The position numbers and the translations under genes are program-made. From positions 1 to 64,000 of IMG/VR virus record IMGVR_UViG_3300032214_001486: 64,000 bases of DNA. One strand, 5' to 3'. Below, piece after piece: positions 1-64,000 of this stretch (its first letter is position 1; each line of letters starts with the position of its first letter). Source of the DNA: a virus. The notes under the pieces were generated by a model, which saw nothing but the letters and a program-made list of their open reading frames with translations, searched no databases and was not told the DNA's origin.

Positions 1-1
1 C

Positions 2-175
2 GCCGCGCTCGCGGCCGGTGTCGAGGACGCTGACGCCGACGAGGACGGCGAGGACGACGGCGACGAGGACAGCGCCAATTATGACGACGACGAGGACGGC
101 GACGAGGACGACGGCGACGAGGACGACGATGACCTCGATGATCTGGACGAGGACGACGACGACGGCGAGGAATAA
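2..175 (+). CDS. C-terminal fragment of a protein with a very acidic tail (partial)
   Basis: The window opens inside this gene; only the last 57 codons are visible, ending at TAA 173-175. The visible part is almost wholly Asp, Glu and Gly with a few Ala, Leu and Tyr, an extreme acidic tail built from GAC/GAG/GGC codons. Such tails occur on DNA-mimic proteins, on SSB-like proteins and on many phage proteins of unknown role. Nothing of the folded part can be seen, so no function is proposed. Confidence 0.75.
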   Translation, partial: AALAAGVEDADADEDGEDDGDEDSANYDDDEDGDEDDGDEDDDDLDDLDEDDDDGEE

Positions 176-182
176 GCTGTAA

Positions 183-209
183 GGCGCCGGCTGCAATAAT
201 GCCGGCGCC
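183..209 (+). other. 9-bp perfect hairpin after the first gene
   Basis: GGCGCCGGC at 183-191 pairs perfectly with GCCGGCGCC at 201-209 around a 9-nt loop, 7 nt after the stop codon. No T-tract follows directly. It may protect the 3' end of the mRNA or work with the stronger terminator at 252-287. Confidence 0.55.
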
Positions 210-211
210 CG

Positions 212-246
212 CAGCTTAGCTTAGCTTAACTTAGCTTAACTTAGCT
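212..246 (+). repeat. Short tandem repeat of TTAGCTTA-type units
   Basis: The 10-mer TTAGCTTAAC occurs exactly twice (221-230, 231-240), flanked by partial copies (AGCTTAGC before, TTAGCT after). It lies between the hairpin at 183-209 and the terminator at 252-287. No coding potential is seen. Confidence 0.6.
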
Positions 247-251
247 GGGCT

Positions 252-287
252 GGGGCTGGGGAGTAATCCCCGGCCCCTTCTGTTTTT
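252..287 (+). terminator. Intrinsic terminator
   Basis: GGGGCTGGGG (252-261) pairs with CCCCGGCCCC (268-277) over 10 bp with one G-U pair around a 6-nt loop, followed by TTCTGTTTTT (278-287). This is a canonical intrinsic terminator closing the transcript of the acidic-tail gene. Confidence 0.85.
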
Positions 288-313
288 GCCCCGCCTGCCC
301 CGGCAGACCCCCC

Positions 314-342
314 TTGACGAGCGGCAGAGCCCGTAATATACG
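314..342 (+). promoter_or_regulatory. Sigma70-like promoter, TTGACG-17-TATACG
   Basis: The -35 TTGACG (314-319) and -10 TATACG (337-342) are separated by 17 bp. The spacer begins AGCGGCAGAG, which carries the CGGCA element shared by many promoters in this window. It follows the terminator at 252-287 and precedes the GTG start at 384. Confidence 0.8.
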
Positions 343-383
343 GATCGCCGACTCTACCCTACCCTATTTACGGGGGCTGCACC

Positions 384-821
384 GTGACTGACGCCGATGG
401 AATTGTCTATGACACCCCGGTTTATTCCGTCTACACCGACTGGACCCATGCCCGAGCGGCCCTTGTGGCTATTCTTCCACCCGCACAATCGCAGTCCAAG
501 GCACAAAAGAAGCTGATCAGGGTCGTGAGGCTAATCCAGACGAAAATTGAAGGATTGCAGCAACGGCCAACCTCGGCAGAAATTGCACATTGGCACGACA
601 CTGAGGGTCTTAATCTCGCCGAGATCACTGACAAAATCGAGGACCGCAAAGCAGCAATTGAAGTGTGGAATTGGTCTGCCGTCGTTATTCTGCAAAACCT
701 GTCCACACGAAACGACCGCCAAGTGCCCCGTCCGCGCCACCCGCGCGGTCTGCAAGTGTGTGACGCTGTTTTCGCTGATTTACGCGCGCTGATTTACGCG
801 CCCGACCCGCTACTCGGCTGA
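384..821 (+). CDS. Hypothetical protein, 145 aa
   Basis: GTG start preceded by a G-run (371-376) at loose SD distance, and first gene after the promoter at 314-342. The product has a middle part rich in Lys, Gln and Glu (residues 35-95) that should be helical, with two Trp near residue 95, and an Arg/Pro-rich patch around residues 112-122. I do not recognise a family. Its wobble positions are less GC-rich than those of the next genes. Confidence 0.6.
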   Translation: MTDADGIVYDTPVYSVYTDWTHARAALVAILPPAQSQSKAQKKLIRVVRLIQTKIEGLQQRPTSAEIAHWHDTEGLNLAEITDKIEDRKAAIEVWNWSAVVILQNLSTRNDRQVPRPRHPRGLQVCDAVFADLRALIYAPDPLLG

Positions 822-825
822 TCAC

Positions 826-928
826 CGCCGACGCCCGCCGCCGACGCCCGCCGCTGCGCGCCGTCCGCCGCCGCCGCCCATGCGCTGCGCTGCGCTGCGC
901 TGCGCGCCGTCCGCCGCCGCCGCCCCCC
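826..928 (+). repeat. GC-rich tandem repeats between genes
   Basis: The stretch holds tandem CCGACGCCCG units, a CTGCG run repeated about five times, and two copies of a longer segment (about 853-878 and 900-925) built from GCTGCGCGCCGT followed by CCG triplets. No start with an SD site lies within it, so I read it as non-coding, slippage-prone DNA. The rest of the gap up to the promoter at 1024 shows nothing definite. Confidence 0.5.
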
Positions 929-1023
929 TACTACTGGCACCCGCCGCCCAGCCCACACGACGCGCAAAACGCTGTCCTGGGGGCTGCTCTCAACCTTTTT
1001 TCACTTTTCTTAGCCCCCCGCCC

Positions 1024-1052
1024 TTGTCGAGCGGCAGAGGGCGGGCTATCTG
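1024..1052 (+). promoter_or_regulatory. Promoter TTGTCG-17-TATCTG with 5' UTR hairpin
   Basis: The -35 TTGTCG (1024-1029) and -10 TATCTG (1047-1052) are 17 bp apart and the spacer starts AGCGGCAGAG. Just downstream GTGGGGG pairs with CCCCCAC (about 1053-1088) around an inner GCGGC/GCCGC stem, giving a strong leader hairpin without a T-tract. The promoter at 8180 is a near duplicate, including the hairpin. Confidence 0.75.
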
Positions 1053-1110
1053 GTGGGGGCCGAGCGGCGCTGGCCGCCGACCCCCCACCCTCCCCACCCC
1101 TGGAGCCCCC

Positions 1111-1506
1111 ATGCTTTCGCACGACGAATATCTCAAAAACGAACGCGCGCGCCTTGCCTCCCGGCGTCAAGCCTGGGAAAACGCCCCCCTGGCCGTCCGC
1201 AAACAGGCCGCCGACGATTACGCCCATCTACTCTGCAACCCCGCGGCGCTCGCGGAGGGGCTGCGCTGGCTCCGCAGCGGCGATTACGGGGCGGCCGAAA
1301 AGGCCGCCGCAGACGAGATCCTGGCGAACCCGCGCCTCAACCGCCCCGCGGCGCTGGGGCAGCTTCTCGCTGGGGTCGAGTGTCAGTGTCCCGGTCGCGG
1401 CGCCGCCGCGGCCTACAAAAAGCTGACCGCGGCCGAGAAGGCCACCGCCGACGCGGTTTTTGCTGCGTTCATCGAGAACCCCGACCCCGACGACGACGGC
1501 GAGTAA
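1111..1506 (+). CDS. Hypothetical alanine-rich protein, 131 aa
   Basis: The ATG at 1111 has the spacing typical of this genome (GGAG followed by a short C-run) and lies downstream of the promoter at 1024; longer in-frame starts would run through the promoter. The product is helical and Ala-rich, begins MLSHDEYLKNERARLASRR, has a CQC motif near residue 91 and ends in an acidic DPDDDGE tail. The same acidic ending recurs in genes at 8260 and 39999. Function unknown. Confidence 0.7.
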   Translation: MLSHDEYLKNERARLASRRQAWENAPLAVRKQAADDYAHLLCNPAALAEGLRWLRSGDYGAAEKAAADEILANPRLNRPAALGQLLAGVECQCPGRGAAAAYKKLTAAEKATADAVFAAFIENPDPDDDGE

Positions 1507-1583
1507 AATAGCCCCGGCGCCGGGCGCCGCCGCAAAATAGCGCCCCGCCCCCCGCCGCCCCTATCCCCCGCCTGGAGCCCCCT

Positions 1584-1829
1584 GTGTCCGACGCCAACGC
1601 CACCCCTGTCTTTGATCGCCGTTGGGCGATGATCGTGATCCAAAATGCGGGGCTGACCCCCCGCTCTAACTTCGACTCAATTCGGGACGAAATTACCGGC
1701 GCCCTGGACGCTGCGGGCGTCGGGGCGGCGCAGCTTTACGAAATGGGCGATGTTCTGGCCGTCGAAATTTGGGAGTCCCCCGAGGACTACGGGGGCTGCG
1801 ACGACGACCCCCCGCTGCCCGAATTTTGA
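1584..1829 (+). CDS. Hypothetical acidic protein, 81 aa
   Basis: GTG start with GGAG at 1574-1577, the same SD-to-start layout as its upstream neighbour. The small acidic product ends CDDDPPLPEF and has predicted alternating strand and helix. No recognised domain. It probably shares a transcript with the gene at 1111; the 77-nt gap contains a GC-rich self-complementary stretch (GGCGCC-type) but no T-tract. Confidence 0.65.
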   Translation: MSDANATPVFDRRWAMIVIQNAGLTPRSNFDSIRDEITGALDAAGVGAAQLYEMGDVLAVEIWESPEDYGGCDDDPPLPEF

Positions 1830-1834
1830 CCTGC

Positions 1835-1932
1835 CCTTGTCCGCAAGGCCCGCTCCCCCGCGTCTACCGGGTGAGTGATCGGTGCAAGCCCGATGCCCGA
1901 AAAGGGCGGTGCTCATGGACAATTCCCTGTCC
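1835..1932 (+). other. Structured leader with four small hairpins
   Basis: Four successive hairpins can be drawn: CCTTG/CAAGG (1835-1848), ATCGG/CCGAT (1878-1894), GCCC-GAAAA-GGGC (1895-1907) and GGACA/TGTCC (1917-1932). They fill the leader of the gene at 1951. I cannot match them to a known riboswitch class, so the role is open. Confidence 0.35.
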
Positions 1933-1950
1933 TACTACTCTGGAAATAAA

Positions 1951-2727
1951 ATGACCTCGACCCTCCCCGCCCCCATCCTCGCCCTTGTGGGCACCACCCT
2001 CCCCCTCGCGGACGTTGCCTCCGCCGTGGCCGCCTGCGCGGCCCGTGCTGGCGACCACGACCGCGCCGCCGCCGCCACCTTCGCCGCCGAGTCCAGCGCG
2101 CTCGCGCACGGCTGGACCGGCGGTGACCTGGGCAGCCCCGCCGCCGCCGCGGACACCGCCGAGGCGGGCCCCGCCGCCTGGGATAAATGGGTCGCCCTGA
2201 TTAACAAAACGGCCGAACCCAGCCAATTCGCCATTATCCTCCCTCCCCCCGCCGGGAGCCCGCTTGCCTCCACCACCGGCACCGGCCGCAGCGTTTGGGC
2301 CGCGCTGCCCGGCGGGGCCCTGCTGCGCGTCACCACGCGCGCCGCGGGGTCTGACCTCGCGCACATTGTCGCGGCTGATATTTTCGATGCGGACAAAACC
2401 GAGCCCGCCGACAGCGCCGCTATTCTCGCGGAAAACCTCCGCGCCCGCCATTTTGACGAGCCCGACGACGACTGCTGGCTGAGCCTCGCCCTGCCCGGCC
2501 CGGCCGTGCTCGCCCGCCTGACCGGCGGGAAAATCACCCTGCGCCCCGTTGGCCGCCGGGAGCCCTCCGCTGTGGCCGAGGGTCGCCACCTGCTCCCCAC
2601 CGTGGCCGCCGTGCTGCGCCCCGCGGTAGAGGCTCGCCGTGTGCGGAAGGCCGCCGAGGCCGCCGAGCGTGAGCAAGAGAGCGTGCTGGCCGCCGTGCTG
2701 GGCCGCCCGATGCCCCGGCAGCGTTGA
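1951..2727 (+). CDS. Hypothetical protein, 258 aa
   Basis: I choose the ATG at 1951 (TGGA five bases upstream, after the structured leader); an in-frame ATG at 1915 would add 12 residues. The product is Ala-rich and acidic in the middle with a strongly basic, helical C-terminal third (RRVRKAAEAAEREQE). The last bases overlap the promoter at 2724: the stop TGA lies inside its TTGACG -35 box. Function unknown. Confidence 0.65.
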   Translation: MTSTLPAPILALVGTTLPLADVASAVAACAARAGDHDRAAAATFAAESSALAHGWTGGDLGSPAAAADTAEAGPAAWDKWVALINKTAEPSQFAIILPPPAGSPLASTTGTGRSVWAALPGGALLRVTTRAAGSDLAHIVAADIFDADKTEPADSAAILAENLRARHFDEPDDDCWLSLALPGPAVLARLTGGKITLRPVGRREPSAVAEGRHLLPTVAAVLRPAVEARRVRKAAEAAEREQESVLAAVLGRPMPRQR

Positions 2728-2752
2728 CGGTCGGCAACGACCCGGTTAGGCC
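2724..2752 (+). promoter_or_regulatory. Promoter TTGACG-17-TAGGCC overlapping a stop codon and a terminator
   Basis: The -35 TTGACG (2724-2729) contains the TGA stop of the upstream gene. The spacer begins GTCGGCA and ends GGT, and the -10 is TAGGCC (2747-2752), so the start should be near 2759. The terminator hairpin at 2750-2771 begins inside the -10. Confidence 0.75.
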
Positions 2753-2783
2753 CCCGGCTCCACCTGGGGGCTTTCGCTTTTTT
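2750..2783 (+). terminator. Terminator hairpin overlapping the helicase promoter
   Basis: GCCCCC (2750-2755) pairs with GGGGGC (2766-2771) and is followed by TTTCGCTTTTTT up to the ATG at 2784. RNA started near 2759 lacks the 5' arm, so the hairpin should end only read-through RNA from upstream. The GGGGG of the 3' arm is also the nearest SD-like sequence to the helicase start. Confidence 0.7.
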
Positions 2784-4742
2784 ATGACCACGAAACACAC
2801 CGGCCCAAAACACACCCTCCCCGACGCTGCCCCGCCGCCCCCGGTCCCTGACCTCGACCTCGACCTCAATGGCCTGCCCGACCGCATTACGCCCGTGCCG
2901 GCCACCTTGTCTTTTGCAATTCCCCTGCTGTCTGAGGCTGAGTCAGACCGGCTGCGCGCATGGGCTCCCGGCGTCACCCTACAAAAGCGCCGGAATACGG
3001 AATATCTGACGTTGCGGGCGCCTAATCATGCCTTCGACCTGATGCTACCGTATTTCGCGGAGACACAATTAGCGGTCCTGACCACGCCCGTAAACCCCCG
3101 TCCCGGTGTCTACCCCGGCGCTACCGTGGGTTCTGCGACCTGGGAGAGTGTGTGTAAGGTGCTCGCCCACAACGGCGAAATGAAAATGTCCTACATAACG
3201 GACTTCATTCTCGACTATCAAAAAGAAGCCGTCTGCTTTGCCGCAACGAAGGTGGGCACCCTATTCCACCACCCTACCGGCTCTGGTAAGACCTTCGCCT
3301 CTATTGTCTGGTCCCTGCTCTACCCTGGCACCATTCTAATTGTGACGCGGGCTCCGACCCGTGAGCAATACGCCCGGCAGGTAGAGCGGTTCACCCACTT
3401 GCGTCCTTTTGTGTGCAAGCCTTCCAACGAGATCCGCAAGCGGGATAAATGGAAAACGCTGGCCGAGTACATGGACTGGACCCGCGAAAACAATCAGCGG
3501 GCCGTCGTCGTGGTCGGCTGGGAGGCCGTGCCCGATTGGGCTGCCCAATTGCTCCCGCTCGCCCCGAACACCGTCATTTTCGATGAAAGCCACACGGGGC
3601 GAAACAAGAAACGGTGGGAAGCCGTGGTCGTGCCCCCGAAGAACGCTCCAAACCGCAAGGAAGTCGAGGCAAAGATTAAGGCGCAGGGCGGCTCAATCAA
3701 ACCCGGCGATGATGGGGAGGACACCGGGTTCATTCCCCTGGAAAATGTCTCCTACTACGCATCTGAGATTAGCCGCAAGGCAATCCGCCGGCTGGCGACG
3801 ACGGCCACGCCCATTCCTGACCGGGTGCGCGGCCTGTGGGCGCAGCTTGATCTGCTTGAACCCTACTGCTGGGGCAGCTACAGGTTCTACGCCATTCGAT
3901 ATTGCGACGGCAAACCGGGGCAGTATGGCGGTTTTGACGATGCCGGGTCGTCTAACCTGACCGAGCTATCCTTCCGTATGCACTATATCAAGCACTACGT
4001 TTCCTCGGAAGTCTCCCGCAAAAACCTCCCCGCAAAGCGCCGAGAAGCGTGGTATATTCCGCCCTCTCAGCAAGTACAGACGACGGGTTGGAAGTCTCAA
4101 TGGAAAAAGGCGCAAGCGTTGGGTGCCCAGCACCAGCTTGAATTGGCGCTTGAAATGGCCGCGGCGGCCAAGCGACCGGCCGTTGTCTCCCGCATTATGG
4201 AACACGTTGAGAGCAAGCACAAGATCGTCGCTTTCACGGGCCGGCGAAAGGACTGCGAGGATTTAGCTGAGTCCATCCGTAGCAAGTCGCCGGAGCTACG
4301 GGTGTGGTGCGGCCACGGCGGCCAGAGCCAAGCCGAGCGGAACAAAATGCTGGCCGAGTACGCCGCCCATCCCGGCCCCTGTGTGCTGGTCGGCACCGGG
4401 CAAGCCCTGGGAACCGGCGTGGACGGGCTTCAATGCACCGACGCGGCATTTTTCGTGCTGCTACCCTACGATCCCGGCAGCTTAGATCAGTGGGAAGGCC
4501 GCTTCACCCGCCACGGTCAGGACCGCCCCGTGGTGATCTACTACCCGATTGCGGAAAAGACAGCCGACGAGCGCATAGCCGACATTCTGCTCAATAAGCT
4601 GCCCGCGGTTGAAAAGCTGGCCCACGACCCGAGCCTCAACGGTGCGGCGGAAGCCCTCATGGGCAAAATCGAGGACACCGAAGCCTTTGCTCGCTCCGTA
4701 CTGGTCGGGCTGGGCGACAATAACGATGACCTGTGGGGCTGA
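2784..4742 (+). CDS. Superfamily 2 DNA helicase (SNF2/DEAD-like), 652 aa
   Basis: ATP-dependent DNA translocase or helicase. Visible motifs in order: Walker A HPTGSGKT (about residue 167), Walker B DESH (about 268), motif III TATP (about 340), a C-terminal helicase lobe from about residue 470, and motif VI QWEGRFTRHGQDR (about 575). This is the RecA-like two-lobe core; length suits phage SNF2-type helicases. A Pro-rich N-terminal segment precedes it. The start at 2784 lies right behind the promoter/terminator element at 2724-2783. It may act in replication initiation or repair; the exact subfamily is uncertain. A second SNF2-type gene enters from the window's right edge. Confidence 0.88.
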   Translation: MTTKHTGPKHTLPDAAPPPPVPDLDLDLNGLPDRITPVPATLSFAIPLLSEAESDRLRAWAPGVTLQKRRNTEYLTLRAPNHAFDLMLPYFAETQLAVLTTPVNPRPGVYPGATVGSATWESVCKVLAHNGEMKMSYITDFILDYQKEAVCFAATKVGTLFHHPTGSGKTFASIVWSLLYPGTILIVTRAPTREQYARQVERFTHLRPFVCKPSNEIRKRDKWKTLAEYMDWTRENNQRAVVVVGWEAVPDWAAQLLPLAPNTVIFDESHTGRNKKRWEAVVVPPKNAPNRKEVEAKIKAQGGSIKPGDDGEDTGFIPLENVSYYASEISRKAIRRLATTATPIPDRVRGLWAQLDLLEPYCWGSYRFYAIRYCDGKPGQYGGFDDAGSSNLTELSFRMHYIKHYVSSEVSRKNLPAKRREAWYIPPSQQVQTTGWKSQWKKAQALGAQHQLELALEMAAAAKRPAVVSRIMEHVESKHKIVAFTGRRKDCEDLAESIRSKSPELRVWCGHGGQSQAERNKMLAEYAAHPGPCVLVGTGQALGTGVDGLQCTDAAFFVLLPYDPGSLDQWEGRFTRHGQDRPVVIYYPIAEKTADERIADILLNKLPAVEKLAHDPSLNGAAEALMGKIEDTEAFARSVLVGLGDNNDDLWG

Positions 4743-4744
4743 CA

Positions 4745-5146
4745 GTGAAAAAGAAAGAAACAAGTACAACAAGTACAAGGTGCCACCGGGCAAACGCCCT
4801 GTGGGTTGCCGAATTCGAGGACGGGCGCAGCACGCCCAAGGAACCCATCTGGACGTTGTGCGCTTTTTTGGCCCGGAGCCCTGAGCTACAGGTGACCCGG
4901 CTACAAGCATTTTGGAAGGAAAGCACGACTAACTTTACCGTCACCGTACCCCACGATGGAGTCCCCTTCTCCGACCCCCCGCACCCCATCTTTGTCGAGG
5001 GGCACATCGTCTGCCGGGATGCAGAAACCCTGCTGATGCGGCGCCTATTAGAAATGGAAATAAAGGGGGCGGACCCCGTTGTACTTCGCCCCGACCCGGA
5101 GCCCGTAATTCGTGCCCGAGCGGCAGGGACGTTGCCCCAAGGTTGA
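4745..5146 (+). CDS. Hypothetical protein, 133 aa
   Basis: GTG start 2 nt after the helicase stop, with GGGG seven bases upstream, so translation is probably coupled. The product begins with a Lys/Thr-rich stretch (MKKKETSTTST), then a mixed alpha/beta sequence with no recognised motif. Its stop is followed within 3 nt by the next promoter. Confidence 0.65.
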   Translation: MKKKETSTTSTRCHRANALWVAEFEDGRSTPKEPIWTLCAFLARSPELQVTRLQAFWKESTTNFTVTVPHDGVPFSDPPHPIFVEGHIVCRDAETLLMRRLLEMEIKGADPVVLRPDPEPVIRARAAGTLPQG

Positions 5147-5149
5147 CGC

Positions 5150-5178
5150 TTGACAACCGGAGGCTATCAGGTTAGTCC
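5150..5178 (+). promoter_or_regulatory. Promoter TTGACA-17-TAGTCC
   Basis: Consensus -35 TTGACA (5150-5155), 17-bp spacer ending CAGGT, and -10 TAGTCC (5173-5178), giving the GGTTAG form common here. It serves the Nudix-like gene at 5227. No overlapping hairpin is seen. Confidence 0.78.
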
Positions 5179-5226
5179 CGCCCTGTCCTGTCCCCGCCCG
5201 TCTCCCACACGAGGAAATACCACGAA

Positions 5227-5721
5227 ATGCGTCACTTTATCATCCCCATGTTTGCTTTCACCCACCCCAAAGGGGCGTACACCACGAACATCGCGCTGGT
5301 CAACCGCAAGCGTGGGATGCCGCCCAAGCTGGCCCAATGGGAAGGGGCTCTGAGCCTGTTTGGCGGGGCGGCGCAGGAAGGGGAAACCCCGCGGCAGACG
5401 ATCCACCGGGAAGTGATCGTAGAGGGGGAATTGGGGCATTTGGCCCAAACCCCCGGTATCTACGCCGCCACCGCAGAGTACGCTGGGTTCACCGCTACCC
5501 CGTTCTTCTGTACCCAGCCCTGGACTCAGCAGCTCTATCGGGAATTCGCGGCGACCTGTGACGAGGGTATTCTCGATTGGGTTCAGGCGAATTCTACGGA
5601 CTGGCTCGCGGGCCCCTGGGGCTACCCGGATATGCTCGACGCCGTGCTTGACGCGATGGCGGGGTTTAGTCTGCACCAGAAGCACATGACCGAGTACGCG
5701 CTGCCGGGGACAAAGGAATGA
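5227..5721 (+). CDS. Nudix-hydrolase-like protein, 164 aa
   Basis: Residues about 46-67 resemble a Nudix box: GG, five residues to Glu, then REVIVEG in place of REUxEExGU. The first of the two usual adjacent Glu is Val, so activity may be reduced or altered. Nudix enzymes hydrolyse nucleoside diphosphates linked to other groups; phage members often clean up nucleotide pools. ATG start with GAGGAAA about 10 nt upstream. It overlaps the next gene by 4 nt. Subfamily and substrate cannot be told. Confidence 0.6.
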   Translation: MRHFIIPMFAFTHPKGAYTTNIALVNRKRGMPPKLAQWEGALSLFGGAAQEGETPRQTIHREVIVEGELGHLAQTPGIYAATAEYAGFTATPFFCTQPWTQQLYREFAATCDEGILDWVQANSTDWLAGPWGYPDMLDAVLDAMAGFSLHQKHMTEYALPGTKE

Positions 5722-6131
5722 GCCTCCCGACGTTAACCTTTCATCCGTTCTCCCCCGACAGCCTGCCACCAAAAGACGAGATTATCTTAGTCCTGTGCCG
5801 CTCGATTGCGTCCACCCGGATTACGGGTATTTCTCGCCAGGGGCAAAATTTACGGGAGTGTCGAGTCTTTCCGGCAATTGCCGGGTTCGCACAAGATCCG
5901 TGGGGCCGGGACTACTTGGTTTCTCTCCATTTTGTGTCCCCCGCGACTATATGGACGGCAGAGTTGCCCGTGTTGCCCCCTGAATACGAAGGTAAACCCG
6001 CGTCCCACCCGGTTTTTGAGGGGGAATGGGGCCCCCTGCACCCCGATACCTACCGTGCGCGCTACCAAGGCAGTATTCAGGGCGATAATATTCTCCAATA
6101 CTGCGAGGGCTGGGCCGCGATTGCCCCTTGA
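5718..6131 (+). CDS. Hypothetical protein, 137 aa
   Basis: Starts at ATG overlapping the stop of the Nudix-like gene (ATGA), so the two are translationally coupled. The product looks globular and strand-rich, with several Trp and Pro (ELPVLPPEYEGKP), and no known motif. Its stop TGA lies in the -35 box of the promoter at 6128. Confidence 0.65.
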   Translation: MSLPTLTFHPFSPDSLPPKDEIILVLCRSIASTRITGISRQGQNLRECRVFPAIAGFAQDPWGRDYLVSLHFVSPATIWTAELPVLPPEYEGKPASHPVFEGEWGPLHPDTYRARYQGSIQGDNILQYCEGWAAIAP

Positions 6132-6157
6132 CAAGTGGGCGGCTATCAGGTTAGCTT
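6128..6157 (+). promoter_or_regulatory. Promoter TTGACA-18-TAGCTT
   Basis: The -35 TTGACA (6128-6133) includes the TGA stop of the upstream gene. The 18-bp spacer ends CTATCAGGT and the -10 is TAGCTT (6152-6157). It drives the small basic gene at 6201. Confidence 0.72.
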
Positions 6158-6200
6158 CCGGGTGTCGCCGGCTGCCCCCGCTGGCCCCCCGGAGCCTCCC

Positions 6201-6431
6201 GTGCCCACCACGCCCCTGATCCGCACCCTGCATCGAGCGTACTGCGCCGCCCAAGAACGAGCCAAGAGCCCGTCCTGGGCGGCGCTTTGCGCGTCTGAGG
6301 TCAGCTTCCTCGGCTACCAGATCGAGGCCGAGAAGGCCCGGAAGGCCCGGAAGGCCCGGAAAGCGACCAGGGCCGAAAAGGCCCGGAAAGCCTCGGCCGT
6401 CCGGGCTGCTCACGCTTTTCTCTGGACCTAA
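6201..6431 (+). CDS. Small Lys/Ala/Arg-rich basic protein, 76 aa
   Basis: GTG start with GGAG at 6191-6194; a longer reading would begin inside the promoter. The C-terminal half carries tandem KAR repeats (KARKARKARKA, coded by repeated AAGGCCCGG), giving a charge pattern like the basic tails of histone H1-type or HU-type DNA-binding proteins. A nucleic-acid-binding role is plausible but inferred from composition only. Confidence 0.6.
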   Translation: MPTTPLIRTLHRAYCAAQERAKSPSWAALCASEVSFLGYQIEAEKARKARKARKATRAEKARKASAVRAAHAFLWT

Positions 6432-6486
6432 GCCGTCCGCGCCCTGGCTATTCTACCACCCGCCCCGCCGCCCCCTGGAGCCCCCC

Positions 6487-7167
6487 TTGCCTCCGAAAAA
6501 GCAAAAGAAGCCGCTCGCCGCAGCCCCGAAGTCGGCTATGTCTGATTTTGACGAAATTGAGTGGTACACGAACCTTCTCGCTCTCTGCGAAGGCAACCGG
6601 GGCGGCGGCGAGGGCGAATGGGTTTGGGGCGGCCCGAAAAGCGGCAACCCGACGATCTATTGCTCCAACCTGAGCGTCGCCGCCGCCTGTGTCCGCCGCC
6701 GCGCTCCGCTGAAAATCCGCGTGCATGGCGGCTCGACACCGCACGCGCTGACCTTGCTCTACGAAGCCAAACACGTTCGCAAGCCGGAAACGCTGATCCG
6801 GCCGGCAAAAGACAAGGACGCCGGTCGCACGCCGAGCGCCGCCCTGGCAGAAATTGCCGCGCTCTGCGCCCACAAGGCCGGGTCGTCTGAGGCGGAATGG
6901 TCGATTAGCAAAATCAATGGTGCGCCCCGCGTGCAGTTTTTCACGGCAATCTTGTCGAGCGCCGGTCGCTTGATCTACCGTAACCCGGAAATTCTCGAAA
7001 ACCCCGAGCTTATCCGCATCGACGGGGAGCCCGACGCTTTTGCGGCGTGGGTTCCCTCCCCGTGGGTTCGCCGGCCAGAAACCTTGATCCGCCCGGATAC
7101 TGCCACAACCCCCGACGTTGACACTGACACCGACACCGACACTGACACCGACACGACGGAGGACTGA
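6487..7167 (+). CDS. Hypothetical protein with TD-repeat tail, 226 aa
   Basis: TTG start placed by GGAG at 6476-6479 with the genome's usual C-rich spacing; ATG at 6538 is a weaker choice. It opens with a basic PPKKQKKP stretch, contains two similar ET LIRP segments (KPETLIRPAKD and RPETLIRPDTA), and ends with a run of Thr-Asp repeats coded by GACACC units. The TD repeat should be disordered and acidic. Function unknown. Confidence 0.6.
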   Translation: MPPKKQKKPLAAAPKSAMSDFDEIEWYTNLLALCEGNRGGGEGEWVWGGPKSGNPTIYCSNLSVAAACVRRRAPLKIRVHGGSTPHALTLLYEAKHVRKPETLIRPAKDKDAGRTPSAALAEIAALCAHKAGSSEAEWSISKINGAPRVQFFTAILSSAGRLIYRNPEILENPELIRIDGEPDAFAAWVPSPWVRRPETLIRPDTATTPDVDTDTDTDTDTDTTED

Positions 7168-7172
7168 AAAAA

Positions 7173-7952
7173 ATGGACACCACCCGAAGCCCAGGCGCAG
7201 GCATTAAACGGCTCGTGAACGCGGCAGAGAATAAGCTGACCGCACCCTATGTCCTACAGGTCATCGTCGCCTTCTGGAGCGAGACTGACCTGATCATCGT
7301 CGGGCTTTTGGGCCGTACCTGCCTGATCTTCCTGATTACTGAGAAAAACGGATTGCAGGCTCGAACCCGCCGGCTGCCTCTGGTCACGGCTTCTGGCGAA
7401 GTCATGGCGGTGATGCTCCCGCGGGAGGAGGACCGCGAAAAGGCTGAAAATGCCTATGAGTTCTGGTCGCCCGATAAGATCATGCCGGCAGTCAATGAGA
7501 TCATGCGTGGGCGGGCGCAAGAGTTGCGTCAGGATAGTTTTTGGACTAACTTCCCCCGTGGTCAATTCGCGCCCGCTTACCGCGGCGGGGACGTTGAAAT
7601 CTCCCTGATCGCCGTGCTGTATGGGAGCACGGGGGAGACAATGCACACCCTGCACAACCTTTTGACCAATTCCCCGTCGTTCCCGACCCCGCACACGATC
7701 CAAGAGGCGGAAGTAATACAGCACGCGGTCGAGTCGTCGGCGCACGCGCTCACCCTCACCCGTGAAATCGAGAATATCACGGTCACGCGCCCCGCCCCCG
7801 CAACCTTTTCAGACTCGCAGCGGGACGTTTTGGCCGAGATCACAAAATACTTGGCCCGCGATCTTGAACAGATCGGGCAAAAGCTGCGCGACAAAATGAA
7901 AAGCTCTATTGTGGGCCGCGCTTTTTACGACGATCCCGTCGCCGAGGCTTAG
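7173..7952 (+). CDS. Hypothetical protein, 259 aa
   Basis: ATG with GGAGG about 10 nt upstream, 5 nt after the preceding stop, so probably one operon. The product is well mixed in composition and looks folded, with a hydrophobic stretch near residues 38-56 (LIIVGLLGRTCLIFLI) that is more like a beta core than a membrane span. C-terminal 60 residues are helical. No family recognised. Confidence 0.65.
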   Translation: MDTTRSPGAGIKRLVNAAENKLTAPYVLQVIVAFWSETDLIIVGLLGRTCLIFLITEKNGLQARTRRLPLVTASGEVMAVMLPREEDREKAENAYEFWSPDKIMPAVNEIMRGRAQELRQDSFWTNFPRGQFAPAYRGGDVEISLIAVLYGSTGETMHTLHNLLTNSPSFPTPHTIQEAEVIQHAVESSAHALTLTREIENITVTRPAPATFSDSQRDVLAEITKYLARDLEQIGQKLRDKMKSSIVGRAFYDDPVAEA

Positions 7953-8123
7953 GTCGGGCCGGCGCTGACGCGCAGCCCCGCCCTGATTTGTGGGCCCCGC
8001 TGGCCCCGCTGGCCCCGCCGCCCGCCGCCGCCCGACCAGCCCCGCCGCCCGACCAGCCCCGCCGCCCGCCGCCGCCCGACACGCTCTCTATAGGGCCCCG
8101 CGCCACGCCGGGCCCGATCCGCA
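7953..8123 (+). repeat. GC-rich intergenic repeat region
   Basis: After the stop codon the sequence has repeated GGCCCCGCT units and then CCAGCCCCGCCGCCCGA-type units copied two to three times. No credible start plus SD lies here. The region leads into the terminator at 8124. Confidence 0.5.
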
Positions 8124-8170
8124 AAAGGCCCACCACCACGTCAATGTGGGGGCCTTTACACTTTTCTTTG
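8124..8170 (+). terminator. Intrinsic terminator
   Basis: AAAGGCCCAC (8124-8133) pairs with GTGGGGGCCTTT (8146-8157) with a small bulge; a T-rich run (CTTTTCTTT) follows. It ends the transcript of the 6201-7952 group before the next promoter at 8180. Confidence 0.7.
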
Positions 8171-8179
8171 CAGACGACC

Positions 8180-8208
8180 TTGACGCCCGGCAGAGGGCGG
8201 GCTATCAG
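8180..8208 (+). promoter_or_regulatory. Promoter TTGACG-17-TATCAG with 5' UTR hairpin
   Basis: The -35 TTGACG (8180-8185), spacer CCCGGCAGAG onward (17 bp) and -10 TATCAG (8203-8208). Downstream GGTGGGG pairs with CCCCACC, enclosing a GGGGC/GCCCC stem, as at the promoter at 1024. The two loci look like copies of one regulatory cassette. Confidence 0.8.
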
Positions 8209-8259
8209 GTGGGGGCCGGGGCGCTGAGCCCCCCCCCTCCCCACCGACCGGAGCCCGCC

Positions 8260-8502
8260 GTGACCCGCCCTCCCCTCTCCCCCGGACAAATTGAGTCGGC
8301 CGCCGCCCTGGCCCGCGGGATCGCCGCCCTCGACGCCGCGGTTGACCTTGACACCATCCTCGACAGCGAGGACGCCGACCTGATCGGCGACGACGACTAT
8401 AGCGCCCTGCGGGCACACGCCCGGTCCCTGGGGTTTGATCTGGAAAACAGCGAGGACGGCGACATTTTCGCCGTCGATACCGAGGGAGACGGCGAGGAAT
8501 AG
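8260..8502 (+). CDS. Small acidic protein, 80 aa
   Basis: GTG start with GGAG seven bases upstream, behind the promoter at 8180. The product is acidic throughout (DLDTILDSEDADLIGDDD) and ends DTEGDGEE. Its position behind a duplicated promoter/hairpin cassette parallels the gene at 1111, also with an acidic end, but their bodies are not clearly similar. Unknown function. Confidence 0.65.
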   Translation: MTRPPLSPGQIESAAALARGIAALDAAVDLDTILDSEDADLIGDDDYSALRAHARSLGFDLENSEDGDIFAVDTEGDGEE

Positions 8503-8582
8503 CGCCCCCCGGCGACGGGCGCCGCCGTAAATGCGCCCACCACCGTCGCCCACCACCGTCGCCCACCACCACCGGAGCCCCT

Positions 8583-8924
8583 ATGACCACCCCCGCCGTT
8601 CGCTGGGCCATCGCGGTCTTTTGCCCCTATTCCGAGGTCTGGTTCGCCCGCCCCGCCCGCCCCCCCTCTGCCGAGGATAGGGGGATCGCGGCCGCCGAAC
8701 GGCACCGCCACGACCCGGAGGAGGAGGCGCGGGAATTGCCCCTCGGCTACCGCCCCCTGTCCGCCCCGCCGGGCGGGCGCGCCCCGTCCCGCCGGCAGCG
8801 AGCGGCGATTAAAAAGGCCCTCGGCCTTGCCCGGCGGCGCAATGTGGAATTTTCCGCCCGCTTTGACGCGGGTAACCCCCACACCCAGGAAGGCTGGGAT
8901 ATTCGCTGGCAGGCAACAAAGTGA
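8583..8924 (+). CDS. Hypothetical protein, 113 aa
   Basis: ATG with GGAG and the usual C-rich gap. The product has a basic central part (RAPSRRQRAAIKKALGLARRR) that may touch nucleic acid, and a short hydrophobic start. It overlaps the next gene by 4 nt (GTGA). First of four coupled genes up to 9829. Confidence 0.62.
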   Translation: MTTPAVRWAIAVFCPYSEVWFARPARPPSAEDRGIAAAERHRHDPEEEARELPLGYRPLSAPPGGRAPSRRQRAAIKKALGLARRRNVEFSARFDAGNPHTQEGWDIRWQATK

Positions 8925-9193
8925 AAGCCGCCCCCCACGACTTGACGCCGTTCTACGCGGCAGAACCCAAGGGCCGATACCTGTGGGAGAATTTCGCCGT
9001 CGTGGTGAAAATCCCCGGTCGGCCCCGGAAAAACAGCGCCACGCCACGCGCCGCCGGCTGGCTGCTTTTGAGCGGTCACGCCCTGGCGGACCCGGAACAC
9101 TACGGGCCGATCCGGCTTGTAGGGATTTTCCCCCGTTGGCTCGACGCCCACCTTGCGGCGTTTGATCAAATTGAAAGTAAGGAGCAAAAATGA
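8921..9193 (+). CDS. Hypothetical protein, 90 aa
   Basis: GTG start overlapping the previous stop (GTGA), so it depends on coupling. The sequence is mixed with a central beta-like patch (FAVVVKIPGRP) and a helical end. Its stop overlaps the next ATG. No recognised domain. Confidence 0.6.
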   Translation: MKAAPHDLTPFYAAEPKGRYLWENFAVVVKIPGRPRKNSATPRAAGWLLLSGHALADPEHYGPIRLVGIFPRWLDAHLAAFDQIESKEQK

Positions 9194-9459
9194 ACACCGC
9201 CGCCACCCCCCGCCCCACCACCATCACCCTCGCCGCGACTACGGTCGGCCGGCGCCCCGCCGAGGGCACCGACTGGCCCGTAAACGTGAGCCTGGACCGC
9301 TACGCCCCCGCGGGCCGGCGCCCCGTCTGGACCCTCACCGTCACCTGCCGCGGGATCGCGGAGGGCGCCCAAGGCTACAGCCGCAAGGTTGACGCTATGG
9401 CGGCCTATGGCCGCAAGGTTGCGAACCTGAGCGCCTACTACGCCGCCGGAGGCAAGTAA
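9190..9459 (+). CDS. Hypothetical protein, 89 aa
   Basis: ATG in an ATGA overlap with the gene before, preceded by AAGGAG. The product starts with a low-complexity Thr/Pro stretch and then has strands (WPVNVSLDRY, WTLTVTC) and a YSRKVDAM/AYGRKVAN pair of similar helices. Function unknown. Confidence 0.62.
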   Translation: MNTAATPRPTTITLAATTVGRRPAEGTDWPVNVSLDRYAPAGRRPVWTLTVTCRGIAEGAQGYSRKVDAMAAYGRKVANLSAYYAAGGK

Positions 9460-9460
9460 A

Positions 9461-9829
9461 ATGCGCCCCTCCCCCATTCCCGTTATTTTCTTCCCTGACC
9501 CCGAGGGCGCCGCGTGGATCTCTGCCGCCGGCATTGAGCCTCGTCCCTTGCTCGCCGTGGCGCTGGATCTGCCCAGCGTCGGCGGCTGGGCCTGCCAGGA
9601 TGCCGCGGGGCTCTGGACCTTGCCGGTCCCCACCCGCGACATTGAAGCCCTGATCGATCTTGCCGCCGCCGCCGCCGACATAGAGCGGGTGCTGGCCGGC
9701 AACGAAGCCGAGCACCACAAATGCGCCGCCCACCTCCGCAATCTGCTGGAGGAATATGAATGGGCCGGGGAGGCGCACCCGGCGGCCACCGAAATCCTTA
9801 TGGAAATTGGTTGGGCGCTGACCCCGTAG
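9461..9829 (+). CDS. Hypothetical protein, 122 aa
   Basis: ATG at 9461 after GGAGGCAAGTAAA, whose GGAGG sits in the end of the previous gene. The product has an Ala/Asp-rich helix in the middle (LIDLAAAAADIERVLAG) and a His-containing helical end. It closes the four-gene run from 8583 just before the promoter at 9847. Confidence 0.62.
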   Translation: MRPSPIPVIFFPDPEGAAWISAAGIEPRPLLAVALDLPSVGGWACQDAAGLWTLPVPTRDIEALIDLAAAAADIERVLAGNEAEHHKCAAHLRNLLEEYEWAGEAHPAATEILMEIGWALTP

Positions 9830-9846
9830 CCCCGCTGGACCCCCGC

Positions 9847-9890
9847 TTGACCCCCTACCCCCGCCGGGATAACCCCCGCCGGGGGATTTT
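9847..9890 (+). promoter_or_regulatory. Promoter TTGACC-17-TAACCC with overlapping terminator-type hairpin
   Basis: The -35 TTGACC (9847-9852) and -10 TAACCC (9870-9875) are 17 bp apart. CCCCC (9873-9877) pairs with GGGGG (9881-9885), followed by ATTTT and then the ATG at 9892. The predicted start near 9882 falls in the 3' arm, so own transcripts cannot form the hairpin while read-through RNA can. The GGGGGA is also the SD candidate. Confidence 0.68.
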
Positions 9891-9891
9891 C

Positions 9892-10836
9892 ATGGCTACC
9901 GTATCCAACGCGCAGGACGACGCGAAGCTATTGTTCACGGGGCCCTCGCCCTTTGGTGGGCACCGTTACGATCTATTCGACCTGTGCCCCCGGCGATATG
10001 GGTTGACCTACGAAAAGAACCCGCTCCCCATTGTCGGGGAGGACGGCCAATTGGTGTCCTACACGCCGAGCGCCGTCCAAGACGATAGCGACGACGCCGA
10101 CGAGCCCCAGGAAATTGCATGGGCGCTTATCCGCGGCACCTACGTTCACACCGGCTTAGCCCATCATTACGCCATTCGCCGCGGGCAGCAGCAGGGTAAA
10201 CCCGCGAATATCTACCAGCCCGTTGAAGCGGTGCGGGCTCTGCATAGCTACGACTGCGACGCCGACCCTCACAACGCAGACATTTACACGGAAGCCTTGA
10301 AAGTAACAGAGAAGGTCGTCACCGCCTACATGGCAAAATATGCCTTTGAGCGGGCGAAGGTCATTGTAGTCGAGGAAGTATTCACTCTGCGCTTAGGGGA
10401 GAGCCAAGCCCCCTACACGTTCCGGCTGGACCTTGCGCTACAGGACAACGAAGGCAAGGTCTGGATGACCGACCACAAAACGACTTCTCGCCGATTGCGC
10501 GATCACGGCAAAATCTACGGTATCTCTACTCAATTCCAAGCCTACGCGGTCGGTGGGCAAGCTGTTTACGGGCATAATTATGGCGGGATTGTCGTGAATA
10601 TGCTGGAGATCCCCGAGGACAATAGCCCGATCAAATTCGACCGGCCTAAAACCCCTGGTGTTCCTGGCTTCCTGGCAGAATTTCCCGAGCGTATCGAGCG
10701 CATCTTCAAGTCCATGACAGCCTTAGTCTATTCCGGCTTGCCCGTGCAGCGATGGCCCCGGCGGACGGGGTACGGTTCTTGTTTTGCCTTCCGGCGCCCT
10801 TGTCCGTTCTATGAAACCTGCCGACACCAACCTTGA
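9892..10836 (+). CDS. Cas4/RecB-family PD-(D/E)XK nuclease, probably with an Fe-S cluster, 314 aa
   Basis: Predicted DNA exonuclease. The core motif is FRLDLALQDNEG...DHKT (about residues 184-205), with the D and DxK acids and lysine of the PD-(D/E)XK fold, followed by TQFQAYA, the QxxxY motif of RecB/Cas4/AddB nucleases. One Cys near the N-terminus (LCPRRY) and three at the C-terminus (GSCFAF, RPCPFYETC) match the four-Cys Fe-S arrangement of Cas4-like enzymes. No CRISPR array or cas1/cas2 is present, so a recombination or host-DNA-degradation role is more likely. Placed directly behind its own promoter. Confidence 0.82.
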   Translation: MATVSNAQDDAKLLFTGPSPFGGHRYDLFDLCPRRYGLTYEKNPLPIVGEDGQLVSYTPSAVQDDSDDADEPQEIAWALIRGTYVHTGLAHHYAIRRGQQQGKPANIYQPVEAVRALHSYDCDADPHNADIYTEALKVTEKVVTAYMAKYAFERAKVIVVEEVFTLRLGESQAPYTFRLDLALQDNEGKVWMTDHKTTSRRLRDHGKIYGISTQFQAYAVGGQAVYGHNYGGIVVNMLEIPEDNSPIKFDRPKTPGVPGFLAEFPERIERIFKSMTALVYSGLPVQRWPRRTGYGSCFAFRRPCPFYETCRHQP

Positions 10837-10889
10837 CACTGACGGGCAGCCTCTTTTCAGAAAAGTTTGACTATCGAGCCCTTCTCCCC

Positions 10890-10942
10890 TTGACGACTGG
10901 CAAGTAAGGGGATAGAACGTCGGGGCGGGAGCGAAAGCCCCG
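10890..10942 (+). promoter_or_regulatory. Promoter TTGACG-17-TAGAAC of the tRNA island, with hairpin
   Basis: The -35 TTGACG (10890-10895), spacer ACTGGCAAG onward and -10 TAGAAC (10913-10918). CGGGGC (10921-10926) pairs with GCCCCG (10937-10942); the predicted start near 10925 removes most of the 5' arm. It stands 32 bp before tRNA-Leu and probably starts the RNA-island transcript. Confidence 0.72.
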
Positions 10943-10973
10943 GCCCCTTGAAACCCGAATAAGCATGGCGGCT

Positions 10974-11056
10974 GCCCGGATGGTGGAAAGGTAGACACAG
11001 GGGCCTTAAAAGCCCCTTCCCGTCAGGGAGTGCGGGTTCGATGCCCGCTCCGGGCA
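10974..11056 (+). tRNA. tRNA-Leu (anticodon TAA)
   Basis: Acceptor arms GCCCGGA (10974-10980) and TCCGGGC (11049-11055) pair fully. The anticodon stem GGGGC/GCCCC holds loop CTTAAAA. A long variable arm (TTCCCGTCAGGGAG) and GGTTCGATGCC T-arm fit a class II leucine tRNA. CCA is not encoded. Confidence 0.95.
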
Positions 11057-11358
11057 CTTTTCAGCAATAACGACCCAAAACACAAGCCCACAAGCCTACA
11101 AGCCTTGGTCCCGTGCGGGGTACGGTCCCAAGGTCCACCCATACACAAAAAGAAGAACACAAAACACAATGCGTTTATCGGTCGAGGCCGCCCAATAGGG
11201 CGGGTTACTTCCCCCTGCCGCCTCGCCACGAAGGCACAAGCGGACCTGATCAACCCGCGTGGAAGGACATAATGCTGCTGGATCGAGCAGCCCCCTTACG
11301 GTAACCGGCGACCGATAGAGCCGGCGGTAATCGGCACCCGAAGCGCCGAAAAAGGATT
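11057..11358 (+). other. Non-coding spacer with hairpins in the tRNA island
   Basis: No gene with an SD and sound codons is seen. It contains a hairpin CCTTGG...CCAAGG with an inner CCGT/ACGG stem (11103-11133) and GCTGCT/AGCAGC near 11270-11290. It may be precursor RNA or an unrecognised small RNA. Confidence 0.3.
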
Positions 11359-11390
11359 GGCCCACCTTGGCCTTACAGGTCAAACGGGCT
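11359..11390 (+). repeat. Copy 1 of an element found just upstream of two tRNAs
   Basis: The element begins with GCCCACCTTGGCCTT and ends with ACGGGCT, so its ends GCCC and GGGC can pair. It lies 5 nt before tRNA-Val. A second copy at 14201-14234 lies 8 nt before tRNA-Thr. A role in precursor processing is possible. Confidence 0.55.
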
Positions 11391-11395
11391 ATTGT

Positions 11396-11467
11396 GGCCG
11401 CATAGCTCAGCGGGAGAGCGGCGCCCTTACAAGGCGCGGGTCGGGGGTTCGATCCCCTCTGCGGCTA
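11396..11467 (+). tRNA. tRNA-Val (anticodon TAC)
   Basis: Acceptor GGCCGCA pairs with TGCGGCT (one G-U). D arm GCTC/GAGC, anticodon stem GCGCC/GGCGC with loop CTTACAA, and T arm with TTCGATC. CCA is not encoded. Confidence 0.95.
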
Positions 11468-11707
11468 CTTCCTACGCTTCCTTCGCTTCCTTCGCTTCCT
11501 ACGCTTCTCTCCGGGTGTACGCACCCGCCCCCGGTAGCTGGATCTCGGTGCTTCACCGAATAACTTGGCGTTTCGCCAGTTAATGCCCAACCGCGTCGAG
11601 CCACAAAGCCTTGCGGCTCCCGCGCTGCGCGCTCCCCGCGGTTTCCTGCGGAATATAGCAGCTTCCGATGTAGAGAACCGACCCCCGGCGGATTACCGGG
11701 GGGATAT
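11468..11707 (+). repeat. Tandem CTTCCTACG/CTTCCTTCG repeats and hairpins between tRNAs
   Basis: A run of about four 10-11 bp CTTCCT(A/T)CG units (about 11466-11505) is followed by hairpins CGGTG/CACCG and AACTTGGC/GCCAGTT, and by CCCCCGG/CCGGGGG just before tRNA-Asn. No gene is seen. The stems suggest a structured precursor or an unrecognised RNA. Confidence 0.4.
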
Positions 11708-11783
11708 TCCCTGGTAGCTCAGTTGGTAGAGCAAGCGGCTGTTAACCGCTGTGTCGCAGGTTCGATCCCTGCCCAGGGAGCCA
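11708..11783 (+). tRNA. tRNA-Asn (anticodon GTT)
   Basis: Acceptor TCCCTGG pairs with CCAGGGA; anticodon stem AGCGG/CCGCT with loop CTGTTAA; T arm TTCGATC. The 3' CCA is encoded (11781-11783). Confidence 0.95.
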
Positions 11784-11792
11784 TTTTGTATT

Positions 11793-11865
11793 GTCCCCGT
11801 AGCTCAGTGGATAGAGCAACCGCTTCCTAAGCGGTGGGTCGCAAGTTCGATCCTTGCCGGGGATA
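11793..11865 (+). tRNA. tRNA-Arg (anticodon CCT)
   Basis: Acceptor GTCCCCG pairs with CGGGGAT; anticodon stem ACCGC/GCGGT with loop TTCCTAA; T arm TTCGATC. Ten bases after tRNA-Asn, so probably in one precursor. CCA is not encoded. Confidence 0.94.
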
Positions 11866-11904
11866 CCCCAGGCTCTTAATTACTCTAACTCCGAGCACCT
11901 AACA

Positions 11905-12363
11905 ATGCTGACAGCCAAACAGATCGCAAACATCGGGGCGCAGACCCAAAAAGAGTTGGAAGCAGAAATCCAGCGATGCCTGGAGTACCTGCCCAAAAGC
12001 AAGACGAAGGCATACTGGGAAAAGAGCATGGACGACCGTCTGCTCAAAGCCTTAGACGAGGCGGGCGGGCGGCCTGGAGACCTGTTAGAGAATTTCTTAG
12101 TCGTGTCGGGCCGCGAAGTCGGTTTTGGTATGCTCTTTGAGGATCTGAGGGAGCTTGGGCTGGTGCATTTAGGCCGACCCGGCGTTGACCCGCCCTCCGT
12201 TTCTGATCGGTCTTATTGGATCGCTCACCGTGTGTTCCTCAAATGGCTGGAGGGATACAAACAAGAGTCGGGCCTAAACATCACCGTGACCACAAGGCGG
12301 ACAGATAACTTTCACCCGCTCCTTGAAACGAGCGTTGTGACGATTAAGCTGTACCCAATCTGA
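11905..12363 (+). CDS. Hypothetical protein, 152 aa
   Basis: The ATG at 11905 is preferred because a longer reading would begin inside tRNA-Arg. The N-terminal 60 residues are charged and helical (KELEAEIQRCLEYLPKSKTKAYWEKS), followed by a mixed domain with two Trp. It sits inside the RNA island. No domain recognised. Confidence 0.65.
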   Translation: MLTAKQIANIGAQTQKELEAEIQRCLEYLPKSKTKAYWEKSMDDRLLKALDEAGGRPGDLLENFLVVSGREVGFGMLFEDLRELGLVHLGRPGVDPPSVSDRSYWIAHRVFLKWLEGYKQESGLNITVTTRRTDNFHPLLETSVVTIKLYPI

Positions 12364-12370
12364 GGTAGAT

Positions 12371-12616
12371 ATGAGCCTTCGCATGACAGTCAAAGAGGGG
12401 GAAACCCCGAAACAGGCGATGCTCCGCTACGCTGCCGAGTACGGCGGCTTAGAAGATGAAGTCGAATGGGAATACCAAGAGAGCCTAAAGCAAGGGCTGA
12501 GCGAGCAAGCCGCAGCCTGGGCCGCCTTGTATGAGTGGGATCTGCTGGACTACGTTGACGAAGCGCCGGAAGCCGCGGAAGTCCCCGCTGTTTCCGTTGA
12601 ACCCCAGGCTGGATAG
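12371..12616 (+). CDS. Small acidic hypothetical protein, 81 aa
   Basis: ATG with GAGGTAGAT upstream, 7 nt after the previous gene. Mainly helical and acidic (YGGLEDEVEWEYQESLKQGLSEQ), ending in a Pro/Glu/Ala-rich tail. Unknown function; probably in an operon with its neighbours. Confidence 0.65.
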   Translation: MSLRMTVKEGETPKQAMLRYAAEYGGLEDEVEWEYQESLKQGLSEQAAAWAALYEWDLLDYVDEAPEAAEVPAVSVEPQAG

Positions 12617-12626
12617 GGAGGCACCC

Positions 12627-12872
12627 ATGCCGCACGACCCAAACGACCCGAGGCACCGCACCGGGTTCGACAGCTACCCCGAGGATTATGACTCGGCGGG
12701 CAATCTGACCAAGGAAGGCCGCGAGGCGCGCCGGTACTCTGGTGGCGGCAGCGGCGGGCTCCCGAGGAGCATCCACGACACCTACACGGGGCACATCGGG
12801 GGCGACCTTGGCGGGCGTGGTCCGGCCAGTCACTACCACCCGGACGGCACCAAGAAGTCCGGCCTGGACTAA
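12627..12872 (+). CDS. Hypothetical Gly/Asp/His-rich protein, 81 aa
   Basis: ATG with GGGAGG upstream. The product is hydrophilic with DPNDPRH, SGGGSGG and GGDLGGRG stretches and looks largely disordered. No family known. It is the last coding gene before the tmRNA; the 171-nt gap to 13044 holds a small AAGAT/ATCTT stem and no clear gene. Confidence 0.58.
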   Translation: MPHDPNDPRHRTGFDSYPEDYDSAGNLTKEGREARRYSGGGSGGLPRSIHDTYTGHIGGDLGGRGPASHYHPDGTKKSGLD

Positions 12873-13043
12873 GCCCCGGCCGTACCGGGCCCCGGCCCAA
12901 GATATTGTGATCTTCCCGAGGCACAAAACCCGGCTGCGCCTATTCTGGTAAAGCCGAGCTAAGGGAGGTGGTGGAGGGCGGCGGCGCCAAACCGTTGCCC
13001 CTGGTCTGGTGCTGCGGACCTAAAACTACAGCACACCCCCTTT

Positions 13044-13467
13044 GGGCGCGAAACGGCTTCGACAGGGCGGTGGAAAGGGAGATAGCGTCGTAGGCGTGGT
13101 CCCGGCCTTATACGGTACGCAGAGCAAACTGCCAACAACAACAACCACTTCGGTAACGCTGTCCCCGTCCTCGTGGCGGTCGCGGCGTGATTGAAGTCCG
13201 GGGACCATGTGAGCCCCGGTGCCAGCCCAAGAAGCTAACCCGCTCTTTGTCTGGTGTGCGCGCAGGGTTCTGATGGGGGAAGGGGAACACCACGCAGCCC
13301 CTACACCCCGCTAATCAGCCCGGATATTAGCTCGCCGGGGGGCAAAAGAGTGTGCGACACCCCGGAAAGACGGGGGACACCCGGCCCGCTGGGTTAAGTA
13401 CGGGCAGACGACGTAACTGTTAAACTGAAAGCTGTTCTGGACGCGGGTTCGACTCCCGCCGCGTCCA
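13044..13467 (+). ncRNA. ssrA: tmRNA (one-piece), with a 19-residue tag
   Basis: The 5' GGGCGCG pairs with 3' CGCGTCC (one G-U) to form the tRNA-like acceptor; a T arm (GCGGGTTCGACTCCCGC) precedes the 3' end. The 5' domain has the typical GAAACGGCTTCGACAGGG. A tag frame starts with GCC at 13131 and ends TGA 13188-13190; it encodes ANNNNHFGNAVPVLVAVAA, a tag with an Ala-Ala end as needed for protease recognition. tmRNA with SmpB frees stalled ribosomes and tags the peptide. The gene is uninterrupted at about 424 nt. Phage tmRNAs are known but uncommon. No smpB is visible. Confidence 0.92.
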
Positions 13468-13473
13468 CTCTTT

Positions 13474-13495
13474 GCGGGAACCCAAACCCGCGTTT
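13474..13495 (+). terminator. Weak hairpin after tmRNA
   Basis: GCGGG (13474-13478) and CCCGC (13487-13491) can pair, followed by GTTTAA. The stem is short and the T-run poor, so it may be a processing stem rather than a terminator. Confidence 0.4.
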
Positions 13496-13592
13496 AACCC
13501 AAGGTTCTGCTTGCGACCCGGCCGAAATTCGCCCGGAATGTCGCAGGACCGCCGGCTCTAAGCCGAAAAAGGAGCCCTGGGCTGTAGTCTAC

Positions 13593-13710
13593 AGGTGCCG
13601 TCTGACGACGCGGGCTAATGGGAGCCCGCCGAGGACGGAAGCCCGCCGGTAGGCGAAAGGTCAGCCGAAAGGCTGCATGACCCGCGCCGTGGATATGCTG
13701 CACGGCACCT
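13593..13710 (+). ncRNA. Candidate structured RNA between tmRNA and tRNA-Glu
   Basis: A closing helix AGGTGCCGT (13593-13601) with ACGGCACCT (13702-13710) encloses hairpins GCGGGCT/AGCCCGC (13610-13629), GGTCA/TGACC around GCC-GAAA-GGC (13659-13682) and GCCGTG/CACGGC next to the closing helix. Some helices are alternatives to each other. TTTT follows directly. No start plus SD fits a gene. I do not recognise RNase P, 6S, GOLLD or an intron. Confidence 0.5.
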
Positions 13711-13713
13711 TTT

Positions 13714-13785
13714 GCCCTCGTCGTCTAACGGTCAGGATACCGGATTTTCATTCCGAGGACGCGGGTTCGACTCCCGCCGAGGGTA
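13714..13785 (+). tRNA. tRNA-Glu (anticodon TTC)
   Basis: Acceptor GCCCTCG pairs with CGAGGGT; anticodon loop TTTTCAT gives TTC; T arm TTCGACT. CCA is not encoded. It follows the structured RNA by 3 nt. Confidence 0.93.
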
Positions 13786-13794
13786 CTCACTACC

Positions 13795-14031
13795 ATGCCT
13801 AAGAAATATCCTAAAAACGCGCTGGCGAACGTATCTCTTTGGGCCCGGTTGGTGCGGGTCAACCCCGACCGGGGTTACGGTGACGGTCTTTTCGAGGTCA
13901 TGGCTGCGACTGACCGTGAATACACTCTCCGTCCCTACAAACGCCCAGGCCCGGACATTCAGATTTTCAAGGCACACACGACGCGAGCCCCGATTGAGGA
14001 AACCCGCGCTTACTTGGAGAAAGGAAGATGA
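13795..14031 (+). CDS. Small basic hypothetical protein, 78 aa
   Basis: ATG 9 nt after tRNA-Glu; the only SD-like sequence (GAGGG) lies in the tRNA 3' arm. The product is basic, begins MPKKYPKNALANVSLWARL and looks like a compact beta-rich domain. Unknown function. The gap that follows (14032-14200) shows no gene. Confidence 0.55.
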   Translation: MPKKYPKNALANVSLWARLVRVNPDRGYGDGLFEVMAATDREYTLRPYKRPGPDIQIFKAHTTRAPIEETRAYLEKGR

Positions 14032-14200
14032 CTCCGCTGAACGCCGCTGAGCGTTGATGTTTCCCGGCCCGCGCGGCTCCGTATGCCGGCCGTCCCCTGA
14101 GACGCTAAATGAAGGCGGCGCCCCTCGCCGACACGACTACGCTGGCCTTTTGCGGGTTTGTATACCCAAAAAAGAGGCGGACTGGTCCGTTGGAAGGCTT

Positions 14201-14234
14201 AGCCCACCTTGGCCTTGGAAAAGCTGAACGGGCT
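14201..14234 (+). repeat. Copy 2 of the tRNA-upstream element
   Basis: It shares GCCCACCTTGGCCTT and terminal ACGGGCT with the copy at 11359-11390; the middle differs. AGCCC and GGGCT at its ends can pair. It ends 8 nt before tRNA-Thr. Confidence 0.55.
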
Positions 14235-14242
14235 CTTTGTAC

Positions 14243-14316
14243 GCTGGAATAGCTCAGTTTGGTAGAGCAGCGGTTTTGTAAACCGCCGGTCGTCGGTTCG
14301 AGTCCGACTTTCAGCT
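14243..14316 (+). tRNA. tRNA-Thr (anticodon TGT)
   Basis: Acceptor GCTGGAA pairs with TTTCAGC (one G-U); anticodon stem GCGGT/ACCGC with loop TTTGTAA; T arm TTCGAGT. CCA is not encoded. Confidence 0.93.
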
Positions 14317-14602
14317 CTGTATCTCTGTATCCCGGCTCGCAGGCCCGTTGTCTGCGCCTATGGGGGATGGCCCCCTGCTGGTCGCGTGCGGTAATCGCGG
14401 ATCGTCGCCTTAGCGAAAGTAATGGCTGGGTACTGCTGCCTGTTCCAGCGGAGGTCGGCCTTATTGACCTGCTTTGGCCCCCCAGAGGGTGACCAAAAGA
14501 ATAAGGATTAGGTGGGTCACCCAGGGCCCATAAGTGTTTCGACGCACGGGGGTCGGCTTCGCCCACCGAGCGGGAGGGATACCCGCGAACGGGCCCCATT
14601 TT
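14317..14602 (+). other. Non-coding spacer between tRNA-Thr and tRNA-Leu
   Basis: I see no SD-led gene in these 286 bases. Short stems such as GGGTCACC/GGTGACC-like pieces occur, but no defined RNA class is apparent. Confidence 0.3.
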
Positions 14603-14684
<82 letters not shown>

Positions 14685-14714
14685 CTAACACCAAAAACAG
14701 CAAGGTATTACACA

Positions 14715-15248
14715 ATGCTGCCCCCTAACTTGAAGATCAATAGCTCCAACGTCGCCAAGGTCGCGGAGCTACGGTCATTCTTAGGTGCCGACCTGCCCGC
14801 GACGAATACCGACCTGCGGGAACCCCAAGCCGATCTGCTGACCGTCGCGGTCAGCAAGGCCACACAAGCCGGTCCCGGCGTGTTGGTCGATGACGTGGCC
14901 CTCGACGTGAAGGACGCTGACCTGGGCGTACATATCAAGTGGCGCCTGTCCCTGCTGGCCCAATTGGTAGGCAGGAAGGCGATTTTCCGCGTCGCCCTGG
15001 CATACCAGAGCGAAAGGGGCCCGATCTACGTCTACCGGGGCTCTGTTCTCGGTCTTATTGGGCCGCCTCAGCCGGATGGCGGTTTTGGCTTCGATGCTTC
15101 GTTTATCCCGCTGGGTGCAACCGTACCCCTCTCTGTGGATAAGCCCCCGCACTGGAACCCACGAGCAATCGCCTGTCAAAATCTGCTCGACAACCGCCCC
15201 GTGGGTATCTTCCCTGCCCTGTCGTGGTCGGGCCCCTGGCAAAGCTGA
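14715..15248 (+). CDS. Ham1/RdgB-family non-canonical purine NTP pyrophosphatase, 177 aa
   Basis: Family members remove dITP, XTP and related nucleotides from the pool. The N-terminus INSSNVAKVAELRSFLG matches the ATxNxxKxxE nucleotide-binding motif (with S for T). TDLREPQAD, then a conserved D-D pair (VLVDDVALDV, about residue 58) and FGFDASFIPLG (FGYDPIF in the family) follow in order. Length is near the usual 190-200 aa. ATG with AAGG about 10 nt upstream, just after tRNA-Leu. A link to modified or cleaned nucleotide pools fits the Nudix and thymidine kinase genes nearby. Confidence 0.83.
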   Translation: MLPPNLKINSSNVAKVAELRSFLGADLPATNTDLREPQADLLTVAVSKATQAGPGVLVDDVALDVKDADLGVHIKWRLSLLAQLVGRKAIFRVALAYQSERGPIYVYRGSVLGLIGPPQPDGGFGFDASFIPLGATVPLSVDKPPHWNPRAIACQNLLDNRPVGIFPALSWSGPWQS

Positions 15249-15285
15249 CGCCACCACCAACGCCATAGCCGACCTTGGAGAATAC

Positions 15286-16077
15286 ATGCACCCGTTGGAA
15301 CGAATTGGGGTAAATGTCCACATTAAGCCCTGGATGGATGCGGAGGCAGAGCGAGCCTGCCGGGACTTTTGGGGACAACGGGACTACGTTGGTGTGCGTT
15401 TTGAGCCCCCCTTGACGCCCGAGGAATTGCGAGATTTCCCGGTTTCGGGGTTTCCTGGGCGGCCTTATGTGTACTCCCACGCCAGCCCTCCGGCTTGGCG
15501 GTGGGACTGCACGGGCCCAAAGCATCGGCTCTCTGACGAAATCCAAGATCCGGCGCAATACGCCGACGTGTACTACCACAACCTAAGCTCCGCCCTGACC
15601 CTGGGGTTAAACAGCTTTGCGCTTAGCTCTGAGGGCGGGGCCCTGTTTGACTGGACCGGGGTTCAAGCCGCCGTGCAGGAGATTTTGACGATCTTGGGGC
15701 GCAGGGCGGTAGAGTTGTATATCTACGCCTCCGCGGGTTTTGCCGCCGAGAACGTCGATGCTGAGGGCAAGCCTGTTATGGAACCCAAGACGCATAGGGT
15801 GCTTTGCAGGGGGTACTCTGCCCCAAATTGCGAAACGGTGACCATCATGGAAACAGCCAACAGCCCAAAATCCAGCGACGACCCCGACAACGTGCTCGTG
15901 TTTGAGCTTCACTTCTGGGAACAGTGGAAGGCCGGGGGCGAAGATATGATGGAAGGCTTAGGGACATACCCGAAGCGGGCCTCAGCCTTCTTTCTCGGTT
16001 CCTTCACCGACACCGAGCAGGTACGGGGGCCATTGGAGGGTGGAACCCTTTTGCCCTTCCCGCCCGCGGCTGAATAA
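15286..16077 (+). CDS. Hypothetical protein, 263 aa
   Basis: ATG with TTGGAG upstream, 37 nt after the Ham1-like gene. A well-folded mixed alpha/beta sequence with many aromatic residues; three Cys are scattered. I see no catalytic signature. It may share a transcript with the pyrophosphatase. Followed by tRNA-Met after 8 nt. Confidence 0.65.
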   Translation: MHPLERIGVNVHIKPWMDAEAERACRDFWGQRDYVGVRFEPPLTPEELRDFPVSGFPGRPYVYSHASPPAWRWDCTGPKHRLSDEIQDPAQYADVYYHNLSSALTLGLNSFALSSEGGALFDWTGVQAAVQEILTILGRRAVELYIYASAGFAAENVDAEGKPVMEPKTHRVLCRGYSAPNCETVTIMETANSPKSSDDPDNVLVFELHFWEQWKAGGEDMMEGLGTYPKRASAFFLGSFTDTEQVRGPLEGGTLLPFPPAAE

Positions 16078-16085
16078 CGAATTAC

Positions 16086-16158
16086 GGGGCGGTAGCTCAG
16101 CGGTCAGAGCACCCGGCTCATAACCGGAGTGTCGTGGGTTCAATCCCCACCCGCCCTA
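16086..16158 (+). tRNA. tRNA-Met (anticodon CAT)
   Basis: Acceptor GGGGCGG pairs with CCGCCCT (one G-U), anticodon stem CCCGG/CCGGA with loop CTCATAA, T arm TTCAATC. Base-paired position 1 argues for an elongator-type tRNA; a lysidine-modified Ile tRNA with CAT cannot be ruled out. CCA is not encoded. Confidence 0.9.
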
Positions 16159-16385
16159 CTCTCCTTTTGCGGGGCAAGTGAACGGGGTAGACTCCAAGGA
16201 TTTATTGAATTCTTGCGACGGCTCTGGCCCGTCGAAACGGCTGCGTGTCTCTGTTCACAGTTGACGCAATCTGCGCGCAGCACGGTCAATACGGCATGTT
16301 CCGTCACCTTTTAGTCGTCAGGGATTAGACAGAAAGGGTCAATCCCCAAAAGGGACGCCTTCACCCCCCAGCCAAAGAGGCAAAC
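16159..16385 (+). other. Non-coding spacer in the RNA island
   Basis: No gene is apparent. A TTGACG at about 16261 lacks a good -10 at 16-18 bp. Nothing else stands out. Confidence 0.3.
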
Positions 16386-16679
16386 ATGAGCAAGGAAAGC
16401 CGTCAAAAGAAGGAAGTACGCCGCGCCAAGAAGGCCCTGCGCCACGCGGTCAAGCGGAAGCGCAGCGAGTATATCCAGGCCCGGATCAAGCTGCACCTCG
16501 ATTGTGTGGCCGTCGGCAAGCCGCCGCCGGGTTCCTCGGAGCGGACGGCGAACCGCCGCTTGTCGCAAGAGCAGCAGCATCGGGCCGCGGCGATCAAGGT
16601 CGCGGCGGCACCCGCCGTCGCCGGCCCCAGCCCCGGCGGGGTCAAGATCGACCTGACGCAAGCGCAGTCGGCCCGATAG
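16386..16679 (+). CDS. Small strongly basic protein, 97 aa
   Basis: ATG with AAGAGGCAAAC upstream. The first half is very rich in Lys and Arg (KKEVRRAKKALRHAVKRKR) and helical; the end is Ala/Pro-rich. Likely nucleic-acid binding from composition. Lies between tRNA-Met and a tRNA remnant. Confidence 0.65.
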   Translation: MSKESRQKKEVRRAKKALRHAVKRKRSEYIQARIKLHLDCVAVGKPPPGSSERTANRRLSQEQQHRAAAIKVAAAPAVAGPSPGGVKIDLTQAQSAR

Positions 16680-16683
16680 GCCC

Positions 16684-16724
16684 GGACAGTAGCTCAGCGG
16701 CAGGCGGGGTACAGCCCTCCCCGA
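16684..16724 (+). pseudogene. tRNA 5'-half remnant
   Basis: GGACAGTAGCTCAGCGGCAGG has the layout of an acceptor strand, TA, and D arm (GCTCAGCGGCAGGC), followed by GGGG...CCCC as a poor anticodon stem. No matching variable arm, T arm or acceptor 3' strand follows before tRNA-Lys. It looks like a decayed or truncated tRNA. Confidence 0.5.
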
Positions 16725-16745
16725 GAACAAAAGGGCTTTCCCTTT

Positions 16746-16817
<72 letters not shown>

Positions 16818-16821
<4 letters not shown>

Positions 16822-16869
16822 CTCCGCACCGCCGTTTCGCACCACTCCGCACCGCCATTTCGCACCACT
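16818..16869 (+). repeat. Two tandem 23-bp repeats after tRNA-Lys
   Basis: A 23-bp unit beginning ACCACTCCGCACCGCC occurs at 16818-16840 and 16841-16863 with one mismatch, followed by a partial third (ACCACT). The first copy starts at the tRNA discriminator base and CCA. Repeats at a tRNA 3' end can be traces of integration or slippage. Confidence 0.65.
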
Positions 16870-16880
16870 AAGGGGAGTCC

Positions 16881-17273
16881 ATGAGCCACGTTTTTGACGT
16901 GATGCTGGAAGGTATGTACGCTTACCCGGAAGAAACCTTCCGCTATTGGTCGAACACCAACCCGGACGAAATTTACAGGGTTTTGCAGGCCAACGGCTAT
17001 TGGCAAAAGTTCTACGAAGATGCCCTTCAGGTTATGCCGCGTGAGCGGGATTGGTTCTACGCGCTCAAAGACCGCAATCCTTGGTTCGACACAGACAAGG
17101 CCAAAGAATTGATCCGCTCCAAGGATGACTTGTACGTTGAGCGAGACTATATCGAATTCACCTTTCAGGTAGCCAAGGCGTTCATTCCGGGCTTATTGTG
17201 GCTGGACCTTCCGGTAGACACCGTGCCTGTTCTGAATTTCCACGCAAGCCAGCGGCTTACTGACGCTGTTTGA
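16881..17273 (+). CDS. Hypothetical protein, 130 aa
   Basis: ATG with AAGGGGAG upstream. The product is acidic and rich in aromatic residues (SHVFDVMLEGMYAYPEETFRYW), mostly helical, with a C-terminal hydrophobic stretch. No family recognised. Confidence 0.65.
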   Translation: MSHVFDVMLEGMYAYPEETFRYWSNTNPDEIYRVLQANGYWQKFYEDALQVMPRERDWFYALKDRNPWFDTDKAKELIRSKDDLYVERDYIEFTFQVAKAFIPGLLWLDLPVDTVPVLNFHASQRLTDAV

Positions 17274-17292
17274 CCCCGTACCCGGAGGCCCT

Positions 17293-17325
17293 ATGGGCAG
17301 TTTTAGCTGGCGCCGCGGACACTGA
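17293..17325 (+). CDS. Possible 10-codon micro-ORF
   Basis: GGAGG at 17284-17288 is followed at ideal distance by ATG at 17293; the frame reads MGSFSWRRGH and stops at TGA. The strong SD is the only support. It could be a leader peptide or simply chance in a 400-nt non-coding stretch. Confidence 0.3.
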   Translation: MGSFSWRRGH

Positions 17326-17398
17326 GGTTGTTCTCTCCCCCTCTTGATCTCGGCCGCGCAAGCTACGCGGACGTACTCTCTTGACGGCTAACTGCGTA

Positions 17399-17412
17399 GG
17401 TCGGCGCCGACC
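17399..17412. promoter_or_regulatory. 14-bp perfect palindrome
   Basis: GGTCGGCGCCGACC reads the same on both strands. It lies in the non-coding stretch before the terminator and might be a dimeric-protein site. No other support. Confidence 0.3.
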
Positions 17413-17459
17413 CGCACAGACTCCGCATATTCAGGCCGCACCGTAGGGCGGCAGGCTTT

Positions 17460-17489
17460 GTCCCCACCTGAGAGCAACGGGGGCTTTTT
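17460..17489 (+). terminator. Intrinsic terminator
   Basis: GTCCCC (17460-17465) pairs with GGGGGC (17479-17484), followed by TTTTT and a second T-run at about 17492-17496. A GGGGGCGCCCCC palindrome follows. It separates the 16881 gene from the tRNA-Gln promoter. Confidence 0.65.
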
Positions 17490-17587
17490 CCGTTTTTGGG
17501 GGCGCCCCCGCGATTGACCGCTATCTACACGCGCGCCTGTCCGCGATGGGGGCCAACTGGCCTTTTTGACTTTTTCGTGCCGACCAC

Positions 17588-17616
17588 TTGACAAGCGGCA
17601 ACCCCCAGGTTATCCT
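17588..17616 (+). promoter_or_regulatory. Promoter TTGACA-17-TATCCT for tRNA-Gln
   Basis: The -35 TTGACA (17588-17593), spacer starting AGCGGCAAC and ending GGT, and -10 TATCCT (17611-17616). A second, weaker CTCGGCAAA element with TATATT lies near 17670-17692, partly inside the stem described next. Confidence 0.75.
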
Positions 17617-17627
17617 GTCGGGGTAGC

Positions 17628-17683
17628 CCGCGTTTGCCCCCTGTGCTCTCTCTGTTCACTCCGTCAACGCTCGGCAAACGCGG
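17628..17683 (+). other. 11-bp perfect stem in the tRNA-Gln leader
   Basis: CCGCGTTTGCC (17628-17638) pairs perfectly with GGCAAACGCGG (17673-17683) around a 34-nt pyrimidine-rich loop. It lies between the promoter and the tRNA 5' end and may guide 5' processing or form a small RNA. Confidence 0.5.
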
Positions 17684-17690
17684 ACTATAT

Positions 17691-17766
17691 TGGGGTGTAG
17701 TGCAATTGGCAGCACATCGGACTTTGACTCCGAATGTTCCAGGTTCGAGTCCTGGCACCCCAACCA
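17691..17766 (+). tRNA. tRNA-Gln (anticodon TTG)
   Basis: Acceptor TGGGGTG pairs with CACCCCA; anticodon stem TCGGA/TCCGA with loop CTTTGAC; T arm TTCGAGT. CCA is encoded (17764-17766). Confidence 0.95.
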
Positions 17767-17813
17767 TTTCTACCTTGTCGGTACTGCGTGCTGATTGACG
17801 GGAGAGCCAGATA

Positions 17814-18188
17814 ATGTCTTGTTCCCTCTGTAAGCGCCGCGGACACAACAAGGCGACGTGCGCGCGTAACACAGAAAAAATCGCAAGCGATGAAAACAAG
17901 CACAAGGAAATACGGTCGGCGCTGGGCACTAAGCCGGACACCGAGATTGCGCGAGACTTTGGCGTTTCCCGACAATGGGTGTTCAGGTTGCGTCAACGGT
18001 GGAAGATCCCGTTATCGTTTGACGCAAGCAACCCGGAGCGGTATCATCCGGGGATTATGGCGCGGCTGGGCGTCGATCCAGATGCCGAGGTTGCGCGAGA
18101 CTATGGCATTTCTCCGCAACGGATAGCTCACCTGCGTCAAGAGCGGAAAATCCCGGCGCCCCCGAAAAAGCAAAAGAGCGAAACCTAA
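17814..18188 (+). CDS. Zinc-knuckle plus HTH-repeat protein, 124 aa
   Basis: The N-terminus CSLCKRRGHNKATC is a CX2CX4HX4C zinc knuckle. Two repeats follow (about residues 30-68 and 75-112), each with a helix-turn-helix pattern: DTEIARDFGVSRQWVFRLRQ and DAEVARDYGISPQRIAHLRQ, ending KIP. This suggests a sequence-specific DNA- or RNA-binding regulator. ATG with GGGAGAG upstream. The next gene is a larger relative with two knuckles and more HTH units. The combination is not one I can assign to a named family. Confidence 0.75.
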   Translation: MSCSLCKRRGHNKATCARNTEKIASDENKHKEIRSALGTKPDTEIARDFGVSRQWVFRLRQRWKIPLSFDASNPERYHPGIMARLGVDPDAEVARDYGISPQRIAHLRQERKIPAPPKKQKSET

Positions 18189-18244
18189 GCGCAATAGCAT
18201 AGCAGCAATAGCAGCACCAAATAGCAGACCCCATAGGTGAGAAG

Positions 18245-19141
18245 ATGCAAGCCCCAAAAGAGCGGATCAATCTGTGTTCCTCCTGCGGAGCGCGGGACCA
18301 CAATGCGTGGACCTGCACGCAGCGCGCGTCAAAGTACGCGCAGGCTCTCCCCCTGCTGGCTTCGCACACCAATCAAGAAATTGCGGAAAAGCTGGGCGTG
18401 TCGTTGTCTAACGTCCCTTGGTGGCGGAAGAAGGCGGGTATTCCGCGCCCGCAGCCGCCCCAGCCGCCCCAGCCGCGGCAAACGGCCTGCTCTGCCTGCG
18501 ACCAGCGGGGGCACAATTCGCGGACTTGCCCACAAGGCCCGACGAGATACGCGCAGGCTTTCCCCCTGTTCGCTTCGCACACCAATCAGGAAATTGTGGA
18601 TAAGCTGGGTATCCCGCTCTCCACCGTCGAGTATTGGCGTGGGAAGGCGGGTATTCCCCAACCGTTGCCCGTTAAGCCCCCGCCGCAGCTTACGGACTTG
18701 GAGAGTAAATACCCCGGCCTCGCGGCAAGGCTGGGCACGGAAGCCGACTCGGACCTGGGCCGCGCTTACGGGCTCAGCCGGCAGCGGATACAACAGCTTC
18801 GCCTACAGCGGGCTATCCCGTCTGTGGTCGTCCCGATCACCCCGGAGATCATCGCCCTGCTGGGCACCATCCCCGACACTGAGATCCACGAACGCTACCC
18901 GCAAATTTCCGTCTATCGGCTGCATCGTGCTCGGCAGGCCCGCAATATCCCCACGGCTGTCCTGCCTTATGAGCAAGCCGTCAAGGAGCGGCTGGAGAAC
19001 GCAAAGGATCAACTCGGGGTCGTTCCTGACAAGCGGATTGCGAAAGCCTTGAAGGTTCACGTCGAGACTGTGGCCCGCTACCGGAAAAAGCTCAATATCG
19101 CCCCCGTGCGGCGCGGAGGCAGGGCCCGTGCCCAAGCCTAA
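18245..19141 (+). CDS. Protein with two zinc knuckles and five HTH-like repeats, 298 aa
   Basis: Two CCHC knuckles (CSSCGARDHNAWTC near residue 11, CSACDQRGHNSRTC near 81) each precede an HTH unit containing LASHTNQEI or FASHTNQEI and KLG...W...KAGIP. Three more divergent units follow (around LGTEADSDLGRAYGLSRQ, LGTIPDTEIHERYPQISV and LGVVPDKRIAKALKVHVE). The two knuckle-plus-HTH modules are very similar in DNA as well, indicating a fairly recent duplication. Probably a modular nucleic-acid-binding regulator and paralogue of the gene at 17814. GGTGAG precedes the ATG. Confidence 0.75.
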   Translation: MQAPKERINLCSSCGARDHNAWTCTQRASKYAQALPLLASHTNQEIAEKLGVSLSNVPWWRKKAGIPRPQPPQPPQPRQTACSACDQRGHNSRTCPQGPTRYAQAFPLFASHTNQEIVDKLGIPLSTVEYWRGKAGIPQPLPVKPPPQLTDLESKYPGLAARLGTEADSDLGRAYGLSRQRIQQLRLQRAIPSVVVPITPEIIALLGTIPDTEIHERYPQISVYRLHRARQARNIPTAVLPYEQAVKERLENAKDQLGVVPDKRIAKALKVHVETVARYRKKLNIAPVRRGGRARAQA

Positions 19142-19421
19142 CAAGCCCCTGGCGCTCGCCGCCGGCCGACTGCTATCTGCGGCTGAATTTGAGCAGCTAC
19201 GGGCAAACTATAACGAGGCGCACGCGCAGACCTGCGCCCGCATGGACGAATGGGCCGCCGTTAGTGCCCAGGCCGCGGAGGCTTTTAGGCGGTACTCCGA
19301 GGCCGCGCAGGTCCGCGACGCATTGTTTGATCAGCTTGAAGCCGCGCGGGAAGCCTTGGCCTTGGCGGTCTACGCGGAACAGCAAAGAATGAGGAAAGGG
19401 CAAGATGACCAAGAACAATAA
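19128..19421 (+). CDS. Coiled-coil-like small protein, 97 aa
   Basis: GTG start overlapping the end of the preceding gene by 14 nt, with GGAGG upstream. The product is almost all helix, rich in Ala, Glu and Arg with heptad spacing (EFEQLRANYNEAHAQTCARMDEW). It overlaps the next gene too. Unknown function. Confidence 0.65.
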   Translation: MPKPNKPLALAAGRLLSAAEFEQLRANYNEAHAQTCARMDEWAAVSAQAAEAFRRYSEAAQVRDALFDQLEAAREALALAVYAEQQRMRKGQDDQEQ

Positions 19422-19860
19422 GCGGCGTGAATTTCTCCCCCTGGTCCCCCTCGACACCCCGGAACAATGGGTAGCGCAGGCGATCCGCCTTTACGGCTTG
19501 ACCTACAATTTCATGTTCTCCCCAACCCCATCTGAGTACCGGCGCCTGGAAAAGAGGCTCGCGCAGCTAAAAATGAGCACACCGGAACAATACAAGACGG
19601 GCGTTCACCTCATCGGGCCCGGCGCGGCCCACCTGGGAGAAGATATTTTTGTGGCCGATGGTGTATTGACGCACTATATCCACCTTGATTGTCCTCGATG
19701 CAACAAAGCCGGTCTTATCGCCCGCGACAAGACTCTGTTCGCGGAGGCGGAGACAAAACGCTGGTGTACGAAGTGCAATCAATTTGTGTCGCCGTGGCCG
19801 CGGTGGAAGCCGACAGTGACGCTTCTACCGTTGTCGGAGGAGGACCATGAGCCGAAGTGA
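19405..19860 (+). CDS. Hypothetical protein with a zinc ribbon, 151 aa
   Basis: ATG overlapping the previous gene by 17 nt, GGGCAAG upstream. A four-Cys zinc ribbon is seen in the C-terminal half: CPRCNK (about residue 96) and CTKCNQ (about 122). The N-terminal half has a helical YRRLEKRLAQLKM stretch. Probably nucleic-acid or protein binding. Confidence 0.68.
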   Translation: MTKNNKRREFLPLVPLDTPEQWVAQAIRLYGLTYNFMFSPTPSEYRRLEKRLAQLKMSTPEQYKTGVHLIGPGAAHLGEDIFVADGVLTHYIHLDCPRCNKAGLIARDKTLFAEAETKRWCTKCNQFVSPWPRWKPTVTLLPLSEEDHEPK

Positions 19861-20050
19861 CCGGAGTAATCTTCTCTTAGCCCTCACGGGGCTTTTCTTC
19901 TTCGCCGTACTGATCATTCCGGTCGGGGCCCTGACCGTAGCGGTCTATTCTGTGTCGGGTTCTGCTGGCTCCGTATTCCTACTCATTGTTCTCGCGGCGT
20001 TCCTGTTCGCATGGGTTTGGGCGTGGAAGGCGCCGATCAAGGGGGTCTAA
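19847..20050 (+). CDS. Small two-span membrane protein, 67 aa
   Basis: ATG with GGAGGAGGACC upstream, overlapping the previous gene by 14 nt. Two hydrophobic segments (residues about 8-31 and 39-60) separated by a short Ser/Gly turn predict an inner-membrane hairpin. A holin role is possible but the gene sits among regulatory genes rather than lysis genes. Confidence 0.7.
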   Translation: MSRSDRSNLLLALTGLFFFAVLIIPVGALTVAVYSVSGSAGSVFLLIVLAAFLFAWVWAWKAPIKGV

Positions 20051-20803
20051 ATGACATTGGATCTAAACACCGTCCGCTTTGGGCGGGGCCTGCACCGCAA
20101 GCGGACTGAAATTACCGGCGACAGAGATATGTGCATCATGGAGGCTGTGGCCCTTTTTGCGGGCGAACCTTGGAGTGATTACCCCGCGTGCGCTTCGCCG
20201 GTTATCTCTGCGTTTCTTCGCTCTTGGCAGGATGAATTGTCAGACGAGGAACGAGATCGCCTTCTGCCCGCGTCCGTGTGGGTTCCCCGTTTGATTGGGT
20301 CGGCAAAAACTATAGGCGTAGAGCGGCAGCGGGGTTACATGCTGGCGGATTGGTTAGCCCGCATCTATACGCAAGCGTGGCTGAACACTGATCCAAGGTA
20401 TGCAGACTTAGGCCGGACCTTGCCGAAGGTTACTGACGGGCCCACTTGGGACGAGGCCATCGCTGTTCTTAGTGAGGCTTATCGCCAGATCACCGCGGCA
20501 CCGCCCCCCAATTCTCTGCCCTTGCCTGTTAGCGCAAGGCAAGGAATTTGGGGTGTGTGGGGGCGCACCGGAGTCAAAGCGGTGAAAAGCACACTAAACC
20601 GCTATGAATACCTGGGCCCGTCCCCGCATACCTTAAACGTCCCTACCGATCTCCAAGTACCGTTCATGGCTGCTGCCCTTGTTCCGGCCCCGCCGACCCC
20701 GGAAATGCCCCTGCCCCTGCCGGTTATCCCCGATCAGCTACTCCGGCCGTTGCAGGATAGTGTGCTCAACCTTCTGGATCGACTGCTGAACGTGCAGGAT
20801 TGA
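20051..20803 (+). CDS. Conserved-looking hypothetical protein, 250 aa
   Basis: ATG directly after the previous stop, with GGGG upstream. The N-terminal 80 residues contain MCIMEAVALFAGEPWSDYP and ACASPVISAFLRSWQDEL; I recall similar stretches in other phage and actinobacterial proteins of unknown role but cannot name a family. The C-terminal third is Pro-rich with a hydrophobic end. The stop TGA is inside the next promoter's -35. Confidence 0.68.
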   Translation: MTLDLNTVRFGRGLHRKRTEITGDRDMCIMEAVALFAGEPWSDYPACASPVISAFLRSWQDELSDEERDRLLPASVWVPRLIGSAKTIGVERQRGYMLADWLARIYTQAWLNTDPRYADLGRTLPKVTDGPTWDEAIAVLSEAYRQITAAPPPNSLPLPVSARQGIWGVWGRTGVKAVKSTLNRYEYLGPSPHTLNVPTDLQVPFMAAALVPAPPTPEMPLPLPVIPDQLLRPLQDSVLNLLDRLLNVQD

Positions 20804-20828
20804 CAACCGGCAACTCACGGGTTAGGGG
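20800..20828 (+). promoter_or_regulatory. Promoter TTGACA-17-TAGGGG overlapping a stop codon
   Basis: The -35 TTGACA (20800-20805) contains the TGA of the upstream gene; the spacer starts ACCGGCAAC and ends GGGT; -10 TAGGGG (20823-20828). It drives the FGE-like locus. Confidence 0.76.
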
Positions 20829-20854
20829 TTTGTACTCCCACCACGAGGCCGTCT

Positions 20855-21403
20855 ATGGGGAATAATAAAATCCAAGTGTGCGATCAGGTTACCAACGCTG
20901 AATATCGGCGGTTCCGACCGGGCCATGTGTTCCCTTCGCACCACGAAAACAAGCCCGTGGTCAACGTCACTTACAACGACGCGATGGCCTATGCTCAATG
21001 GCTTTCCCGGTCCACCGGGGAGCAATACCGGCTGATCACTGAGTCTGAGCGGTTGGAGGCTGAGTCTACTTTTGTCGCTGATTTCTCAAAGCACCCGCTA
21101 CCTGAGATGCCCGACGTGGGCGCGTTTGGGCACAACGCCGAGGGGGTAACCGGGCTGCTCGGGGTCACCTACGATTGGTGCCTGGACCCGGAGGATATGC
21201 ACAAGGTACTTGCCGGATGGGCCGCCCTCCCGGCCCCGGCCCCGGCCCCGCAGCCCGCCGCAGCCCCGCAGCCGGCCGCGGGCTTTGCGGGCCCGTCCCT
21301 TATGTCCACTCTGCTTCGCTTGCGGGCTGAGCAGTCTAAGCTGACCGAGGAAATCGCCGCCATTGAAGCCGCGCAGGCTATTTGGGCAAAGTACAATGGT
21401 TAA
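20855..21403 (+). CDS. FGE-sulfatase / C-type-lectin-fold protein, N-terminal part, 182 aa
   Basis: Residues 10-62 match the start of formylglycine-generating-enzyme-like domains: VTNAEYRRF, then PVVNVTYNDAMAYAQWLS, then YRLITESERLEAE. VTYDWCLDPED (about residue 108) matches the WEWCxD region. In place of the usual following RGG...GFRLVR segment there is a Pro/Ala linker, a helical coil and a stop. That missing C-terminal segment occurs three times in the next two frames. Such folds are common in phage receptor-binding and diversity-generated proteins. No catalytic Cys pair of true FGE is evident. Confidence 0.72.
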   Translation: MGNNKIQVCDQVTNAEYRRFRPGHVFPSHHENKPVVNVTYNDAMAYAQWLSRSTGEQYRLITESERLEAESTFVADFSKHPLPEMPDVGAFGHNAEGVTGLLGVTYDWCLDPEDMHKVLAGWAALPAPAPAPQPAAAPQPAAGFAGPSLMSTLLRLRAEQSKLTEEIAAIEAAQAIWAKYNG

Positions 21404-21680
21404 ACTTTGGCGAGTCCGTCGGGGCGGTGACGCGCTCAGTAACTTAATTGGCCGCCATCGCGGTTACTCAGAACCCACCGAGTGCAATTCGTGTACGGGT
21501 ATCCGTCTGGTCCGAAACAAAAAGACGAACAAGGGGAAAGCAGAGAAGGTAAAGCAACGCCCCAGCCGCGGTGGAGATTGGGTTAGCATGGATGCGAGCG
21601 TTGTTTACGGCCGCAGCTTGGAGGACGGGGCCTATGGGCTGCTGGGTATCCGGCTGGTCCGCGTTCTCCCCGACCCGTGA
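21396..21680 (+). CDS. Two tandem FGE/lectin-type C-terminal segments, 94 aa
   Basis: The ATG overlaps the TAA of the FGE-like gene (ATGGTTAA), so it should be translated by coupling. The product holds two copies of the C-terminal FGE signature: VRRGGDALSN ending TGIRLVR, and RGGDWVSMD ending LGIRLVRVLPDP, joined by a Lys-rich linker. The segment bodies differ strongly while ends are conserved. It could pair with the upstream polypeptide to complete the fold. Confidence 0.65.
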   Translation: MVKLWRVRRGGDALSNLIGRHRGYSEPTECNSCTGIRLVRNKKTNKGKAEKVKQRPSRGGDWVSMDASVVYGRSLEDGAYGLLGIRLVRVLPDP

Positions 21681-21689
21681 GCACGGCCC

Positions 21690-22283
21690 ATGAGCACAAT
21701 GTATCGGCACCATCGCGGGGGATACTACGCGAGTAGCCCTGAGATACAGCGGCACGCCGGCCGGAATTATAGCTCTCCTACCTACCGTTGGCCTAACTTG
21801 GGTATCCGGCTGGTCCGCGTTGTACCCGAACCCCAGGAAAACAAAATGACAATGAATACCGACACCACCACCGACACCACCACCGACACCACCACCGACA
21901 CCGACGCCGACCAAAACCCCTTTGTGTTTCAAGTCCCGGCCTGGGCTAACCGGAAAATGGGTGACCTGTCCGCAGCCGACGTGCTTGCGCGGGCGCAGGC
22001 CCTCGCCAGTTCTTACTACCCTCTCGCCACGCAGACGGGTATTCACTCCATGATCGAATGGTGTGGGGTCATGGGCGAGTACGTCAATATGCTGGGTGAC
22101 GCCCACAAATACCACGGCATTGACCCTCGGAGCGTTGATCAACACTCGGGGGAGGCGGTCCCGGCCCAGCCTTTCCAGATTGAGTACATCTGCGAAAAGC
22201 TGGGATGCCAGCTAAAACCCTTCATCCGGGCCAACAAGGACGTGTGGCGCCGGGCGATCAACCGTTGGTTTGAGGACAAATAG
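21690..22283 (+). CDS. Third FGE/lectin-type segment joined to a hypothetical domain, 197 aa
   Basis: Same frame as the gene before, separated by one TGA and 9 nt. Residues 8-43 are a third RGG...LGIRLVRVVPEP unit. A TDTTTD repeat follows and then a well-folded helical domain (from PFVFQVPAWANRKMGDLSAAD). An in-frame ATG at 21846 with AGGAAAAC upstream could give the second domain alone (about 145 aa), so two products from one frame are likely. Functions unknown. Confidence 0.6.
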   Translation: MSTMYRHHRGGYYASSPEIQRHAGRNYSSPTYRWPNLGIRLVRVVPEPQENKMTMNTDTTTDTTTDTTTDTDADQNPFVFQVPAWANRKMGDLSAADVLARAQALASSYYPLATQTGIHSMIEWCGVMGEYVNMLGDAHKYHGIDPRSVDQHSGEAVPAQPFQIEYICEKLGCQLKPFIRANKDVWRRAINRWFEDK

Positions 22284-22284
22284 C

Positions 22285-22551
22285 ATGAGCACGACCGATT
22301 TAATCCATCGGTCCCCGTCTGCCGTGGTCCCCCAGGCGACCCCAGGAGAGGTATTAGACATACCGGGAGGGCCGACCTGGGAGGATGCTTTTCGCCTACT
22401 TGCTCGTCTAACGTGTGTGGGCCCCGTTTCGTCACGACAGGTAGAGCGTTGGGTCAGGGCCATGCGGGAACGCAACCCCGCGGCGGCCGACGTGATTATG
22501 GAAACCTTTAATACGCATAGAACCCAATGGGATCAAGATATGATGGGCTGA
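22285..22551 (+). CDS. Hypothetical protein, 88 aa
   Basis: ATG 1 nt after the previous stop with GAGGA upstream. The product has an LTCVGPVSSRQVERWVRAMRERN stretch that could be a small helical domain. No clear family. Confidence 0.62.
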   Translation: MSTTDLIHRSPSAVVPQATPGEVLDIPGGPTWEDAFRLLARLTCVGPVSSRQVERWVRAMRERNPAAADVIMETFNTHRTQWDQDMMG

Positions 22552-22571
22552 TAGGCCCACCGGGGGGGAAC

Positions 22572-23444
22572 ATGAGCGATAAACAGGAAGTAAGGGCCCT
22601 GCTGGCCCAAGTGTCCCAATTGTGTACGGTGTATATGGAAGCCGGCGGAGATCCGGGCCTATTGGCGGACGGGCTGCGCGAGCAGGCGGATACTCTCTGC
22701 GGACAAGGGAAGGTCACGCCCGAGGCTGTGGCGCATTTTGGTGTCGTCCTCACGGGGCCGGATGCCTTGGTACGGGCAAAGGAATTGGTGGCGCGCGGGG
22801 ATCACCTTCTCGTCAGGGTAACGGACGAACGCGGTTATCTCTACGAGGTCCGGCGCTACGCCGATGGTGTCGTTTGCCGCCGTACTTCACCCCTAAAGGT
22901 GGGGGACCGGGTGCGCTACACCCAATACGGAGGGGCCACGGTCGAAGGTTGGGTGACTCACGTTACGCTCATGCCCCCCATCACGGAGCGGGAGGGCGAG
23001 TTAGCCTATCGGCTACACCTGAGCGCCGAAAACAAGGCAAAGGTGGGTCATCCGGTCACAATCCCGCATAGCCGGGTTGAGCTAATCTGGCCCGAGAAAG
23101 CCATCGAAGCGACGGCTTTTGTCTCGCTGCATGACGGGAAGCGCCTGGGCTGGAAAATCGTTCGCGGCGATCTTCGGGTTTGGTTCTCTTACAATCGTTA
23201 TTGTGGCGTCGGGGAGCAGCGGCCCCCCAGCGGGGAAGTCGAGATCCAGCGGCGGACGTTCGATAATTGGGAGGAAGCGGAGGTTTGGTGCGCGAGCTTC
23301 CCGGCGCACCCGGCTGAGGGGGGCTCGCCCCCAAAAGTAAGCCCAACCTACTATCCGGGCCAAATTTGGCCTTCGCAGCACAACCCCGTCGCGCCGGAAG
23401 GGGAAGCACCGGAAGGGGAAGCGCCGGAAGCGGAAGCAACATGA
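22572..23444 (+). CDS. Hypothetical protein, 290 aa
   Basis: ATG with GGGGGGGAAC upstream. A helical N-terminus is followed by a beta-rich centre: KVGDRVRYTQYGGATVEGWVTHV reads like a small KOW/SH3-type barrel. A DUF-like tail ends in GEAPEGEAPEAEA repeats. Its stop overlaps the next start (ATGA). Function unknown. Confidence 0.65.
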   Translation: MSDKQEVRALLAQVSQLCTVYMEAGGDPGLLADGLREQADTLCGQGKVTPEAVAHFGVVLTGPDALVRAKELVARGDHLLVRVTDERGYLYEVRRYADGVVCRRTSPLKVGDRVRYTQYGGATVEGWVTHVTLMPPITEREGELAYRLHLSAENKAKVGHPVTIPHSRVELIWPEKAIEATAFVSLHDGKRLGWKIVRGDLRVWFSYNRYCGVGEQRPPSGEVEIQRRTFDNWEEAEVWCASFPAHPAEGGSPPKVSPTYYPGQIWPSQHNPVAPEGEAPEGEAPEAEAT

Positions 23445-23674
23445 GCCGTCAGCGCCGGAATGTCGTTTGTACGGCCTGTGGCCGCCGCGGGCGGGTGTCA
23501 GACCCCACCAATACGGGCGGGCGGCCCCCCTGCTGCGGTGTGTGGGCCGACGCCGCGGCTGCTGCCCGGTGTGCCGCTTGCGGCGGCCCCGTGACGTTGG
23601 AAGGCCCCAGGCAGCCCCGCATCCCCCAACCCGCCGCTACTCCGAGGATTGACCGTGACCTTAAAGCCCCTTAA
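23441..23674 (+). CDS. Small zinc-finger-like protein, 77 aa
   Basis: ATG in an ATGA overlap. Cys pairs CTACGRRG and CAACGGP flank a middle CCG; these can form a zinc ribbon. A basic start and Pro/Arg-rich end suggest nucleic-acid binding. Confidence 0.6.
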   Translation: MSRQRRNVVCTACGRRGRVSDPTNTGGRPPCCGVWADAAAAARCAACGGPVTLEGPRQPRIPQPAATPRIDRDLKAP

Positions 23675-24185
23675 TGTGCCCCCGCCCTACACCTTGACGG
23701 ACGCCGCCGGCAGTCCTCCGGCCTTGGTCCTTGCGACTCTCGTCCTTGACGGTACGCCAAAGGATTTACCAATAGTGCCTGTCATCGTGGCCCATGTGGT
23801 GAATTGCTTTGAGCGTCCGGGTGAACAGGCGCCGCCCAACGGCCCGATCACGATCACCGAGCGGGGGCGCGGCCTGCTTGATATGGCCTGTACCATTTAT
23901 GCTGAACCGGCCCTTGGTGCGCCCGACGAGGATCGTAGACGGGCACGCGCTTTTGTTCTTTTCCGGCGGGAATGGGCGAGCTACCTGTACGCCCTGCTTT
24001 CCCAGGCAGCCCAGGCAGCCCCGGCAGCCCAGGCAGCCCCCGAAGCCAAGGCAGCCCCCGAAACGATTGTATGCCCGGTCGCCAAAGCGAACGGTTACGG
24101 TAGGCTTATCGAGATCGACGCCCTGTTTTTGTTGGAGAATGACTATTTTGTGTTGCCTCGGGAATATCAAACGGGTCGTGGATGA
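23655..24185 (+). CDS. Hypothetical protein, 176 aa
   Basis: GTG at 23655 has GAGG seven bases upstream; an in-frame TTG at 23649 is closer to it than usual. Overlaps the previous gene by 20 nt. Contains a helical part with FVLFRREWASYLYALL and then AAQAAPAAQAAPEAKAAPE low-complexity repeats from repeated GCAGCCC units. Unknown function. Confidence 0.6.
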   Translation: MTLKPLNVPPPYTLTDAAGSPPALVLATLVLDGTPKDLPIVPVIVAHVVNCFERPGEQAPPNGPITITERGRGLLDMACTIYAEPALGAPDEDRRRARAFVLFRREWASYLYALLSQAAQAAPAAQAAPEAKAAPETIVCPVAKANGYGRLIEIDALFLLENDYFVLPREYQTGRG

Positions 24186-24204
24186 CCCAAAGGAGTGAAG
24201 TGAC

Positions 24205-24774
24205 ATGACTGTAGAGCACCGCACCGCTACTCATTCTGCGGACACGGCCGCCCCGCCCGCCGCGACCACCAGCACCGGCCTCGCCGCGTCCAACCTTGGG
24301 CGTACATGGAGCCCCTTCAACCTGATCCCCGATCAGCTTGGTGCCCCCTTTAAGGCGGAGAGCCGCCGCGACGGCGAGGAACCCGACACCCTGGAAAGGT
24401 TCACCGTCTGGATTGGCGACGACCCGCGCGATGACCCGCACACGCACCCGTGGCCTTTCACCACCACCATCCTGACCGGCGGCTACACCGAGCGCCGCTA
24501 CCGCAAGGGCCCCGATGGCGAGTGGCGCGAGATCGGCGTGTATGTCCACCGGAAGGGGGCTGTGGTCGAAGTACCCGCAGGCGACGCCCATGTGGTCTAT
24601 GACGTGCTCCCCGGCACGACCACGCATATGAAAATCGGCAAGCTGACAGCAGGCTCGCGGGATTGGGGTCACTTGGTTCAGGCCGACTCGTCGGGCGAAT
24701 TGACCTACGTTCCGAATGAGTCCGACCCCTCGTTTCTCGGCCGCCTGCAAGCTCTGAACATCCGGCCAACCTAA
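24205..24774 (+). CDS. Cupin-fold protein, 189 aa
   Basis: The centre matches a cupin barrel: DDPHTHPWPF (metal-binding His pair), GGYTERRY, GAVVEVPAGDAHVVYDV (second motif with His). Cupins include sugar epimerases, dioxygenases and binding proteins; which applies is unclear. ATG with AAGGAG well placed. Ends just before the promoter at 24799. Confidence 0.7.
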   Translation: MTVEHRTATHSADTAAPPAATTSTGLAASNLGRTWSPFNLIPDQLGAPFKAESRRDGEEPDTLERFTVWIGDDPRDDPHTHPWPFTTTILTGGYTERRYRKGPDGEWREIGVYVHRKGAVVEVPAGDAHVVYDVLPGTTTHMKIGKLTAGSRDWGHLVQADSSGELTYVPNESDPSFLGRLQALNIRPT

Positions 24775-24798
24775 GCTGACTTGGGCCAACCTTGTCGA

Positions 24799-24865
24799 TT
24801 GACAAACTAACCGTAGCCGGTTAGACCTGGGCGCCAGCGGTACTCCCGCTGGCGCTCGACTTTTT
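24799..24865 (+). promoter_or_regulatory. Promoter TTGACA-17-TAGACC with terminator-like hairpin
   Basis: The -35 TTGACA (24799-24804), spacer ending CCGGT, -10 TAGACC (24822-24827). GCGCCAGCGG (24831-24840) pairs with CCGCTGGCGC (24846-24855) followed by TTTTT (24861-24865). The predicted start near 24834 cuts 3 bp off the stem, so read-through RNA forms the full terminator and own RNA a shorter one at its extreme 5' end. Confidence 0.7.
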
Positions 24866-24894
24866 CAGCTATTTCCAAACAAAATGGAACGATA

Positions 24895-25392
24895 ATGACC
24901 GATCCGATGGACGCCCCGGCGGCCCAGGCCGCCTCTGCTGCTCAGCCCGACCCGGCGGCCCAGGCCGCCCCTGCTGCTCAGCCCGACCTTACCCCCCTGC
25001 ATGTTTTGGTACGCATTTATGTCGAGGGGGACGTGACCATACGAGCCGAGGACGACGGGGTTGGCTTCAATGAGTATCAAGGGATTGTGGGCTTTGACTC
25101 CGATCCCTACTATTCCGTCAAGTTCACCGGGGAGAAGGCTGAAACCTTTGTGTGGACTGAGCGCGTAGCCGCAGCGCACATGAAAGATATGGACGAATTT
25201 GTGGAGTACGCCGAAGCCTGGGAAGATGAAGTCGTAATTCAGGCCCCGGACGACTCCAATGCTGCTTTCCCTGTGTCTATTCAGCCCGGCAGCCTCCGCG
25301 TTGTGCAGAAGGTGGTTGATCCTTCCGAGCACGACTCCGACCACTTCTTCGTGACCTTTTCCGCCACCATCACCGTACAGGTCAAGGATTAA
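24895..25392 (+). CDS. Hypothetical acidic protein, 165 aa
   Basis: ATG with GGAAC upstream, behind the promoter at 24799. The N-terminal 30 residues hold a tandem AAQAA...AAQPD repeat (also repeated in DNA). The rest is acidic and strand-rich (LVRIYVEGDVTIRAEDDGVGF). No family known. Confidence 0.65.
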   Translation: MTDPMDAPAAQAASAAQPDPAAQAAPAAQPDLTPLHVLVRIYVEGDVTIRAEDDGVGFNEYQGIVGFDSDPYYSVKFTGEKAETFVWTERVAAAHMKDMDEFVEYAEAWEDEVVIQAPDDSNAAFPVSIQPGSLRVVQKVVDPSEHDSDHFFVTFSATITVQVKD

Positions 25393-25395
25393 GCC

Positions 25396-25713
25396 GTGAG
25401 CTACAGTATCATTTACGCTGATCCTCCCTGGGACTACAAGGGGCAAAAGCAGCACGGCGGCGAGGGGTCCGAGGATACCGGCGGGGCTGAGGTTCACTAC
25501 CCCACCGTCACCTTAGACCGGCTCAAACGGTTGCAAGTGAAGGCGGTCTGCGCGCCGGGGGAGCACAGCGCGAAACCCGAGGAAGTACGGACCCGCATCG
25601 AGCAGATGTTTCCCACGCAACGCAAGCTGGAATTGTTCGCCCGCAAACCCAGCCCCGGTTGGGACGTGTGGGGTAACGAAGTCGAGTCAAACGTCCTTAT
25701 CCCCTGGGGGTGA
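25396..25713 (+). pseudogene. Internally deleted MT-A70-type methyltransferase
   Basis: The start SIIYADPPWDYKG has the catalytic DPPW of MT-A70 adenine methyltransferases and YPTVTLDRLKRL follows as usual. The sequence then jumps to CAPGEHSAKPEEVRTRIE and RKPSPGWDVWGNEV, which belong to the C-terminal end of the family. Around 70-90 central residues present in the full copy at 39075-39638 are missing, without a frameshift. The 105-aa product is probably inactive or has a new role. GTG start, weak SD. Confidence 0.7.
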
Positions 25714-25967
25714 TGGGTATGCCTGCCTATGTAGAGACTTGTCTGGTGTGTGGTCGGCGCTTTAACGCTTATGGGGAGAGCTACCACACGGCCTTGTTTT
25801 GTTCTGTGGGTTGTGCTGGCGATGCTGGCGAATGTGTTGACGCAAAGGGGGGTCAAGATGGCAGCCCGACGAGCGCGGTGGGCCCTTCCGGCCCTTCCCA
25901 GGAAAGCCCGGCTGTTGGCGGAGGAGCTTCACGCAGGGCAGAGGTACGGCCGCGATACAAAGTTTAG
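25713..25967 (+). CDS. Small zinc-finger protein, 84 aa
   Basis: ATG overlapping the last base of the previous frame, after GGGGGTG. CLVCGRRFNAYGESYHTALFC is the start of a CxxC...CxxxC zinc finger. The C-terminal half overlaps the HD gene in another frame and is Gly/Ser-rich, so only the first 45 residues may be under selection. Confidence 0.55.
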   Translation: MGMPAYVETCLVCGRRFNAYGESYHTALFCSVGCAGDAGECVDAKGGQDGSPTSAVGPSGPSQESPAVGGGASRRAEVRPRYKV

Positions 25968-26415
25968 TCATGTGCGGGCGGTTCACGACCTAATCGAGCT
26001 TTACTTCCCCGACGATACGGAGCTTCAATGCGCTGCTTTTTTGCATGACGCCGTTGAGGATGCCCCGCCGGGTGTAGACGCGCGGCAGATGATCAGGGCT
26101 CGTTGTGGCCCTGGAGTCTTGGCTCTGGTCGAAGCGGTGTCGGACAAACTGGGGGCTACGCGGGCGGAAAGGAAGGAAGGTACACTGGAGAAAATCGCCG
26201 CTGCTGGTTGGAGGGCCGTGGCGATCAAGCTGGCAGATCGCCTATGTAACACCCGGTATTCCGCTCGCGGAACGGGCACAAAGGACGCAAAGAAGCTGGC
26301 GATGTATCAAAAAGAGTACCCTGAATTTCGCTCTGTTTTGTTCCCTGCCTCTGAGGATAACCCGCAGCTTGTCCCTTTGTGGCGGGCTTTGGATAGGGAG
26401 AGCCAACGGGCTTGA
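25858..26415 (+). CDS. SpoT-like HD-domain (p)ppGpp hydrolase candidate, 185 aa
   Basis: Signature of the RelA/SpoT hydrolase HD fold: FSHVRAVHDLIE (first His), AAFLHDAVEDA (the HDxxED motif, about residue 61) and AIKLADRLCNTRY (final Asp region, about 122). Size matches small alarmone hydrolases of the MESH1 type. It would remove (p)ppGpp and so counter the stringent response; other nucleotide substrates are possible. The ATG at 25858 has AGGGGGG upstream; it overlaps the zinc-finger frame by 110 nt. Confidence 0.78.
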   Translation: MAARRARWALPALPRKARLLAEELHAGQRYGRDTKFSHVRAVHDLIELYFPDDTELQCAAFLHDAVEDAPPGVDARQMIRARCGPGVLALVEAVSDKLGATRAERKEGTLEKIAAAGWRAVAIKLADRLCNTRYSARGTGTKDAKKLAMYQKEYPEFRSVLFPASEDNPQLVPLWRALDRESQRA

Positions 26416-26424
26416 CTTCGGCCC

Positions 26425-26453
26425 TTGACGCTCGGCAAAGAACAGGTTAGGGC
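26425..26453 (+). promoter_or_regulatory. Promoter TTGACG-17-TAGGGC
   Basis: The -35 TTGACG (26425-26430), spacer CTCGGCAAAG onward ending CAGGT, -10 TAGGGC (26448-26453). The start near 26460 leaves a 10-nt leader that holds only the SD (GTGAGG) of the ATPase gene. Confidence 0.8.
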
Positions 26454-26469
26454 AAACGAGTGAGGTACA

Positions 26470-27405
26470 ATGTCCAACACACCAGCAAACGCCCAGGCCG
26501 CCGCTGCTGGCTCTCCGGCGGCTGCCGCTGCCGGGACGCCCCCAGCCAACACCCACACCGCCCCGTTTGTCGTCATCTACGGCAAATCGGGCTTTGGCAA
26601 AACTTCTGATGTGGGGGCTGCCTACCCAGGCGCCTTGTATATCGCAAGTGAGGGCGCGGTTTCTTCCATCCAGTCGTGGTACGGTGTCTCGGTTGCGAGA
26701 ACGCAGGTGCCGACCCTGATGGAGCTAAACAAGAACTTCCCGAATTGGATCAAGACCGGGAAGTACACCGCGCTCGTCATCGACGAATTCGATTTCCTCG
26801 CAGAAGAAACGATGGCCGCGCTTGAAAAGCGCGTGACCGGGTTTAAGCTCTTTGGGGCTTTGCGGAACGAAGTCGCCCTCACGGCGCGGATTGCGCGGGA
26901 CGCAAGCCTGCCGGTGATCTTGACCTCGTTGGAGAAGCCGCCCAAGATCAAAGAGGACGGCACGAAAACCCTGGGAGGCCCCAGCCTCACGGGTGACCTA
27001 CCCGAGAAGCTGCCCGGCATGGCCGATATTGTGCTCCGGGCCATTAAAGACCCCCTACGCAAGCCTTGGCCGGTCATTTACACACCGGACGGCGGCATGG
27101 ATTATGTGGGCAAGGATCGGTATTCCATCGTACCTACTCCGAGCCCGATGAACCTGGGGGAGATCCTTCGCCTCCGATTTAACGTCCCCCGCATACACCC
27201 GTGGCAGGAAGAACGGGTTGTGGAGCTACACACCGCACTAATCCAAGGAGATCCAAAAGATGACGTTGCCGTAATTACTGCATACTATCCCTACCTTTTG
27301 TCCCTCGGAATTCCGGCGCAAGCCGCCCGCTGGACTGTTCGTGATGGCTGGGACCGGACTCTGCTCGCGCGTGCAAAGCGAGCAAAAGAGGCCAGCTACT
27401 TCTAA
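26470..27405 (+). CDS. RecA-like phage ATPase (Sak4-like), 311 aa
   Basis: Walker A GKSGFGKT (residues about 38-45) and Walker B ALVIDEFDFL (about 103) in a RecA/AAA-type core. The N-terminal 30 residues are Ala-rich linker. Phage proteins of this kind (Sak4-type single-strand annealing/recombination ATPases) are often followed by an SSB, as here. It probably loads on ssDNA during recombination-dependent replication. Named by motif and context only. Confidence 0.72.
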   Translation: MSNTPANAQAAAAGSPAAAAAGTPPANTHTAPFVVIYGKSGFGKTSDVGAAYPGALYIASEGAVSSIQSWYGVSVARTQVPTLMELNKNFPNWIKTGKYTALVIDEFDFLAEETMAALEKRVTGFKLFGALRNEVALTARIARDASLPVILTSLEKPPKIKEDGTKTLGGPSLTGDLPEKLPGMADIVLRAIKDPLRKPWPVIYTPDGGMDYVGKDRYSIVPTPSPMNLGEILRLRFNVPRIHPWQEERVVELHTALIQGDPKDDVAVITAYYPYLLSLGIPAQAARWTVRDGWDRTLLARAKRAKEASYF

Positions 27406-27495
27406 GCGCACACTGAGCGCACACTGTCTGTCTCGTTTCCCCTGGCCGCAAGGCCGCATAGCCGGGCTTAGGCCCACAATCCGTAGGAGAACACA

Positions 27496-28266
27496 ATGGG
27501 TATCGGCTTTTTCAATTTCAGCGATATTGATCCCGCTAAGGTCGGCGATGGCACCGGCTCTGCCGTGGCGGACGGCTTTTACGTCGGTCGCCTCGTGTCC
27601 GCGCTGATCAAGCCCGCCAAGACGGGTACTCCGCAGTTGGAAGCGAAGGTCGCCGTCGTCGGCGGTGTCTCGGACGGCGCGGAGCGCACCGGCTGGCAGA
27701 CCCTCCCGACCGAGGGCATGGACGCGCAGAAGCGGCAGAACCTCCGCAACATTTGGGTGCGGATTTTCCAGAGCTTCGGCTTCACCCCCGAGGAGATCAA
27801 GAATTTCGGGGATCAGGTCACCGCCGAGAATATCCCGGCGGTGCTCATGGCGAAGGGCGGCCAGTGTTTCTTCCAATGGGAGAACGGTAACAAGGACTTG
27901 CAGGAGAAGGCCAACCTCAGCTTCGTCACCCAGGCGAAGTACCAGAAGGAGCAGGAGGCCGCCGCTGCTGCCGCCACGGCGCGGGTCGGTGCCCCCTCGG
28001 CGATCCCCGGCGTGTCCGTGATCGCTCCGGGCGCTGGCGCGGCCCCGGTCGTTCCCGGTATGCCGGCACCCGGCGCGGCCATGTTCGCGGCGGCCCCCGC
28101 TGCCCCCGCTGCCCCCGTCATGGCTCCGACCGCGCCGGCCGCCGGTTTCCCCTTCCCCGGCGCCGCGCCGGCCGCCGCCCCGGCCGCTGGCTTCCCCTTC
28201 CCCGGCGCCGCGCCGGCCGCTGGGGCGCCGAACCCGGTACTGGCCGCGATGGGTATTCGTCAGTGA
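27496..28266 (+). CDS. Probable phage ssDNA-binding protein, 256 aa
   Basis: ATG with GTAGGAGAACAC upstream, in the same transcript as the RecA-like ATPase. The N-terminal 140 residues form a beta-rich domain with a helical insert (DGFYVGRLVSALIKPAKTGTPQLEAKVAVVGG), and the long C-terminal part is an Ala/Pro/Gly-rich tail with AGFPFPGAAPAA repeats. This layout (OB-like core plus flexible tail) fits SSB-type proteins paired with Sak4-like ATPases. No acidic tip is present. Confidence 0.5.
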   Translation: MGIGFFNFSDIDPAKVGDGTGSAVADGFYVGRLVSALIKPAKTGTPQLEAKVAVVGGVSDGAERTGWQTLPTEGMDAQKRQNLRNIWVRIFQSFGFTPEEIKNFGDQVTAENIPAVLMAKGGQCFFQWENGNKDLQEKANLSFVTQAKYQKEQEAAAAAATARVGAPSAIPGVSVIAPGAGAAPVVPGMPAPGAAMFAAAPAAPAAPVMAPTAPAAGFPFPGAAPAAAPAAGFPFPGAAPAAGAPNPVLAAMGIRQ

Positions 28267-28306
28267 CAGCCCACGGGTAGGCTCGGCCTGCCCTGCTGCC
28301 CCGCAG

Positions 28307-28340
28307 CCCCGCAACCCCCACGGGTTGCGGGGTTTGTTTT
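28307..28340 (+). terminator. Strong intrinsic terminator
   Basis: CCCCGCAACCC (28307-28317) pairs perfectly over 11 bp with GGGTTGCGGGG (28322-28332), then TTTGTTTT. It ends the ATPase/SSB transcript. Confidence 0.9.
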
Positions 28341-28393
28341 AGTGTGAGCCCCCTATCGCGGGTGAGCCGCGGGTCGCGGGTCGCAGGCCGCCC

Positions 28394-28600
28394 TTATTCG
28401 CCGGACAGCAGGGCTTCGATATTCTCCACAGCCTCGGACAGCAAATCGTACATATCCAGCAAAATCTCGGGGTTTCGTCCTTTTGTGTTTGCTCCGACAA
28501 TAGCAGCTTTGATCCGTTCCAAGTGAGCATCCACGCTCGCCATGAACGGCGATACCGCGTCATTCGACGGCGAGCCGTTTACTGAGTCATTCGTTTGCAT
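28394..28600 (-). CDS. Small acidic helical protein, 68 aa
   Basis: Single minus-strand gene inside a plus-strand block. Its ATG at 28600 has GGGAGG at ideal distance, and a promoter-like element lies upstream. The product is helical (SVDAHLERIKAAIVGAN, DLLSEAVENIEALLSG). Being divergent from the plus-strand genes, it could be a small regulator. Function unknown. Confidence 0.68.
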   Translation of the reverse strand: MQTNDSVNGSPSNDAVSPFMASVDAHLERIKAAIVGANTKGRNPEILLDMYDLLSEAVENIEALLSGE

Positions 28601-28636
28601 TACAACCTCCCTGGGTCCGCAAAGGCCCAGCGGGGG

Positions 28637-28664
28637 AGCTTAACCTGTTTTCTGAAACTTGCAA
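28637..28664 (-). promoter_or_regulatory. Minus-strand promoter TTGCAA-16-TAAGCT
   Basis: Read on the minus strand: -35 TTGCAA, 16-bp spacer ending AACAGGT, -10 TAAGCT, in line with the GGTTAG form seen elsewhere. It drives the small gene at 28394-28600. Confidence 0.6.
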
Positions 28665-28714
28665 CCGGGCGCCAAAGCGTAGGTCCATCCCCGCAAAGTG
28701 CCGACAGGTTGCGC

Positions 28715-28742
28715 TTGACACCGCATCAAAACGGGTTAGTAC
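28715..28742 (+). promoter_or_regulatory. Promoter TTGACA-16-TAGTAC
   Basis: The -35 TTGACA (28715-28720), 16-bp spacer ending ACGGGT, -10 TAGTAC (28737-28742). It is divergent from the minus promoter at 28637. Downstream a GCGGGCCGCCGC segment is directly repeated in the leader. Confidence 0.72.
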
Positions 28743-28813
28743 CCCAGCGTCAGTGAGGGCCGTCGCGGGCCGCCGCAGGTCGGCGCGGGCCGCCGCCCTT
28801 GTGGGGGTTCATC

Positions 28814-29119
28814 GTGCGTTTACGGGCGGTCTATGCTTTCGTGCCCCCCGTTAACCCCTATGGGCGCGCATGGGGCGCGAACGGGCAGCACTACAATAGC
28901 AGCCCCCAGCCGACCATGACGATCACGCAATATGTGTCCCTCTCTGGGTACACAGAACAAAGAATTCGTGATCTCGGTCTGCACGGGACTTCCCTTGTTT
29001 GGGGCCACGTCGTCGAGGTCCAAGAAACAGAAGCCATTTTTATCACTACTCTCGGTCAATTAGAGCGCGTTCCTCTCCAGTACCTTGTCCTAATCGACTT
29101 CATTGAGCCGACCGTGTGA
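28814..29119 (+). CDS. Hypothetical protein, 101 aa
   Basis: GTG chosen for GGGGG six to seven bases upstream. The product is strand-rich with aromatic residues; TSLVWGHVVEVQETEAIFITTLGQLERVPLQYL reads like a small beta barrel. No family recognised. Confidence 0.6.
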   Translation: MRLRAVYAFVPPVNPYGRAWGANGQHYNSSPQPTMTITQYVSLSGYTEQRIRDLGLHGTSLVWGHVVEVQETEAIFITTLGQLERVPLQYLVLIDFIEPTV

Positions 29120-29160
29120 ACGGGGGTTTGCCCCGGCTGTTTAGGTACGGAGAGGAAGAA

Positions 29161-30315
29161 GTGTCCTTTCGCAATTTTGGCTTGCCTCCCAATTTTGGCT
29201 TGCCCCCCAATGGGCCCGCTATCGCCTCGGGTTACGGCTCACCCTTTGAGCCCCCGCCCCCGCCGCCCCCGCCGCCCATCACCGCCCAAGACCTTCAAGC
29301 AGCAATTACCTCGGCTGTACGTCCGTTAGAGCAGAGAATAGAGAGCCTAACCCATCAGATCAAAGAGCTAACGGAGGCCCAAATGCGAATGAATAACACA
29401 CCGGCCTTTCCCCCCGCACCGTCCGCGCCCACCCACACCCAAGCCCGCACCGTCCGCATACGGAAGCGGGTCATTATCGACCCACCCGATCAGGAGCCCA
29501 TTATGTCCACCAAAGCCGGCAACACCACCAACACCCCGGATACCAAAGTGACCACCAACGTAGAAGCAGAAGTCGTCGAAAACACCCAAATGGTCGCGGC
29601 GCAAAGTTTCCTGTCTGAGTTTGCGAAAGCCGCCGTACACGGCGGTCAGGTCGGCGCTGCCACTCAAATCAATTCGATGCTTGTGGATGGTGTGCTCAAA
29701 CTGTTCCCGGTGGACGGTATGACCGGCATGATCATCAACACGAACATCGGCCGGCAGGTGCTTCGGATCGCGCTGCCCCTGGGCCTGGGTACGGTTGCGA
29801 GCCTCGCGCCCAACCTGATGCCCAAGATGGTCGATGCCTCCCTGGTCCGTCAGGTTTGCTTGTATATGGCAGAAGGTGAGGCGGCGCAGATCGTTCGCCC
29901 GGCCCTTGAACGCATGGGTGATCTGCTGAAAGCCGTGGTCGCCGCGGGTGTGCGCTCGGGCATTGACTTGGCGGGTATTGACCCGAAAAGCCGGGACGAA
30001 GCGCAGCGGTGGGCCGAGGAAGCCGACCGCGAGGAGAAGAACCGGGCCGCCATGCGGGAGGAAGCCGAGAAGAACCGGGCCGCCATGCAACAGGCGGTCG
30101 AGGCAGCGGTACGCGCCGCGGTGCAGACGGCCCCGGCTCCGGCCCCGACCCCCGTCGCCGCCCCTGCCTCCCACAGCCCCGCGGCGATTGCAGAGCTGGT
30201 CAAGGCTGGTGTACTCACAAAGGAGGAAGCCCGCGCCCTGCTCGGTCAAACGCCGTTCGCGGCTGTTTCCGTGACCCCGGCCGATACGGACCCCAGCCCC
30301 ACGACCCAAAGCTGA
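29161..30315 (+). CDS. Hypothetical protein with Pro-rich start and charged coil, 384 aa
   Basis: GTG at 29161 has an AG-rich SD (GGAGAGGAAGAA); an upstream GTG at 29116 is possible. Order: NFGLPPNFGLPPN repeat, a run of nine prolines, a short coiled coil (SAVRPLEQRIESLTHQIKELTEAQ), a basic RIRKRV patch, a central helical domain with hydrophobic segments (about residues 190-250), an EEADREEKNRAAMREEAEKN coil, and an Ala/Pro tail. It could be structural or membrane-associated; no family found. Confidence 0.62.
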   Translation: MSFRNFGLPPNFGLPPNGPAIASGYGSPFEPPPPPPPPPITAQDLQAAITSAVRPLEQRIESLTHQIKELTEAQMRMNNTPAFPPAPSAPTHTQARTVRIRKRVIIDPPDQEPIMSTKAGNTTNTPDTKVTTNVEAEVVENTQMVAAQSFLSEFAKAAVHGGQVGAATQINSMLVDGVLKLFPVDGMTGMIINTNIGRQVLRIALPLGLGTVASLAPNLMPKMVDASLVRQVCLYMAEGEAAQIVRPALERMGDLLKAVVAAGVRSGIDLAGIDPKSRDEAQRWAEEADREEKNRAAMREEAEKNRAAMQQAVEAAVRAAVQTAPAPAPTPVAAPASHSPAAIAELVKAGVLTKEEARALLGQTPFAAVSVTPADTDPSPTTQS

Positions 30316-30347
30316 ACCCCAGCCCCCCCGGTGGGCTGACTCCCCAG

Positions 30348-30386
30348 CCCCGTAGTGCGCGCGAGCGCCCTGCGGGGTTTCGTGTT
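30348..30386 (+). terminator. Intrinsic terminator
   Basis: CCCCGTAG (30348-30355) pairs with CTGCGGGG (30370-30377) with one G-U, followed by TTTCGTGTT. It separates the 29161 gene from the methyltransferase. Confidence 0.7.
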
Positions 30387-30422
30387 ATGCCTCCGCGGTC
30401 ATTCCCACCCGTAGGGGGTTCT

Positions 30423-31496
30423 ATGCCAAATTGGAAATACCCTGTGTTTGTCGGTAACTGTGTCGATCTCATGCGAAAGTGTCCCGCGAATAGCGTTGAC
30501 GCCATTGTTACCGACCCACCATACGGTCTGAAATTTATGAATAAGGAATTCGATAACTTGGGAGAAGGCGCGCAGCAACGTCAATGGCACGCGGCTTGGG
30601 CGAAAGAGGCGCTGCGCGTTCTCAAACCGGGGGGACATATTATTGCCTTTGGGGGAACCCGCACCTACCATCACCTTGCGTCGGCGTTAGAGGAAGTCGG
30701 TTTTGGGATCAGGGATTGTATTTCTTGGGTACATAGCCAAGGCTTTCCGAAATCGCTGGACGTATCCAAGGCGATTGACAAGGCGGCAGGTGCGGAGCGG
30801 GAGGTGATAGGACGGAGGACTGACCGGGCCGCAACGCCCAAACAAGACATTCGGGGCGGGCGGTTGATGAATGGCGTAAATGGCGGCATCGACTGTTCCG
30901 CGATTACCGCCCCCGCAACCGACGCCGCCCGTCAATGGAACGGATGGGGCACCGCCCTGAAACCCGCCGTCGAGCCCGCCGTACTGGCGCGCAAGCCGCT
31001 GGTCGGGACCGTAGTGGCGAACGTGCTGAAATGGGGGACGGGGGCGATCAACGTGGATGGGTGCCGAGTAGAGTCAGAGACGATAAATACCTGGGATGAC
31101 GGAGCAAAACCGTTTGGTGAGGGGGCAGGACACAAAGACACAGGGCGTACCGTGCGGGGTCGTTGGCCTGCGAACCTGATGCACGACGGGAGTGACGATG
31201 TGGTGGGCTTGTTCCCCGATATACAGGTGGGTTCTGCCTCCCGGTTTTTCTATTGTGCGAAGGCCAATAAGCAAGAACGGGGCGCAGAGAATAAGCACCC
31301 CACAGTCAAGCCCGTAGCTTTGATGGAGTACCTAATCAAGCTCGTTTTGCCACCAAGGGGCATTGTCCTCGACCCCTTCGCAGGGTCAGGCACAACTTTA
31401 CTTGCAGCCAAAAACTTAGGGGTCAGAGCTATTGGTATGGAGCTTGAACCTGAGTACGCAGAAATCGCAAAGAAACGCATCCGAGAGCTTAGTTAG
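30423..31496 (+). CDS. Beta-class DNA adenine/cytosine-N4 methyltransferase, 357 aa
   Basis: Motif IV DPPYGLKF lies near the N-terminus (about residue 31) and motif I DPFAGSGTT near the C-terminus (about 318), with KHPTVKP between, the order of beta-class amino-methyltransferases. It transfers a methyl group from SAM to N6 of adenine or N4 of cytosine. The middle (residues 110-240) should hold the target recognition part. ATG with GGGGG upstream. No matching restriction enzyme is visible, so protection of phage DNA is the likely role. Confidence 0.88.
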   Translation: MPNWKYPVFVGNCVDLMRKCPANSVDAIVTDPPYGLKFMNKEFDNLGEGAQQRQWHAAWAKEALRVLKPGGHIIAFGGTRTYHHLASALEEVGFGIRDCISWVHSQGFPKSLDVSKAIDKAAGAEREVIGRRTDRAATPKQDIRGGRLMNGVNGGIDCSAITAPATDAARQWNGWGTALKPAVEPAVLARKPLVGTVVANVLKWGTGAINVDGCRVESETINTWDDGAKPFGEGAGHKDTGRTVRGRWPANLMHDGSDDVVGLFPDIQVGSASRFFYCAKANKQERGAENKHPTVKPVALMEYLIKLVLPPRGIVLDPFAGSGTTLLAAKNLGVRAIGMELEPEYAEIAKKRIRELS

Positions 31497-31542
31497 TGGG
31501 TACAATCTGTTAGGAAAGCATAAATACAGGTGGTCTTTAGGC

Positions 31543-32013
31543 ATGAATGAAAAAAGCCCTCGGTACTTCACCGAACACAGAGAAAAAGAGCTTCCGCCCC
31601 TTCACCCCCAGCACGAGCGGTTGATCTCCGCTGTCCTCTCCGCGATCCCGCGGGTCGAAATCCGAGTGTGGGCTTGGTTGCCGTCTTTTGATAAGTACGA
31701 AAACCGCAGGATGATCCGCGTTCCGGGGCACGACTACGCCTTGGCTTGGGGCACACAGGAACAATGGCAGGAAACGGAGTGTCAGGCCCTCCGCCTACAA
31801 GTCCCGGTGTCTCGGGGCTTTGCTTGGTTTTGGGCCAAAGAGGGTATCGAACCCGAGGATATTCAACGGTTCGAGCACGAGTATACTCTCGCCTTAGACG
31901 CAGTACAGAATTGCCTTAAAGCGGAAGCGACACCACACCGCCCGGTCGAGCCAGATACCCACGCCGCTCTACCCTACCCCCCACAAGGCCCCAAGGCCCC
32001 GAGGACTGAATGA
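31543..32013 (+). CDS. Hypothetical protein, 156 aa
   Basis: ATG at 31543 with AGGTGG about nine bases upstream; a longer frame would overlap the methyltransferase. Aromatic-rich mixed sequence with a His/Pro-rich end. Its stop overlaps the next ATG (ATGA). Confidence 0.62.
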   Translation: MNEKSPRYFTEHREKELPPLHPQHERLISAVLSAIPRVEIRVWAWLPSFDKYENRRMIRVPGHDYALAWGTQEQWQETECQALRLQVPVSRGFAWFWAKEGIEPEDIQRFEHEYTLALDAVQNCLKAEATPHRPVEPDTHAALPYPPQGPKAPRTE

Positions 32014-32369
32014 CGACCACACCCCCTGATTTGTCAGCAACCTACGCTGCCTTTGGTGACCTTAGCGCGGCGGTTTCCGCCTTGCCAGAGGCGGAGCGGC
32101 TGACCCTTCAAGACCAGCTTGGAGAATTGGCGGACAGCTTAAACGCCTATGCGCGAGAAGTAGACCAGAAGCTAACGATAAGTAGGGTATTGTTTGCCCT
32201 TGCCGCAAAGCATTGGAGGGGTTATACAAGCCAACACACAACCCCCGCCCACCGTAGCGCGGCCGGGGAACACATGCACAAGCTCATGGGTGAGTTAGAG
32301 CAGGAAGCCAAGAGACACCCGCAACGCTTATCGGTGTCTGAGCGGTACGATTTCAGAAAAATAATGTAG
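32010..32369 (+). CDS. Hypothetical helical protein, 119 aa
   Basis: Coupled start (ATGA). Mainly alpha-helical (SALPEAERLTLQDQLGELADSL) with a basic C-terminus. Directly upstream of the DNA polymerase and probably in the same operon. No family recognised. Confidence 0.62.
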   Translation: MTTTPPDLSATYAAFGDLSAAVSALPEAERLTLQDQLGELADSLNAYAREVDQKLTISRVLFALAAKHWRGYTSQHTTPAHRSAAGEHMHKLMGELEQEAKRHPQRLSVSERYDFRKIM

Positions 32370-32382
32370 CTTTGGGGACAGA

Positions 32383-35091
32383 ATGAAAGAGGAAGCCAAG
32401 GCCCGCGGCTGTAAGTGTGACGAATGTCCGCTAAAAAATCAGCCCGGCCCTGTGTTCCCTGAACCCCGACCCGTTGGGACGCCTCTCGCACTTATTGGGG
32501 AATTTCCAGGGGATATGGAAGTGAGTGAGGGGCGTCCCTTTGTCGGGCCGCAAGGGAAGCTGCTGGCGAAGGTACTGAAAAAGGCAGGTCTGGATCGAAA
32601 CCGCGCCCATATGACCCTGGCCGTGCTCTGTCAGCCGCCGGGCAACGATATGAAAAAGCTGCTGGCGCGGCTCCGCTCAGACAACGCCGCGAAAAAGAAA
32701 GAGAATACGAAGCGGTCGAAACAGGGACTCCCGCCCGTACCGTTGACCCCAAACCCGGTGGACTGCTGCCGGCCGAGGCTGGTCGCGGAAGTCGCAGCTT
32801 TTCACTATCTCATGCCGCTCGGAGGGTTAGCGGCGGGGACAATCTTAGGGGGCACACCCGCCATTGACCCTATCCGTGGCTCGCTCATGGACGGGTCTTT
32901 GATCTATGACGGGGAACGAAACGTGATGGGCCTCACCGATCCATCGGTGCCCGGTCACCCCGTCCGCATGATCCCCAGCCTGTCGCTTGCCCGCGTCCGC
33001 AAACAGCCCCGTTGGTTAGAGACATTCCAGGGTGATTTTGAGCGTATGGCCCGGTGGATGAACGGCCAATTGCGCTGGACAAACCCACAAGAGGCATATC
33101 ACCCCTCCGCGGACGCCCTCTATGCCTTCCTCTCGTCGGGCCAGCCCGCGTATACCTTTGACGTGGAAACAGACGGTATCGCCGCGCTGGCCTGCAATAT
33201 CCGCTGCATATCCATCGGCACGCCAACCCATGTGATGTGCATTGGCACCCGGCCAAAAGACGCGGACAAATCAGTACGCGGGGATGGGGGCTTCTACCCT
33301 CCCGCGGAAATGGAGCGGGTCAAAGAGGTTCTGCGCTGGTTTTTCACAAACCCCGCAATCCTGAAAGTCGGCCACAATGCCGGTTACTATGACCGTCTGG
33401 TGGTCCGTCAATGGCTCGGCATAGACCCACACCCGATCTTAGACACCATCCTGCTTCACCGCTTGGCAGAGAGCGAGCTTCCACACTCGCTGGGCTTTGT
33501 CGGCAGCAAGTACACCGACGTTCACGCTTGGAAAGCCAACCGGGCGGGAAAGAAGCTGGCGACCGACGCGGAAAGCGACCACGAATTGCATCACTACTGC
33601 AATCTCGACGTTGCGGTAACCGCCCGCGTGCTCGCCCCTCTATGGGCCGACGTAAACAAGGCCCAGCAGCAATCTCTGGTCGAAAAAGACCATCTGGTGC
33701 AGCGTGTGTGCGCCGACATGCACACCGCGGGTATGCGGGTCAATCAGGAGGCACGAAAGAAGGCCGAGGACGACCTGATCCGCTCTATTGTCAAGGTGCG
33801 GACTCAGCTACAAGAAATGTCGTCGGCTGACTTCAACCCCGGCTCTACCCACCAGTTACGCAAAATTTTGTTTGACGAATGGAAGCTAACGCCTCCGTTG
33901 GATGAAGAACTTAGGTACACCGAAACCGGCGACCCGAGCACGTCCGACAACATCATGCGGTCCCTGCTCAGCTTGGATCACCTGCCGGAGCACCCGCGGC
34001 AATTCATCATCGGCCTGCGGCGCTACCGGAAACTTACGAAGGAATTGGGGACATATGTAGCCAAGCTGCGGCCTATGTCCGAGGTCATCCCGACCGGGAT
34101 GGGCTTTGACGCAGACGAGGAGGAGGAAGTACGCAAAGAGCGGGAGGAACGCGGATACGAAAAGCGCGGGATTGTGTGGGCAGACGGCCGGATGCGTCCG
34201 GGCTATAACGCCCACGTCGCCCTGACTGGACGGCTATCGAGCAGCAGCCCGATCAACGCGCAGAATTTCCCCAAGCATCTACGCAAACTCATTATTCCGC
34301 AGCCCGGCCATGTGTTTGTCGGCGCCGACGCCGACCAGCTTGAATTGCGGATCGCCGCGGCCCGCTGGCAGCTTAAACGCTACCTTGACGCGCTTTTAGA
34401 GGGTATCGACCCTCACTCAATGGTGACCGCGCAAGCGATCTTCGGTGATGTATTTATGAAGTGTGCGGGCTGGCCGGGCCCCACGAACGGAAACAAGTGG
34501 TCGGGCGATGCGTATGACTACCGGCAGCTTGCGAAGATCATCCAGTATGCCTTTCAATACAAAGCGTCGGTCGAGACAGGCACCCGGATTATTCAGTCTA
34601 CCGAGGTCGAGGACAAAGACACCGGGCGTACTCGCCTGCCCTATGTCAAAAAGACTGTCCGAGAAGTCCGGCAGATGCGCGAAGCGTGGCTGCGCGGTGT
34701 CCCCGAGTTAGAGACGGGCTGGGAAAAGGAGATTGCGCACTATCGGCAATACGGTTATGTGCAGGAGCCTGTGCATGGTCGGCGCCGGTTCTGCAAAGAC
34801 GGCGAAAACCCTAACGAGATTGTTAACTTCCCGATCCAGGGGAGCGCGTCGGCCTTGATGAACAATGCCATGATCGCCATTTGGCAGGAGATCCCCCTGC
34901 ACAAGTGGGGTCCGGGTACGGGCCTTTTGACGCAAACTCACGACGCTTTGGTGGTGGAGTGCCCCATTGATCAGGCGGATTGGGTCAAGGCTGTAATCGA
35001 GCACTACATGAACCAGACCCACCCTTCGCTCCCTGGGGTGCGGTTCACCGCAACGGCCGATATTGGCTATAACTGGAAGGAGGTAGGCTGA
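32383..35091 (+). CDS. Uracil-DNA-glycosylase / DNA polymerase A fusion, 902 aa
   Basis: Three parts are seen. (1) Residues about 8-165 match a family 4-like Fe-S uracil-DNA glycosylase: CKCDECPL, LIGEFPGDMEVSEGRPFVGPQ, LCQPPGND and a later CC. (2) Residues about 255-425 are a 3'-5' exonuclease: FDVETDG (Exo I), GHNAGYYD (Exo II), HHYCNLD (Exo III). (3) Residues about 640-900 are a family A polymerase: motif A VGADADQLELR, motif B RQLAKIIQYAFQYKAS, motif C THDALVVE. In motif B, Tyr replaces the usual Phe and Lys the usual Gly; motif C is HDA rather than HDE. The replicative polymerase of this phage, coupled to uracil recognition. GGGGA precedes the ATG. Confidence 0.88.
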   Translation: MKEEAKARGCKCDECPLKNQPGPVFPEPRPVGTPLALIGEFPGDMEVSEGRPFVGPQGKLLAKVLKKAGLDRNRAHMTLAVLCQPPGNDMKKLLARLRSDNAAKKKENTKRSKQGLPPVPLTPNPVDCCRPRLVAEVAAFHYLMPLGGLAAGTILGGTPAIDPIRGSLMDGSLIYDGERNVMGLTDPSVPGHPVRMIPSLSLARVRKQPRWLETFQGDFERMARWMNGQLRWTNPQEAYHPSADALYAFLSSGQPAYTFDVETDGIAALACNIRCISIGTPTHVMCIGTRPKDADKSVRGDGGFYPPAEMERVKEVLRWFFTNPAILKVGHNAGYYDRLVVRQWLGIDPHPILDTILLHRLAESELPHSLGFVGSKYTDVHAWKANRAGKKLATDAESDHELHHYCNLDVAVTARVLAPLWADVNKAQQQSLVEKDHLVQRVCADMHTAGMRVNQEARKKAEDDLIRSIVKVRTQLQEMSSADFNPGSTHQLRKILFDEWKLTPPLDEELRYTETGDPSTSDNIMRSLLSLDHLPEHPRQFIIGLRRYRKLTKELGTYVAKLRPMSEVIPTGMGFDADEEEEVRKEREERGYEKRGIVWADGRMRPGYNAHVALTGRLSSSSPINAQNFPKHLRKLIIPQPGHVFVGADADQLELRIAAARWQLKRYLDALLEGIDPHSMVTAQAIFGDVFMKCAGWPGPTNGNKWSGDAYDYRQLAKIIQYAFQYKASVETGTRIIQSTEVEDKDTGRTRLPYVKKTVREVRQMREAWLRGVPELETGWEKEIAHYRQYGYVQEPVHGRRRFCKDGENPNEIVNFPIQGSASALMNNAMIAIWQEIPLHKWGPGTGLLTQTHDALVVECPIDQADWVKAVIEHYMNQTHPSLPGVRFTATADIGYNWKEVG

Positions 35092-35092
35092 T

Positions 35093-35401
35093 ATGTCGAA
35101 GTCTAATCAGACCCCGGATAACTGGGTTTTTTGCAGCCCGGATGGAAAGTACGGCGGGCTTCTGTTCAACGTGCCCCGCTCGGAAGTAGAGCAGGCGGCG
35201 CTGCTTGCGCTCGACGGCCTGAGCCCGGAAACGGACTACCAAGAGGTGAAGTACACCCGGTACAAGGGCTCCACCCTCGTTCTCGCGTTCCGCCCCACCG
35301 ACGAAGATGAGGGCGTCGCTGAGGTCATTTTGGGTGATATGGGCACCACGAAGGCCCTACACGAATTCGCAGAGTGGCCCATTAACTTCGACGAAGAATA
35401 A
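35093..35401 (+). CDS. Hypothetical acidic protein, 102 aa
   Basis: ATG 1 nt after the polymerase stop with GGAGG upstream. Compact strand-rich sequence ending in acidic residues (PINFDEE). Close linkage suggests a replication-related role, but no motif supports it. Confidence 0.65.
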   Translation: MSKSNQTPDNWVFCSPDGKYGGLLFNVPRSEVEQAALLALDGLSPETDYQEVKYTRYKGSTLVLAFRPTDEDEGVAEVILGDMGTTKALHEFAEWPINFDEE

Positions 35402-35411
35402 GGAGGACAAC

Positions 35412-35657
35412 ATGAAGTATTCGTACACCCTGGACGTGGACGTAACTCCGGCTGAGGTTGCCGAGCTTGTGCAGGTGGCAACACAATTGCCCAGCGTGTT
35501 CCGCGCGTTTGTCGGCGAAATGGCGGATATTCAGCGGGAAGTCGCTGACCGTGCGGCTGTCCGCGCCGCCGTGTCTCGCGCCCGCGCGAAGGCTGAGGCT
35601 GAGGCTGAGGCCGAGGCGAAAGCCAGTCGCCGCCGCGGTCGTCGTCGGCGCCGCTGA
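35412..35657 (+). CDS. Small protein with Arg-rich end, 81 aa
   Basis: ATG with AAGGAGGACAAC. The first half is neutral and helical; the second is AKAEAEAEAEAKA followed by a run of Arg (RRRGRRRRR). Such tails bind nucleic acid; function unknown. Confidence 0.65.
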   Translation: MKYSYTLDVDVTPAEVAELVQVATQLPSVFRAFVGEMADIQREVADRAAVRAAVSRARAKAEAEAEAEAKASRRRGRRRRR

Positions 35658-35686
35658 TCTGCTGAGTCTGTACCGGAGGAATGACC

Positions 35687-36478
35687 ATGACAACAGACGG
35701 GCTGTATCCCCTGCGTGATGACCCTAAGCTGCTGTTTTGCTTGGGGGATACAGCCGCGGTCTGCGCTAAACTCCCCGAGGGGCGCTTTTCGCTTATTCAT
35801 TCTGATCTGCCGTTCAACACCGGCAAGGTCCAGAAGGGGAGAGCGGGCGCCTACGCAGACACCTTCGAGGATTTCCCGGCTTGGCTCACAACGCAAGTAA
35901 CCCGCTACAAGGCCCTTTTGGCGCCCAACGGGCTGCTTGCGTTGCAGTTAGACGACCGGGAACACTTGACGCTGCGAAACGTGTGCGATGCAGTCATGGG
36001 CCCCGATAGCTACAAAGGCACCCTGATTTGGCACTATGACACCGGGGGCGTGGCTAAGAATTGGTGGTCGATGAAACACCAATACATCGTCCTCTATTCG
36101 CTGGGAGAGCCGATCTTCCACCCCAACGCCGTGCCCACCCTGCCCCGCAAGTCCGCGCCCAAGCGGGTCATCAACGCGGCGGGCGAAGAACGGGTGTATG
36201 ACGGGGATAAGAAAATTTCGTCTGTCTGGAATATCAATTGGTCTACTACCGCACCGGAGCGGTGTGGATACCCGAGCCAAAAACCGATGGATTTGGCGCA
36301 GACGCTAATCTCGGTACACACCAACCCCGGCGATTGGGTCTTAGACCCGTGCTGCGGGTCGGGCACAACCGGCTTTGCGGCCCACAAGTTAGGCCGCAAC
36401 GCGCTGATCGTGGACAGGAACTCGGAAGCCTTAGAGGCCGCCCAGCGCCGGGCCGCGGGCGGGTATGACCGGCCTTAA
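35687..36478 (+). CDS. DNA methyltransferase with a variant catalytic motif, 263 aa
   Basis: Beta-class order: the catalytic motif near residue 38 reads SDLPFNTG rather than DPPYNTG, and motif I is LDPCCGSGTTG near the end. QKPMDL precedes it. The Asp-Pro-Pro-Tyr to Asp-Leu-Pro-Phe change is unusual and may alter target or activity. I prefer the ATG at 35687 (GGAGGA seven bases upstream) over 35681. It abuts the DUF4326 gene. Confidence 0.8.
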   Translation: MTTDGLYPLRDDPKLLFCLGDTAAVCAKLPEGRFSLIHSDLPFNTGKVQKGRAGAYADTFEDFPAWLTTQVTRYKALLAPNGLLALQLDDREHLTLRNVCDAVMGPDSYKGTLIWHYDTGGVAKNWWSMKHQYIVLYSLGEPIFHPNAVPTLPRKSAPKRVINAAGEERVYDGDKKISSVWNINWSTTAPERCGYPSQKPMDLAQTLISVHTNPGDWVLDPCCGSGTTGFAAHKLGRNALIVDRNSEALEAAQRRAAGGYDRP

Positions 36479-37345
36479 ATGACCACCGACCTGCTACTCG
36501 ACCCTGCCCGTATCCCGCGGGTAGTGAACCAAAAGCACGCGCAATACACTGTTTACATCGGTCGCTCGGGCCGCGGGGCCTTCTCCGTTCTCGGCAACCC
36601 GGTTATTCGTGGTGATCTCTGCCCCGTCTGCGGGCAGGTTCACGACTACCGGGGCGATACCCTGCCCTGCTTTGAGCGATACGCTCGGGCCAGGATGGAG
36701 ACAGACAGCAGCTATCGGGCGGCGATCTTAGCCTTGACGGGTCAAGTCCTCGGCTGTTTCTGCAAGCCCGGACCCTGCCACGGGGATATACTAATCAAGT
36801 TATGGGGAGAGCTAATGGCACCAAAAGTAAGCTACACACCGCTGTTTTCGCAGGCGCAGGCCGCCGATCCGACCGTCAGCCGGGTTCTGGAACACTACGA
36901 ATTGCAGTTACAGGCAGCCCCCGCTTGGCTGGGTGATTTCTCGCTAAAGGTTTGGAGTACAGCCGATGCTCCCAGCCCCTTAAAGCTGCTTGCGGGCCGC
37001 ATGGTCGCAAAGGCGCGGGATTGTGTGTGGTCGCTGCCCCGGCAGGCGGAAACACTCGGCGGCTACAACACCCTGTATTTACAGCGGTATTTTGAGGGTC
37101 AGTCAGTTAAGCCCCACAAAGACCCCAAGAACAACCGCCACAGCGTCCTTTTGCTCTCCCTGGGGGACTTCGATCCCCCTGAGCACCTGTTTGACGGGGC
37201 GCCCCACCGCCTCCCAACGGGTACACTTCTGCATTTTTCAGCTTGGCTCGATACCCTCGGCGGCTCTTGGCTTAGCCCAGCCCATAGCGTCGGCCCGTTG
37301 CCCCGCGGCGAACGCTGGGCCCTCATTCTCACCCACAATGTTTAG
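36479..37345 (+). CDS. DUF4326 domain fused to a 2OG-Fe(II)-oxygenase-like domain, 288 aa
   Basis: Residues 12-108 match DUF4326: VVNQKHAQYTVYIGR, LGNP, and GCFCKPGPCHGDILIKLW. Residues about 150-288 look like a small 2OG-Fe(II) oxygenase (AlkB-like): KPHKDP gives HxD, SPAHSV the distal His, and GERWALIL the 2OG-binding Arg. An in-frame ATG at 36815 has a strong GGGGAGA SD and would give the oxygenase alone. ATG follows the previous stop directly (TAAATG). A role in base modification or repair is inferred. Confidence 0.7.
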   Translation: MTTDLLLDPARIPRVVNQKHAQYTVYIGRSGRGAFSVLGNPVIRGDLCPVCGQVHDYRGDTLPCFERYARARMETDSSYRAAILALTGQVLGCFCKPGPCHGDILIKLWGELMAPKVSYTPLFSQAQAADPTVSRVLEHYELQLQAAPAWLGDFSLKVWSTADAPSPLKLLAGRMVAKARDCVWSLPRQAETLGGYNTLYLQRYFEGQSVKPHKDPKNNRHSVLLLSLGDFDPPEHLFDGAPHRLPTGTLLHFSAWLDTLGGSWLSPAHSVGPLPRGERWALILTHNV

Positions 37346-37357
37346 GGGGCAAACAAT

Positions 37358-37885
37358 ATGTCGGTAACTTGGACGTTGGCGGGACAACGACACAAAGAGA
37401 ACACCCGCGTTAGGTACTCGATACGGAGTGTTTCGCACGTTTGCCCTACCTGCGAGGGCTCGGGTCGGGTTGGAGAAAAAGTTCCCACCTGGGATTGCTG
37501 CCCCGGCTTCGTTGACGATGGGGGAGATTGGTATTCTTGCCCCTTCGAGGAAGCGCAAAAATTGGGCCCCATTACTTACCGCTTTGAGATTGAAGGCGAG
37601 GGTGACTTCGCTGCTTGCCTGCATTGTGGCCCAAAATACCCTGAACCCGTGACCATGAAAGAGAAGATAGAAGCCCGGCTACAGGGCTCTGAGTCTTGTA
37701 CGGACTGTTCTCGTAACGGGCAATCCTTGGGGAAGATCGTCCACTTTGAGCTTGTTCTGCTGTTTCCGGTCGGGGCTCTAACTGACCAGGGGGCGGACTC
37801 TATCGTTTTAGCTACAGACAAGTCTCGGTCAGCCCTGCAAAGAGCGTGTTTAAGCCTCTATCTAACGCAGAACCGGCTAACCTAA
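37358..37885 (+). CDS. Hypothetical protein with DnaJ-type zinc motifs, 175 aa
   Basis: ATG with GGGGGCAAAC upstream. CPTCEGSGRVG (about residue 28) is a CxxCxGxG motif of the DnaJ zinc centre; further pairs (CC, CLHC, CTDC) could complete two zinc sites. The C-terminal part is helical. Probably a zinc-stabilised binding protein; function unknown. Confidence 0.65.
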   Translation: MSVTWTLAGQRHKENTRVRYSIRSVSHVCPTCEGSGRVGEKVPTWDCCPGFVDDGGDWYSCPFEEAQKLGPITYRFEIEGEGDFAACLHCGPKYPEPVTMKEKIEARLQGSESCTDCSRNGQSLGKIVHFELVLLFPVGALTDQGADSIVLATDKSRSALQRACLSLYLTQNRLT

Positions 37886-37898
37886 CGGGGAGAACACC

Positions 37899-38525
37899 AT
37901 GCTGGAAGTCATCACAGGCTGTATGTACGCAGGCAAAAGCTCGGAGCTATTGCGCCGGGTCCGCCTCAGTCAGATCGCCGGGCTTAGGTGCATGTCTTAC
38001 AAGCACAGCCTGGATCAAAGGTATTCCCCCACACACATCGCTACCCACCCCAACCCTGCGGCGGCCTCGACCGGGCAGCAGCAGCAGGAATTCGGGGAGT
38101 GTGTGCTGGTGCGGAACGAATGGGAGTTAGGGCAGGCGCTCACAGACGCCCTTGAAGCAAAGGCAGACGTGATCTCTATTGACGAAGTGCAATTCTTCGG
38201 AAAGGAAGCCCTGCACGACATTTTCGCGGCGGCCGACCGGGTGCGTGTCATCGTCGCGGGGCTCAGCCTTGACGCTTACGGTGTGCCTTTCGACATTATG
38301 CCCGAGCTATTGGCAGACGCCGACGAGATTAAGCGCCTGCACGCCGTTTGCACAAACAAGGTCCGGGGCCCCCTTGGCGTAGAGGCACTCTGCGGCAAAA
38401 AAGCATCGCGTACCGTCGATCTCGACCCCAAGGGAGAGCAAAATCAAGGTAAAACCCCGCTTGTAGCCGTGGGTTCCTATGGAAAGTATGCTGCCCGTTG
38501 CCGTCATTGTTGGACTTGGGGCTGA
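37899..38525 (+). CDS. tdk: Thymidine kinase, type II, 208 aa
   Basis: Phosphorylates thymidine to dTMP. The P-loop GCMYAGKSSELLRR is near the N-terminus (residues 7-20), the Walker-B-like DEVQFF near 94, and the zinc site Cys pairs (HAVCTN, LCGKK, CRHCW) in the C-terminal lasso region. Length fits. ATG with GGGGAGAACACC. Together with Ham1-like and Nudix-like genes it points to control of the dNTP pool. Confidence 0.9.
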   Translation: MLEVITGCMYAGKSSELLRRVRLSQIAGLRCMSYKHSLDQRYSPTHIATHPNPAAASTGQQQQEFGECVLVRNEWELGQALTDALEAKADVISIDEVQFFGKEALHDIFAAADRVRVIVAGLSLDAYGVPFDIMPELLADADEIKRLHAVCTNKVRGPLGVEALCGKKASRTVDLDPKGEQNQGKTPLVAVGSYGKYAARCRHCWTWG

Positions 38526-38534
38526 ACCCTAACC

Positions 38535-38563
38535 TTGACGAGCGGCAGGAAACGCATTATGGC
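38535..38563 (+). promoter_or_regulatory. Promoter TTGACG-17-TATGGC overlapped by a terminator
   Basis: The -35 TTGACG (38535-38540), spacer AGCGGCAGG onward, -10 TATGGC (38558-38563). The predicted start near 38570 lies in the loop of the hairpin at 38561-38584. Confidence 0.76.
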
Positions 38564-38589
38564 CCCTGGGCAACGCCGGGGGCCCTTTT
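38561..38589 (+). terminator. Terminator hairpin overlapping a -10 box
   Basis: GGCCCC (38561-38566) pairs with GGGGCC (38579-38584), then CTTTT. The 5' arm shares bases with the -10 at 38558-38563, so RNA started here lacks it; RNA coming from the thymidine kinase gene has both arms. Confidence 0.7.
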
Positions 38590-38592
38590 CGT

Positions 38593-39087
38593 ATGTTTCC
38601 AAGCATGTATCCAGTCTTAGGCGTATATTCTATCTTTCTGGCACACCCTTCCTCTGCGACCTTACCCGACATTGACTCTTGGGCGCAAACAATTGTGTCC
38701 TTCTACCCTCAAATGAGCGTAGAGGCGGTCGTACCCGCCCGTGTCTCGATGCGGAACCACCTGGGCTCGGTAGGCGGCTGGGAGGCTTGGTATCGGTGGG
38801 TTGCCGGGGCAAAGGACTTGGCGGGCCAGCCCGTCTACTCAGTGATGATTTGCCCTAAACAGTGGGTAGGCAAGCGGACGTACCGCTTGGTCGAAGAATT
38901 CCTACGGGTAGGCAAGCCCGTCTACTTTATCGACGGTGACGGGTTAACCCCCGTCGTCGAGGTGAAGATAGATGACGGGGCTGAGCGTGACGCCAACGGG
39001 GAACCGTTGAATTGGTCATCGTCTTGGGTACTCTGCCCCGCCGCGGAGCCCGATGGGGCATGGGAGAACGGCACATGGAACCCGTAA
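38593..39087 (+). CDS. Hypothetical protein, 164 aa
   Basis: ATG at 38593 is near the end of the terminator hairpin; the only SD-like bases are the hairpin's GGGGG, and ATG 38605 is an alternative. The sequence (IFLAHPSSATLPDIDSWAQTI, KQWVGKRTYRLVEEFL, PVYFIDGDG) looks like a Rossmann-type nucleotide- or sugar-handling fold, but I cannot assign it. Overlaps the MT-A70 gene by 13 nt. Confidence 0.6.
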   Translation: MFPSMYPVLGVYSIFLAHPSSATLPDIDSWAQTIVSFYPQMSVEAVVPARVSMRNHLGSVGGWEAWYRWVAGAKDLAGQPVYSVMICPKQWVGKRTYRLVEEFLRVGKPVYFIDGDGLTPVVEVKIDDGAERDANGEPLNWSSSWVLCPAAEPDGAWENGTWNP

Positions 39088-39638
39088 ACAGCTTGACTCC
39101 GGCCTTACCGGCAGACCCGGCTCATTTTCCCTGCATCCTCATGGACCCGCCCTGGACAGAGAACGGGGGCGGCAAGGTCAAGCGGGGCGCGGATAGGCAC
39201 TATCCTACGCTTCCGGTGCGGGAGATCCTGCCCGTGGTGCTCAAAAGCCCATTGTGGCGCCCCGATCCGGCCGGTTGTGTCCTTTGGTGCTGGGCCACGA
39301 ATAACTACCTACCTGACGCTCTTTGGCTAATTGATGCGCTGGGCTTCCGGTACATCACCAACGCCGTGTGGGTAAAGCAGGGGCGGGCGGGCTTGGGTCA
39401 ATGGCTTCGCGGCCGGCATGAATTGCTGCTGCTCGCCAGTCGAGGGGAGAGCCCGGCGAGCACGGTGCGGACAAATCGAAAAGACCTGTCCACCCTTCTA
39501 ATCGCGGAGCGGGGCGCCCATAGCGCCAAGCCTGAGAGGGCATACAAGTTAATCCAAGAGCGTTGTCGGGGCCCTTACGCTGAATTGTTTGCACGAAAGC
39601 CGCGGCCCGGCTGGTCTGTGTGGGGGAACGAAGTATGA
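39075..39638 (+). CDS. MT-A70-family adenine methyltransferase, 187 aa
   Basis: Motif IV ILMDPPWTENGGG (about residue 25) with the catalytic DPPW, then YPTLPVREILPV, a core CVLWCWATNNYLPDALWLIDALGFRYITNAVWVKQG, and the C-terminal SAKPERAYKLIQERC and ELFARKPRPGWSVWGNEV, all as in the family. It methylates N6 of adenine in DNA or RNA. It is the intact counterpart of the deleted copy at 25396. GGGAGAA precedes the ATG. Confidence 0.88.
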   Translation: MEPVNSLTPALPADPAHFPCILMDPPWTENGGGKVKRGADRHYPTLPVREILPVVLKSPLWRPDPAGCVLWCWATNNYLPDALWLIDALGFRYITNAVWVKQGRAGLGQWLRGRHELLLLASRGESPASTVRTNRKDLSTLLIAERGAHSAKPERAYKLIQERCRGPYAELFARKPRPGWSVWGNEV

Positions 39639-40012
39639 GTATGAGCAGGGCGTGGACGGATCAACCGATTGATCACAGCGGCTTAGAATTCACACCCGAT
39701 CAGATGATTTGGGTAAAGGAGGCGCAAGCCTACTACACCCAGGTTTTCATTCACGACGAGGCCGGGACTGAAACGGTCGCAGAGTTAGGCGAAAGGGTGC
39801 GGGCTACGGTGCCCATTGAGCTAACGTGCGGCGACTACTACTTAGGTCGGTTCGGGTTTTTGGGGCAACAGGTCTACTTGTTAGGTGGTGTACCTACGGT
39901 GGGCTCTTTGTCCCCATGCTCAGTTTGCGGCGAGCCGCAGACGTTTGAGCGAAACAGTCAAAAGTATTGTGTCCCCTGCGGGGGTTATGTAGGGGGAAAT
40001 GATGGAGGCTGA
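39635..40012 (+). CDS. Hypothetical protein with C-terminal zinc ribbon, 125 aa
   Basis: ATG overlapping the MT-A70 stop, with GGGGGAACG upstream. The C-terminal part has CSVCGEPQ and YCVPCGGY, a four-Cys ribbon. The N-terminal part is an acidic mixed domain. Overlaps the next start by 14 nt. Confidence 0.65.
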   Translation: MSMSRAWTDQPIDHSGLEFTPDQMIWVKEAQAYYTQVFIHDEAGTETVAELGERVRATVPIELTCGDYYLGRFGFLGQQVYLLGGVPTVGSLSPCSVCGEPQTFERNSQKYCVPCGGYVGGNDGG

Positions 40013-40364
40013 CAACACACGGTATCCCATTCGTCCGGCAAAGCTGGTGACCATCCTCTCGGATGGCGGGTACTCTCCGACCCAAGTGAGCCAGATGTTA
40101 GGGGGCCGCATCAGTTTTCGCGCCCTCTACAGGTGGCGAAACGAGGAGGCCATGCCCCAGCGGTATGCTGATTATGTGGATGTTTTGCAGTTAGCTACCG
40201 GCTTAGGTCTGCTCGGCGCGCTGCCTGAGCAGGCAGAAACCGAGGAACAGCCGGTGTTCCCGGCGTTGGCCCCTGAACCCGATGTAGATGACGCAGATAC
40301 AGCCTCCGCAGAAACAGACCCCTATGCGCTCGACGTGGACGGGGACAGCGACGGCGAAGAATAA
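39999..40364 (+). CDS. HTH-type small protein with acidic tail, 121 aa
   Basis: ATG with GGGGGAA upstream. YSPTQVSQMLGGRISFRALYRWRNEEAMP is a helix-turn-helix of the MerR/XRE style. The C-terminal 45 residues are strongly acidic and end DGDSDGEE. Possibly a DNA-binding regulator with a DNA-mimic or activation-type tail. It ends just before the promoter at 40372. Confidence 0.65.
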   Translation: MMEADNTRYPIRPAKLVTILSDGGYSPTQVSQMLGGRISFRALYRWRNEEAMPQRYADYVDVLQLATGLGLLGALPEQAETEEQPVFPALAPEPDVDDADTASAETDPYALDVDGDSDGEE

Positions 40365-40371
40365 CAGCCCC

Positions 40372-40422
40372 TTGACGAACGACAAAGGGTAAGCTAAGGG
40401 GGGACAGCTTTGCGTACCCCCC
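40372..40422 (+). promoter_or_regulatory. Promoter TTGACG-17-TAAGGG with overlapping hairpin
   Basis: The -35 TTGACG (40372-40377), spacer AACGACAAAG onward, -10 TAAGGG (40395-40400). GGGGGG (40398-40403) pairs with CCCCCC (40417-40422); the start near 40407 lies in the loop. No T-tract follows, so the hairpin may act as an RNA-end or pausing element. Confidence 0.7.
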
Positions 40423-40446
40423 ACAACACAAGGAAATGAGTGAAAA

Positions 40447-42267
40447 ATGCTGTTCATTGAACGGGTGATTGGTAACGTCAAGGGCGGCGCCGATGTGAAG
40501 ATCGGCCGCTGCACGCTGATCTCTGGCCCAAACGGGTCGGGGAAGTCCACCGTGGTCAATATCATTGAGCTTGCCTTGATGGGCTATGCCTCCGATATTG
40601 TCGGCCGCCCCGAGGTACGCAAAGGGGTAGACCTGATCACGCTGGCGCCGGAAGGCGAGGCCCTAAAGGCCGAGGTCTACACGACCGAGAACGACCGGGC
40701 ACACTTCACCATCGAGCGGAACGGCCCCGGCAAAACGAAGGAAGCCGAGCATGTGGGCCTTGCGGATATTGCCGTGGTGTGGCCCATTCGGGAGGCGGTT
40801 ACCGCGCTGCGCGGGTCAACCGCCACGGCGCGGTCCTTTGTGCTGCGCCACGGCGGGTTGAGCGTAGCTGAGGACAGCATTTTGGCCCGGTTTGGCGACG
40901 AGCAGACCCGGACCCTGTATCAGACCCTTGCGGCCGGCGTGGTGGCCCAGGCAAAGACCGATCTCGACACGGTGGACGTGCTTTTGGGCGTACAGGACGC
41001 CGCGAAGGTGGCAGAACGGACGATCAAGGCCAAGGCCAAGGGCGCAAAAGAGATCATCGACCAGACCAGCGCGACGCTGACGGTTGATTTTGCACCCGAG
41101 GCAGAAAAGGAAGCCGAGGACAAGATCAACGCCTTGAACGAAAAGTTGGCGAACCTGCGCGTTGCTCGCAAGCCCCCGCCGGCTAAGCCTGCGGGTCTGA
41201 GCAAGGCTACGTTTGAGGCCAAAATCAACGCTTTGGTGGATACGATCAACAAGGGGGAACAGCACCTTGCCGACGTGGCCGGGCAGTACCAGAAGTTGAG
41301 CGAGGATTTGGCTAATCCTGGCTTGACCACCCCGCCGGCCCGCACCATCGACCCGGCGCAGGTCGAGGGGGTCATCGCCGCGGACGGAACCTATGCCTTC
41401 CACCAGCAGCACGCGGAATTGGCCCATTGTATTGTGTGCTGGCAGCCCTGGCAGCCGGGGAGCGAGGTTTTGGCCGCCCGGCGTCAGACCATTTCCGGTC
41501 TGCTGACTGCGTACCGCGAGCAAGAACAGAAGATTAGTGATCAGGCGAGTTGGGTCCAGACCGCCAACACCCGGATGCAAGAGCTTATGCGGCAGGGAAA
41601 CACCCTGCACCAGATGAACGTAGCCAATCGAGCCGCGGCGGAAGCCTTCGCAGCGCAGTACCAAGCTGCGGGCGAGGAAGAACAAGAGCAGCCCGTTGAC
41701 TTTTCCGAGATCGACCGGCAGATCAACGAAGTTATGACACAATTGGCTGATGCCCGTAAGGGGCTGACGGAAATTCAGCAGACCCGCGCGAGTTGGGCCC
41801 TGGTACGCAAGGCACAGAAGCAAATCATCGAAGCCAAGCGGGAGTCCGAGGCTGCGAAGAATTTGGCCGAGGAGGCGGGTTCTGTCGCCGATGCTCTGCT
41901 CTCGCAGGGTCGCGCCGGGTTTGTTAGCCGGGTTCAAGCCTTCCTGCCGCCGGACGATGAATTCGACGTGGTGCTCAAAGACGGCAAGCGTTCCGTCTGT
42001 ATGTTTGGGTTCCGGCGAAACGGGGTGCTGCACACGGCGTTGTCGGGCGCGGAATGGGCCCGGCTGACGATTGCGTTGGGCGCCGCCATCATCCCCACCG
42101 AAGGGCGGGTACTGGCTATTCTTACACCCGAAGAACGGGCGTTTGACGCCGATACGCTGGGCGAAGTCATGGAAGCCTTGAAAGCAGCCCCCGGCCAAGT
42201 TATCCTCACCTCGCCAGTAGAGCCCCCGAGCCCGATTGAGGGCTGGACGATGCTTAGACGCGGGTAG
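40447..42267 (+). CDS. Rad50/SbcC-like SMC-type ATPase, 606 aa
   Basis: Walker A GPNGSGKST (about residue 28) opens an ABC ATPase half; long coiled coils follow, with a central CIVC (about residue 333) in zinc-hook position as in Rad50. The signature-like ALSGAEWARLTIALGA is near residue 530, and a Walker-B position reads LAILTPEERAFDAD, lacking the usual hydrophobic-DE pair. It should tether or process DNA ends. At 606 aa it is short for Rad50. No SbcD-like nuclease gene is adjacent. ATG 40447 with AAGGAA upstream. Confidence 0.8.
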   Translation: MLFIERVIGNVKGGADVKIGRCTLISGPNGSGKSTVVNIIELALMGYASDIVGRPEVRKGVDLITLAPEGEALKAEVYTTENDRAHFTIERNGPGKTKEAEHVGLADIAVVWPIREAVTALRGSTATARSFVLRHGGLSVAEDSILARFGDEQTRTLYQTLAAGVVAQAKTDLDTVDVLLGVQDAAKVAERTIKAKAKGAKEIIDQTSATLTVDFAPEAEKEAEDKINALNEKLANLRVARKPPPAKPAGLSKATFEAKINALVDTINKGEQHLADVAGQYQKLSEDLANPGLTTPPARTIDPAQVEGVIAADGTYAFHQQHAELAHCIVCWQPWQPGSEVLAARRQTISGLLTAYREQEQKISDQASWVQTANTRMQELMRQGNTLHQMNVANRAAAEAFAAQYQAAGEEEQEQPVDFSEIDRQINEVMTQLADARKGLTEIQQTRASWALVRKAQKQIIEAKRESEAAKNLAEEAGSVADALLSQGRAGFVSRVQAFLPPDDEFDVVLKDGKRSVCMFGFRRNGVLHTALSGAEWARLTIALGAAIIPTEGRVLAILTPEERAFDADTLGEVMEALKAAPGQVILTSPVEPPSPIEGWTMLRRG

Positions 42268-42278
42268 AGGATTGTGGG

Positions 42279-42587
42279 ATGGATACGCTTGACGCGCTTA
42301 GGTTGATCGGAATTTACAGACTAAGCGAGTCAGGCCGCGAAGATACCGCGATACTGCGCCTTCGGGATTTAATCTTAGAGAGCGTAGAAGATCAGCGCAC
42401 CGACGCCATTGAGGGGATAGACCTAAGCCGTCTATCCCCTCCGATTTTGTTTTGGCTATTGGCTTTCCTGCCCAGCGTAGGGTTAAAACGGAATGTCATC
42501 TATGCACGGGTCCAGGGGCAGGTATTGAATTTCCCCCGCCCCCGCCGTGTCCTCCCCTTCACCCTCGCCGTCGTTCCCGCCCCCTAA
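42279..42587 (+). CDS. Hypothetical protein, 102 aa
   Basis: ATG with TGTGGG upstream, 11 nt after the Rad50-like gene. Residues 1-70 look like a helical domain (RLIGIYRLSESGREDTAILRLRDLI); the last 35 residues are antisense to the minus-strand gene that ends at 42483 and are low in quality. The two genes converge and overlap by 105 nt. Confidence 0.55.
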   Translation: MDTLDALRLIGIYRLSESGREDTAILRLRDLILESVEDQRTDAIEGIDLSRLSPPILFWLLAFLPSVGLKRNVIYARVQGQVLNFPRPRRVLPFTLAVVPAP

Positions 42588-42857
42588 CCGCCAGCCGCAG
42601 ACGGCGTGCTCGGCCCACCAGCGATCTGTTTTCAGCACGCGGAGCGCCCACAGGACCGCCCCCCGGCTCCGGTAGCCCCCGCCCTCGCCGTTCGCGCTCC
42701 GCACGAGCCTAACCCCGTCCTCCCAACGCAAGCCAAAACGGGAGGATTTGTAGCGGGCACCACAAACGCAGTTATCCCCGTCCACCCAAGGTCCGGGCGA
42801 ACGGGGCAAAGGCAGCAGCGCGTTAACGCTGCCCCGGCGGCCTAAACGGGAAGCCAC
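42483..42857 (-). CDS. Hypothetical protein with a Cys motif, 124 aa
   Basis: Minus-strand gene with its own upstream promoter (42984-43012). GTG at 42857 overlaps the end of the small membrane gene upstream; the start is not sure. NCVCGARYKSSRFGLRWEDGVRLVRSANG and WWAEHAVCGWRLGGG look like a real zinc-dependent or Trp-rich fold. Acidic linker near the end. Unknown function. Confidence 0.5.
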   Translation of the reverse strand: MASRLGRRGSVNALLPLPRSPGPWVDGDNCVCGARYKSSRFGLRWEDGVRLVRSANGEGGGYRSRGAVLWALRVLKTDRWWAEHAVCGWRLGGGNDGEGEGEDTAGAGEIQYLPLDPCIDDIPF

Positions 42858-42925
42858 ATCGCCAGAAACAAAAGAGCCATGAAAAGGGCCACCCCGGCCG
42901 CGTCCTGCACGTCTTTCACGCTCAC
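42842..42925 (-). CDS. Tiny single-span membrane protein, 27 aa
   Basis: GTG at 42925 has GGGAG five bases upstream on the minus strand. The product ends GVALFMALLFLAMWLPV, one clear hydrophobic span. It lies first behind the minus promoter and overlaps the next minus gene. Confidence 0.5.
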   Translation of the reverse strand: MSVKDVQDAAGVALFMALLFLAMWLPV

Positions 42926-42965
42926 GCTCACTCCCTGGCCCGGTGGGCCCCGGCCCGGCGGGGGA

Positions 42966-42993
42966 TTGCCGAGCGACAACACCCACCTATCAA
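42966..42993 (+). promoter_or_regulatory. Plus-strand promoter TTGCCG-16-TATCAA
   Basis: The -35 TTGCCG (42966-42971) and -10 TATCAA (42988-42993) are 16 bp apart and lead to the metallopeptidase gene at 43032. The -10 overlaps the minus-strand -10 at 42984-42989, so the two promoters exclude one another. Confidence 0.5.
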
Positions 42994-43012
42994 GCCCCCG
43001 CTGACCTGTCAA
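42984..43012 (-). promoter_or_regulatory. Minus-strand promoter TTGACA-17-TAGGTG
   Basis: On the minus strand the -35 TTGACA (43012-43007) and -10 TAGGTG (42989-42984) are 17 bp apart. It points to the small membrane gene and the Cys-motif gene on the minus strand. Confidence 0.65.
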
Positions 43013-43031
43013 GGGGGGAAGGTAAAAGAAC

Positions 43032-43466
43032 ATGAGCGCCCCCGCAAAACAGCGTCGGCAAGCAGCTTTTGAGGCCCTGGTCCGCAAGCGGGTCACGCAG
43101 GCGGGCGCGGCCTTCCCCGACTTGCCGCTGCGCGTGTCGGTGTCGCTGGGCGATCCCGCGGAATTTCCAGAAGATCGTAACTACGCATATTCTGCCTGGG
43201 ACGGGGACTCAGCTTCTATCGTTTTCTCGCCAAAGGTGCTCGACGCGGACGCGGAGCAGCAGGACGCGCTATTGCGGCATGAATTGTCGCACGCGGTTTT
43301 GCAGCACGCCGGGCTCCCCCACAGCGAAAGGGACTGCGACGACGCAGCAGAGCGTATTTTTGGTGACCCTCTGTATTATGATCACCGGGACGTGCAGACC
43401 TTGAACCCCCGCGCCCCCGGCGCCCGCCGGCCGCGGCCCGCCTATCTGCCGACAGGGGAGGAATAA
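43032..43466 (+). CDS. Small zinc metallopeptidase-like protein, 144 aa
   Basis: LLRHELSHAVLQHAG (about residue 84) is an HExxH zinc-protease motif in which the second residues read HELSH; a later Glu/Asp-rich helix (DDAAERIF) may give the third ligand. It resembles compact SprT/ImmA-like proteases. ATG with GGGGGGAAGG upstream. Possible targets are a repressor or a host protein; none can be named. Confidence 0.7.
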   Translation: MSAPAKQRRQAAFEALVRKRVTQAGAAFPDLPLRVSVSLGDPAEFPEDRNYAYSAWDGDSASIVFSPKVLDADAEQQDALLRHELSHAVLQHAGLPHSERDCDDAAERIFGDPLYYDHRDVQTLNPRAPGARRPRPAYLPTGEE

Positions 43467-43927
43467 TGGTAATTGATCGGGATAGCGATGCGGGCGCTGC
43501 CGCGGGGAGCCTGGGCGGCCTGGGCGGCCTCGACACCCTGGGCGGCATTGAGCCTAACCTTGACTTTTTGGGCGCGGAGCCTGACAGCGCGGAGCCCCGG
43601 CCCGCGGAGCCTGTCTACGCCCTTGTGCAGCATGGGCCTTGCCCTGCCGTTGGTGTACCCGTGGGGGAGAGATACCGGAATTATCTCTTTCCGCAGGCTG
43701 TCTGCGCCGATCTGAGGCTTAGGGGGCAAGTGGGGGAGATCAAGTATGGGCACGGGCTGACCGTGGGCTGGAACGCAGCAGACACCGCGCTATATCAGGA
43801 AATTTTGGACGGCTGCCAGTATGCAGTCGCGGGGCAACGGGTTATCCTCGCCCACGTCTTAGCGTGGCTGGCTTTTTGGCTTCGATTTAGCCTGCACCAC
43901 GCTTGGCTTAGGGGGAACGGTGGGTAG
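43466..43927 (+). CDS. Hypothetical protein with C-terminal hydrophobic segment, 153 aa
   Basis: ATG overlaps the metallopeptidase stop, with GGGGAGGAAT upstream. A Gly/Leu-rich start and acidic linker precede a mixed domain; VILAHVLAWLAFWLRF near the end could be a membrane span. Overlaps the integrase start by 8 nt. Confidence 0.6.
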   Translation: MVIDRDSDAGAAAGSLGGLGGLDTLGGIEPNLDFLGAEPDSAEPRPAEPVYALVQHGPCPAVGVPVGERYRNYLFPQAVCADLRLRGQVGEIKYGHGLTVGWNAADTALYQEILDGCQYAVAGQRVILAHVLAWLAFWLRFSLHHAWLRGNGG

Positions 43928-44753
43928 TGACGGCGAAAAGTTGGCCGGTTTTGACGATTATCTCAGGGACCGCGGGTTGAGCGCAAACACCCGCCGCAGC
44001 TACTTAAACGTAGCCATTCAAGCGGGGCAAGAACCAGAGGCGACGCTGCGCTGGTATACCGGCTTGCTTGCGAAACGGGCGCCCATCGGCACAGTCCAGC
44101 AGGCTCGCTCTGCGCTGGCCCGCTGGTACACCTACCTTAAACAGCCCGAGCACATCGTCGCTCTGCCCCCAGCCCGCGGCAAACAGCGGGAGCATCGCCA
44201 AGGGCTCACCGATGGTCAGTTAGGGCTATATTTATCGGAAGCAGACAAGCAAAAAGAGCCTGCGCGCACCATTCTCGCTCTACTGCCCCGGACGGGGTTG
44301 CGTATCTCAGAGATATGCCAATTGCGGTTAGATCAAGTCAAAAGTACCGAGGAAGTTCACTACTTTAGCTTCCGAGGCAAGGGGGATAAGCCGCGCGTTG
44401 TGCCGCTCGGGGCAGAAGGCTTAGCCGTGCTGCGGGCTTACCTTGACTGGCGGGCCAAGCGAAAAGCCCTCGCCGCGTCGCCCTTCCTGTTTCCCGGCCG
44501 CGGAGGCTCGCACTACCGGCCCAATACCATCCGTAGGGTCTGCGCAGATATTCAGCAGGGTTGTCCTGACCTTGATGGTCTGTCCCCTCACGTTCTGCGC
44601 CACACTTACGCCACCAGGGCCGTTGTCAACGGGGTCGATTTGGCCCGCCTCCAAAAACTTTTGGGTCACGGCTCTATCCGTACCACTGAGCGTTACTTGC
44701 ACCCGACCGTGCAAGACCTCTCGGCGGCGGTTACAAAGGTCGCGGGACTTTGA
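43920..44753 (+). CDS. Tyrosine recombinase / integrase, 277 aa
   Basis: XerC/D-type. N-terminal SAM-like DNA-binding domain (residues 1-85: SANTRRSYLNVAI), catalytic domain with Arg I in TGLRISEICQLRL (about 126), Lys in the RGKGDKPR hairpin (about 160), HVLRHTYAT (His-x-x-Arg, about 223), LGHGS (His, about 246) and TERYLHP with the nucleophile Tyr (about 258). All catalytic residues are present. It could resolve genome multimers, integrate the phage, or act on the repeat cluster 1.7 kb downstream. GTG with GGGGGAAC upstream. Confidence 0.93.
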   Translation: MGSDGEKLAGFDDYLRDRGLSANTRRSYLNVAIQAGQEPEATLRWYTGLLAKRAPIGTVQQARSALARWYTYLKQPEHIVALPPARGKQREHRQGLTDGQLGLYLSEADKQKEPARTILALLPRTGLRISEICQLRLDQVKSTEEVHYFSFRGKGDKPRVVPLGAEGLAVLRAYLDWRAKRKALAASPFLFPGRGGSHYRPNTIRRVCADIQQGCPDLDGLSPHVLRHTYATRAVVNGVDLARLQKLLGHGSIRTTERYLHPTVQDLSAAVTKVAGL

Positions 44754-44768
44754 TTAGAGGGGGGTAAT

Positions 44769-45554
44769 ATGTCAAAGGCAGAAAAGGTACGCGCTCTATT
44801 CCGCACCGCGGCTGATTTTGGGGCGACTGAGAATGAGCGGCAGGTAGCGGAACGCTTTGCGTGGGAGCTACTGCGAAAGGACGAAAGCCTAATCCAAGAA
44901 ATTGCGGCCTCTGTGTTGCAGGAGGCCCAAGATCAGGGGCGGGAGCCTCAGTGGCCCTCACCGTTGTTCTTCGACGTGTGGACCCGTACCCAGCAGGCCA
45001 AGGCGGCCCAGGCATCCGAGGCCCGCCGGCAGGAGCAGGAGCGCAAGCAAGCTGGCGCCCGCGCTCGCGCACAAGCTGCCGCTGACGCTCGCGCGGCGGG
45101 GTTGCGGGCTGCCGCGGCGGCTGCTGCTGCCTCCGCTGCCGCTGCCGCTGGGCCCCCGCCGGGTTGGGTGCCGCCGGGTCTGCCGCCGGGGCCGCCGCCG
45201 GGCCCACCACCGGGACCGCCGCCGGGTTGGGTGCCGCCGGGTTGGGCTCCGCCGGGTTGGGCCCCGCCGCCTGCTGAAAATCGGTGGGAGCGGCTGAAGA
45301 ACGTGGCCGCGGAATGGATCGGGGACACCTTAGAGGAAGTCGCGGACGGGCTCAACCTTGTCGAGCAGATCAACGAGGAAGTAAACGTCAGGATTTCCGA
45401 CACAAGCAAAACGGTGACCGTCAAAGTCACCTTCCCCGTTGAATTGGTGCGGGAAATCTACGAAGAACATGGAAATTTAGATGAATTCTCCCGGCTTGTC
45501 GGGGTGAAGATGGGCGAGGATCTGGCCCAGGCTTTCCGCGACTCGGGGTACTGA
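44769..45554 (+). CDS. DUF2786-like protein with PPGW repeats, 261 aa
   Basis: ATG with GAGGGGGG upstream. The N-terminus EKVRALFRTAADFGATENERQVAERFAWELLRK resembles DUF2786. An Ala-rich helix then leads to PPGWVPPG/PPGPPPG repeats (about residues 128-170). The C-terminal 90 residues are an acidic mixed domain. The repeat is also seen in DNA and could vary by slippage. Function unknown. Confidence 0.6.
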   Translation: MSKAEKVRALFRTAADFGATENERQVAERFAWELLRKDESLIQEIAASVLQEAQDQGREPQWPSPLFFDVWTRTQQAKAAQASEARRQEQERKQAGARARAQAAADARAAGLRAAAAAAAASAAAAAGPPPGWVPPGLPPGPPPGPPPGPPPGWVPPGWAPPGWAPPPAENRWERLKNVAAEWIGDTLEEVADGLNLVEQINEEVNVRISDTSKTVTVKVTFPVELVREIYEEHGNLDEFSRLVGVKMGEDLAQAFRDSGY

Positions 45555-45583
45555 CCAAAATGTAACCGACGTGTCATCGGGGG

Positions 45584-45937
45584 TTATGGCGGGGTGTCGC
45601 CGGTCGAGTTGACAAATTGAATGGACAAGATCGGCGTACCCGCCCCGTTGTTTTTGACCCGCATGACGATAGAGCTAATGCCCCCAAAACGTCCACAGGG
45701 GCGATACTTTGCCGTGCCAATTCTCAGCGTGACAGCCGAGCCGGGAGGCACGATGACAGAATTTGCAGTCGTAAGCGCCGTGGCGGTGCTCACAAAGCCA
45801 AAGAGGGCCGAGTTTGTACCGTCCTCGTTGTAAACAATGACGGTGTGGCAGTTGTCCGAGGGTTGTGTCCCCACGGTCGCGGTTGCCGCCCCCGTTGTGA
45901 CTTCAACCGTATCCATCAGGTTCGTACTTAAAGCCAT
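45584..45937 (-). CDS. Beta-rich protein, possibly virion decoration or fibre, 117 aa
   Basis: Minus-strand ATG at 45937 with GAGGG six bases upstream. The sequence alternates hydrophobic and Thr/Ser/Gly residues (VEVTTGAATATVG, SVIVPPGSAVTLRIG, TPILSIQFVNST), typical of small phage head-decoration or tail proteins. Divergent from the XRE gene. Role inferred from composition. Confidence 0.55.
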   Translation of the reverse strand: MALSTNLMDTVEVTTGAATATVGTQPSDNCHTVIVYNEDGTNSALFGFVSTATALTTANSVIVPPGSAVTLRIGTAKYRPCGRFGGISSIVMRVKNNGAGTPILSIQFVNSTGDTPP

Positions 45938-45938
45938 G

Positions 45939-45967
45939 TTGAGCCCTCGACGGGAGAATGATAGGCA
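45939..45967 (+). promoter_or_regulatory. Promoter TTGAGC-17-TAGGCA for the XRE gene
   Basis: The -35 TTGAGC (45939-45944) and -10 TAGGCA (45962-45967) are 17 bp apart, between the divergent starts at 45937 and 45993. The SD GGAGG of the XRE gene follows. Confidence 0.55.
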
Positions 45968-45992
45968 TAGCACACCCTTGGAGGCCGCCGCT

Positions 45993-46442
45993 ATGCACAA
46001 CGAAGATCAAAAAGTCGGTCAAGGCTCCGAGGGCGTTCTCGGGGCGACCCGCAAGCCAATGTATCACGGGGGACTAAAAGAGCGCAAGGGCAAGGTTTTC
46101 CCGGCTAAGACCCTGGAACAAATGCGTACCGACCTTGATCTGACCGTGGAGGACTTCGCGCGCCTGCTCGGGTTGAGCTTCATGGCGGTCTACAATTGGG
46201 AACGGGGCGGCGGCATGGTGGAGGTGTCCGACCTTCAATCCCGCATCCTGACCGCCCTTAATCACATGACCGTGGCGCACCCGGACCTGTATTGGGCCGA
46301 CGACGTGAGCAAGGCTGTGGTCAATCAGGGCGGTCTGTACGGGCTCTACAAGCTGTTGACGCACTACTACCGCTCCCTCGCCCAGCAGCAAGCCCAGCGT
46401 CGGGCCGCCCAGGCGCAAGCCGCCCTCGCGGACGCCCCGTAA
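45993..46442 (+). CDS. XRE/Cro-like HTH regulator, 149 aa
   Basis: ATG with GGAGG upstream. TLEQMRTDLDLTVEDFARLLGLSFMAVYNWERG (about residues 44-76) is a Cro/CI-type helix-turn-helix. A helical C-terminal region with a Gln/Ala-rich end may dimerise. It is a candidate repressor; its targets could include the conserved promoter motif of this genome. It lies between the integrase and the repeat cluster. Confidence 0.78.
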   Translation: MHNEDQKVGQGSEGVLGATRKPMYHGGLKERKGKVFPAKTLEQMRTDLDLTVEDFARLLGLSFMAVYNWERGGGMVEVSDLQSRILTALNHMTVAHPDLYWADDVSKAVVNQGGLYGLYKLLTHYYRSLAQQQAQRRAAQAQAALADAP

Positions 46443-46477
46443 GCCACGTAAGCCCTTGATTTCATGGGTTTTTCGAT

Positions 46478-46555
46478 ATGATCGGGGCTTGAACGGTGCG
46501 TGCTGCCGGCGCGGTGTGCGCCGACGCTCGGGCGCTGCGTTCACACCCCGATCAT
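46478..46555. repeat. Inverted repeat A
   Basis: The 18-bp arm ATGATCGGGGCTTGAACG (46478-46495) faces an arm at 46538-46555 whose reverse complement matches at 16 of 18 bases. The 42-bp interval has its own GGCGC-type stems. Related to B and C. Confidence 0.75.
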
Positions 46556-46632
46556 CGTGTATGGCGATAATGTACCCTTATCACCACACACCAGAATAGG
46601 CTGCTGGACGCTATTCTCGCACTTTCGATCCG

Positions 46633-46742
46633 TGATCGGGGCTTGAACGGGGCCGCCCTGCTCAGCCGGCGTGCGCGGTGTGCTGGGCGCGGTTATGCGC
46701 TCGGGTCAAGGCCCAACGTACAGAGCGTTCAAGACCCGATCA
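46633..46742. repeat. Inverted repeat B
   Basis: TGATCGGGGCTTGAACG (46633-46649) faces CGTTCAAGACCCGATCA (46726-46742), matching as reverse complement at 16 of 17 bases across a 76-bp interval. The right arm ends 10 bp before the start of the gene at 46753. Confidence 0.78.
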
Positions 46743-46752
46743 TGGTGCAATT

Positions 46753-47154
46753 ATGCCAAAGAAGAAGCCCTCAGCCACCACGTCGGCCACCACGTCGGCC
46801 ACCACGCCAGAGAACAATCCGGGGGCGTGGGTGCTACGGGCCCCAGACTGGACCGGGGATGCGGAGGCGATCCGAGCGGACGGGTTGATCGTGGACGTGC
46901 GGGAGCGCGGGGCTCAGCTTACGCTTAAATCCCCCCTCGGGGACGTTGTACCCTTGACCCCTAAAGACGTAGCCGGGTTGGAGGCTTGGTTAGGGGGGCC
47001 TTTCGAGCCTTTGTTCCCCCCGGATATATCTACCCCCTGCTTCTACATTCCAGCGAAATACTACACGTCCTCCGCGCAGCTACGGGCCAAGTTAGATCAG
47101 CTTATGCCTGCCCCCCTTCGGGTGTGGGTAGCAGGCCGCGCCTGGGGTGCGTAG
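46753..47154 (+). CDS. Hypothetical protein inside the repeat cluster, 133 aa
   Basis: ATG at 46753 without a clear SD. Basic start (MPKKKP), a TTSATTSATT repeat from ACCACGTCGGCC units, then a folded domain (GAWVLRAPDWTGDAEAIRADGLIVDV) with a Trp/Pro-rich centre. It lies between identical 22-bp direct repeats (about 46724-46745 and 47175-47196), so it has a cassette-like setting. Function unknown. Confidence 0.6.
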   Translation: MPKKKPSATTSATTSATTPENNPGAWVLRAPDWTGDAEAIRADGLIVDVRERGAQLTLKSPLGDVVPLTPKDVAGLEAWLGGPFEPLFPPDISTPCFYIPAKYYTSSAQLRAKLDQLMPAPLRVWVAGRAWGA

Positions 47155-47176
47155 CCGGGCGTAGCCGGGTGCGTAG

Positions 47177-47193
47177 CGTTCAAGACCCGATCA
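47177..47193. repeat. Repeat C, direct copy of the right arm of B
   Basis: CGTTCAAGACCCGATCA is identical to the right arm of B; with flanks the identity extends to 22 bp. No left arm (GATCGGGGC form) is found near it. Confidence 0.78.
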
Positions 47194-47248
47194 TGGGGAA
47201 GTCAGCCAAAATGAGCCACGAAAGCCCACTTTGGCTGACCGTGCCCAT

Positions 47249-47671
47249 TCACTGACCAAAGTAGAAGCCGACCGCCGTGGTAAACGCGCCAATGAGCGCG
47301 GTGACTGCGGGGATCACAATGCTGCGTACCCGTAGCTCCGTGAGTTGGGCCCCGCGGGCTTCCCGCTGCTCGTCGAGCTTGATCCTGCGCTCCTCTAAAT
47401 CGTTCCGCCGCCGTTCCTGCTCAGCCATGCGCTCCAATGCCTCCGTTGTCCGCTCCATCAGCGGTTTGAGGCTCAGCAGATTTTCCGCGGTACGTTCCTC
47501 CGCGCTGCGGCTCGCTGCCATGCTTTCGACCACTTCGCGGACAAGGGCGGTCCACGCTTCCTCGACTGATAGCTGGTCGATATGCCCCTGCAAGAGCTTT
47601 GTTTCTTCTGGAAACGCAGGTTTCATGCGTTCCAGAATGAGCGCCACGTCCACGGCTTTCATGCGGGTCAT
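47249..47671 (-). CDS. Coiled coil with C-terminal membrane span, holin-like candidate, 140 aa
   Basis: Minus-strand ATG at 47671 with GGGGAG upstream, overlapping the endolysin candidate stop (ATGA). A long charged helix (AEQERRRNDLEERRIKLDEQREARG) is followed by one hydrophobic span (VIPAVTALIGAFTTAVGFYFG) at the very end. This topology and its place after an endolysin-like gene suggest a holin or other lysis protein, without family evidence. Confidence 0.6.
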   Translation of the reverse strand: MTRMKAVDVALILERMKPAFPEETKLLQGHIDQLSVEEAWTALVREVVESMAASRSAEERTAENLLSLKPLMERTTEALERMAEQERRRNDLEERRIKLDEQREARGAQLTELRVRSIVIPAVTALIGAFTTAVGFYFGQ

Positions 47672-48255
47672 GCGCGCTCCCCGACAAGCAGCGTGTACGA
47701 AAACGATTTCCAGCCTCGCTTGGCTGTTTGTTGCCGGCAAAGACTCAGGAAGTGTTCAAATTCCGCGTCCTGCGCCCACACTTGGCAGCCGGCTGACCAT
47801 TTATCGACGTTGGTGGAATTCGTACCCGCCCGGTGAAGGTTAATGCCGAATAGACCTGTCTCTGTTTGTCTCGCGTTCATATCGTGCTGGTTGTCTTTGT
47901 CGGCGTCCCGGTATACCGTCACGGGTTTGACCTGTACCAAAGCTGGCTTTTCGCCCTTGTGTAGACCCAATTGCCAGCAGCCCCGATACTGACCTTCCTT
48001 TAGAATGGCGGTCCCCGCAACCCGTCCAGGGTTCTGTAGCCAGAACGTGCCGGGGTCCGTCGTGATGGTGTAACGGTAGACCTTCCACGTCCCGCTGTCA
48101 TCGCGGTATACTACATAGCAGCAGTCGTCAAACTTGTTTGGCTCCCCGTTCTCTTTGCGGAAACCGACGATATTCAAGTCCCAATTTCCGTTGCGGAACG
48201 CCGTGAAACCTTCACGTTCGACACGGGCTAACACTTGCTCGGCTGTCAAGGGCAT
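47668..48255 (-). CDS. Candidate endolysin (L,D-transpeptidase-like Cys protein), 195 aa
   Basis: Minus-strand ATG at 48255 with GAGGTGTAAT upstream. FGINLHRAGTNSTNVDKWSAGCQVW (His and Cys about 27 residues apart, spread over two short stretches) resembles the His...SxGCxx active site of YkuD-type or related peptidoglycan enzymes. TFWLQNPGRVAGTAILKEGQYRG precedes it. Coupled to a holin-like gene and opposite a spanin-like gene, so a lysis role is likely. Confidence 0.55.
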   Translation of the reverse strand: MPLTAEQVLARVEREGFTAFRNGNWDLNIVGFRKENGEPNKFDDCCYVVYRDDSGTWKVYRYTITTDPGTFWLQNPGRVAGTAILKEGQYRGCWQLGLHKGEKPALVQVKPVTVYRDADKDNQHDMNARQTETGLFGINLHRAGTNSTNVDKWSAGCQVWAQDAEFEHFLSLCRQQTAKRGWKSFSYTLLVGERA

Positions 48256-48342
48256 ATTACACCTCGCCTGATGGGGTTGTGACGCCCGAGAGTGTACCCC
48301 AAATGCTCGCCCCCAGGCAAGGGCGGCAGAGGCGCGAGGACA

Positions 48343-48825
48343 ATGAACATGACCACGGTATTTTGGGTCGCTTTGATTATCGGCGTCACCGCGGGCGGCG
48401 CGACCGGCTTTAGCGTAGGCAAGCACCGCGGGAAGGTGGAGGCAGAAGCCGATCTTGCAGCGGCGACTGCAAACGCAGCGCAGATTGCCAAGGCGGTTGA
48501 AGGCAATACACTGGCAATTGCGGGGCTCACAGAAGCGGCGCAGAAGCCCGTCGTGCTCGACGCGGAAACGCGGGCGGCCCTTGCATCGGACGTTCCTACG
48601 GGCTGCCGGGATGAAAAAAGCAGCCTCAGCGCCGCTTGTCTCACCGCTCAATGCTGGCGTTTTCAGCAGGGCAACGGCGGTCGGTCAGACGCAAAGACGT
48701 GTGCAGAATTGGCCGATGACGCCCGTATTCATGCCTGGGTCCAGCTTTGCGCGCAGCCTGACCGGGCGGGCCCCGATTGGGATTGTGTCGCCGCGGGCAT
48801 AAAAGCAGCGCGGGAACAGGACTAA
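48343..48825 (+). CDS. N-terminally anchored Cys-rich protein, spanin-like, 160 aa
   Basis: Plus-strand ATG at 48343 with GAGGAC upstream. One membrane span at the start (VFWVALIIGVTAGGATGFSVG), a long helix (KVEAEADLAAATANAAQIAKAVEG), then a Cys-containing outer part (PTGCRDE, AACLTAQCW, TCAEL, QLCAQ, DCVAA). The layout matches Rz-like inner-membrane spanins. Divergent from the endolysin candidate. Confidence 0.55.
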   Translation: MNMTTVFWVALIIGVTAGGATGFSVGKHRGKVEAEADLAAATANAAQIAKAVEGNTLAIAGLTEAAQKPVVLDAETRAALASDVPTGCRDEKSSLSAACLTAQCWRFQQGNGGRSDAKTCAELADDARIHAWVQLCAQPDRAGPDWDCVAAGIKAAREQD

Positions 48826-48880
48826 CCCTGCCCCCGCGCCCTTGCCGCGGCTGTCCACCGTGGGTTGCCGCCGGCCGCCC

Positions 48881-49216
48881 TCAGTCCCGGTAGACCTTTT
48901 CACCCCGCTTGGGCTTGTAGTCGTCATCGACCTGATAGTAACGGCCGATCTTGTATTCTTCGCCGTCATCGGTCATTTTGATCACGGTGCCGGAGAAGTA
49001 GCTATCGCCGTTATGGCCGTTCCAGTCGCGGCCCATCCCTGAACCGGACAGCCGCATAAAATCGCTCAGGTGCATGTACTCGTTCTTGTACTTCACCCAC
49101 CCGTCCGCCTTGGCGTCATCGTCCAGCCAGTCATAGGCAGCGAGCACCTTTTTCGGGACTTCGTAATCATACAGAAACGGCTTAAACTTGCCGTCGCTCG
49201 ATACTACAATAGCCAT
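48881..49216 (-). CDS. Hypothetical protein, 111 aa
   Basis: Minus ATG with AAGGAAGG upstream. Acidic, aromatic-rich sequence (YDYEVPKKVLAAYDWLDDDAKADGW; then YFSGTVIKMTDDGEEYKIG) that looks globular. Its leader is nearly the same as that of the next upstream gene. Confidence 0.65.
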   Translation of the reverse strand: MAIVVSSDGKFKPFLYDYEVPKKVLAAYDWLDDDAKADGWVKYKNEYMHLSDFMRLSGSGMGRDWNGHNGDSYFSGTVIKMTDDGEEYKIGRYYQVDDDYKPKRGEKVYRD

Positions 49217-49244
49217 CGTGGGCCTTCCTTTGCACCTTAGCGCC

Positions 49245-49532
49245 TTAGTAGCCGTGGGCGGCTTCTTCTAACTGACGCACAATATCTCGGGCCAATTCGT
49301 CAGAATTGCTGCTCGACTCGACCTCGACCACCGCCCAATGCGGATACAGGTAGGCGCCTCCCGTGAACGAATTGTCCCCGGTCTGGAAACTCCACGACTT
49401 CCGGCCCTTGCCGTCCGCGCCCACCGTTAGGGTGATCGCACCCTCCCCGTAGCCGCGAACGTCCTTTTTGACCTCTTTGATCAGGTCGGCAAGGTTGGAA
49501 ATTGCGGGGAACACCATTTTGCCTTTCGCCAT
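49245..49532 (-). CDS. Hypothetical protein, 95 aa
   Basis: Minus ATG with the same AAGGAAGGCCC leader as its neighbour. Helix (ISNLADLIKEVKKDVRG) then strands (AITLTVGADGKGRKSWSFQTG, WAVVEVESS) and a final helix, an alpha/beta fold seen in many small phage proteins. No name known. Confidence 0.65.
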   Translation of the reverse strand: MAKGKMVFPAISNLADLIKEVKKDVRGYGEGAITLTVGADGKGRKSWSFQTGDNSFTGGAYLYPHWAVVEVESSSNSDELARDIVRQLEEAAHGY

Positions 49533-49552
49533 TGCGGGCCTTCCTTTGCGCC

Positions 49553-49726
49553 TTAGCGCAGCTTTTTGGCTACAACGTAGCCCAGGGTGTAGAGCAGGGT
49601 CCGGGTGACCATCGGCTGATTATTCAGCACCGGGATTTTGCGGGTCGCTTGCGCGAGCCCGAACCCGACCAGGGCCACCAGGGCCAATTCAGGCAACGGG
49701 GGCAGGTATTTTGTGACGGCAGACAA
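49553..49726 (-). CDS. Small membrane protein, 57 aa
   Basis: TTG start at 49726 with GGAGG four bases upstream, in this genome's usual style; an earlier GTG at 49762 lies inside the promoter/terminator element. One hydrophobic span (LPELALVALVGFGLA) and a basic end. It is close to the lysis genes. Confidence 0.6.
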   Translation of the reverse strand: MSAVTKYLPPLPELALVALVGFGLAQATRKIPVLNNQPMVTRTLLYTLGYVVAKKLR

Positions 49727-49751
49727 GGGGCCTCCGGGGATAGACAGAGAA

Positions 49752-49790
49752 AGCCCGCTCACGTTACCGCAAGCGGGCTCTGCCCGTCAA
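49752..49790 (-). promoter_or_regulatory. Minus promoter TTGACG-18-TAACGT inside a terminator hairpin
   Basis: On the minus strand -35 TTGACG (49790-49785) and -10 TAACGT (49766-49761) are 18 bp apart. AGCCCGCT (49779-49772) pairs with AGCGGGCT (49759-49752) and TTCTCTG follows. The -10 lies in the loop and the start near 49754 lies in the 3' arm, so own transcripts lack the hairpin. Confidence 0.68.
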
Positions 49791-49795
49791 CCCCC

Positions 49796-50056
49796 TTACT
49801 TCCCCGCCGATGGGGGCGCGGGTATTTCGTGCCGGGTGCCGTCCTTTAAGGTCGCCTCCACCCTCCCGGCACGGGCCGCGGTCATGCCCGCAATTTCCGC
49901 CGGGTCAACCCCGTGCTCCATGACCGCCGCTTGCCAGTCCAGCACGCGGAGCAGCTTTTGCATTTCCGCGATCTTGGCCTGGATGGTGCCCACCAATTGC
50001 CGGGTAGCCCGGCCACGGGCGGGCAGGTCCAGCGGGGCGTCGGGGTCACCAGCCAT
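49796..50056 (-). CDS. Hypothetical helical protein, 86 aa
   Basis: ATG overlaps the stop of the upstream minus gene, without its own SD. A central helix (TIQAKIAEMQKLLRVLDWQAAVM) and a strand-rich end (VEATLKDGTRHEIPAPP). Unknown. Confidence 0.6.
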   Translation of the reverse strand: MAGDPDAPLDLPARGRATRQLVGTIQAKIAEMQKLLRVLDWQAAVMEHGVDPAEIAGMTAARAGRVEATLKDGTRHEIPAPPSAGK

Positions 50057-50327
50057 CGGGGCCGCCGTCGTCGGGGCCATCGTCGTAACAACCCCCGTAA
50101 CCCCCGTCCTCGTCGTCGATGGGCTCGTCGGCCTCATACCGATCCCTAATGTCGGGCCGGAATTGGGCCAATTTCTCGTCCTCACAGTCGGGGCAGACCC
50201 GGCAGAGAGGAATTCCATACCCGTCCTTAATCCAGTAGGTTGAAAGGGTGCTGATTTTGCCGCCGACACACTTATGCTCTTGCTTGGGCGGGGCGGGGGG
50301 ATCGTAAAGGTGAACGATGGTGGACAT
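50046..50327 (-). CDS. Small zinc-binding phage protein, 93 aa
   Basis: Minus ATG with GGAGGAGAAATA. CVGG, then LCRVCPDCEDEKLAQFRPDIRDRYEADEP with three Cys, likely a zinc site. Acidic Asp/Gly-rich end. I recall similar sequences in other phages but no function. Confidence 0.68.
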   Translation of the reverse strand: MSTIVHLYDPPAPPKQEHKCVGGKISTLSTYWIKDGYGIPLCRVCPDCEDEKLAQFRPDIRDRYEADEPIDDEDGGYGGCYDDGPDDGGPDGW

Positions 50328-50518
50328 TATTTCTCCTCCGTGTAGCCGTCAAACCACGGGCCGCGCTTTTGGGTGTAAGCGCGGGCCTTCGCCGTCGTCG
50401 CCGTCTTGGACGACGTTTCGGGGTCACTACAATGGGCCTGCGCTTCCGCCAGCGTCAAGCCGGTCTTGACTGTGCGCTTGCGCGAGCCATTGTAGAATTG
50501 TCGGACGATCTTATACAC
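50327..50518 (-). CDS. Small conserved phage protein, 63 aa
   Basis: GTG at 50518 with GGAGGCGGAAG upstream. VYKIVRQFYNGSRKRTVKTGLTLAEAQAHCSDPETSS followed by GPWFDGYTEE; this layout is familiar from many small phage proteins of unknown role. The start overlaps the end of the upstream minus gene and its end overlaps the next start. Confidence 0.72.
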   Translation of the reverse strand: MYKIVRQFYNGSRKRTVKTGLTLAEAQAHCSDPETSSKTATTAKARAYTQKRGPWFDGYTEEK

Positions 50519-50780
50519 CTTCCGCCTCCCATGCGGCCTCAGCCGCATCGTTTTCAGCTTCCTCGGCCTCGACCGCGGCCCACACCAGGGCCTCAACCTC
50601 GGACCACCCCGCCTCGTCGTCGCTCAGGCCAGGGTCGGCGCCCTCGGCCCACACGACGGCCCCCAATTCGGGGCCTTCGGGGGGCTGCCAGTAATTTCCG
50701 GGGTGACCGGGGCCGTATTCCGCGACCCCCCGGACCTCGACACCGCGGACGGTGCCGGAAAATTCGACCCGGCGGGCCAT
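50511..50780 (-). CDS. Hypothetical acidic protein, 89 aa
   Basis: Minus ATG with GGGGAGAAATA upstream. Beta-rich first half (EFSGTVRGVEVRGVAEYGPG), acidic helical second half (ALVWAAVEAEEAENDAAEAA). Unknown. Confidence 0.62.
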   Translation of the reverse strand: MARRVEFSGTVRGVEVRGVAEYGPGHPGNYWQPPEGPELGAVVWAEGADPGLSDDEAGWSEVEALVWAAVEAEEAENDAAEAAWEAEGV

Positions 50781-51076
50781 TATTTCTCCCCGGCGGGCTC
50801 GGAGGCGGCGGCCTCAGCGGCGGCGGCGAGCTGGGCGGTGGGCTGGGCGGCGAGCTGGGCGTCCAGCCACGCCGTATAGAGCGGCAACATTTCCGCCGCG
50901 GTGCGGGCTTTGAGTCCGCTGACTTCTTTCGCCGCGGCGAGCGCGCTGCCGTTGCGGGCTACCCGCATACCGGCAGCCTCCAAGCGGAGCGCGCTTTTGA
51001 TCGTCACACACCGGTATAGGATCACGTCGGCGCCTGTGAAAATCACGGTGCCGTTGGGCTTTCTCTCGATAGCCAA
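50780..51076 (-). CDS. Hypothetical protein, 98 aa
   Basis: TTG start with GGAG and a C-run, first gene behind the minus promoter at 51133. GTVIFTGADVILYRCVTIKSALRLEAAGM is a folded core; the end is Ala/Gln-rich. Unknown. Confidence 0.65.
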   Translation of the reverse strand: MAIERKPNGTVIFTGADVILYRCVTIKSALRLEAAGMRVARNGSALAAAKEVSGLKARTAAEMLPLYTAWLDAQLAAQPTAQLAAAAEAAASEPAGEK

Positions 51077-51132
51077 GGGGGCTCCTGGGCGGGGCGTGGG
51101 GGAGAGGGGAGGGGGCCGCCGCCGACACCAAC

Positions 51133-51161
51133 CTGATAGCCGCCCCCCTGCCGGTCGTCAA
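51133..51161 (-). promoter_or_regulatory. Minus promoter TTGACG-17-TATCAG
   Basis: On the minus strand: -35 TTGACG (51161-51156), spacer ACCGGCAGG onward, -10 TATCAG (51138-51133). Same consensus as the plus-strand set; it drives the small-gene run 51076 to 49796. Confidence 0.8.
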
Positions 51162-51164
51162 GGC

Positions 51165-51193
51165 TGGACCCTCAACTTTTTGTGTGCTACGCT
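51165..51193 (+). promoter_or_regulatory. Plus promoter TGGACC-17-TACGCT
   Basis: Divergent from the minus promoter: -35 TGGACC (51165-51170) and -10 TACGCT (51188-51193). It departs from the consensus and lacks CGGCA, as might be expected for a late structural gene. Leads to the gene at 51257. Confidence 0.45.
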
Positions 51194-51256
51194 GTGGGCG
51201 CGGCCAGCGGCGCGTTTTGCGCTATTCCTGCGCCTTTACACACCAGGGGGCTTATC

Positions 51257-52759
51257 GTGTCGATTTATGCTTTTAGCGGAGTCAGCGCCGCGGGCGCTGC
51301 CGCCACGCCGGTCGTGATCGACGGGCCTCTCGGCGGTTTCGGCGAAGTATCTACGGAAATTCCCACGCCGGCCGCTCAGGTAGACTTCATCTATAACGTC
51401 AACGCCGTCGTTTTGGCGACCTACACCTACCTTGCGGGTGCAACGGTCGCGCAGAGCGCGGGGGAAGCCGTCGTTAGCTCAGGCACAAACGCGGCCGGCT
51501 ATTCTCGCCTTTTCGCGCGTCGGGTTATCCGGTATCGGCCCGGTCAGGGCTCGCTTATCCGCATGACAGCGCGGTTTTCGGCAGGCACCGTGGGAAACCG
51601 GCAGCTAATCGGCGCCTATAACGTCATCGCCGGCTATCAATTTGGCTACGTTGACGATGTTTTTGGTATTCTGCACACCAGCGCCGCGGGCGTTGAAATT
51701 CAAGCGTTGACCATCACCGGGTCGCCCGCAGCCCCCGGCAACGTGACAATTACCTTGGACGGCGGGACAGCAGTAACCGCCGCGGTAACGGCGTCAGGCA
51801 GCACCTCAATCTGCGCTTGGCAAATTAGTCAAGCAGATTATTCGCAGACCGCGGGCGGCTGGGATGCGATGGCGCTGGGCAACATTGTGTACTTTGTCCG
51901 CCGGATTGCGGGCCCCGCCGGGGCGTCTACCTTCGCTGCGGGGGCTACGGGCACGGTCGCGGCGTTCACGATCCCGACCATCGGCGTAGCTCCGACAGAA
52001 ACTTTCATCCCGCAGGCCGCCTGGAACGGGGACAAATTCAACGGAACCGGGGCGTCAGCCGTTACTCTCAACCCGCAGAACGGCAACATCTACGCCATTC
52101 AATTCCAATACTTAGGCTACGGGGATGCGTTCTTCTACATCGAGAACCCCAAGACGGGGCGGTTTGCGCTCTGCCACACCATTCAGAACGCCAACGCGCG
52201 GACTTCGACGGTGCTCCGCAACCCGGCGGCGTACATCACTTGGGAGAGCCGGAACACCGGGTCCACCACCAGCGTAGCTGTCCGGGGCGCGTCGGGGTCG
52301 GCCTTCACCGAGGGCGATGTGCGCTTCCTTGGGCCGCGGTTTGCCTACCCGGCGACGCGGGCCGTTGGGGCCGGCGTGCTCACGCCCCTAATGACCTTGC
52401 GCTCTACGCGGGTGTACCAGAACCAAGCGGCCACAGGGCAGCTTCGCCTCGACCGCCTATCGGTTGCCTGCGACGGCACAAAGTCAGTGGAGATCAGGCT
52501 GTATACCGGCGCAACCTTGACTGCTGCTCAATTCTCGCGGGTGTCTGCGGCTACGTCAATGACTGACGTGGACACCGCGGCGACCGCAGTATCCGGTGGA
52601 ACCTTGATCTACGCTTTCACCCTGGCAAAAACCGGAAACTCGACTGACGACCTATCCGACCTCGATATTGTCTTAGAGGCGGGTACTATCGTCACGGTGA
52701 CTGCATTTTCGGCCAACGCCAACGATGTGACCGCGACCGTAACGTGGGTCGAGGACTAA
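51257..52759 (+). CDS. Predicted virion structural protein, 500 aa
   Basis: GTG with GGGGG seven bases upstream. Strand-rich throughout, rich in Ala, Thr, Gly and Ser. Landmarks include YSRLFARRVIRYRPGQGSL, TARFSAGTVGNRQLIGAYN, NPQNGNIYAIQFQYLGYGDA and FFYIENPKTGRFALCHTI, a pattern I associate with large-phage and large-virus virion proteins of unknown place in the particle. The C-terminal 120 residues look like a separate beta domain. Only plus-strand gene in this part of the window. Confidence 0.65.
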   Translation: MSIYAFSGVSAAGAAATPVVIDGPLGGFGEVSTEIPTPAAQVDFIYNVNAVVLATYTYLAGATVAQSAGEAVVSSGTNAAGYSRLFARRVIRYRPGQGSLIRMTARFSAGTVGNRQLIGAYNVIAGYQFGYVDDVFGILHTSAAGVEIQALTITGSPAAPGNVTITLDGGTAVTAAVTASGSTSICAWQISQADYSQTAGGWDAMALGNIVYFVRRIAGPAGASTFAAGATGTVAAFTIPTIGVAPTETFIPQAAWNGDKFNGTGASAVTLNPQNGNIYAIQFQYLGYGDAFFYIENPKTGRFALCHTIQNANARTSTVLRNPAAYITWESRNTGSTTSVAVRGASGSAFTEGDVRFLGPRFAYPATRAVGAGVLTPLMTLRSTRVYQNQAATGQLRLDRLSVACDGTKSVEIRLYTGATLTAAQFSRVSAATSMTDVDTAATAVSGGTLIYAFTLAKTGNSTDDLSDLDIVLEAGTIVTVTAFSANANDVTATVTWVED

Positions 52760-52770
52760 GCGAAGGCGGG

Positions 52771-53457
52771 TCAAGGCGCGAGCAGAGCATCCACAAACAG
52801 GTTTAGCGATTGCTGGCCTGCTTTGCTCTCTAACCATCGTTCGCAGAACGGCTTGTCTGCGCCCGGATGCTCAAAGTAGGGGTCGTTTGTCCGCTGCCAC
52901 ACAAAGGCCCCATTTTCCGTGGGTACTTGGAAGTGGAACCAGCGAAAGACCTCCTGTAAGTGTGTAGCCGCGGCGAGGGATTTCCAGTGTAGACCCGCGA
53001 CGATGACCCCACACCGCTTGCCGGTCATCGGGTAGGGCTCACCCCAGCTTGCGCCTCGGTTTTCCAGGGTGTCCATGCGCTCGATGATCTTCTGCATGAG
53101 GGCTGAGTGTGAACCCCACCGGGTTGAAGTCGCAAAAAGCACGGTGTCGGCCCACGCAAGGCCATCGTAGATCACAGGCATCTGATCGACGCCGCCGTAC
53201 TTCTTGGGGTTCTTCACACTTTCGTAGTGCGCCCAGCACCGATAGGGTCCAGACTCCGGGTTCGCGCAGTCCCGCTTGCCGTTGGCATAGCAGCTTAGGT
53301 TCTGCACAATGTGCAGGTCGTTCGCGTTGATGGTGCGGATAACCGCCTGGGGATTGCGCTCTTTGATGCGAAACAGGGCCGCCTCGGTCATCGCAACCGA
53401 CGTACTCAGCTTCGCGTCATGCGTCGTCGTGCTGATCGCAAGGACATTCTTTGCCAT
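52771..53457 (-). CDS. Flavodoxin-fold NAD(P)H-dependent FMN reductase-like protein, 228 aa
   Basis: Minus ATG with GGAGAGC upstream. NVLAISTTTHDAKLSTSVAM gives the phosphate-binding loop, DTVLFATSTRWGSHSALMQKIIERMD the FMN-binding loop, and GKRCGVIVAGLHW the third strand of an NADPH-dependent FMN reductase/flavodoxin fold. A short Cys-containing insert (SCYANGKRDCANPE) follows helix 1, a site where some relatives carry Fe-S clusters. It may act in redox or stress metabolism; unusual on a phage. Confidence 0.72.
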   Translation of the reverse strand: MAKNVLAISTTTHDAKLSTSVAMTEAALFRIKERNPQAVIRTINANDLHIVQNLSCYANGKRDCANPESGPYRCWAHYESVKNPKKYGGVDQMPVIYDGLAWADTVLFATSTRWGSHSALMQKIIERMDTLENRGASWGEPYPMTGKRCGVIVAGLHWKSLAAATHLQEVFRWFHFQVPTENGAFVWQRTNDPYFEHPGADKPFCERWLESKAGQQSLNLFVDALLAP

Positions 53458-53502
53458 TAGCTTGCTCTCCAGATACCCCAGGGGCGAGCGGCGGACGGGG
53501 CT

Positions 53503-54234
53503 CTACTTGCCCCGCACGGACTCCACGAGAGCAAGGGCCAGGGCGTACTCCAATAGGTGCTCATAGGACCATGCAAGATCGGACAGCGTTGCTTTTTGAG
53601 GCACCCCGTTGACAGACCAGCCGGAATTGCCTGTCTTTTTCTTGAACTTTAGGGTTTTGAGGCTGTTCACGAGGCCGGCGACAAGATATGCGTTGATCTC
53701 ACCCCATACTTCGGGTCCGTAGGACTGACCATAAGCCCGGATATTGCGGATTGTGCCCAAGGGGCCGGAGGAAACAGGGTCGGTAGAATGAACGTGGTCG
53801 TTGCTGAACAGCCGGACCATCAGCAGGTAGGTAGAATAGGTGCCTGGGTGGGGGTTATTCCACCGTTTTGTCGTGGGGTTCAGCGTTTGCGCGACAAACC
53901 GATACCCCTTGTTCTTTTTGTACTCCAGCCAGTACCGCATGAGCGTCCGGTGTCGCCCATAGGGGTAGTCCTCCACGACATACGCGGTGTTCTCGTCGGT
54001 ATGCCCATAGAGGACTTCGCCCTTTGGGTCAAATTCAAACGGGGCCCGTTCCCACAATAGCTCTGCGGTACGGATGGGGTTCGCCTCGATCCAGTCGAGC
54101 AGCCGGGCTTGCTCCGGGTAGGCGGCGAGCCAGTCTAATAGGTTCAAGTCGCTGCTGCCCCGCGCCGGGGTGAGCCGCCGCACAATCTTTTGGGCGGCCT
54201 TGTAGGCTAAGGGCTCGTACTTTTCGTCAGACAC
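53503..54234 (-). CDS. Hypothetical protein, 243 aa
   Basis: GTG at 54234 with GAGG seven bases upstream in a leader that is duplicated before the next minus gene. Helical N-terminus (YKAAQKIVRRLTP, WLAAYPEQARLLDWIEANP), aromatic-rich middle, helical C-terminus. No family recognised. Part of a block of large unknown minus-strand genes. Confidence 0.65.
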   Translation of the reverse strand: MSDEKYEPLAYKAAQKIVRRLTPARGSSDLNLLDWLAAYPEQARLLDWIEANPIRTAELLWERAPFEFDPKGEVLYGHTDENTAYVVEDYPYGRHRTLMRYWLEYKKNKGYRFVAQTLNPTTKRWNNPHPGTYSTYLLMVRLFSNDHVHSTDPVSSGPLGTIRNIRAYGQSYGPEVWGEINAYLVAGLVNSLKTLKFKKKTGNSGWSVNGVPQKATLSDLAWSYEHLLEYALALALVESVRGK

Positions 54235-54269
54235 GGGATACCTCGGGGGTGTATGGGGGGAAAGGGGCC

Positions 54270-54299
54270 AGTCTACCCTTTAGCGGCAGGCGCAAGCAA
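54270..54299 (-). promoter_or_regulatory. Minus promoter TTGCTT-18-TAGACT (copy 1)
   Basis: On the minus strand TTGCTT (54299-54294) and TAGACT (54275-54270) are 18 bp apart. The -10 flanks and the leader down to GAGGTATCCCGTG are shared with the copy at 55218-55247. Confidence 0.58.
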
Positions 54300-54348
54300 G
54301 CACGGGGCTCACGTTCCTGCGGCCCGCGCCGGCAGAATACCTTAACAC

Positions 54349-55182
54349 TCAACGCTGAGCCCTTAACTGATTTACTACCTGCCTAATCACCCCCCAAAAC
54401 AGCAAGAGCTTAAATAGGTGCGCCCAAGAGTCATCGTACTCCCCAAAGTTTTCGAGGGGAAGCCCCTGCTTTTTTCTCCACATTTCTTGTTGAATTGCCC
54501 CAATTATGGGCTGGATATGGGCTGTCGGGGCAAAGTGTGCCCTCCAGACAGCAGTTTTGGGGTCATTGTCGAGGATGCACACCCCGCAATCCTGTAGGGC
54601 TTTAAGTAGACTTTCGGGGTCATGGGCATCGTACTCGACCAGCCAAGGGTCGCGGATAACACGAGTAGAACCAACACTGATTTCAACCCCCCTTAGTACA
54701 ACAAAATCTGCGGAGCGGTGAAGTTCGGTGGGGGGTTTTGTCCTTGGGTCCATATTGTCCACAACGTCACTGATCGACATCGTTTCGTGGTTGGGCCACT
54801 GAGACTGCAAAATCAAGAGAGACGGACTTTTGCGGGTTGCGGCTTTGGGTACAACCCAAATATCCTTTATGTTACCTACGGATTGGCCTCCTTCTATTTC
54901 TTCCGTTTCTTTCTTTGCCTTTTTGTGCCATTTGGGCCAAGTACTCACAGGGATGGCCCGCGGGTCCGAGGGAATGACAGGAGGAAACGCTCGAAGAAAC
55001 TCGTTTACGATCAAAGTCGGCCAGCGGTTTCTGGTTTTTTCGTGCCCGTCCCCGTTCTCGGGGCTACCCTCACCACCGGAGGCTATAAGGTCGGGCAGGA
55101 CAGCCTGAAACACAGGCAGGGGCATCTTATCCACAAAGAGATCAAGAGCGGCCCAAATTTTAGGGGGGCTACGGTAGGACAC
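54349..55182 (-). CDS. Hypothetical protein, 277 aa
   Basis: GTG at 55182 follows the same GAGGTATCCC leader as the 53503 gene. N-terminus SYRSPPKIWAALDLFVDKMPLPVFQAVLPDL is helical; a lysine-rich linker (WHKKAKKETEEIEGG) follows and then an alpha/beta domain (FVVLRGVEISVGSTRVIRDPWLVEYDA). Function unknown. Confidence 0.65.
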   Translation of the reverse strand: MSYRSPPKIWAALDLFVDKMPLPVFQAVLPDLIASGGEGSPENGDGHEKTRNRWPTLIVNEFLRAFPPVIPSDPRAIPVSTWPKWHKKAKKETEEIEGGQSVGNIKDIWVVPKAATRKSPSLLILQSQWPNHETMSISDVVDNMDPRTKPPTELHRSADFVVLRGVEISVGSTRVIRDPWLVEYDAHDPESLLKALQDCGVCILDNDPKTAVWRAHFAPTAHIQPIIGAIQQEMWRKKQGLPLENFGEYDDSWAHLFKLLLFWGVIRQVVNQLRAQR

Positions 55183-55217
55183 GGGATACCTCGGGGGCGG
55201 GCAGGAGGAGAGGGGCC

Positions 55218-55247
55218 AGTCTACCCCTTGGCGGCGATAGAAAGCAA
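55218..55247 (-). promoter_or_regulatory. Minus promoter TTGCTT-18-TAGACT (copy 2)
   Basis: TTGCTT (55247-55242) and TAGACT (55223-55218) with an 18-bp spacer on the minus strand; duplicate of the element at 54270. It lies at the end of the beta-helix gene. Confidence 0.58.
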
Positions 55248-55250
55248 GGG

Positions 55251-56366
55251 TTAGAGGGGTTCGCCGGGGCCGCGCCATACGCCGCCATAGACCGGGCCCT
55301 CGGAGCCGTCCCAGGTGCCGCCGTAGATGACAGCACCGCCGCTAATTTCGGCGTCGCCCTCAACGATGGTATCATTGTAGAGCTTGCACGTCCCTACTTG
55401 TGCCCGGCCACCAACGTAAACCCGGTCGTGAAGCTGAGCATCATCATAAACCTGGGCTCCGTCGCACACTTGGCTATGGCCGTAAACGCAAGCACCGCCA
55501 ATGACGACGGCATTATCGCCTACATAGCTATCGTCCGTCACCAGGGCTTCGTCCCCGACCTGGGCGCTGCCCGATACCAGCGCCCGACCCGACACCGTAG
55601 CGGCCCCGGAAACCTCTGCGTCGCCCCTGATCTCAGGAGTACCCGCTAAGGTTGCGTTGTCCTTTACCACGGCATCATCGAACACAAACGGACCTGCGGA
55701 CGGGTCTAAGCCTTCAATATCGACCGTGCTCTCGATTACGCCCGCACCCTCAACGTAGCGCAGCCGGTTGAGTTTGGTATCGGTATTTTCCAGCTCGTTA
55801 AGGTACTGTAGGCATTTCTCCAAAAAATCGCCGTAGATGCTGTAGTCAACCTGTTTAGCCTTATACCCACGGCCAACTTTGTAATCTACCCATTTTTTGT
55901 GGGTGTAGGTCAAACGGGAAGCCTGATAGTCATACAATTCGTCTACGGTCTTGTCGATTGCCGCGGCTGCGTCTGCTCGGAAATCCTCGGCCCAACCCTC
56001 AGTGTACCCTTCTTCTCCTGCGGCCCAATCGAAGATATTGTCTACTTCGTTACTAATTTCGTGGTAGTCGTCGTGCTCAGACTTGAACCCCTGGATATGG
56101 GCGTTCACCTTGACCATGTATTGCTTGAACACGCCCAGGATGTAGCAGTAGGCGGCGATTGCATCCACCTTACCCTTCTGCCGCTCTTTGTCCCTCCGCT
56201 CAATCAAGCCCTTGGCGAGAAAGGCCCCGTAGTACAGCGGCTTGCTTTGGTACTTCTTGTCCTTTGGGCTGTTCGGCTTTAGCTTCTTTTGGATCTTATT
56301 TTCGCAAACGCCGTAGGCGCTGGCGCCCCGCTGAATGAGCACGCTTGGGTCTTGGGTGTAAGGCAT
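55251..56366 (-). CDS. Left-handed beta-helix protein with helical N-terminus, 371 aa
   Basis: Minus ATG with GAGGACACACACC. Residues 1-205 are helical and charged. Residues about 230-350 are hexapeptide-like repeats (DAEVSG, ATVSGR, ALVSGS, AQVGDE, YVGDNA, AQVYDD, AQLHDR), the pattern of a left-handed parallel beta helix. The C-terminal cap YGGTWDGSEGPVYGGVWRGPG recurs in the gene at 61639. Likely a spike, scaffold or binding protein rather than an acyltransferase, since no catalytic part is evident. Confidence 0.72.
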   Translation of the reverse strand: MPYTQDPSVLIQRGASAYGVCENKIQKKLKPNSPKDKKYQSKPLYYGAFLAKGLIERRDKERQKGKVDAIAAYCYILGVFKQYMVKVNAHIQGFKSEHDDYHEISNEVDNIFDWAAGEEGYTEGWAEDFRADAAAAIDKTVDELYDYQASRLTYTHKKWVDYKVGRGYKAKQVDYSIYGDFLEKCLQYLNELENTDTKLNRLRYVEGAGVIESTVDIEGLDPSAGPFVFDDAVVKDNATLAGTPEIRGDAEVSGAATVSGRALVSGSAQVGDEALVTDDSYVGDNAVVIGGACVYGHSQVCDGAQVYDDAQLHDRVYVGGRAQVGTCKLYNDTIVEGDAEISGGAVIYGGTWDGSEGPVYGGVWRGPGEPL

Positions 56367-56395
56367 GGTGTGTGTCCTCTGGTCGAAAGCAGAAA

Positions 56396-57418
56396 TTAGC
56401 GCATAAGCATAGGCATTACCAGCATTAGCTGTTTGCCTGTGTCGGCGTCCAGTATGAGCAGCATTTCGCTTTTTGGTATCTGGTGTACTCGGAAACGGGA
56501 GTAACCCGCTTTTTTGAGCAGCGTGATAAGTTTGGCGCTTAGTGAGTATTGACCCAAGTTTATGTCTACGCTATCTCTTGTCGCGGACACGCCCCGCACG
56601 GGCTGAGGTTGGGATAGGCGGGCCGCCGCAATATTTTCCTGAGTCGGAGAAACAAGGTTGATCTGATCTTCTGCCTTTTTGCCCGTGCGGTTGTACCCCA
56701 GCGTCCGATCACAAGCGGGGTCGAACAGGTCTACCCGGTTGCCTCGGATCTTCTGGTAAACGTCGATAGGGATGATGTAAGAACCCGCCGCAACCGCGTT
56801 TTGCCCCATGTAGATTAGGGGGACTGACGTTCTTTCGCTTAACAGGTCAGACAGCTTTGCCCCAAAACCCTTTATATTTGTGCGTGTGGGCCAATTGCGG
56901 TAGAGATCGGCTACGTCTTTTTCAGCCTTGTCAAAGTAGTGCGCGATGGGGCCATTCAGATCCAGCACGCGGGGGGAGGCTTCTGCCTTGCGGATTAGAC
57001 TCGTTTGAGTAGCTCTATCCCGCCATTCTGTGAGGACTTCTCGCCCTACGTCGGTGAGTACAGCTTGTGTCTCGCTTAGATCGTACAAGGCTGATAACTG
57101 TTCTTTCGCGGCCTTTTCTTCCTTTCGTGTTGCTCGGGGAGCATAGGTACGGAAGGCAGACAGTAATTCCTCTGTTTTGATCGGTTCTGTTAAACCCCGA
57201 ACGTACAACGCAAGTAAAGCGGTGTAGTTTCGATCTGTGCTGGCTGCGAACAAGGCCCGCATGACCCGTGCCCGTGTAGTGTCCTCGTTGCGCTTGACTT
57301 CCTCCCAGGCGAGGGCCTTTTCGACCATATCGGTTAGGTCGAAGTCACGCGCGGCGGGGAACCGGGCATTGACTTCTGCGATGACCCTTTGGGGATCAAT
57401 GTTTTTGGGGGCGACCAC
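56396..57418 (-). CDS. Hypothetical protein, 340 aa
   Basis: GTG at 57418 with GAGGTACGCC upstream. Helical N-terminal half (AEVNARFPAARDFDLTDMVEKALAW), then a mixed C-terminal half ending in strands (FRVHQIPKSEMLLILDADTG). SVDINLGQYSLSAKLITLLKKAGY precedes it. No family known. It follows the promoter/terminator element at 57439-57476. Confidence 0.65.
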   Translation of the reverse strand: MVAPKNIDPQRVIAEVNARFPAARDFDLTDMVEKALAWEEVKRNEDTTRARVMRALFAASTDRNYTALLALYVRGLTEPIKTEELLSAFRTYAPRATRKEEKAAKEQLSALYDLSETQAVLTDVGREVLTEWRDRATQTSLIRKAEASPRVLDLNGPIAHYFDKAEKDVADLYRNWPTRTNIKGFGAKLSDLLSERTSVPLIYMGQNAVAAGSYIIPIDVYQKIRGNRVDLFDPACDRTLGYNRTGKKAEDQINLVSPTQENIAAARLSQPQPVRGVSATRDSVDINLGQYSLSAKLITLLKKAGYSRFRVHQIPKSEMLLILDADTGKQLMLVMPMLMR

Positions 57419-57438
57419 GGCGTACCTCGCAGGGAAAA

Positions 57439-57476
57439 GCCCCGCCAGTATAGCACAGGCGGGGCCGGGTTGTCGA
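57439..57476 (-). promoter_or_regulatory. Minus promoter TCGACA-18-TATACT inside a terminator hairpin
   Basis: On the minus strand -35 TCGACA (57476-57471) and -10 TATACT (57452-57447). GCCCCGCC (57465-57458) pairs perfectly with GGCGGGGC (57446-57439), with the -10 in the 11-nt loop, followed by TTTTCC. Own transcripts starting near 57440 cannot form it. Confidence 0.72.
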
Positions 57477-57495
57477 GCGCAGTTTTCGCCCGACC

Positions 57496-58080
57496 CTAAT
57501 CGTCAACCTTTGCCTTCCTCCGCTTGCTTGTCACCGGGTAGTGCTTATTCATCCAGGCTTTCACGGCTCCGTAGCGTTCACCGTAGGGTATCTGCCCGTA
57601 GTCGTGCGCGACATACATATCCTTTAGGTATTTCGCGGCGTCCTGACTCCAGATGCGACGGGCTTCTTCCTGCTGTTCGATGGTAATGGCGCCCGTATCT
57701 GCTCGGTCTGCGAGTACCCGTTGAATGTCCGAGACAAACATTCGCTTTACGAAGATGCCCTGTAGGGCGCCGTAGAAGTCTGCCGCCAAGCTACCGGGGG
57801 AAGGGGCCGAGCCGCGCACAAGGAACCCGCCATCGCCCCTTTCAGGGTAAGAGCTTTGTGCCCACGCTGCGATGTTCTCCCGCGTCGGGGGCAGCCGTAG
57901 TCCCGGCTGGGCCTCAACCGCAGCGTAGATCAGCCGGGCGGTCTTGCTTTCGTTCTGGTCTACCCATTCGCGCAGACCAGGGCTCTCCCGCTCCCGCAGC
58001 GTGATCTCCCGGTCTACCAGCCGCCACAACGCCGCCGCTTTCAGCCGCAACGCAAATTCTGTGTCTCGGTCTGTGGTCAT
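57496..58080 (-). CDS. Hypothetical protein, 194 aa
   Basis: ATG overlaps the stop of the large upstream gene (ATGA). The N-terminal region LREWVDQNESKTARLIYAAVEA is closely similar to LKAWVDQNIPRTFDLIADALDA in the upstream protein, so the two share a helical module. Basic C-terminus (SKRRKAKVDD). Function unknown. Confidence 0.65.
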   Translation of the reverse strand: MTTDRDTEFALRLKAAALWRLVDREITLRERESPGLREWVDQNESKTARLIYAAVEAQPGLRLPPTRENIAAWAQSSYPERGDGGFLVRGSAPSPGSLAADFYGALQGIFVKRMFVSDIQRVLADRADTGAITIEQQEEARRIWSQDAAKYLKDMYVAHDYGQIPYGERYGAVKAWMNKHYPVTSKRRKAKVDD

Positions 58081-60539
58081 GTCGTCCTCGGTCCTTGTAG
58101 CTGCTCGTCGGTGAAGGTGCCTTCTTCTTCGCCGTTAACGTACTCAACGTACAGGCCGGGCAAGTTTTTACTTATGCGTGTCGATCCTACGCTGACCCGA
58201 TAGAACCCCAACCCGTCGTCTGTCTTGTCACCTTCGGCCCCTCTGTTCTCGTCGGTGTTATCGTCGTCGTCAGACCTGTACTTTTTGCGAAACCCAATAT
58301 CTGTGTGCCACGTTACGGGTTGCTCTGACAAAAGCTGTGTCATTCTGTTCGCATAGCCATCGCTGCCCGGCAAGTAAGGCCAATATGCCCGCCGTAGGAA
58401 GTAGTCGCTTTGGTCCTCTACGGATTGTGTGGGGAGAACCCTTCCAAACGCCTTAGTGAAGTCCGCCGCATCAGCGACAGCCCAAGAGGGTGTGTAGCGG
58501 GTCGTGTCCCGCCGCATTGAGTCAAACCGGCGTTTAAGGTAATCTGCGATATTCTCTCCCCCCTCTTTCCGGTCACGCGCACCCCGAGCTTTCTTATACA
58601 CTTCGTCTTGGATGCCGTAATACTTATGGATAAATGTTGCGAAGGTGTAGTACATATTCACGACGAGCAGAGCCAAATACTTGGCCCATCGACTACGGAC
58701 GCTTTTGACCTGTTCGACTACATCGGAAGGCAGCAGATTTTCGCACAGCAGCACATCGGGGTTGACGATCCAACCGTCCTTAGAAACGCAGAATTTCGCA
58801 AAAACATCGGCCACGACTTGCAAATCGTTATCCAGGGCCCCAAGGCGACCCGCGGCTGTATCGACACCAGACGAAAATAAGCAAGCGTCGGCCTGTCTGT
58901 AATTCAGGGCCCCCCGGCTTTCTTTCACAAGCAGGTCAAGGCAATCATTGACCTTCCGCGCTGCGGCTTGATACTCCGCGAGTAGCTGGGGGTTACAGAA
59001 AGAGAAGGGCTGGATATTCCCCCTAAAGTTCTTTGCGTACAGCCGAGCAAAGGGGTCGTTACGCCACGTTTGCTCGTCAAGATCGTAGGAGAATGGGCCC
59101 AGCAGCAATTCATTGAGGCGGTGGAAGGCATTGAAGAACGTGTGTGGTGTCTCCCGCAAAGGATCGCCGGGTTTGGCCTTGGAGCCTTGTAGCGGGGGGT
59201 GTACGAAGTCAATAAGCACCACAGACTTCCGCTTTTTGGCTTCCTCAGACGCCCTCTTGTAGAATTCCTCGCTCCGATAATTGTTAGGGGCGATCATAAA
59301 GGACAGGCGCAGCGAGGGTAGCCCCCGCTCCAAAGCGAGGCGATCAACGTGGTCTAAGCCCTTAGAGAATTTCTCTTTAGCGTCCTGCCGGAGCATGGGC
59401 CCAAAGTAGTAGTGAGCGGCGCCCTGCTTCCCCTTGAATTCATTTTGCCAGGAGAGCAGAGGGTTTGCACGGTAGCCGTTGGCCCGCGTTTTCGATTGCG
59501 TGTCGGGGGCGACCTTGCGGAAGCCACTATCCCCCTCATAAGGGATGAATTTCTTGTCAAAGAGGTTAGGTAGGTCCAGCCGGATACGGTAGCCCGACTT
59601 CGTGGCCTTTGTCGCTTCGATGACACCGCAAATCTGCGCTTCGGTAAATCCACCAAGTCTCTTAATGACAGCGCAGACGCGATCTCCGGCCGCTATCCCC
59701 TGACTCGACATACGCCCCGCGATCTTGTCTTTGTGTTCTTGCAGGTAAGCGTTGATCAGCAGGTCAATCTTGGTTTGGTTCTTTTCAAGGAATACCTTGT
59801 ACTCAGGGCTGCTTAGGTACTGATTGCGTCCGCCATATTCCTCGTATTTCCCCTCCATGTAGGCTAAGTATTCTGTGTAGGACTGTAGGCTCGGCTGTTT
59901 TTCCGGTATGACACCGGGTACACCTGGGCGCAACCGTTCTTCTGTGAACCCAGCATTGAAGGCAGTATACTGATCAATTGAGGTGCCGGCCGTGAATACC
60001 ACGCAGGGACCGCTGGTGAGGCGGTCTATTGCGATATTCTGAGCAGGAACGTGAGACAGACCCGCCTTGCCGGACAGGAGGCCGATTTCGCGCGCAGCCC
60101 GTTTCGTTTCATCCAGGCTGAGCTTGCCTTGGGGTGTGACCGTAGCAGCGAGGGTGTTCACCAGCATCTTTAGGTCAGCAGCTAAGCCTTTGTACTGGCC
60201 CCGAGCCGACCCCACAGACCACTCCCTGTTTCCCAGGATCAAGGTGCGGCCCGCCTTGCCATCCCGCATGACGCTGGGCGGGTTTGGGATGAATTCGTAA
60301 AGGCCGTCTGCCTGCGGGTCTGGACTTAGGTCCACACCATAGGCCAGCAGGACCGGGCGCAGCAGCAGAGGCAGGAACGGGTCAAGCCCTACAGCATCCC
60401 GCGCGTCCAAGGCGTCTGCGATTAGATCAAAGGTACGGGGTATATTTTGATCTACCCACGCTTTCAGCGCAGGTTTACCCTTGATCTTGGTCGATAACCG
60501 CCTGTAGACGCGGCCTTGTGTTTCGTTGACGGCTTTCAT
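58077..60539 (-). CDS. Large hypothetical protein, 820 aa
   Basis: Minus ATG with CGAGGACACCGACC upstream. It has the shared N-terminal helical module (residues about 22-50), an SIDQYTAFNAGFTEERLRPGVPG stretch, a central alpha/beta region (LRLSFMIAPNNYRSEEFY, KSVVLIDFVHPPL) and a helical C-terminal third with an acidic loop (DDDDNTDENRGAEGD). SAGDRVCAVIKRLG and the final GLYVEYVNGEEEGTFTDEQL look like small barrels. I cannot assign it; virion or injected protein is possible by size and position. Confidence 0.65.
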   Translation of the reverse strand: MKAVNETQGRVYRRLSTKIKGKPALKAWVDQNIPRTFDLIADALDARDAVGLDPFLPLLLRPVLLAYGVDLSPDPQADGLYEFIPNPPSVMRDGKAGRTLILGNREWSVGSARGQYKGLAADLKMLVNTLAATVTPQGKLSLDETKRAAREIGLLSGKAGLSHVPAQNIAIDRLTSGPCVVFTAGTSIDQYTAFNAGFTEERLRPGVPGVIPEKQPSLQSYTEYLAYMEGKYEEYGGRNQYLSSPEYKVFLEKNQTKIDLLINAYLQEHKDKIAGRMSSQGIAAGDRVCAVIKRLGGFTEAQICGVIEATKATKSGYRIRLDLPNLFDKKFIPYEGDSGFRKVAPDTQSKTRANGYRANPLLSWQNEFKGKQGAAHYYFGPMLRQDAKEKFSKGLDHVDRLALERGLPSLRLSFMIAPNNYRSEEFYKRASEEAKKRKSVVLIDFVHPPLQGSKAKPGDPLRETPHTFFNAFHRLNELLLGPFSYDLDEQTWRNDPFARLYAKNFRGNIQPFSFCNPQLLAEYQAAARKVNDCLDLLVKESRGALNYRQADACLFSSGVDTAAGRLGALDNDLQVVADVFAKFCVSKDGWIVNPDVLLCENLLPSDVVEQVKSVRSRWAKYLALLVVNMYYTFATFIHKYYGIQDEVYKKARGARDRKEGGENIADYLKRRFDSMRRDTTRYTPSWAVADAADFTKAFGRVLPTQSVEDQSDYFLRRAYWPYLPGSDGYANRMTQLLSEQPVTWHTDIGFRKKYRSDDDDNTDENRGAEGDKTDDGLGFYRVSVGSTRISKNLPGLYVEYVNGEEEGTFTDEQLQGPRTT

Positions 60540-60555
60540 GGTCGGTGTCCTCGAC

Positions 60556-61611
60556 TTAGGCGGGGCGCTTGGCCTTGTGGGCTTTCAGGGCGGCTTGTGC
60601 TGCTTGGTACTGCTGCGTAGCCGATTGTAATTGTTGCTCTAAAGCCCTATACTCTGTCATGCTTTTTTTGTGGCTCCTGTCCGGCCCCCCAACTCTATCC
60701 CAAGCCTTGAGTCTCCCGTGTAGTGCTGACCGGGTGCGGTCAAGCTCGCGGGCCTGCTCTTGGAGTCGCGTAAACTCTGCCTCCCAAGCCGTGTTTGCCT
60801 CGGGTGCGGGGGACTCTACTCGTTTGGTCGGCAGCATTTCGCGTAAGCCTGGGAGTAAGACGGCGTTGAGCCAATTTTGGGCTTCCGCCCGCGTCGGGTT
60901 GTCTTGTAGCTTCCCGCACAAAAAGGAATAGTTCATATTCCAATTAGAAAGGGTTGGGCCTCCGTACTTCCCTGGGGGGAGGGCTAAGTATGCGGTTTGC
61001 ATCGCCACCACCTCGGGGTGCTTAGGTAGGGCCCCCCAGGCAGCATTTAGCCGGTCACGGTTGTACCGATCAACGCCGGGGGGCAGCGGAGGCGGCCAAT
61101 CGCTTGCGTCTGTCTGAGGCAAAAGCAAGGGGGCCGGGGCAGACCGGGTGTGCGCCCACCGGGGGCTAAGGGCATTAGACACCAGCGCCCCGGCAAAACG
61201 GTCCCGTACCGCTTTGAGAATGACTTGATCTTTGAGTTGATTAGAGGGAGAGTAGATTAGGCTGGGGGGATAGTTGTCAAAGATTTTGATGATAACGGTG
61301 TCTGTGTATTCTGTCGGCTGGATAAACCGATCAGCAGGCACCGTTACTCCCGGTACTTTGCGATAAACGGTCACGGGGCTACCGCTGTAAGTGTTGGGAT
61401 GAAAGGGGGCTTGTGCGGGCAGATACCAGAGCTTCGTCTGCACGGCGGGAAGTGGGGCTGTCTCCAACCCAATTCCGCGGCGTCTTAGCTCTGTTTCAAC
61501 CCAGCCGAGTAGAATGTCCTTGGGGGGAACAGTCTCCCAGCCTAATTTGTGGTCTATGTGTTTAGCGGCATTGGCAAGAACGTGGGCTAAGTACAATTTG
61601 CGCGTCGTCAT
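60556..61611 (-). CDS. Hypothetical protein with C-terminal coiled coil, 351 aa
   Basis: Minus ATG with the CGAGGACACCGACC leader also used by the gene at 58077. Mixed N-terminal two-thirds; the C-terminal 80 residues form a coiled coil (EFTRLQEQARELDRTRSALHGRL, YRALEQQLQSATQQYQAAQAAL). Unknown function. Confidence 0.65.
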   Translation of the reverse strand: MTTRKLYLAHVLANAAKHIDHKLGWETVPPKDILLGWVETELRRRGIGLETAPLPAVQTKLWYLPAQAPFHPNTYSGSPVTVYRKVPGVTVPADRFIQPTEYTDTVIIKIFDNYPPSLIYSPSNQLKDQVILKAVRDRFAGALVSNALSPRWAHTRSAPAPLLLPQTDASDWPPPLPPGVDRYNRDRLNAAWGALPKHPEVVAMQTAYLALPPGKYGGPTLSNWNMNYSFLCGKLQDNPTRAEAQNWLNAVLLPGLREMLPTKRVESPAPEANTAWEAEFTRLQEQARELDRTRSALHGRLKAWDRVGGPDRSHKKSMTEYRALEQQLQSATQQYQAAQAALKAHKAKRPA

Positions 61612-61638
61612 GGTCGGTGTCCTCGGCGGGTTTGGGCC

Positions 61639-62229
61639 TTAGCGGCGTTGTCCGTTTTTGCGTTCCAGCGTCGGGTAGGGGGAGCGGGGGCCGAGCCAGC
61701 GCCCCGACGTGACCTCCCCTTCGGAGCCATCCCAGGTGCCCCCAAGGATCACGGCTGTACCCCCGATCTTTGCTTTGCCTGTGATGCGGGCGCGCCCGCC
61801 GACGTGGGCCTCTCCTGACACAATCGCGTGTCCGCCGACCTGAGCGACCCCTTTAACGGTTGCCCGCCCGCCAACGTGCGCGTTATCAGCGACGATAGCT
61901 TGCCCGCCGACGTTGGCTTGATCGGTGACCCGAGCGTTGCCGTAGATTTGGGCCCGCTCCAACGCGCGAGCGTTGCCGTCAAGGGTTGCAGCCCCGTAGA
62001 TTAGGGCTTCTCCCTGCGTGGTTGCGTTGCCCTTCACGGTGCCCCGTTCCCACACATGGCGGAAGCGGGAGATCCCTAATGCCCGGCGGATCTCCCGTTG
62101 AACCCAATAAAACCTACGGTATGCGTACTGCCACAACCGGGGGCGGCCGGCTAACTTCGCCCCCAGGGCTTCCCAGGCGCGCACGTCCCGGTCATCCTCG
62201 GGGGCGAACGGGGTTTTGATCGAAGGCAT
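61639..62229 (-). CDS. Left-handed beta-helix protein, 196 aa
   Basis: Minus ATG; SD weak (GGTGATGG). A 60-residue helical start is followed by hexapeptide repeats (ATLDGN, AQIYGN, ANVGGQ, AIVADN, AHVGGR, ATVKGV, AQVGGH) from about residue 65 to 160 and the cap LGGTWDGSEGEVTSGRWLGP, shared with the 55251 gene. The two are paralogues with different N-termini. Confidence 0.72.
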   Translation of the reverse strand: MPSIKTPFAPEDDRDVRAWEALGAKLAGRPRLWQYAYRRFYWVQREIRRALGISRFRHVWERGTVKGNATTQGEALIYGAATLDGNARALERAQIYGNARVTDQANVGGQAIVADNAHVGGRATVKGVAQVGGHAIVSGEAHVGGRARITGKAKIGGTAVILGGTWDGSEGEVTSGRWLGPRSPYPTLERKNGQRR

Positions 62230-62277
62230 CCATCACCCTAAACAGCGTGAGCGAGCCTGCGAGGGCCAGCGCGGTAT

Positions 62278-62661
62278 TTAGCGAAGCCAAGCCCAGCCGG
62301 CTTCTGCGTTGCGCCAGCATAGCACAGGGCCGTTGGTGCTGATCCAAATTTCTTCTGTTGTCCCCCCGTTCTTGTCGGCCCAGGTATCGCAGCGGGCTTT
62401 GAGGCCGTCCAAGTATTCCGGGGTCAAGGCCGCTTTTAGCTCAGAGAACCGACCCTGACAGTCTCGGCAATAGAGGCGGCCGTCCTTTCGCCAAGTCAAA
62501 ATCAAGCGGGCCATCTGCGGGGCGTGCGTTTCGACAATCTCCCGCGCCTTTGCCTCCACCGTTGGGCCGCTCAATCCATGCTTACGGCTCATTTTCTGCG
62601 CGAGCAGTACAGCAGCGTTGGGCGCCACACCGAAGGAGACAAAGGGCTTGGGATCATACAT
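62278..62661 (-). CDS. Hypothetical protein with a CxxC, 127 aa
   Basis: Minus ATG with AGGTGCCT upstream. Helical first half (VEAKAREIVETHAPQMARLIL), YCRDCQGRF as a Cys pair, and a later RCD and LCW that may complete a zinc site. Unknown. Confidence 0.62.
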   Translation of the reverse strand: MYDPKPFVSFGVAPNAAVLLAQKMSRKHGLSGPTVEAKAREIVETHAPQMARLILTWRKDGRLYCRDCQGRFSELKAALTPEYLDGLKARCDTWADKNGGTTEEIWISTNGPVLCWRNAEAGWAWLR

Positions 62662-62668
62662 TAGGCAC

Positions 62669-63139
62669 CTACGGGCCCACGGGGCCGGGGAGAGGGGCAG
62701 GGGCAGAGTCAGGAAGGGGGGATAGCCGCCCGCTATGCGGGTAGGACGCGGCGATCAGGACACCGGGGGGCGAGGGGAAGCTAAGCGGTTGATCGTGCAG
62801 AACGATCAAAACGCGGCTCTCAGCGAGATAACCGATACACCTCCCCTGGTAGCGCGTAATTGTGTCGATCACCCGGTCCACCGGGCTCGGCCGGTCATCG
62901 TCCCAGGCCAGCAGAAACCGGCTTTGATATTCGTGAATTCGTGAGATTGTGCGGATCGCGTGGTCCTTGTCTACTTCAATCACGTCGCCCACATGGACGC
63001 CGTGAACCTCGGCGTTGAGGGCGTTTTCGCTAAAGAGCACCAGCACAAAGTTACCGTCTAAGCGCAGGCCGGGGAACACTTCACCCCCGCAATAGACGTT
63101 GACCTCGGCGTTTTCGCGGGGGGATACGGACTCAGACAT
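62669..63139 (-). CDS. Hypothetical protein, 156 aa
   Basis: Start at ATG 63139 with CCGGAG upstream; a longer frame would run through a palindrome. Strand-rich core (FVLVLFSENALNAEVHGVHVGDVIEVDK) then an alpha/beta part and a Pro-rich tail. Unknown. Confidence 0.62.
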   Translation of the reverse strand: MSESVSPRENAEVNVYCGGEVFPGLRLDGNFVLVLFSENALNAEVHGVHVGDVIEVDKDHAIRTISRIHEYQSRFLLAWDDDRPSPVDRVIDTITRYQGRCIGYLAESRVLIVLHDQPLSFPSPPGVLIAASYPHSGRLSPLPDSAPAPLPGPVGP

Positions 63140-63154
63140 AACGTGCGCTCCGGG

Positions 63155-63172
63155 TATTGTCAAGCGACAATA
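63155..63172. promoter_or_regulatory. Perfect palindrome, operator candidate
   Basis: TATTGTC and GACAATA are perfect inverted arms around AAGC. It lies between the SNF2 gene and the 62669 gene on the minus strand; a TTGACA on the minus strand is part of it, but its 17-bp partner would overlap the start codon. A repressor site is possible. Confidence 0.4.
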
Positions 63173-63207
63173 GGTTAGTGTAAGGGGGCGAGCGGGGCAG
63201 GGCGGGA

Positions 63208-64000
63208 TCAAAGGCGCTTTGCGCGCAATACCTTGGGTTTAACCTTGCGGTTGGAGAGAACGGACACCCCGCGCCGCTTGCGCTCGGCCCGGACCAGACG
63301 CATACGGGCGGCTGCATCGGCGGTGTTCAACGGCTTGCCGATCTCCAAAATAATACCCTCGGCCAGCTTCACCCGGCGAATGGTGTTGGGGGCAAAGCTG
63401 GTCAAGCTACGCACGATGATCTGCATGACATTGTTCTGTCGGTTGATCTTGCGGGTTCTGTATCTATTGCGGCGTAGGTGGCGCTGTAGCGCGTCAATCG
63501 GCCATCGGGTAGCGTCGAAGATGACGCTACGGACGATCTTCTCGTTGTCCGGTAGCGGAGGCAGGTCGAGCGCCGCCTTGGGGTTGTGGCTCACCAGGGG
63601 TACACCCTTGGATAGCTCTTTGATCTTCCGCCAGACGCTCAGTGTCTCGGGCGAGGATTGGTGCTCAATCGTCGCGGTCCCGATATGCTGGGCCACCAGC
63701 GTCCGCTTGCGCTCCACAATATCAGTGATCCGGTCGTCTAAGGTGCCCTCGGCGTGCAGATACCAGATGGTCGTCGGCCGCTTCTGGCCCAACCGACGAA
63801 TTCGATCTTCTGCCTGTTCCTCCGCAGCCGGGGTCCACCAGCGTTCCAAAAAGAGCAGGTTCGCGGCCCGCACCAGCGTAATGCCTTCCGCCGCGGCGCG
63901 GGAACCGATGAATACATCGACCTGCCCGGACTTGAAAGCATCGACTGACGCTTGCCGCTGTTCCGTGCTCGATGACCCGTCAAGGCGGGTGTAGGTCACA
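63208..64000 (-). CDS. SNF2-family helicase, C-terminal part (cut by window edge)
   Basis: Only the C-terminal lobe is in the window; the gene continues beyond 64000. RLDGSSSTEQRQASVDAF, IGSRAAAEGITLVRAANLLFLE and WWTPAAEEQAEDRIRRLGQKRPT are SNF2 helicase motifs IV, V and VI. About 170 further residues, including a basic RRNRYRTRKINRQN patch, follow the core. Probably a DNA translocase in replication or repair; on the opposite strand from the helicase at 2784. Confidence 0.85.
   Translation of the reverse strand, partial: VTYTRLDGSSSTEQRQASVDAFKSGQVDVFIGSRAAAEGITLVRAANLLFLERWWTPAAEEQAEDRIRRLGQKRPTTIWYLHAEGTLDDRITDIVERKRTLVAQHIGTATIEHQSSPETLSVWRKIKELSKGVPLVSHNPKAALDLPPLPDNEKIVRSVIFDATRWPIDALQRHLRRNRYRTRKINRQNNVMQIIVRSLTSFAPNTIRRVKLAEGIILEIGKPLNTADAAARMRLVRAERKRRGVSVLSNRKVKPKVLRAKRL

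Follow-up and report, generated by a model that had tools for sequence, protein, structure and literature searches.

Transcription starts predicted inside intrinsic terminators at operon boundaries of a phage genome

The window that we analyzed comprises bases 1 to 64,000 of a virus record of 104,974 bases, from an uncultured phage, and has a GC content of 0.60. Its genes encode a DNA polymerase, helicases, an exonuclease, a thymidine kinase, an integrase and virion proteins, together with ten tRNAs and a tmRNA. A comparison of the first 20 kb of the window with the collection of annotated phages returned nothing. The contig G001 is 99.97% identical to the present phage, and we gathered further relatives with DNA polymerases that are 38–61% identical. 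As to the host, the DNA polymerase relatives present in genome bins indicate phyla that are unrelated to one another. With Rfam at the gathering score, the boundary elements described below had no match, the only matches in the whole window being the tRNAs, the tmRNA and a twister-sister ribozyme (RF02681, 1836–1925, plus strand; 52.4 bits against a gathering score of 34), which lies in the gap ahead of the gene at 1915. The phage-borne tmRNA (13044–13470, plus strand; tag ANNNNHFGNAVPVLVAVAA) lies within a tRNA-rich region. A 71-base repeat, 80% identical between its copies at 54230–54300 and 55178–55248 (minus strand), spans the gene starts at 54234 and 55182, along with GGGTAGACTGGCCCC.

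A preliminary description of this DNA had placed a GC-rich hairpin with a T-rich run over a promoter at 2724–2783, 9847–9890, 38535–38589, 49752–49790 (minus strand) and 57439–57476 (minus strand). To score the terminators we used a d-score of the d'Aubenton-Carafa type, in which values above 0 are positive; all start positions given here are predicted, the start being placed 7 nt after the −10 element. The sequence and geometry at these five main sites proved to be as described, and all five scores are positive. The first promoter (2724–2752, plus strand; TTGACG-17-TAGGCC with CGGCAA in the spacer; score 20.7) lies ahead of the helicase gene (ATG at 2784) and has its predicted start at about 2759. 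The terminator at 2750–2783 (d 24.9) consists of the hairpin GCCCCCGG/CTGGGGGC at 2750–2771 and the U-run TTTCGCTTTTTT; the hairpin overlaps the −10 element, the predicted start falls in its loop, and truncation at that start removes the terminator. Ahead of the exonuclease gene (ATG at 9892) we found a weak promoter that has no GGCAA element (9847–9875, plus strand; TTGACC-17-TAACCC; p 0.043; predicted start at about 9882), and the hairpin CCCCCGCC...CCGCCGGGGG at 9858–9885, followed by ATTTTC, makes up a terminator at 9858–9891 (d 10.3) that is likewise lost on truncation. Inspection showed that, at this site only, the 3' arm of the hairpin, with GGGGG, lies 6 nt ahead of the ATG and may be usable as a Shine-Dalgarno sequence. 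The third promoter (38535–38563, plus strand; TTGACG-17-TATGGC with CGGCAG in the spacer; p 0.003) precedes a gene with its ATG at 38593. Its terminator (38561–38592, d 23.8) has the hairpin GGCCCCTGG...CCGGGGGCC at 38561–38584, followed by CTTTTCGT. RNA begun at the predicted start at about 38570, at the loop, has no terminator, and a start 2 nt further upstream would leave a weak one (9.3).

The two remaining main sites are on the minus strand, and the −10 element lies in the hairpin loop at both, as the preliminary description had stated. The promoter at 49761–49790 (TTGACG-18-TAACGT with GGCAG; p 0.003) has its predicted start at about 49754, at the end of the 3' arm, and the gene starts at 49726. 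The hairpin GCCCGCT...AGCGGGC (49778–49753) and the U-run TTTCTCTGT form a terminator at 49742–49778 with the highest score of the five (d 36.2), which is lost on truncation; the sequence GGAGG lies outside the hairpin. The promoter at 57447–57476 (TCGACA-18-TGC-TATACT, no GGCAA; p 0.047) matches 10 of 12 consensus positions with an extended −10 element, which is the best ordinary consensus among these promoters. Its predicted start is at about 57440 and the gene starts at 57418. Here the hairpin GCCCCGCC...GGCGGGGC (57465–57439), followed by TTTTCCCT, gives a terminator at 57430–57465 (d 28.1) that also disappears on truncation.

The promoters had originally been called sigma70-like. A generic sigma70 consensus scan of three stretches yielded 3, 5 and 10 promoter-like sites where 4.3, 5.8 and 5.6 were expected, which is at chance in two of the three. 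Because of this result, the motif was rebuilt from the present phage and its relatives, and it is this phage-specific, conserved motif that lends the promoters their support. It consists of TTGAC(G/A), then N3, GGCA(A/G) in the spacer, and TA 17 nt (±1) after the −35 element. In 14.3 kb of intergenic gaps, TTGAC[AG]NN[CGT]GGCA occurs 9 times (0.02 expected) and TTGAC[AG]-N17/18-TA, with the spacer counted after the sixth base, 17 times (0.7 expected). In the relatives G011, G005 and G008 the motif takes the form TTGACG-N3-GGCAA, with TATGAT or a similar sequence 16–17 nt after the −35 element, and it precedes orthologues of the helicase gene at 2784, the AAA gene at 26470 and the SbcC-like gene at 40447; the promoter at 2724 is kept ahead of the orthologous helicase gene in G011. 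Judged from sequence, we regard the promoters as real as a class, since they are conserved ahead of orthologues and their counts in gaps are far above chance. Several −10 elements are nonetheless poor (TAGGCC, TAACCC, TATGGC, TAACGT). It should be noted here that the −35 and GGCAA elements together form a near-palindrome, TTGCC-N4-GGCAA, which may be a site for a regulator. In the relatives this element can be read as a promoter on either strand, which would suit back-to-back starts with one −35 element in common (G011 52747/52760, 52789/52802 and 67287/67300; G005 31684/31697).

The hairpins at all five main sites are GC-rich, have energies of −15 to −21 kcal/mol and are followed directly by a U-run, as is typical of intrinsic terminators, with d values between 10.3 and 36.2; the U-runs at the boundary terminators are short. 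Intergenic DNA held 13 sites with scores above 20, four of the five main sites among them, whereas coding DNA, although about six times as long, held 5. The predicted start is in the hairpin loop at 2724 and 38535 and within the 3' arm at 9847, 49790 and 57476 (the latter two on the minus strand), and the computation leaves RNA begun there with no terminator at any of the five. The motif, the hairpins, their overlap and the loss of the hairpin on truncation were thus all obtained by computation, and they support, at the main sites, the one-way folding of the RNA that had been proposed. The leader from the internal start would be 10–28 nt long (61 nt at 24799).

Among the three weaker sites that had also been listed, only the one at 24799–24868 (plus strand) stood, and only as a partial case. 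It combines TTGACA-17-TAGACC with a strong hairpin at 24831–24855 and a displaced U-run, CGACTTTTTC. The predicted start at about 24834 removes just 3 nt of the arm; the score nevertheless drops from 11.9 for the full element to −24.9 after truncation, and the 7-bp stem that stays is detached from the U-run. The other two, at 10890–10946 (plus strand; TTGACG-17-TAGAAC, then a GC hairpin; d −6.5) and 40372–40422 (plus strand; TTGACG-17-TAAGGG with a GGGGGG...CCCCCC hairpin; d −35.9), have no usable U-run and were rejected; the preliminary description had itself noted a weaker or absent T-run at these sites. Five of the eight listed sites thus carry a convincing terminator that the predicted start would remove. 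GC hairpins with no U-run at the promoters at 1024, 6121, 8180, 43012 (minus strand) and 51161 (minus strand) were also set aside; the predicted start coincides with, or shortly precedes, the beginning of several of them, which are therefore more likely 5' leader structures, and these hairpins may also represent U-less terminators in the style of phiC31. Just past the window, at 65029–65058 of the full record (minus strand), a strong terminator (d 30.4) carries TACACT in its loop; it was left out as no −35 element was found, and is a possible further case with a promoter that has a −10 element only.

The number of overlaps was compared with chance in two ways. Starting from the promoters, a straddling terminator with d of at least 10 was present at 6 of 23, versus 0.02 expected when letters were shuffled around the fixed promoter elements, a count in which some promoters were known beforehand only through the overlap. 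Starting from the terminators, TTGAC-16/18-TA with the start inside the hairpin was found in 5 of 20 intergenic terminators (0.05 expected) and in none of the 22 terminators in coding DNA. The site at 57476 (minus strand) is a sixth case beyond these five, admitted by an ordinary 9-of-12 consensus. All six overlaps lie in gaps between co-directional genes, where read-through is possible, and the repeated use of a hairpin split by a start, which the preliminary description had suspected, agrees with these counts. These data also bear on the idea that the upstream operon uses the hairpins as terminators of the ordinary kind or as stabilizers of its 3' end, that the promoters at 9847, 24799 and 57476 (minus strand) are chance matches, and that the downstream genes are expressed from elsewhere or by partial read-through. 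These three promoters are indeed marginal against an independently trained promoter model (p 0.037–0.047), and GGCAA is absent at 9847 and 57476. However, the promoters at 2724, 38535 and 49790 (minus strand) are strong members of the conserved class and show all features of its motif (at 49790, GGCAG and a spacer of 18), the site at 57476 has its 10 of 12 consensus positions and extended −10 element, and the occurrence of TTGAC..TA in 5 of 20 terminators is beyond chance. We therefore consider this explanation improbable.

A further possibility is that the inverted repeats act as DNA, either as operator palindromes for a regulator or as hairpin promoters. Promoters of the N4 type, used by the virion polymerase, are DNA hairpins, and the −10 element does lie between inverted repeats at 9847, 49790 and 57476. 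The stem sequences are, however, unrelated from site to site, which argues against a common operator; the hairpins are followed by U-runs, and the −35 elements are normal. Moreover, pairing across the −10 element at p ≤ 0.05 was seen at only 3 of 22 promoters in the present phage and at none of 24 in the relatives, so that a general rule placing the −10 element always between inverted repeats was rejected. A role at the DNA level thus seems very improbable.

In related genomes the search for a −10 element within a terminator, which had been suggested as a check, returned one case, and only one, among 48 intergenic terminators. This case (G017 6905–6947), met during the listing of terminators and not sought by site, has TTGACG-16-TACGCT with the −10 element in the loop formed by GGCCCCGG...CCGGGGCC, after which comes TTGTCGTG, and its terminator is lost on truncation. 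We count it as one independent case that supports a hairpin split by the start. It precedes a gene that has no counterpart in the present phage and matches only itself; G001, for its part, is too similar for an analysis of stem covariation. In most relatives the terminator and the promoter are kept apart, side by side, as in G011 (64358–64383 then 64415; 67633–67654 then 67689; 34445–34418 then 34410, minus strand), G008 (5782–5807 then 5826) and G013 (3680–3710 then 3718). The relatives G011, G008, G005 and G013 resemble the present phage in having the same promoter motif, partly ahead of orthologues, and similar U-tailed terminators, but the hairpin at their tandem boundaries ends ahead of the −35 element and nothing is shared (G011 34445–34418/34410; G013 3680–3710/3718). 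The present phage itself has tandem boundaries, with a terminator at 252–277 followed by a promoter at 314–342 (plus strand), and a second pair at 70332–70295 and 70275 (minus strand). In phiC31, lambda, part of T4 and part of P23-45, none of 61 intergenic terminators had a TTGAC..TA start inside. Among the relatives, the arrangement with the start in the hairpin is not family-wide. Since the relatives and the present phage place terminators ahead of the same promoter, the overlap looks like a lineage-specific compaction, a condensed form of the ordinary tandem boundary, and the element probably arose by the merging of separate terminator-then-promoter pairs as used by the relatives.

Such compaction could also be the whole explanation: a terminator and a promoter would both be needed in a short gap, their overlap would be tolerated, and the internal start would be a by-product with the same effect on the RNA. 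The overlapping gaps are only about 56–120 nt long, random placement of the hairpin in them puts the start inside in 10–41% of positions, and relatives with room arrange the two in tandem. On the other hand, the phage has many long gaps, so that gap length does not seem to be under general pressure; in 49–90% of placements the whole hairpin could have lain upstream of the start; and six cases occur here compared with at most one in the relatives. We regard compaction alone as an unlikely, though not negligible, explanation.

The explanation that we favor, and consider reasonably probable, is a compact boundary element made of a phage promoter and an intrinsic terminator with sequence in common, which would terminate read-through RNA only. 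The −35 element would lie upstream of the hairpin, the −10 element in the 5' arm or the loop (abutting the arm at 24799), and the start in the loop or the 3' arm. A polymerase coming from the co-directional upstream genes would transcribe both arms, and the RNA would fold and stop it at the U-run, which would also spare the new promoter from being run over. A polymerase starting inside would make RNA that lacks the 5' arm and would for that reason pass the U-run freely. From this geometry we infer the start sites, the termination and the insulating effect. More tentatively, start-cut terminators may constitute a distinct class of boundary in which about 40–60 nt both end one operon and start the next, with the start inside deciding which RNAs obey, made repeatedly in one lineage and independently in a relative. 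If so, a phage could hold many small operons apart while spending hardly any DNA on it, by the simple rule that the starting point of an RNA settles whether the terminator takes effect. Synthetic operons could borrow such elements as ready-made, compact insulators, and annotation pipelines would have to be wary of gaps of this kind, in which they would report either the promoter or the terminator alone.

Several known systems invite comparison. In IS10 and IS50, RNA from outside carries both arms of the inverted repeat and is silenced by folding, and RNA from the element's own promoter lacks the upstream arm. The likeness is an own start within the inverted repeat, which leaves folding to read-through RNA alone, and truncation at the predicted starts gives this outcome at the main sites. 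The IS10/IS50 hairpin, however, hides the transposase ribosome site and acts on translation, whereas the phage hairpin is a U-tailed transcription terminator and is used at several operon boundaries. At 9847, read-through RNA that survived would hide the putative GGGGG Shine-Dalgarno sequence, as in IS10. The early region of phage phiC31 is said to contain terminator-promoter junctions (Ingham and co-workers, 1995), with terminators that reportedly lack poly-U; the gaps are alike in joining a terminator hairpin to a repeated phage promoter. In the phiC31 gap that we inspected, ahead of gp13 (start at 31242), the 3' arm runs into GGGTTGCCGAC, so that the hairpin ends where the promoter begins and the start lies downstream, an arrangement found at none of the five main sites, where the predicted start is inside; none of 12 scored phiC31 terminators had a TTGAC..TA start inside. 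The late genes of Thermus phage P23-45 are similar in that a terminator is fused to the next gene start, with very short gaps, at many genes. At about 33000–42000 (minus strand) of that genome, U-runs pass directly into ATTC-N4-ATG at many late genes. The difference is that the hairpin ends ahead of the start region and it is the U-run that merges with ATTC-N4-ATG, and none of 24 scored terminators had a TTGAC..TA start inside. We found no direct precedent for a start-cut terminator in the open-access literature. Insertion sequences thus already show the logic, and phages the terminator-promoter junctions; what appears to be new is the variant described here, a U-tailed terminator that the predicted start cuts, repeated at five or six boundaries within a single genome.
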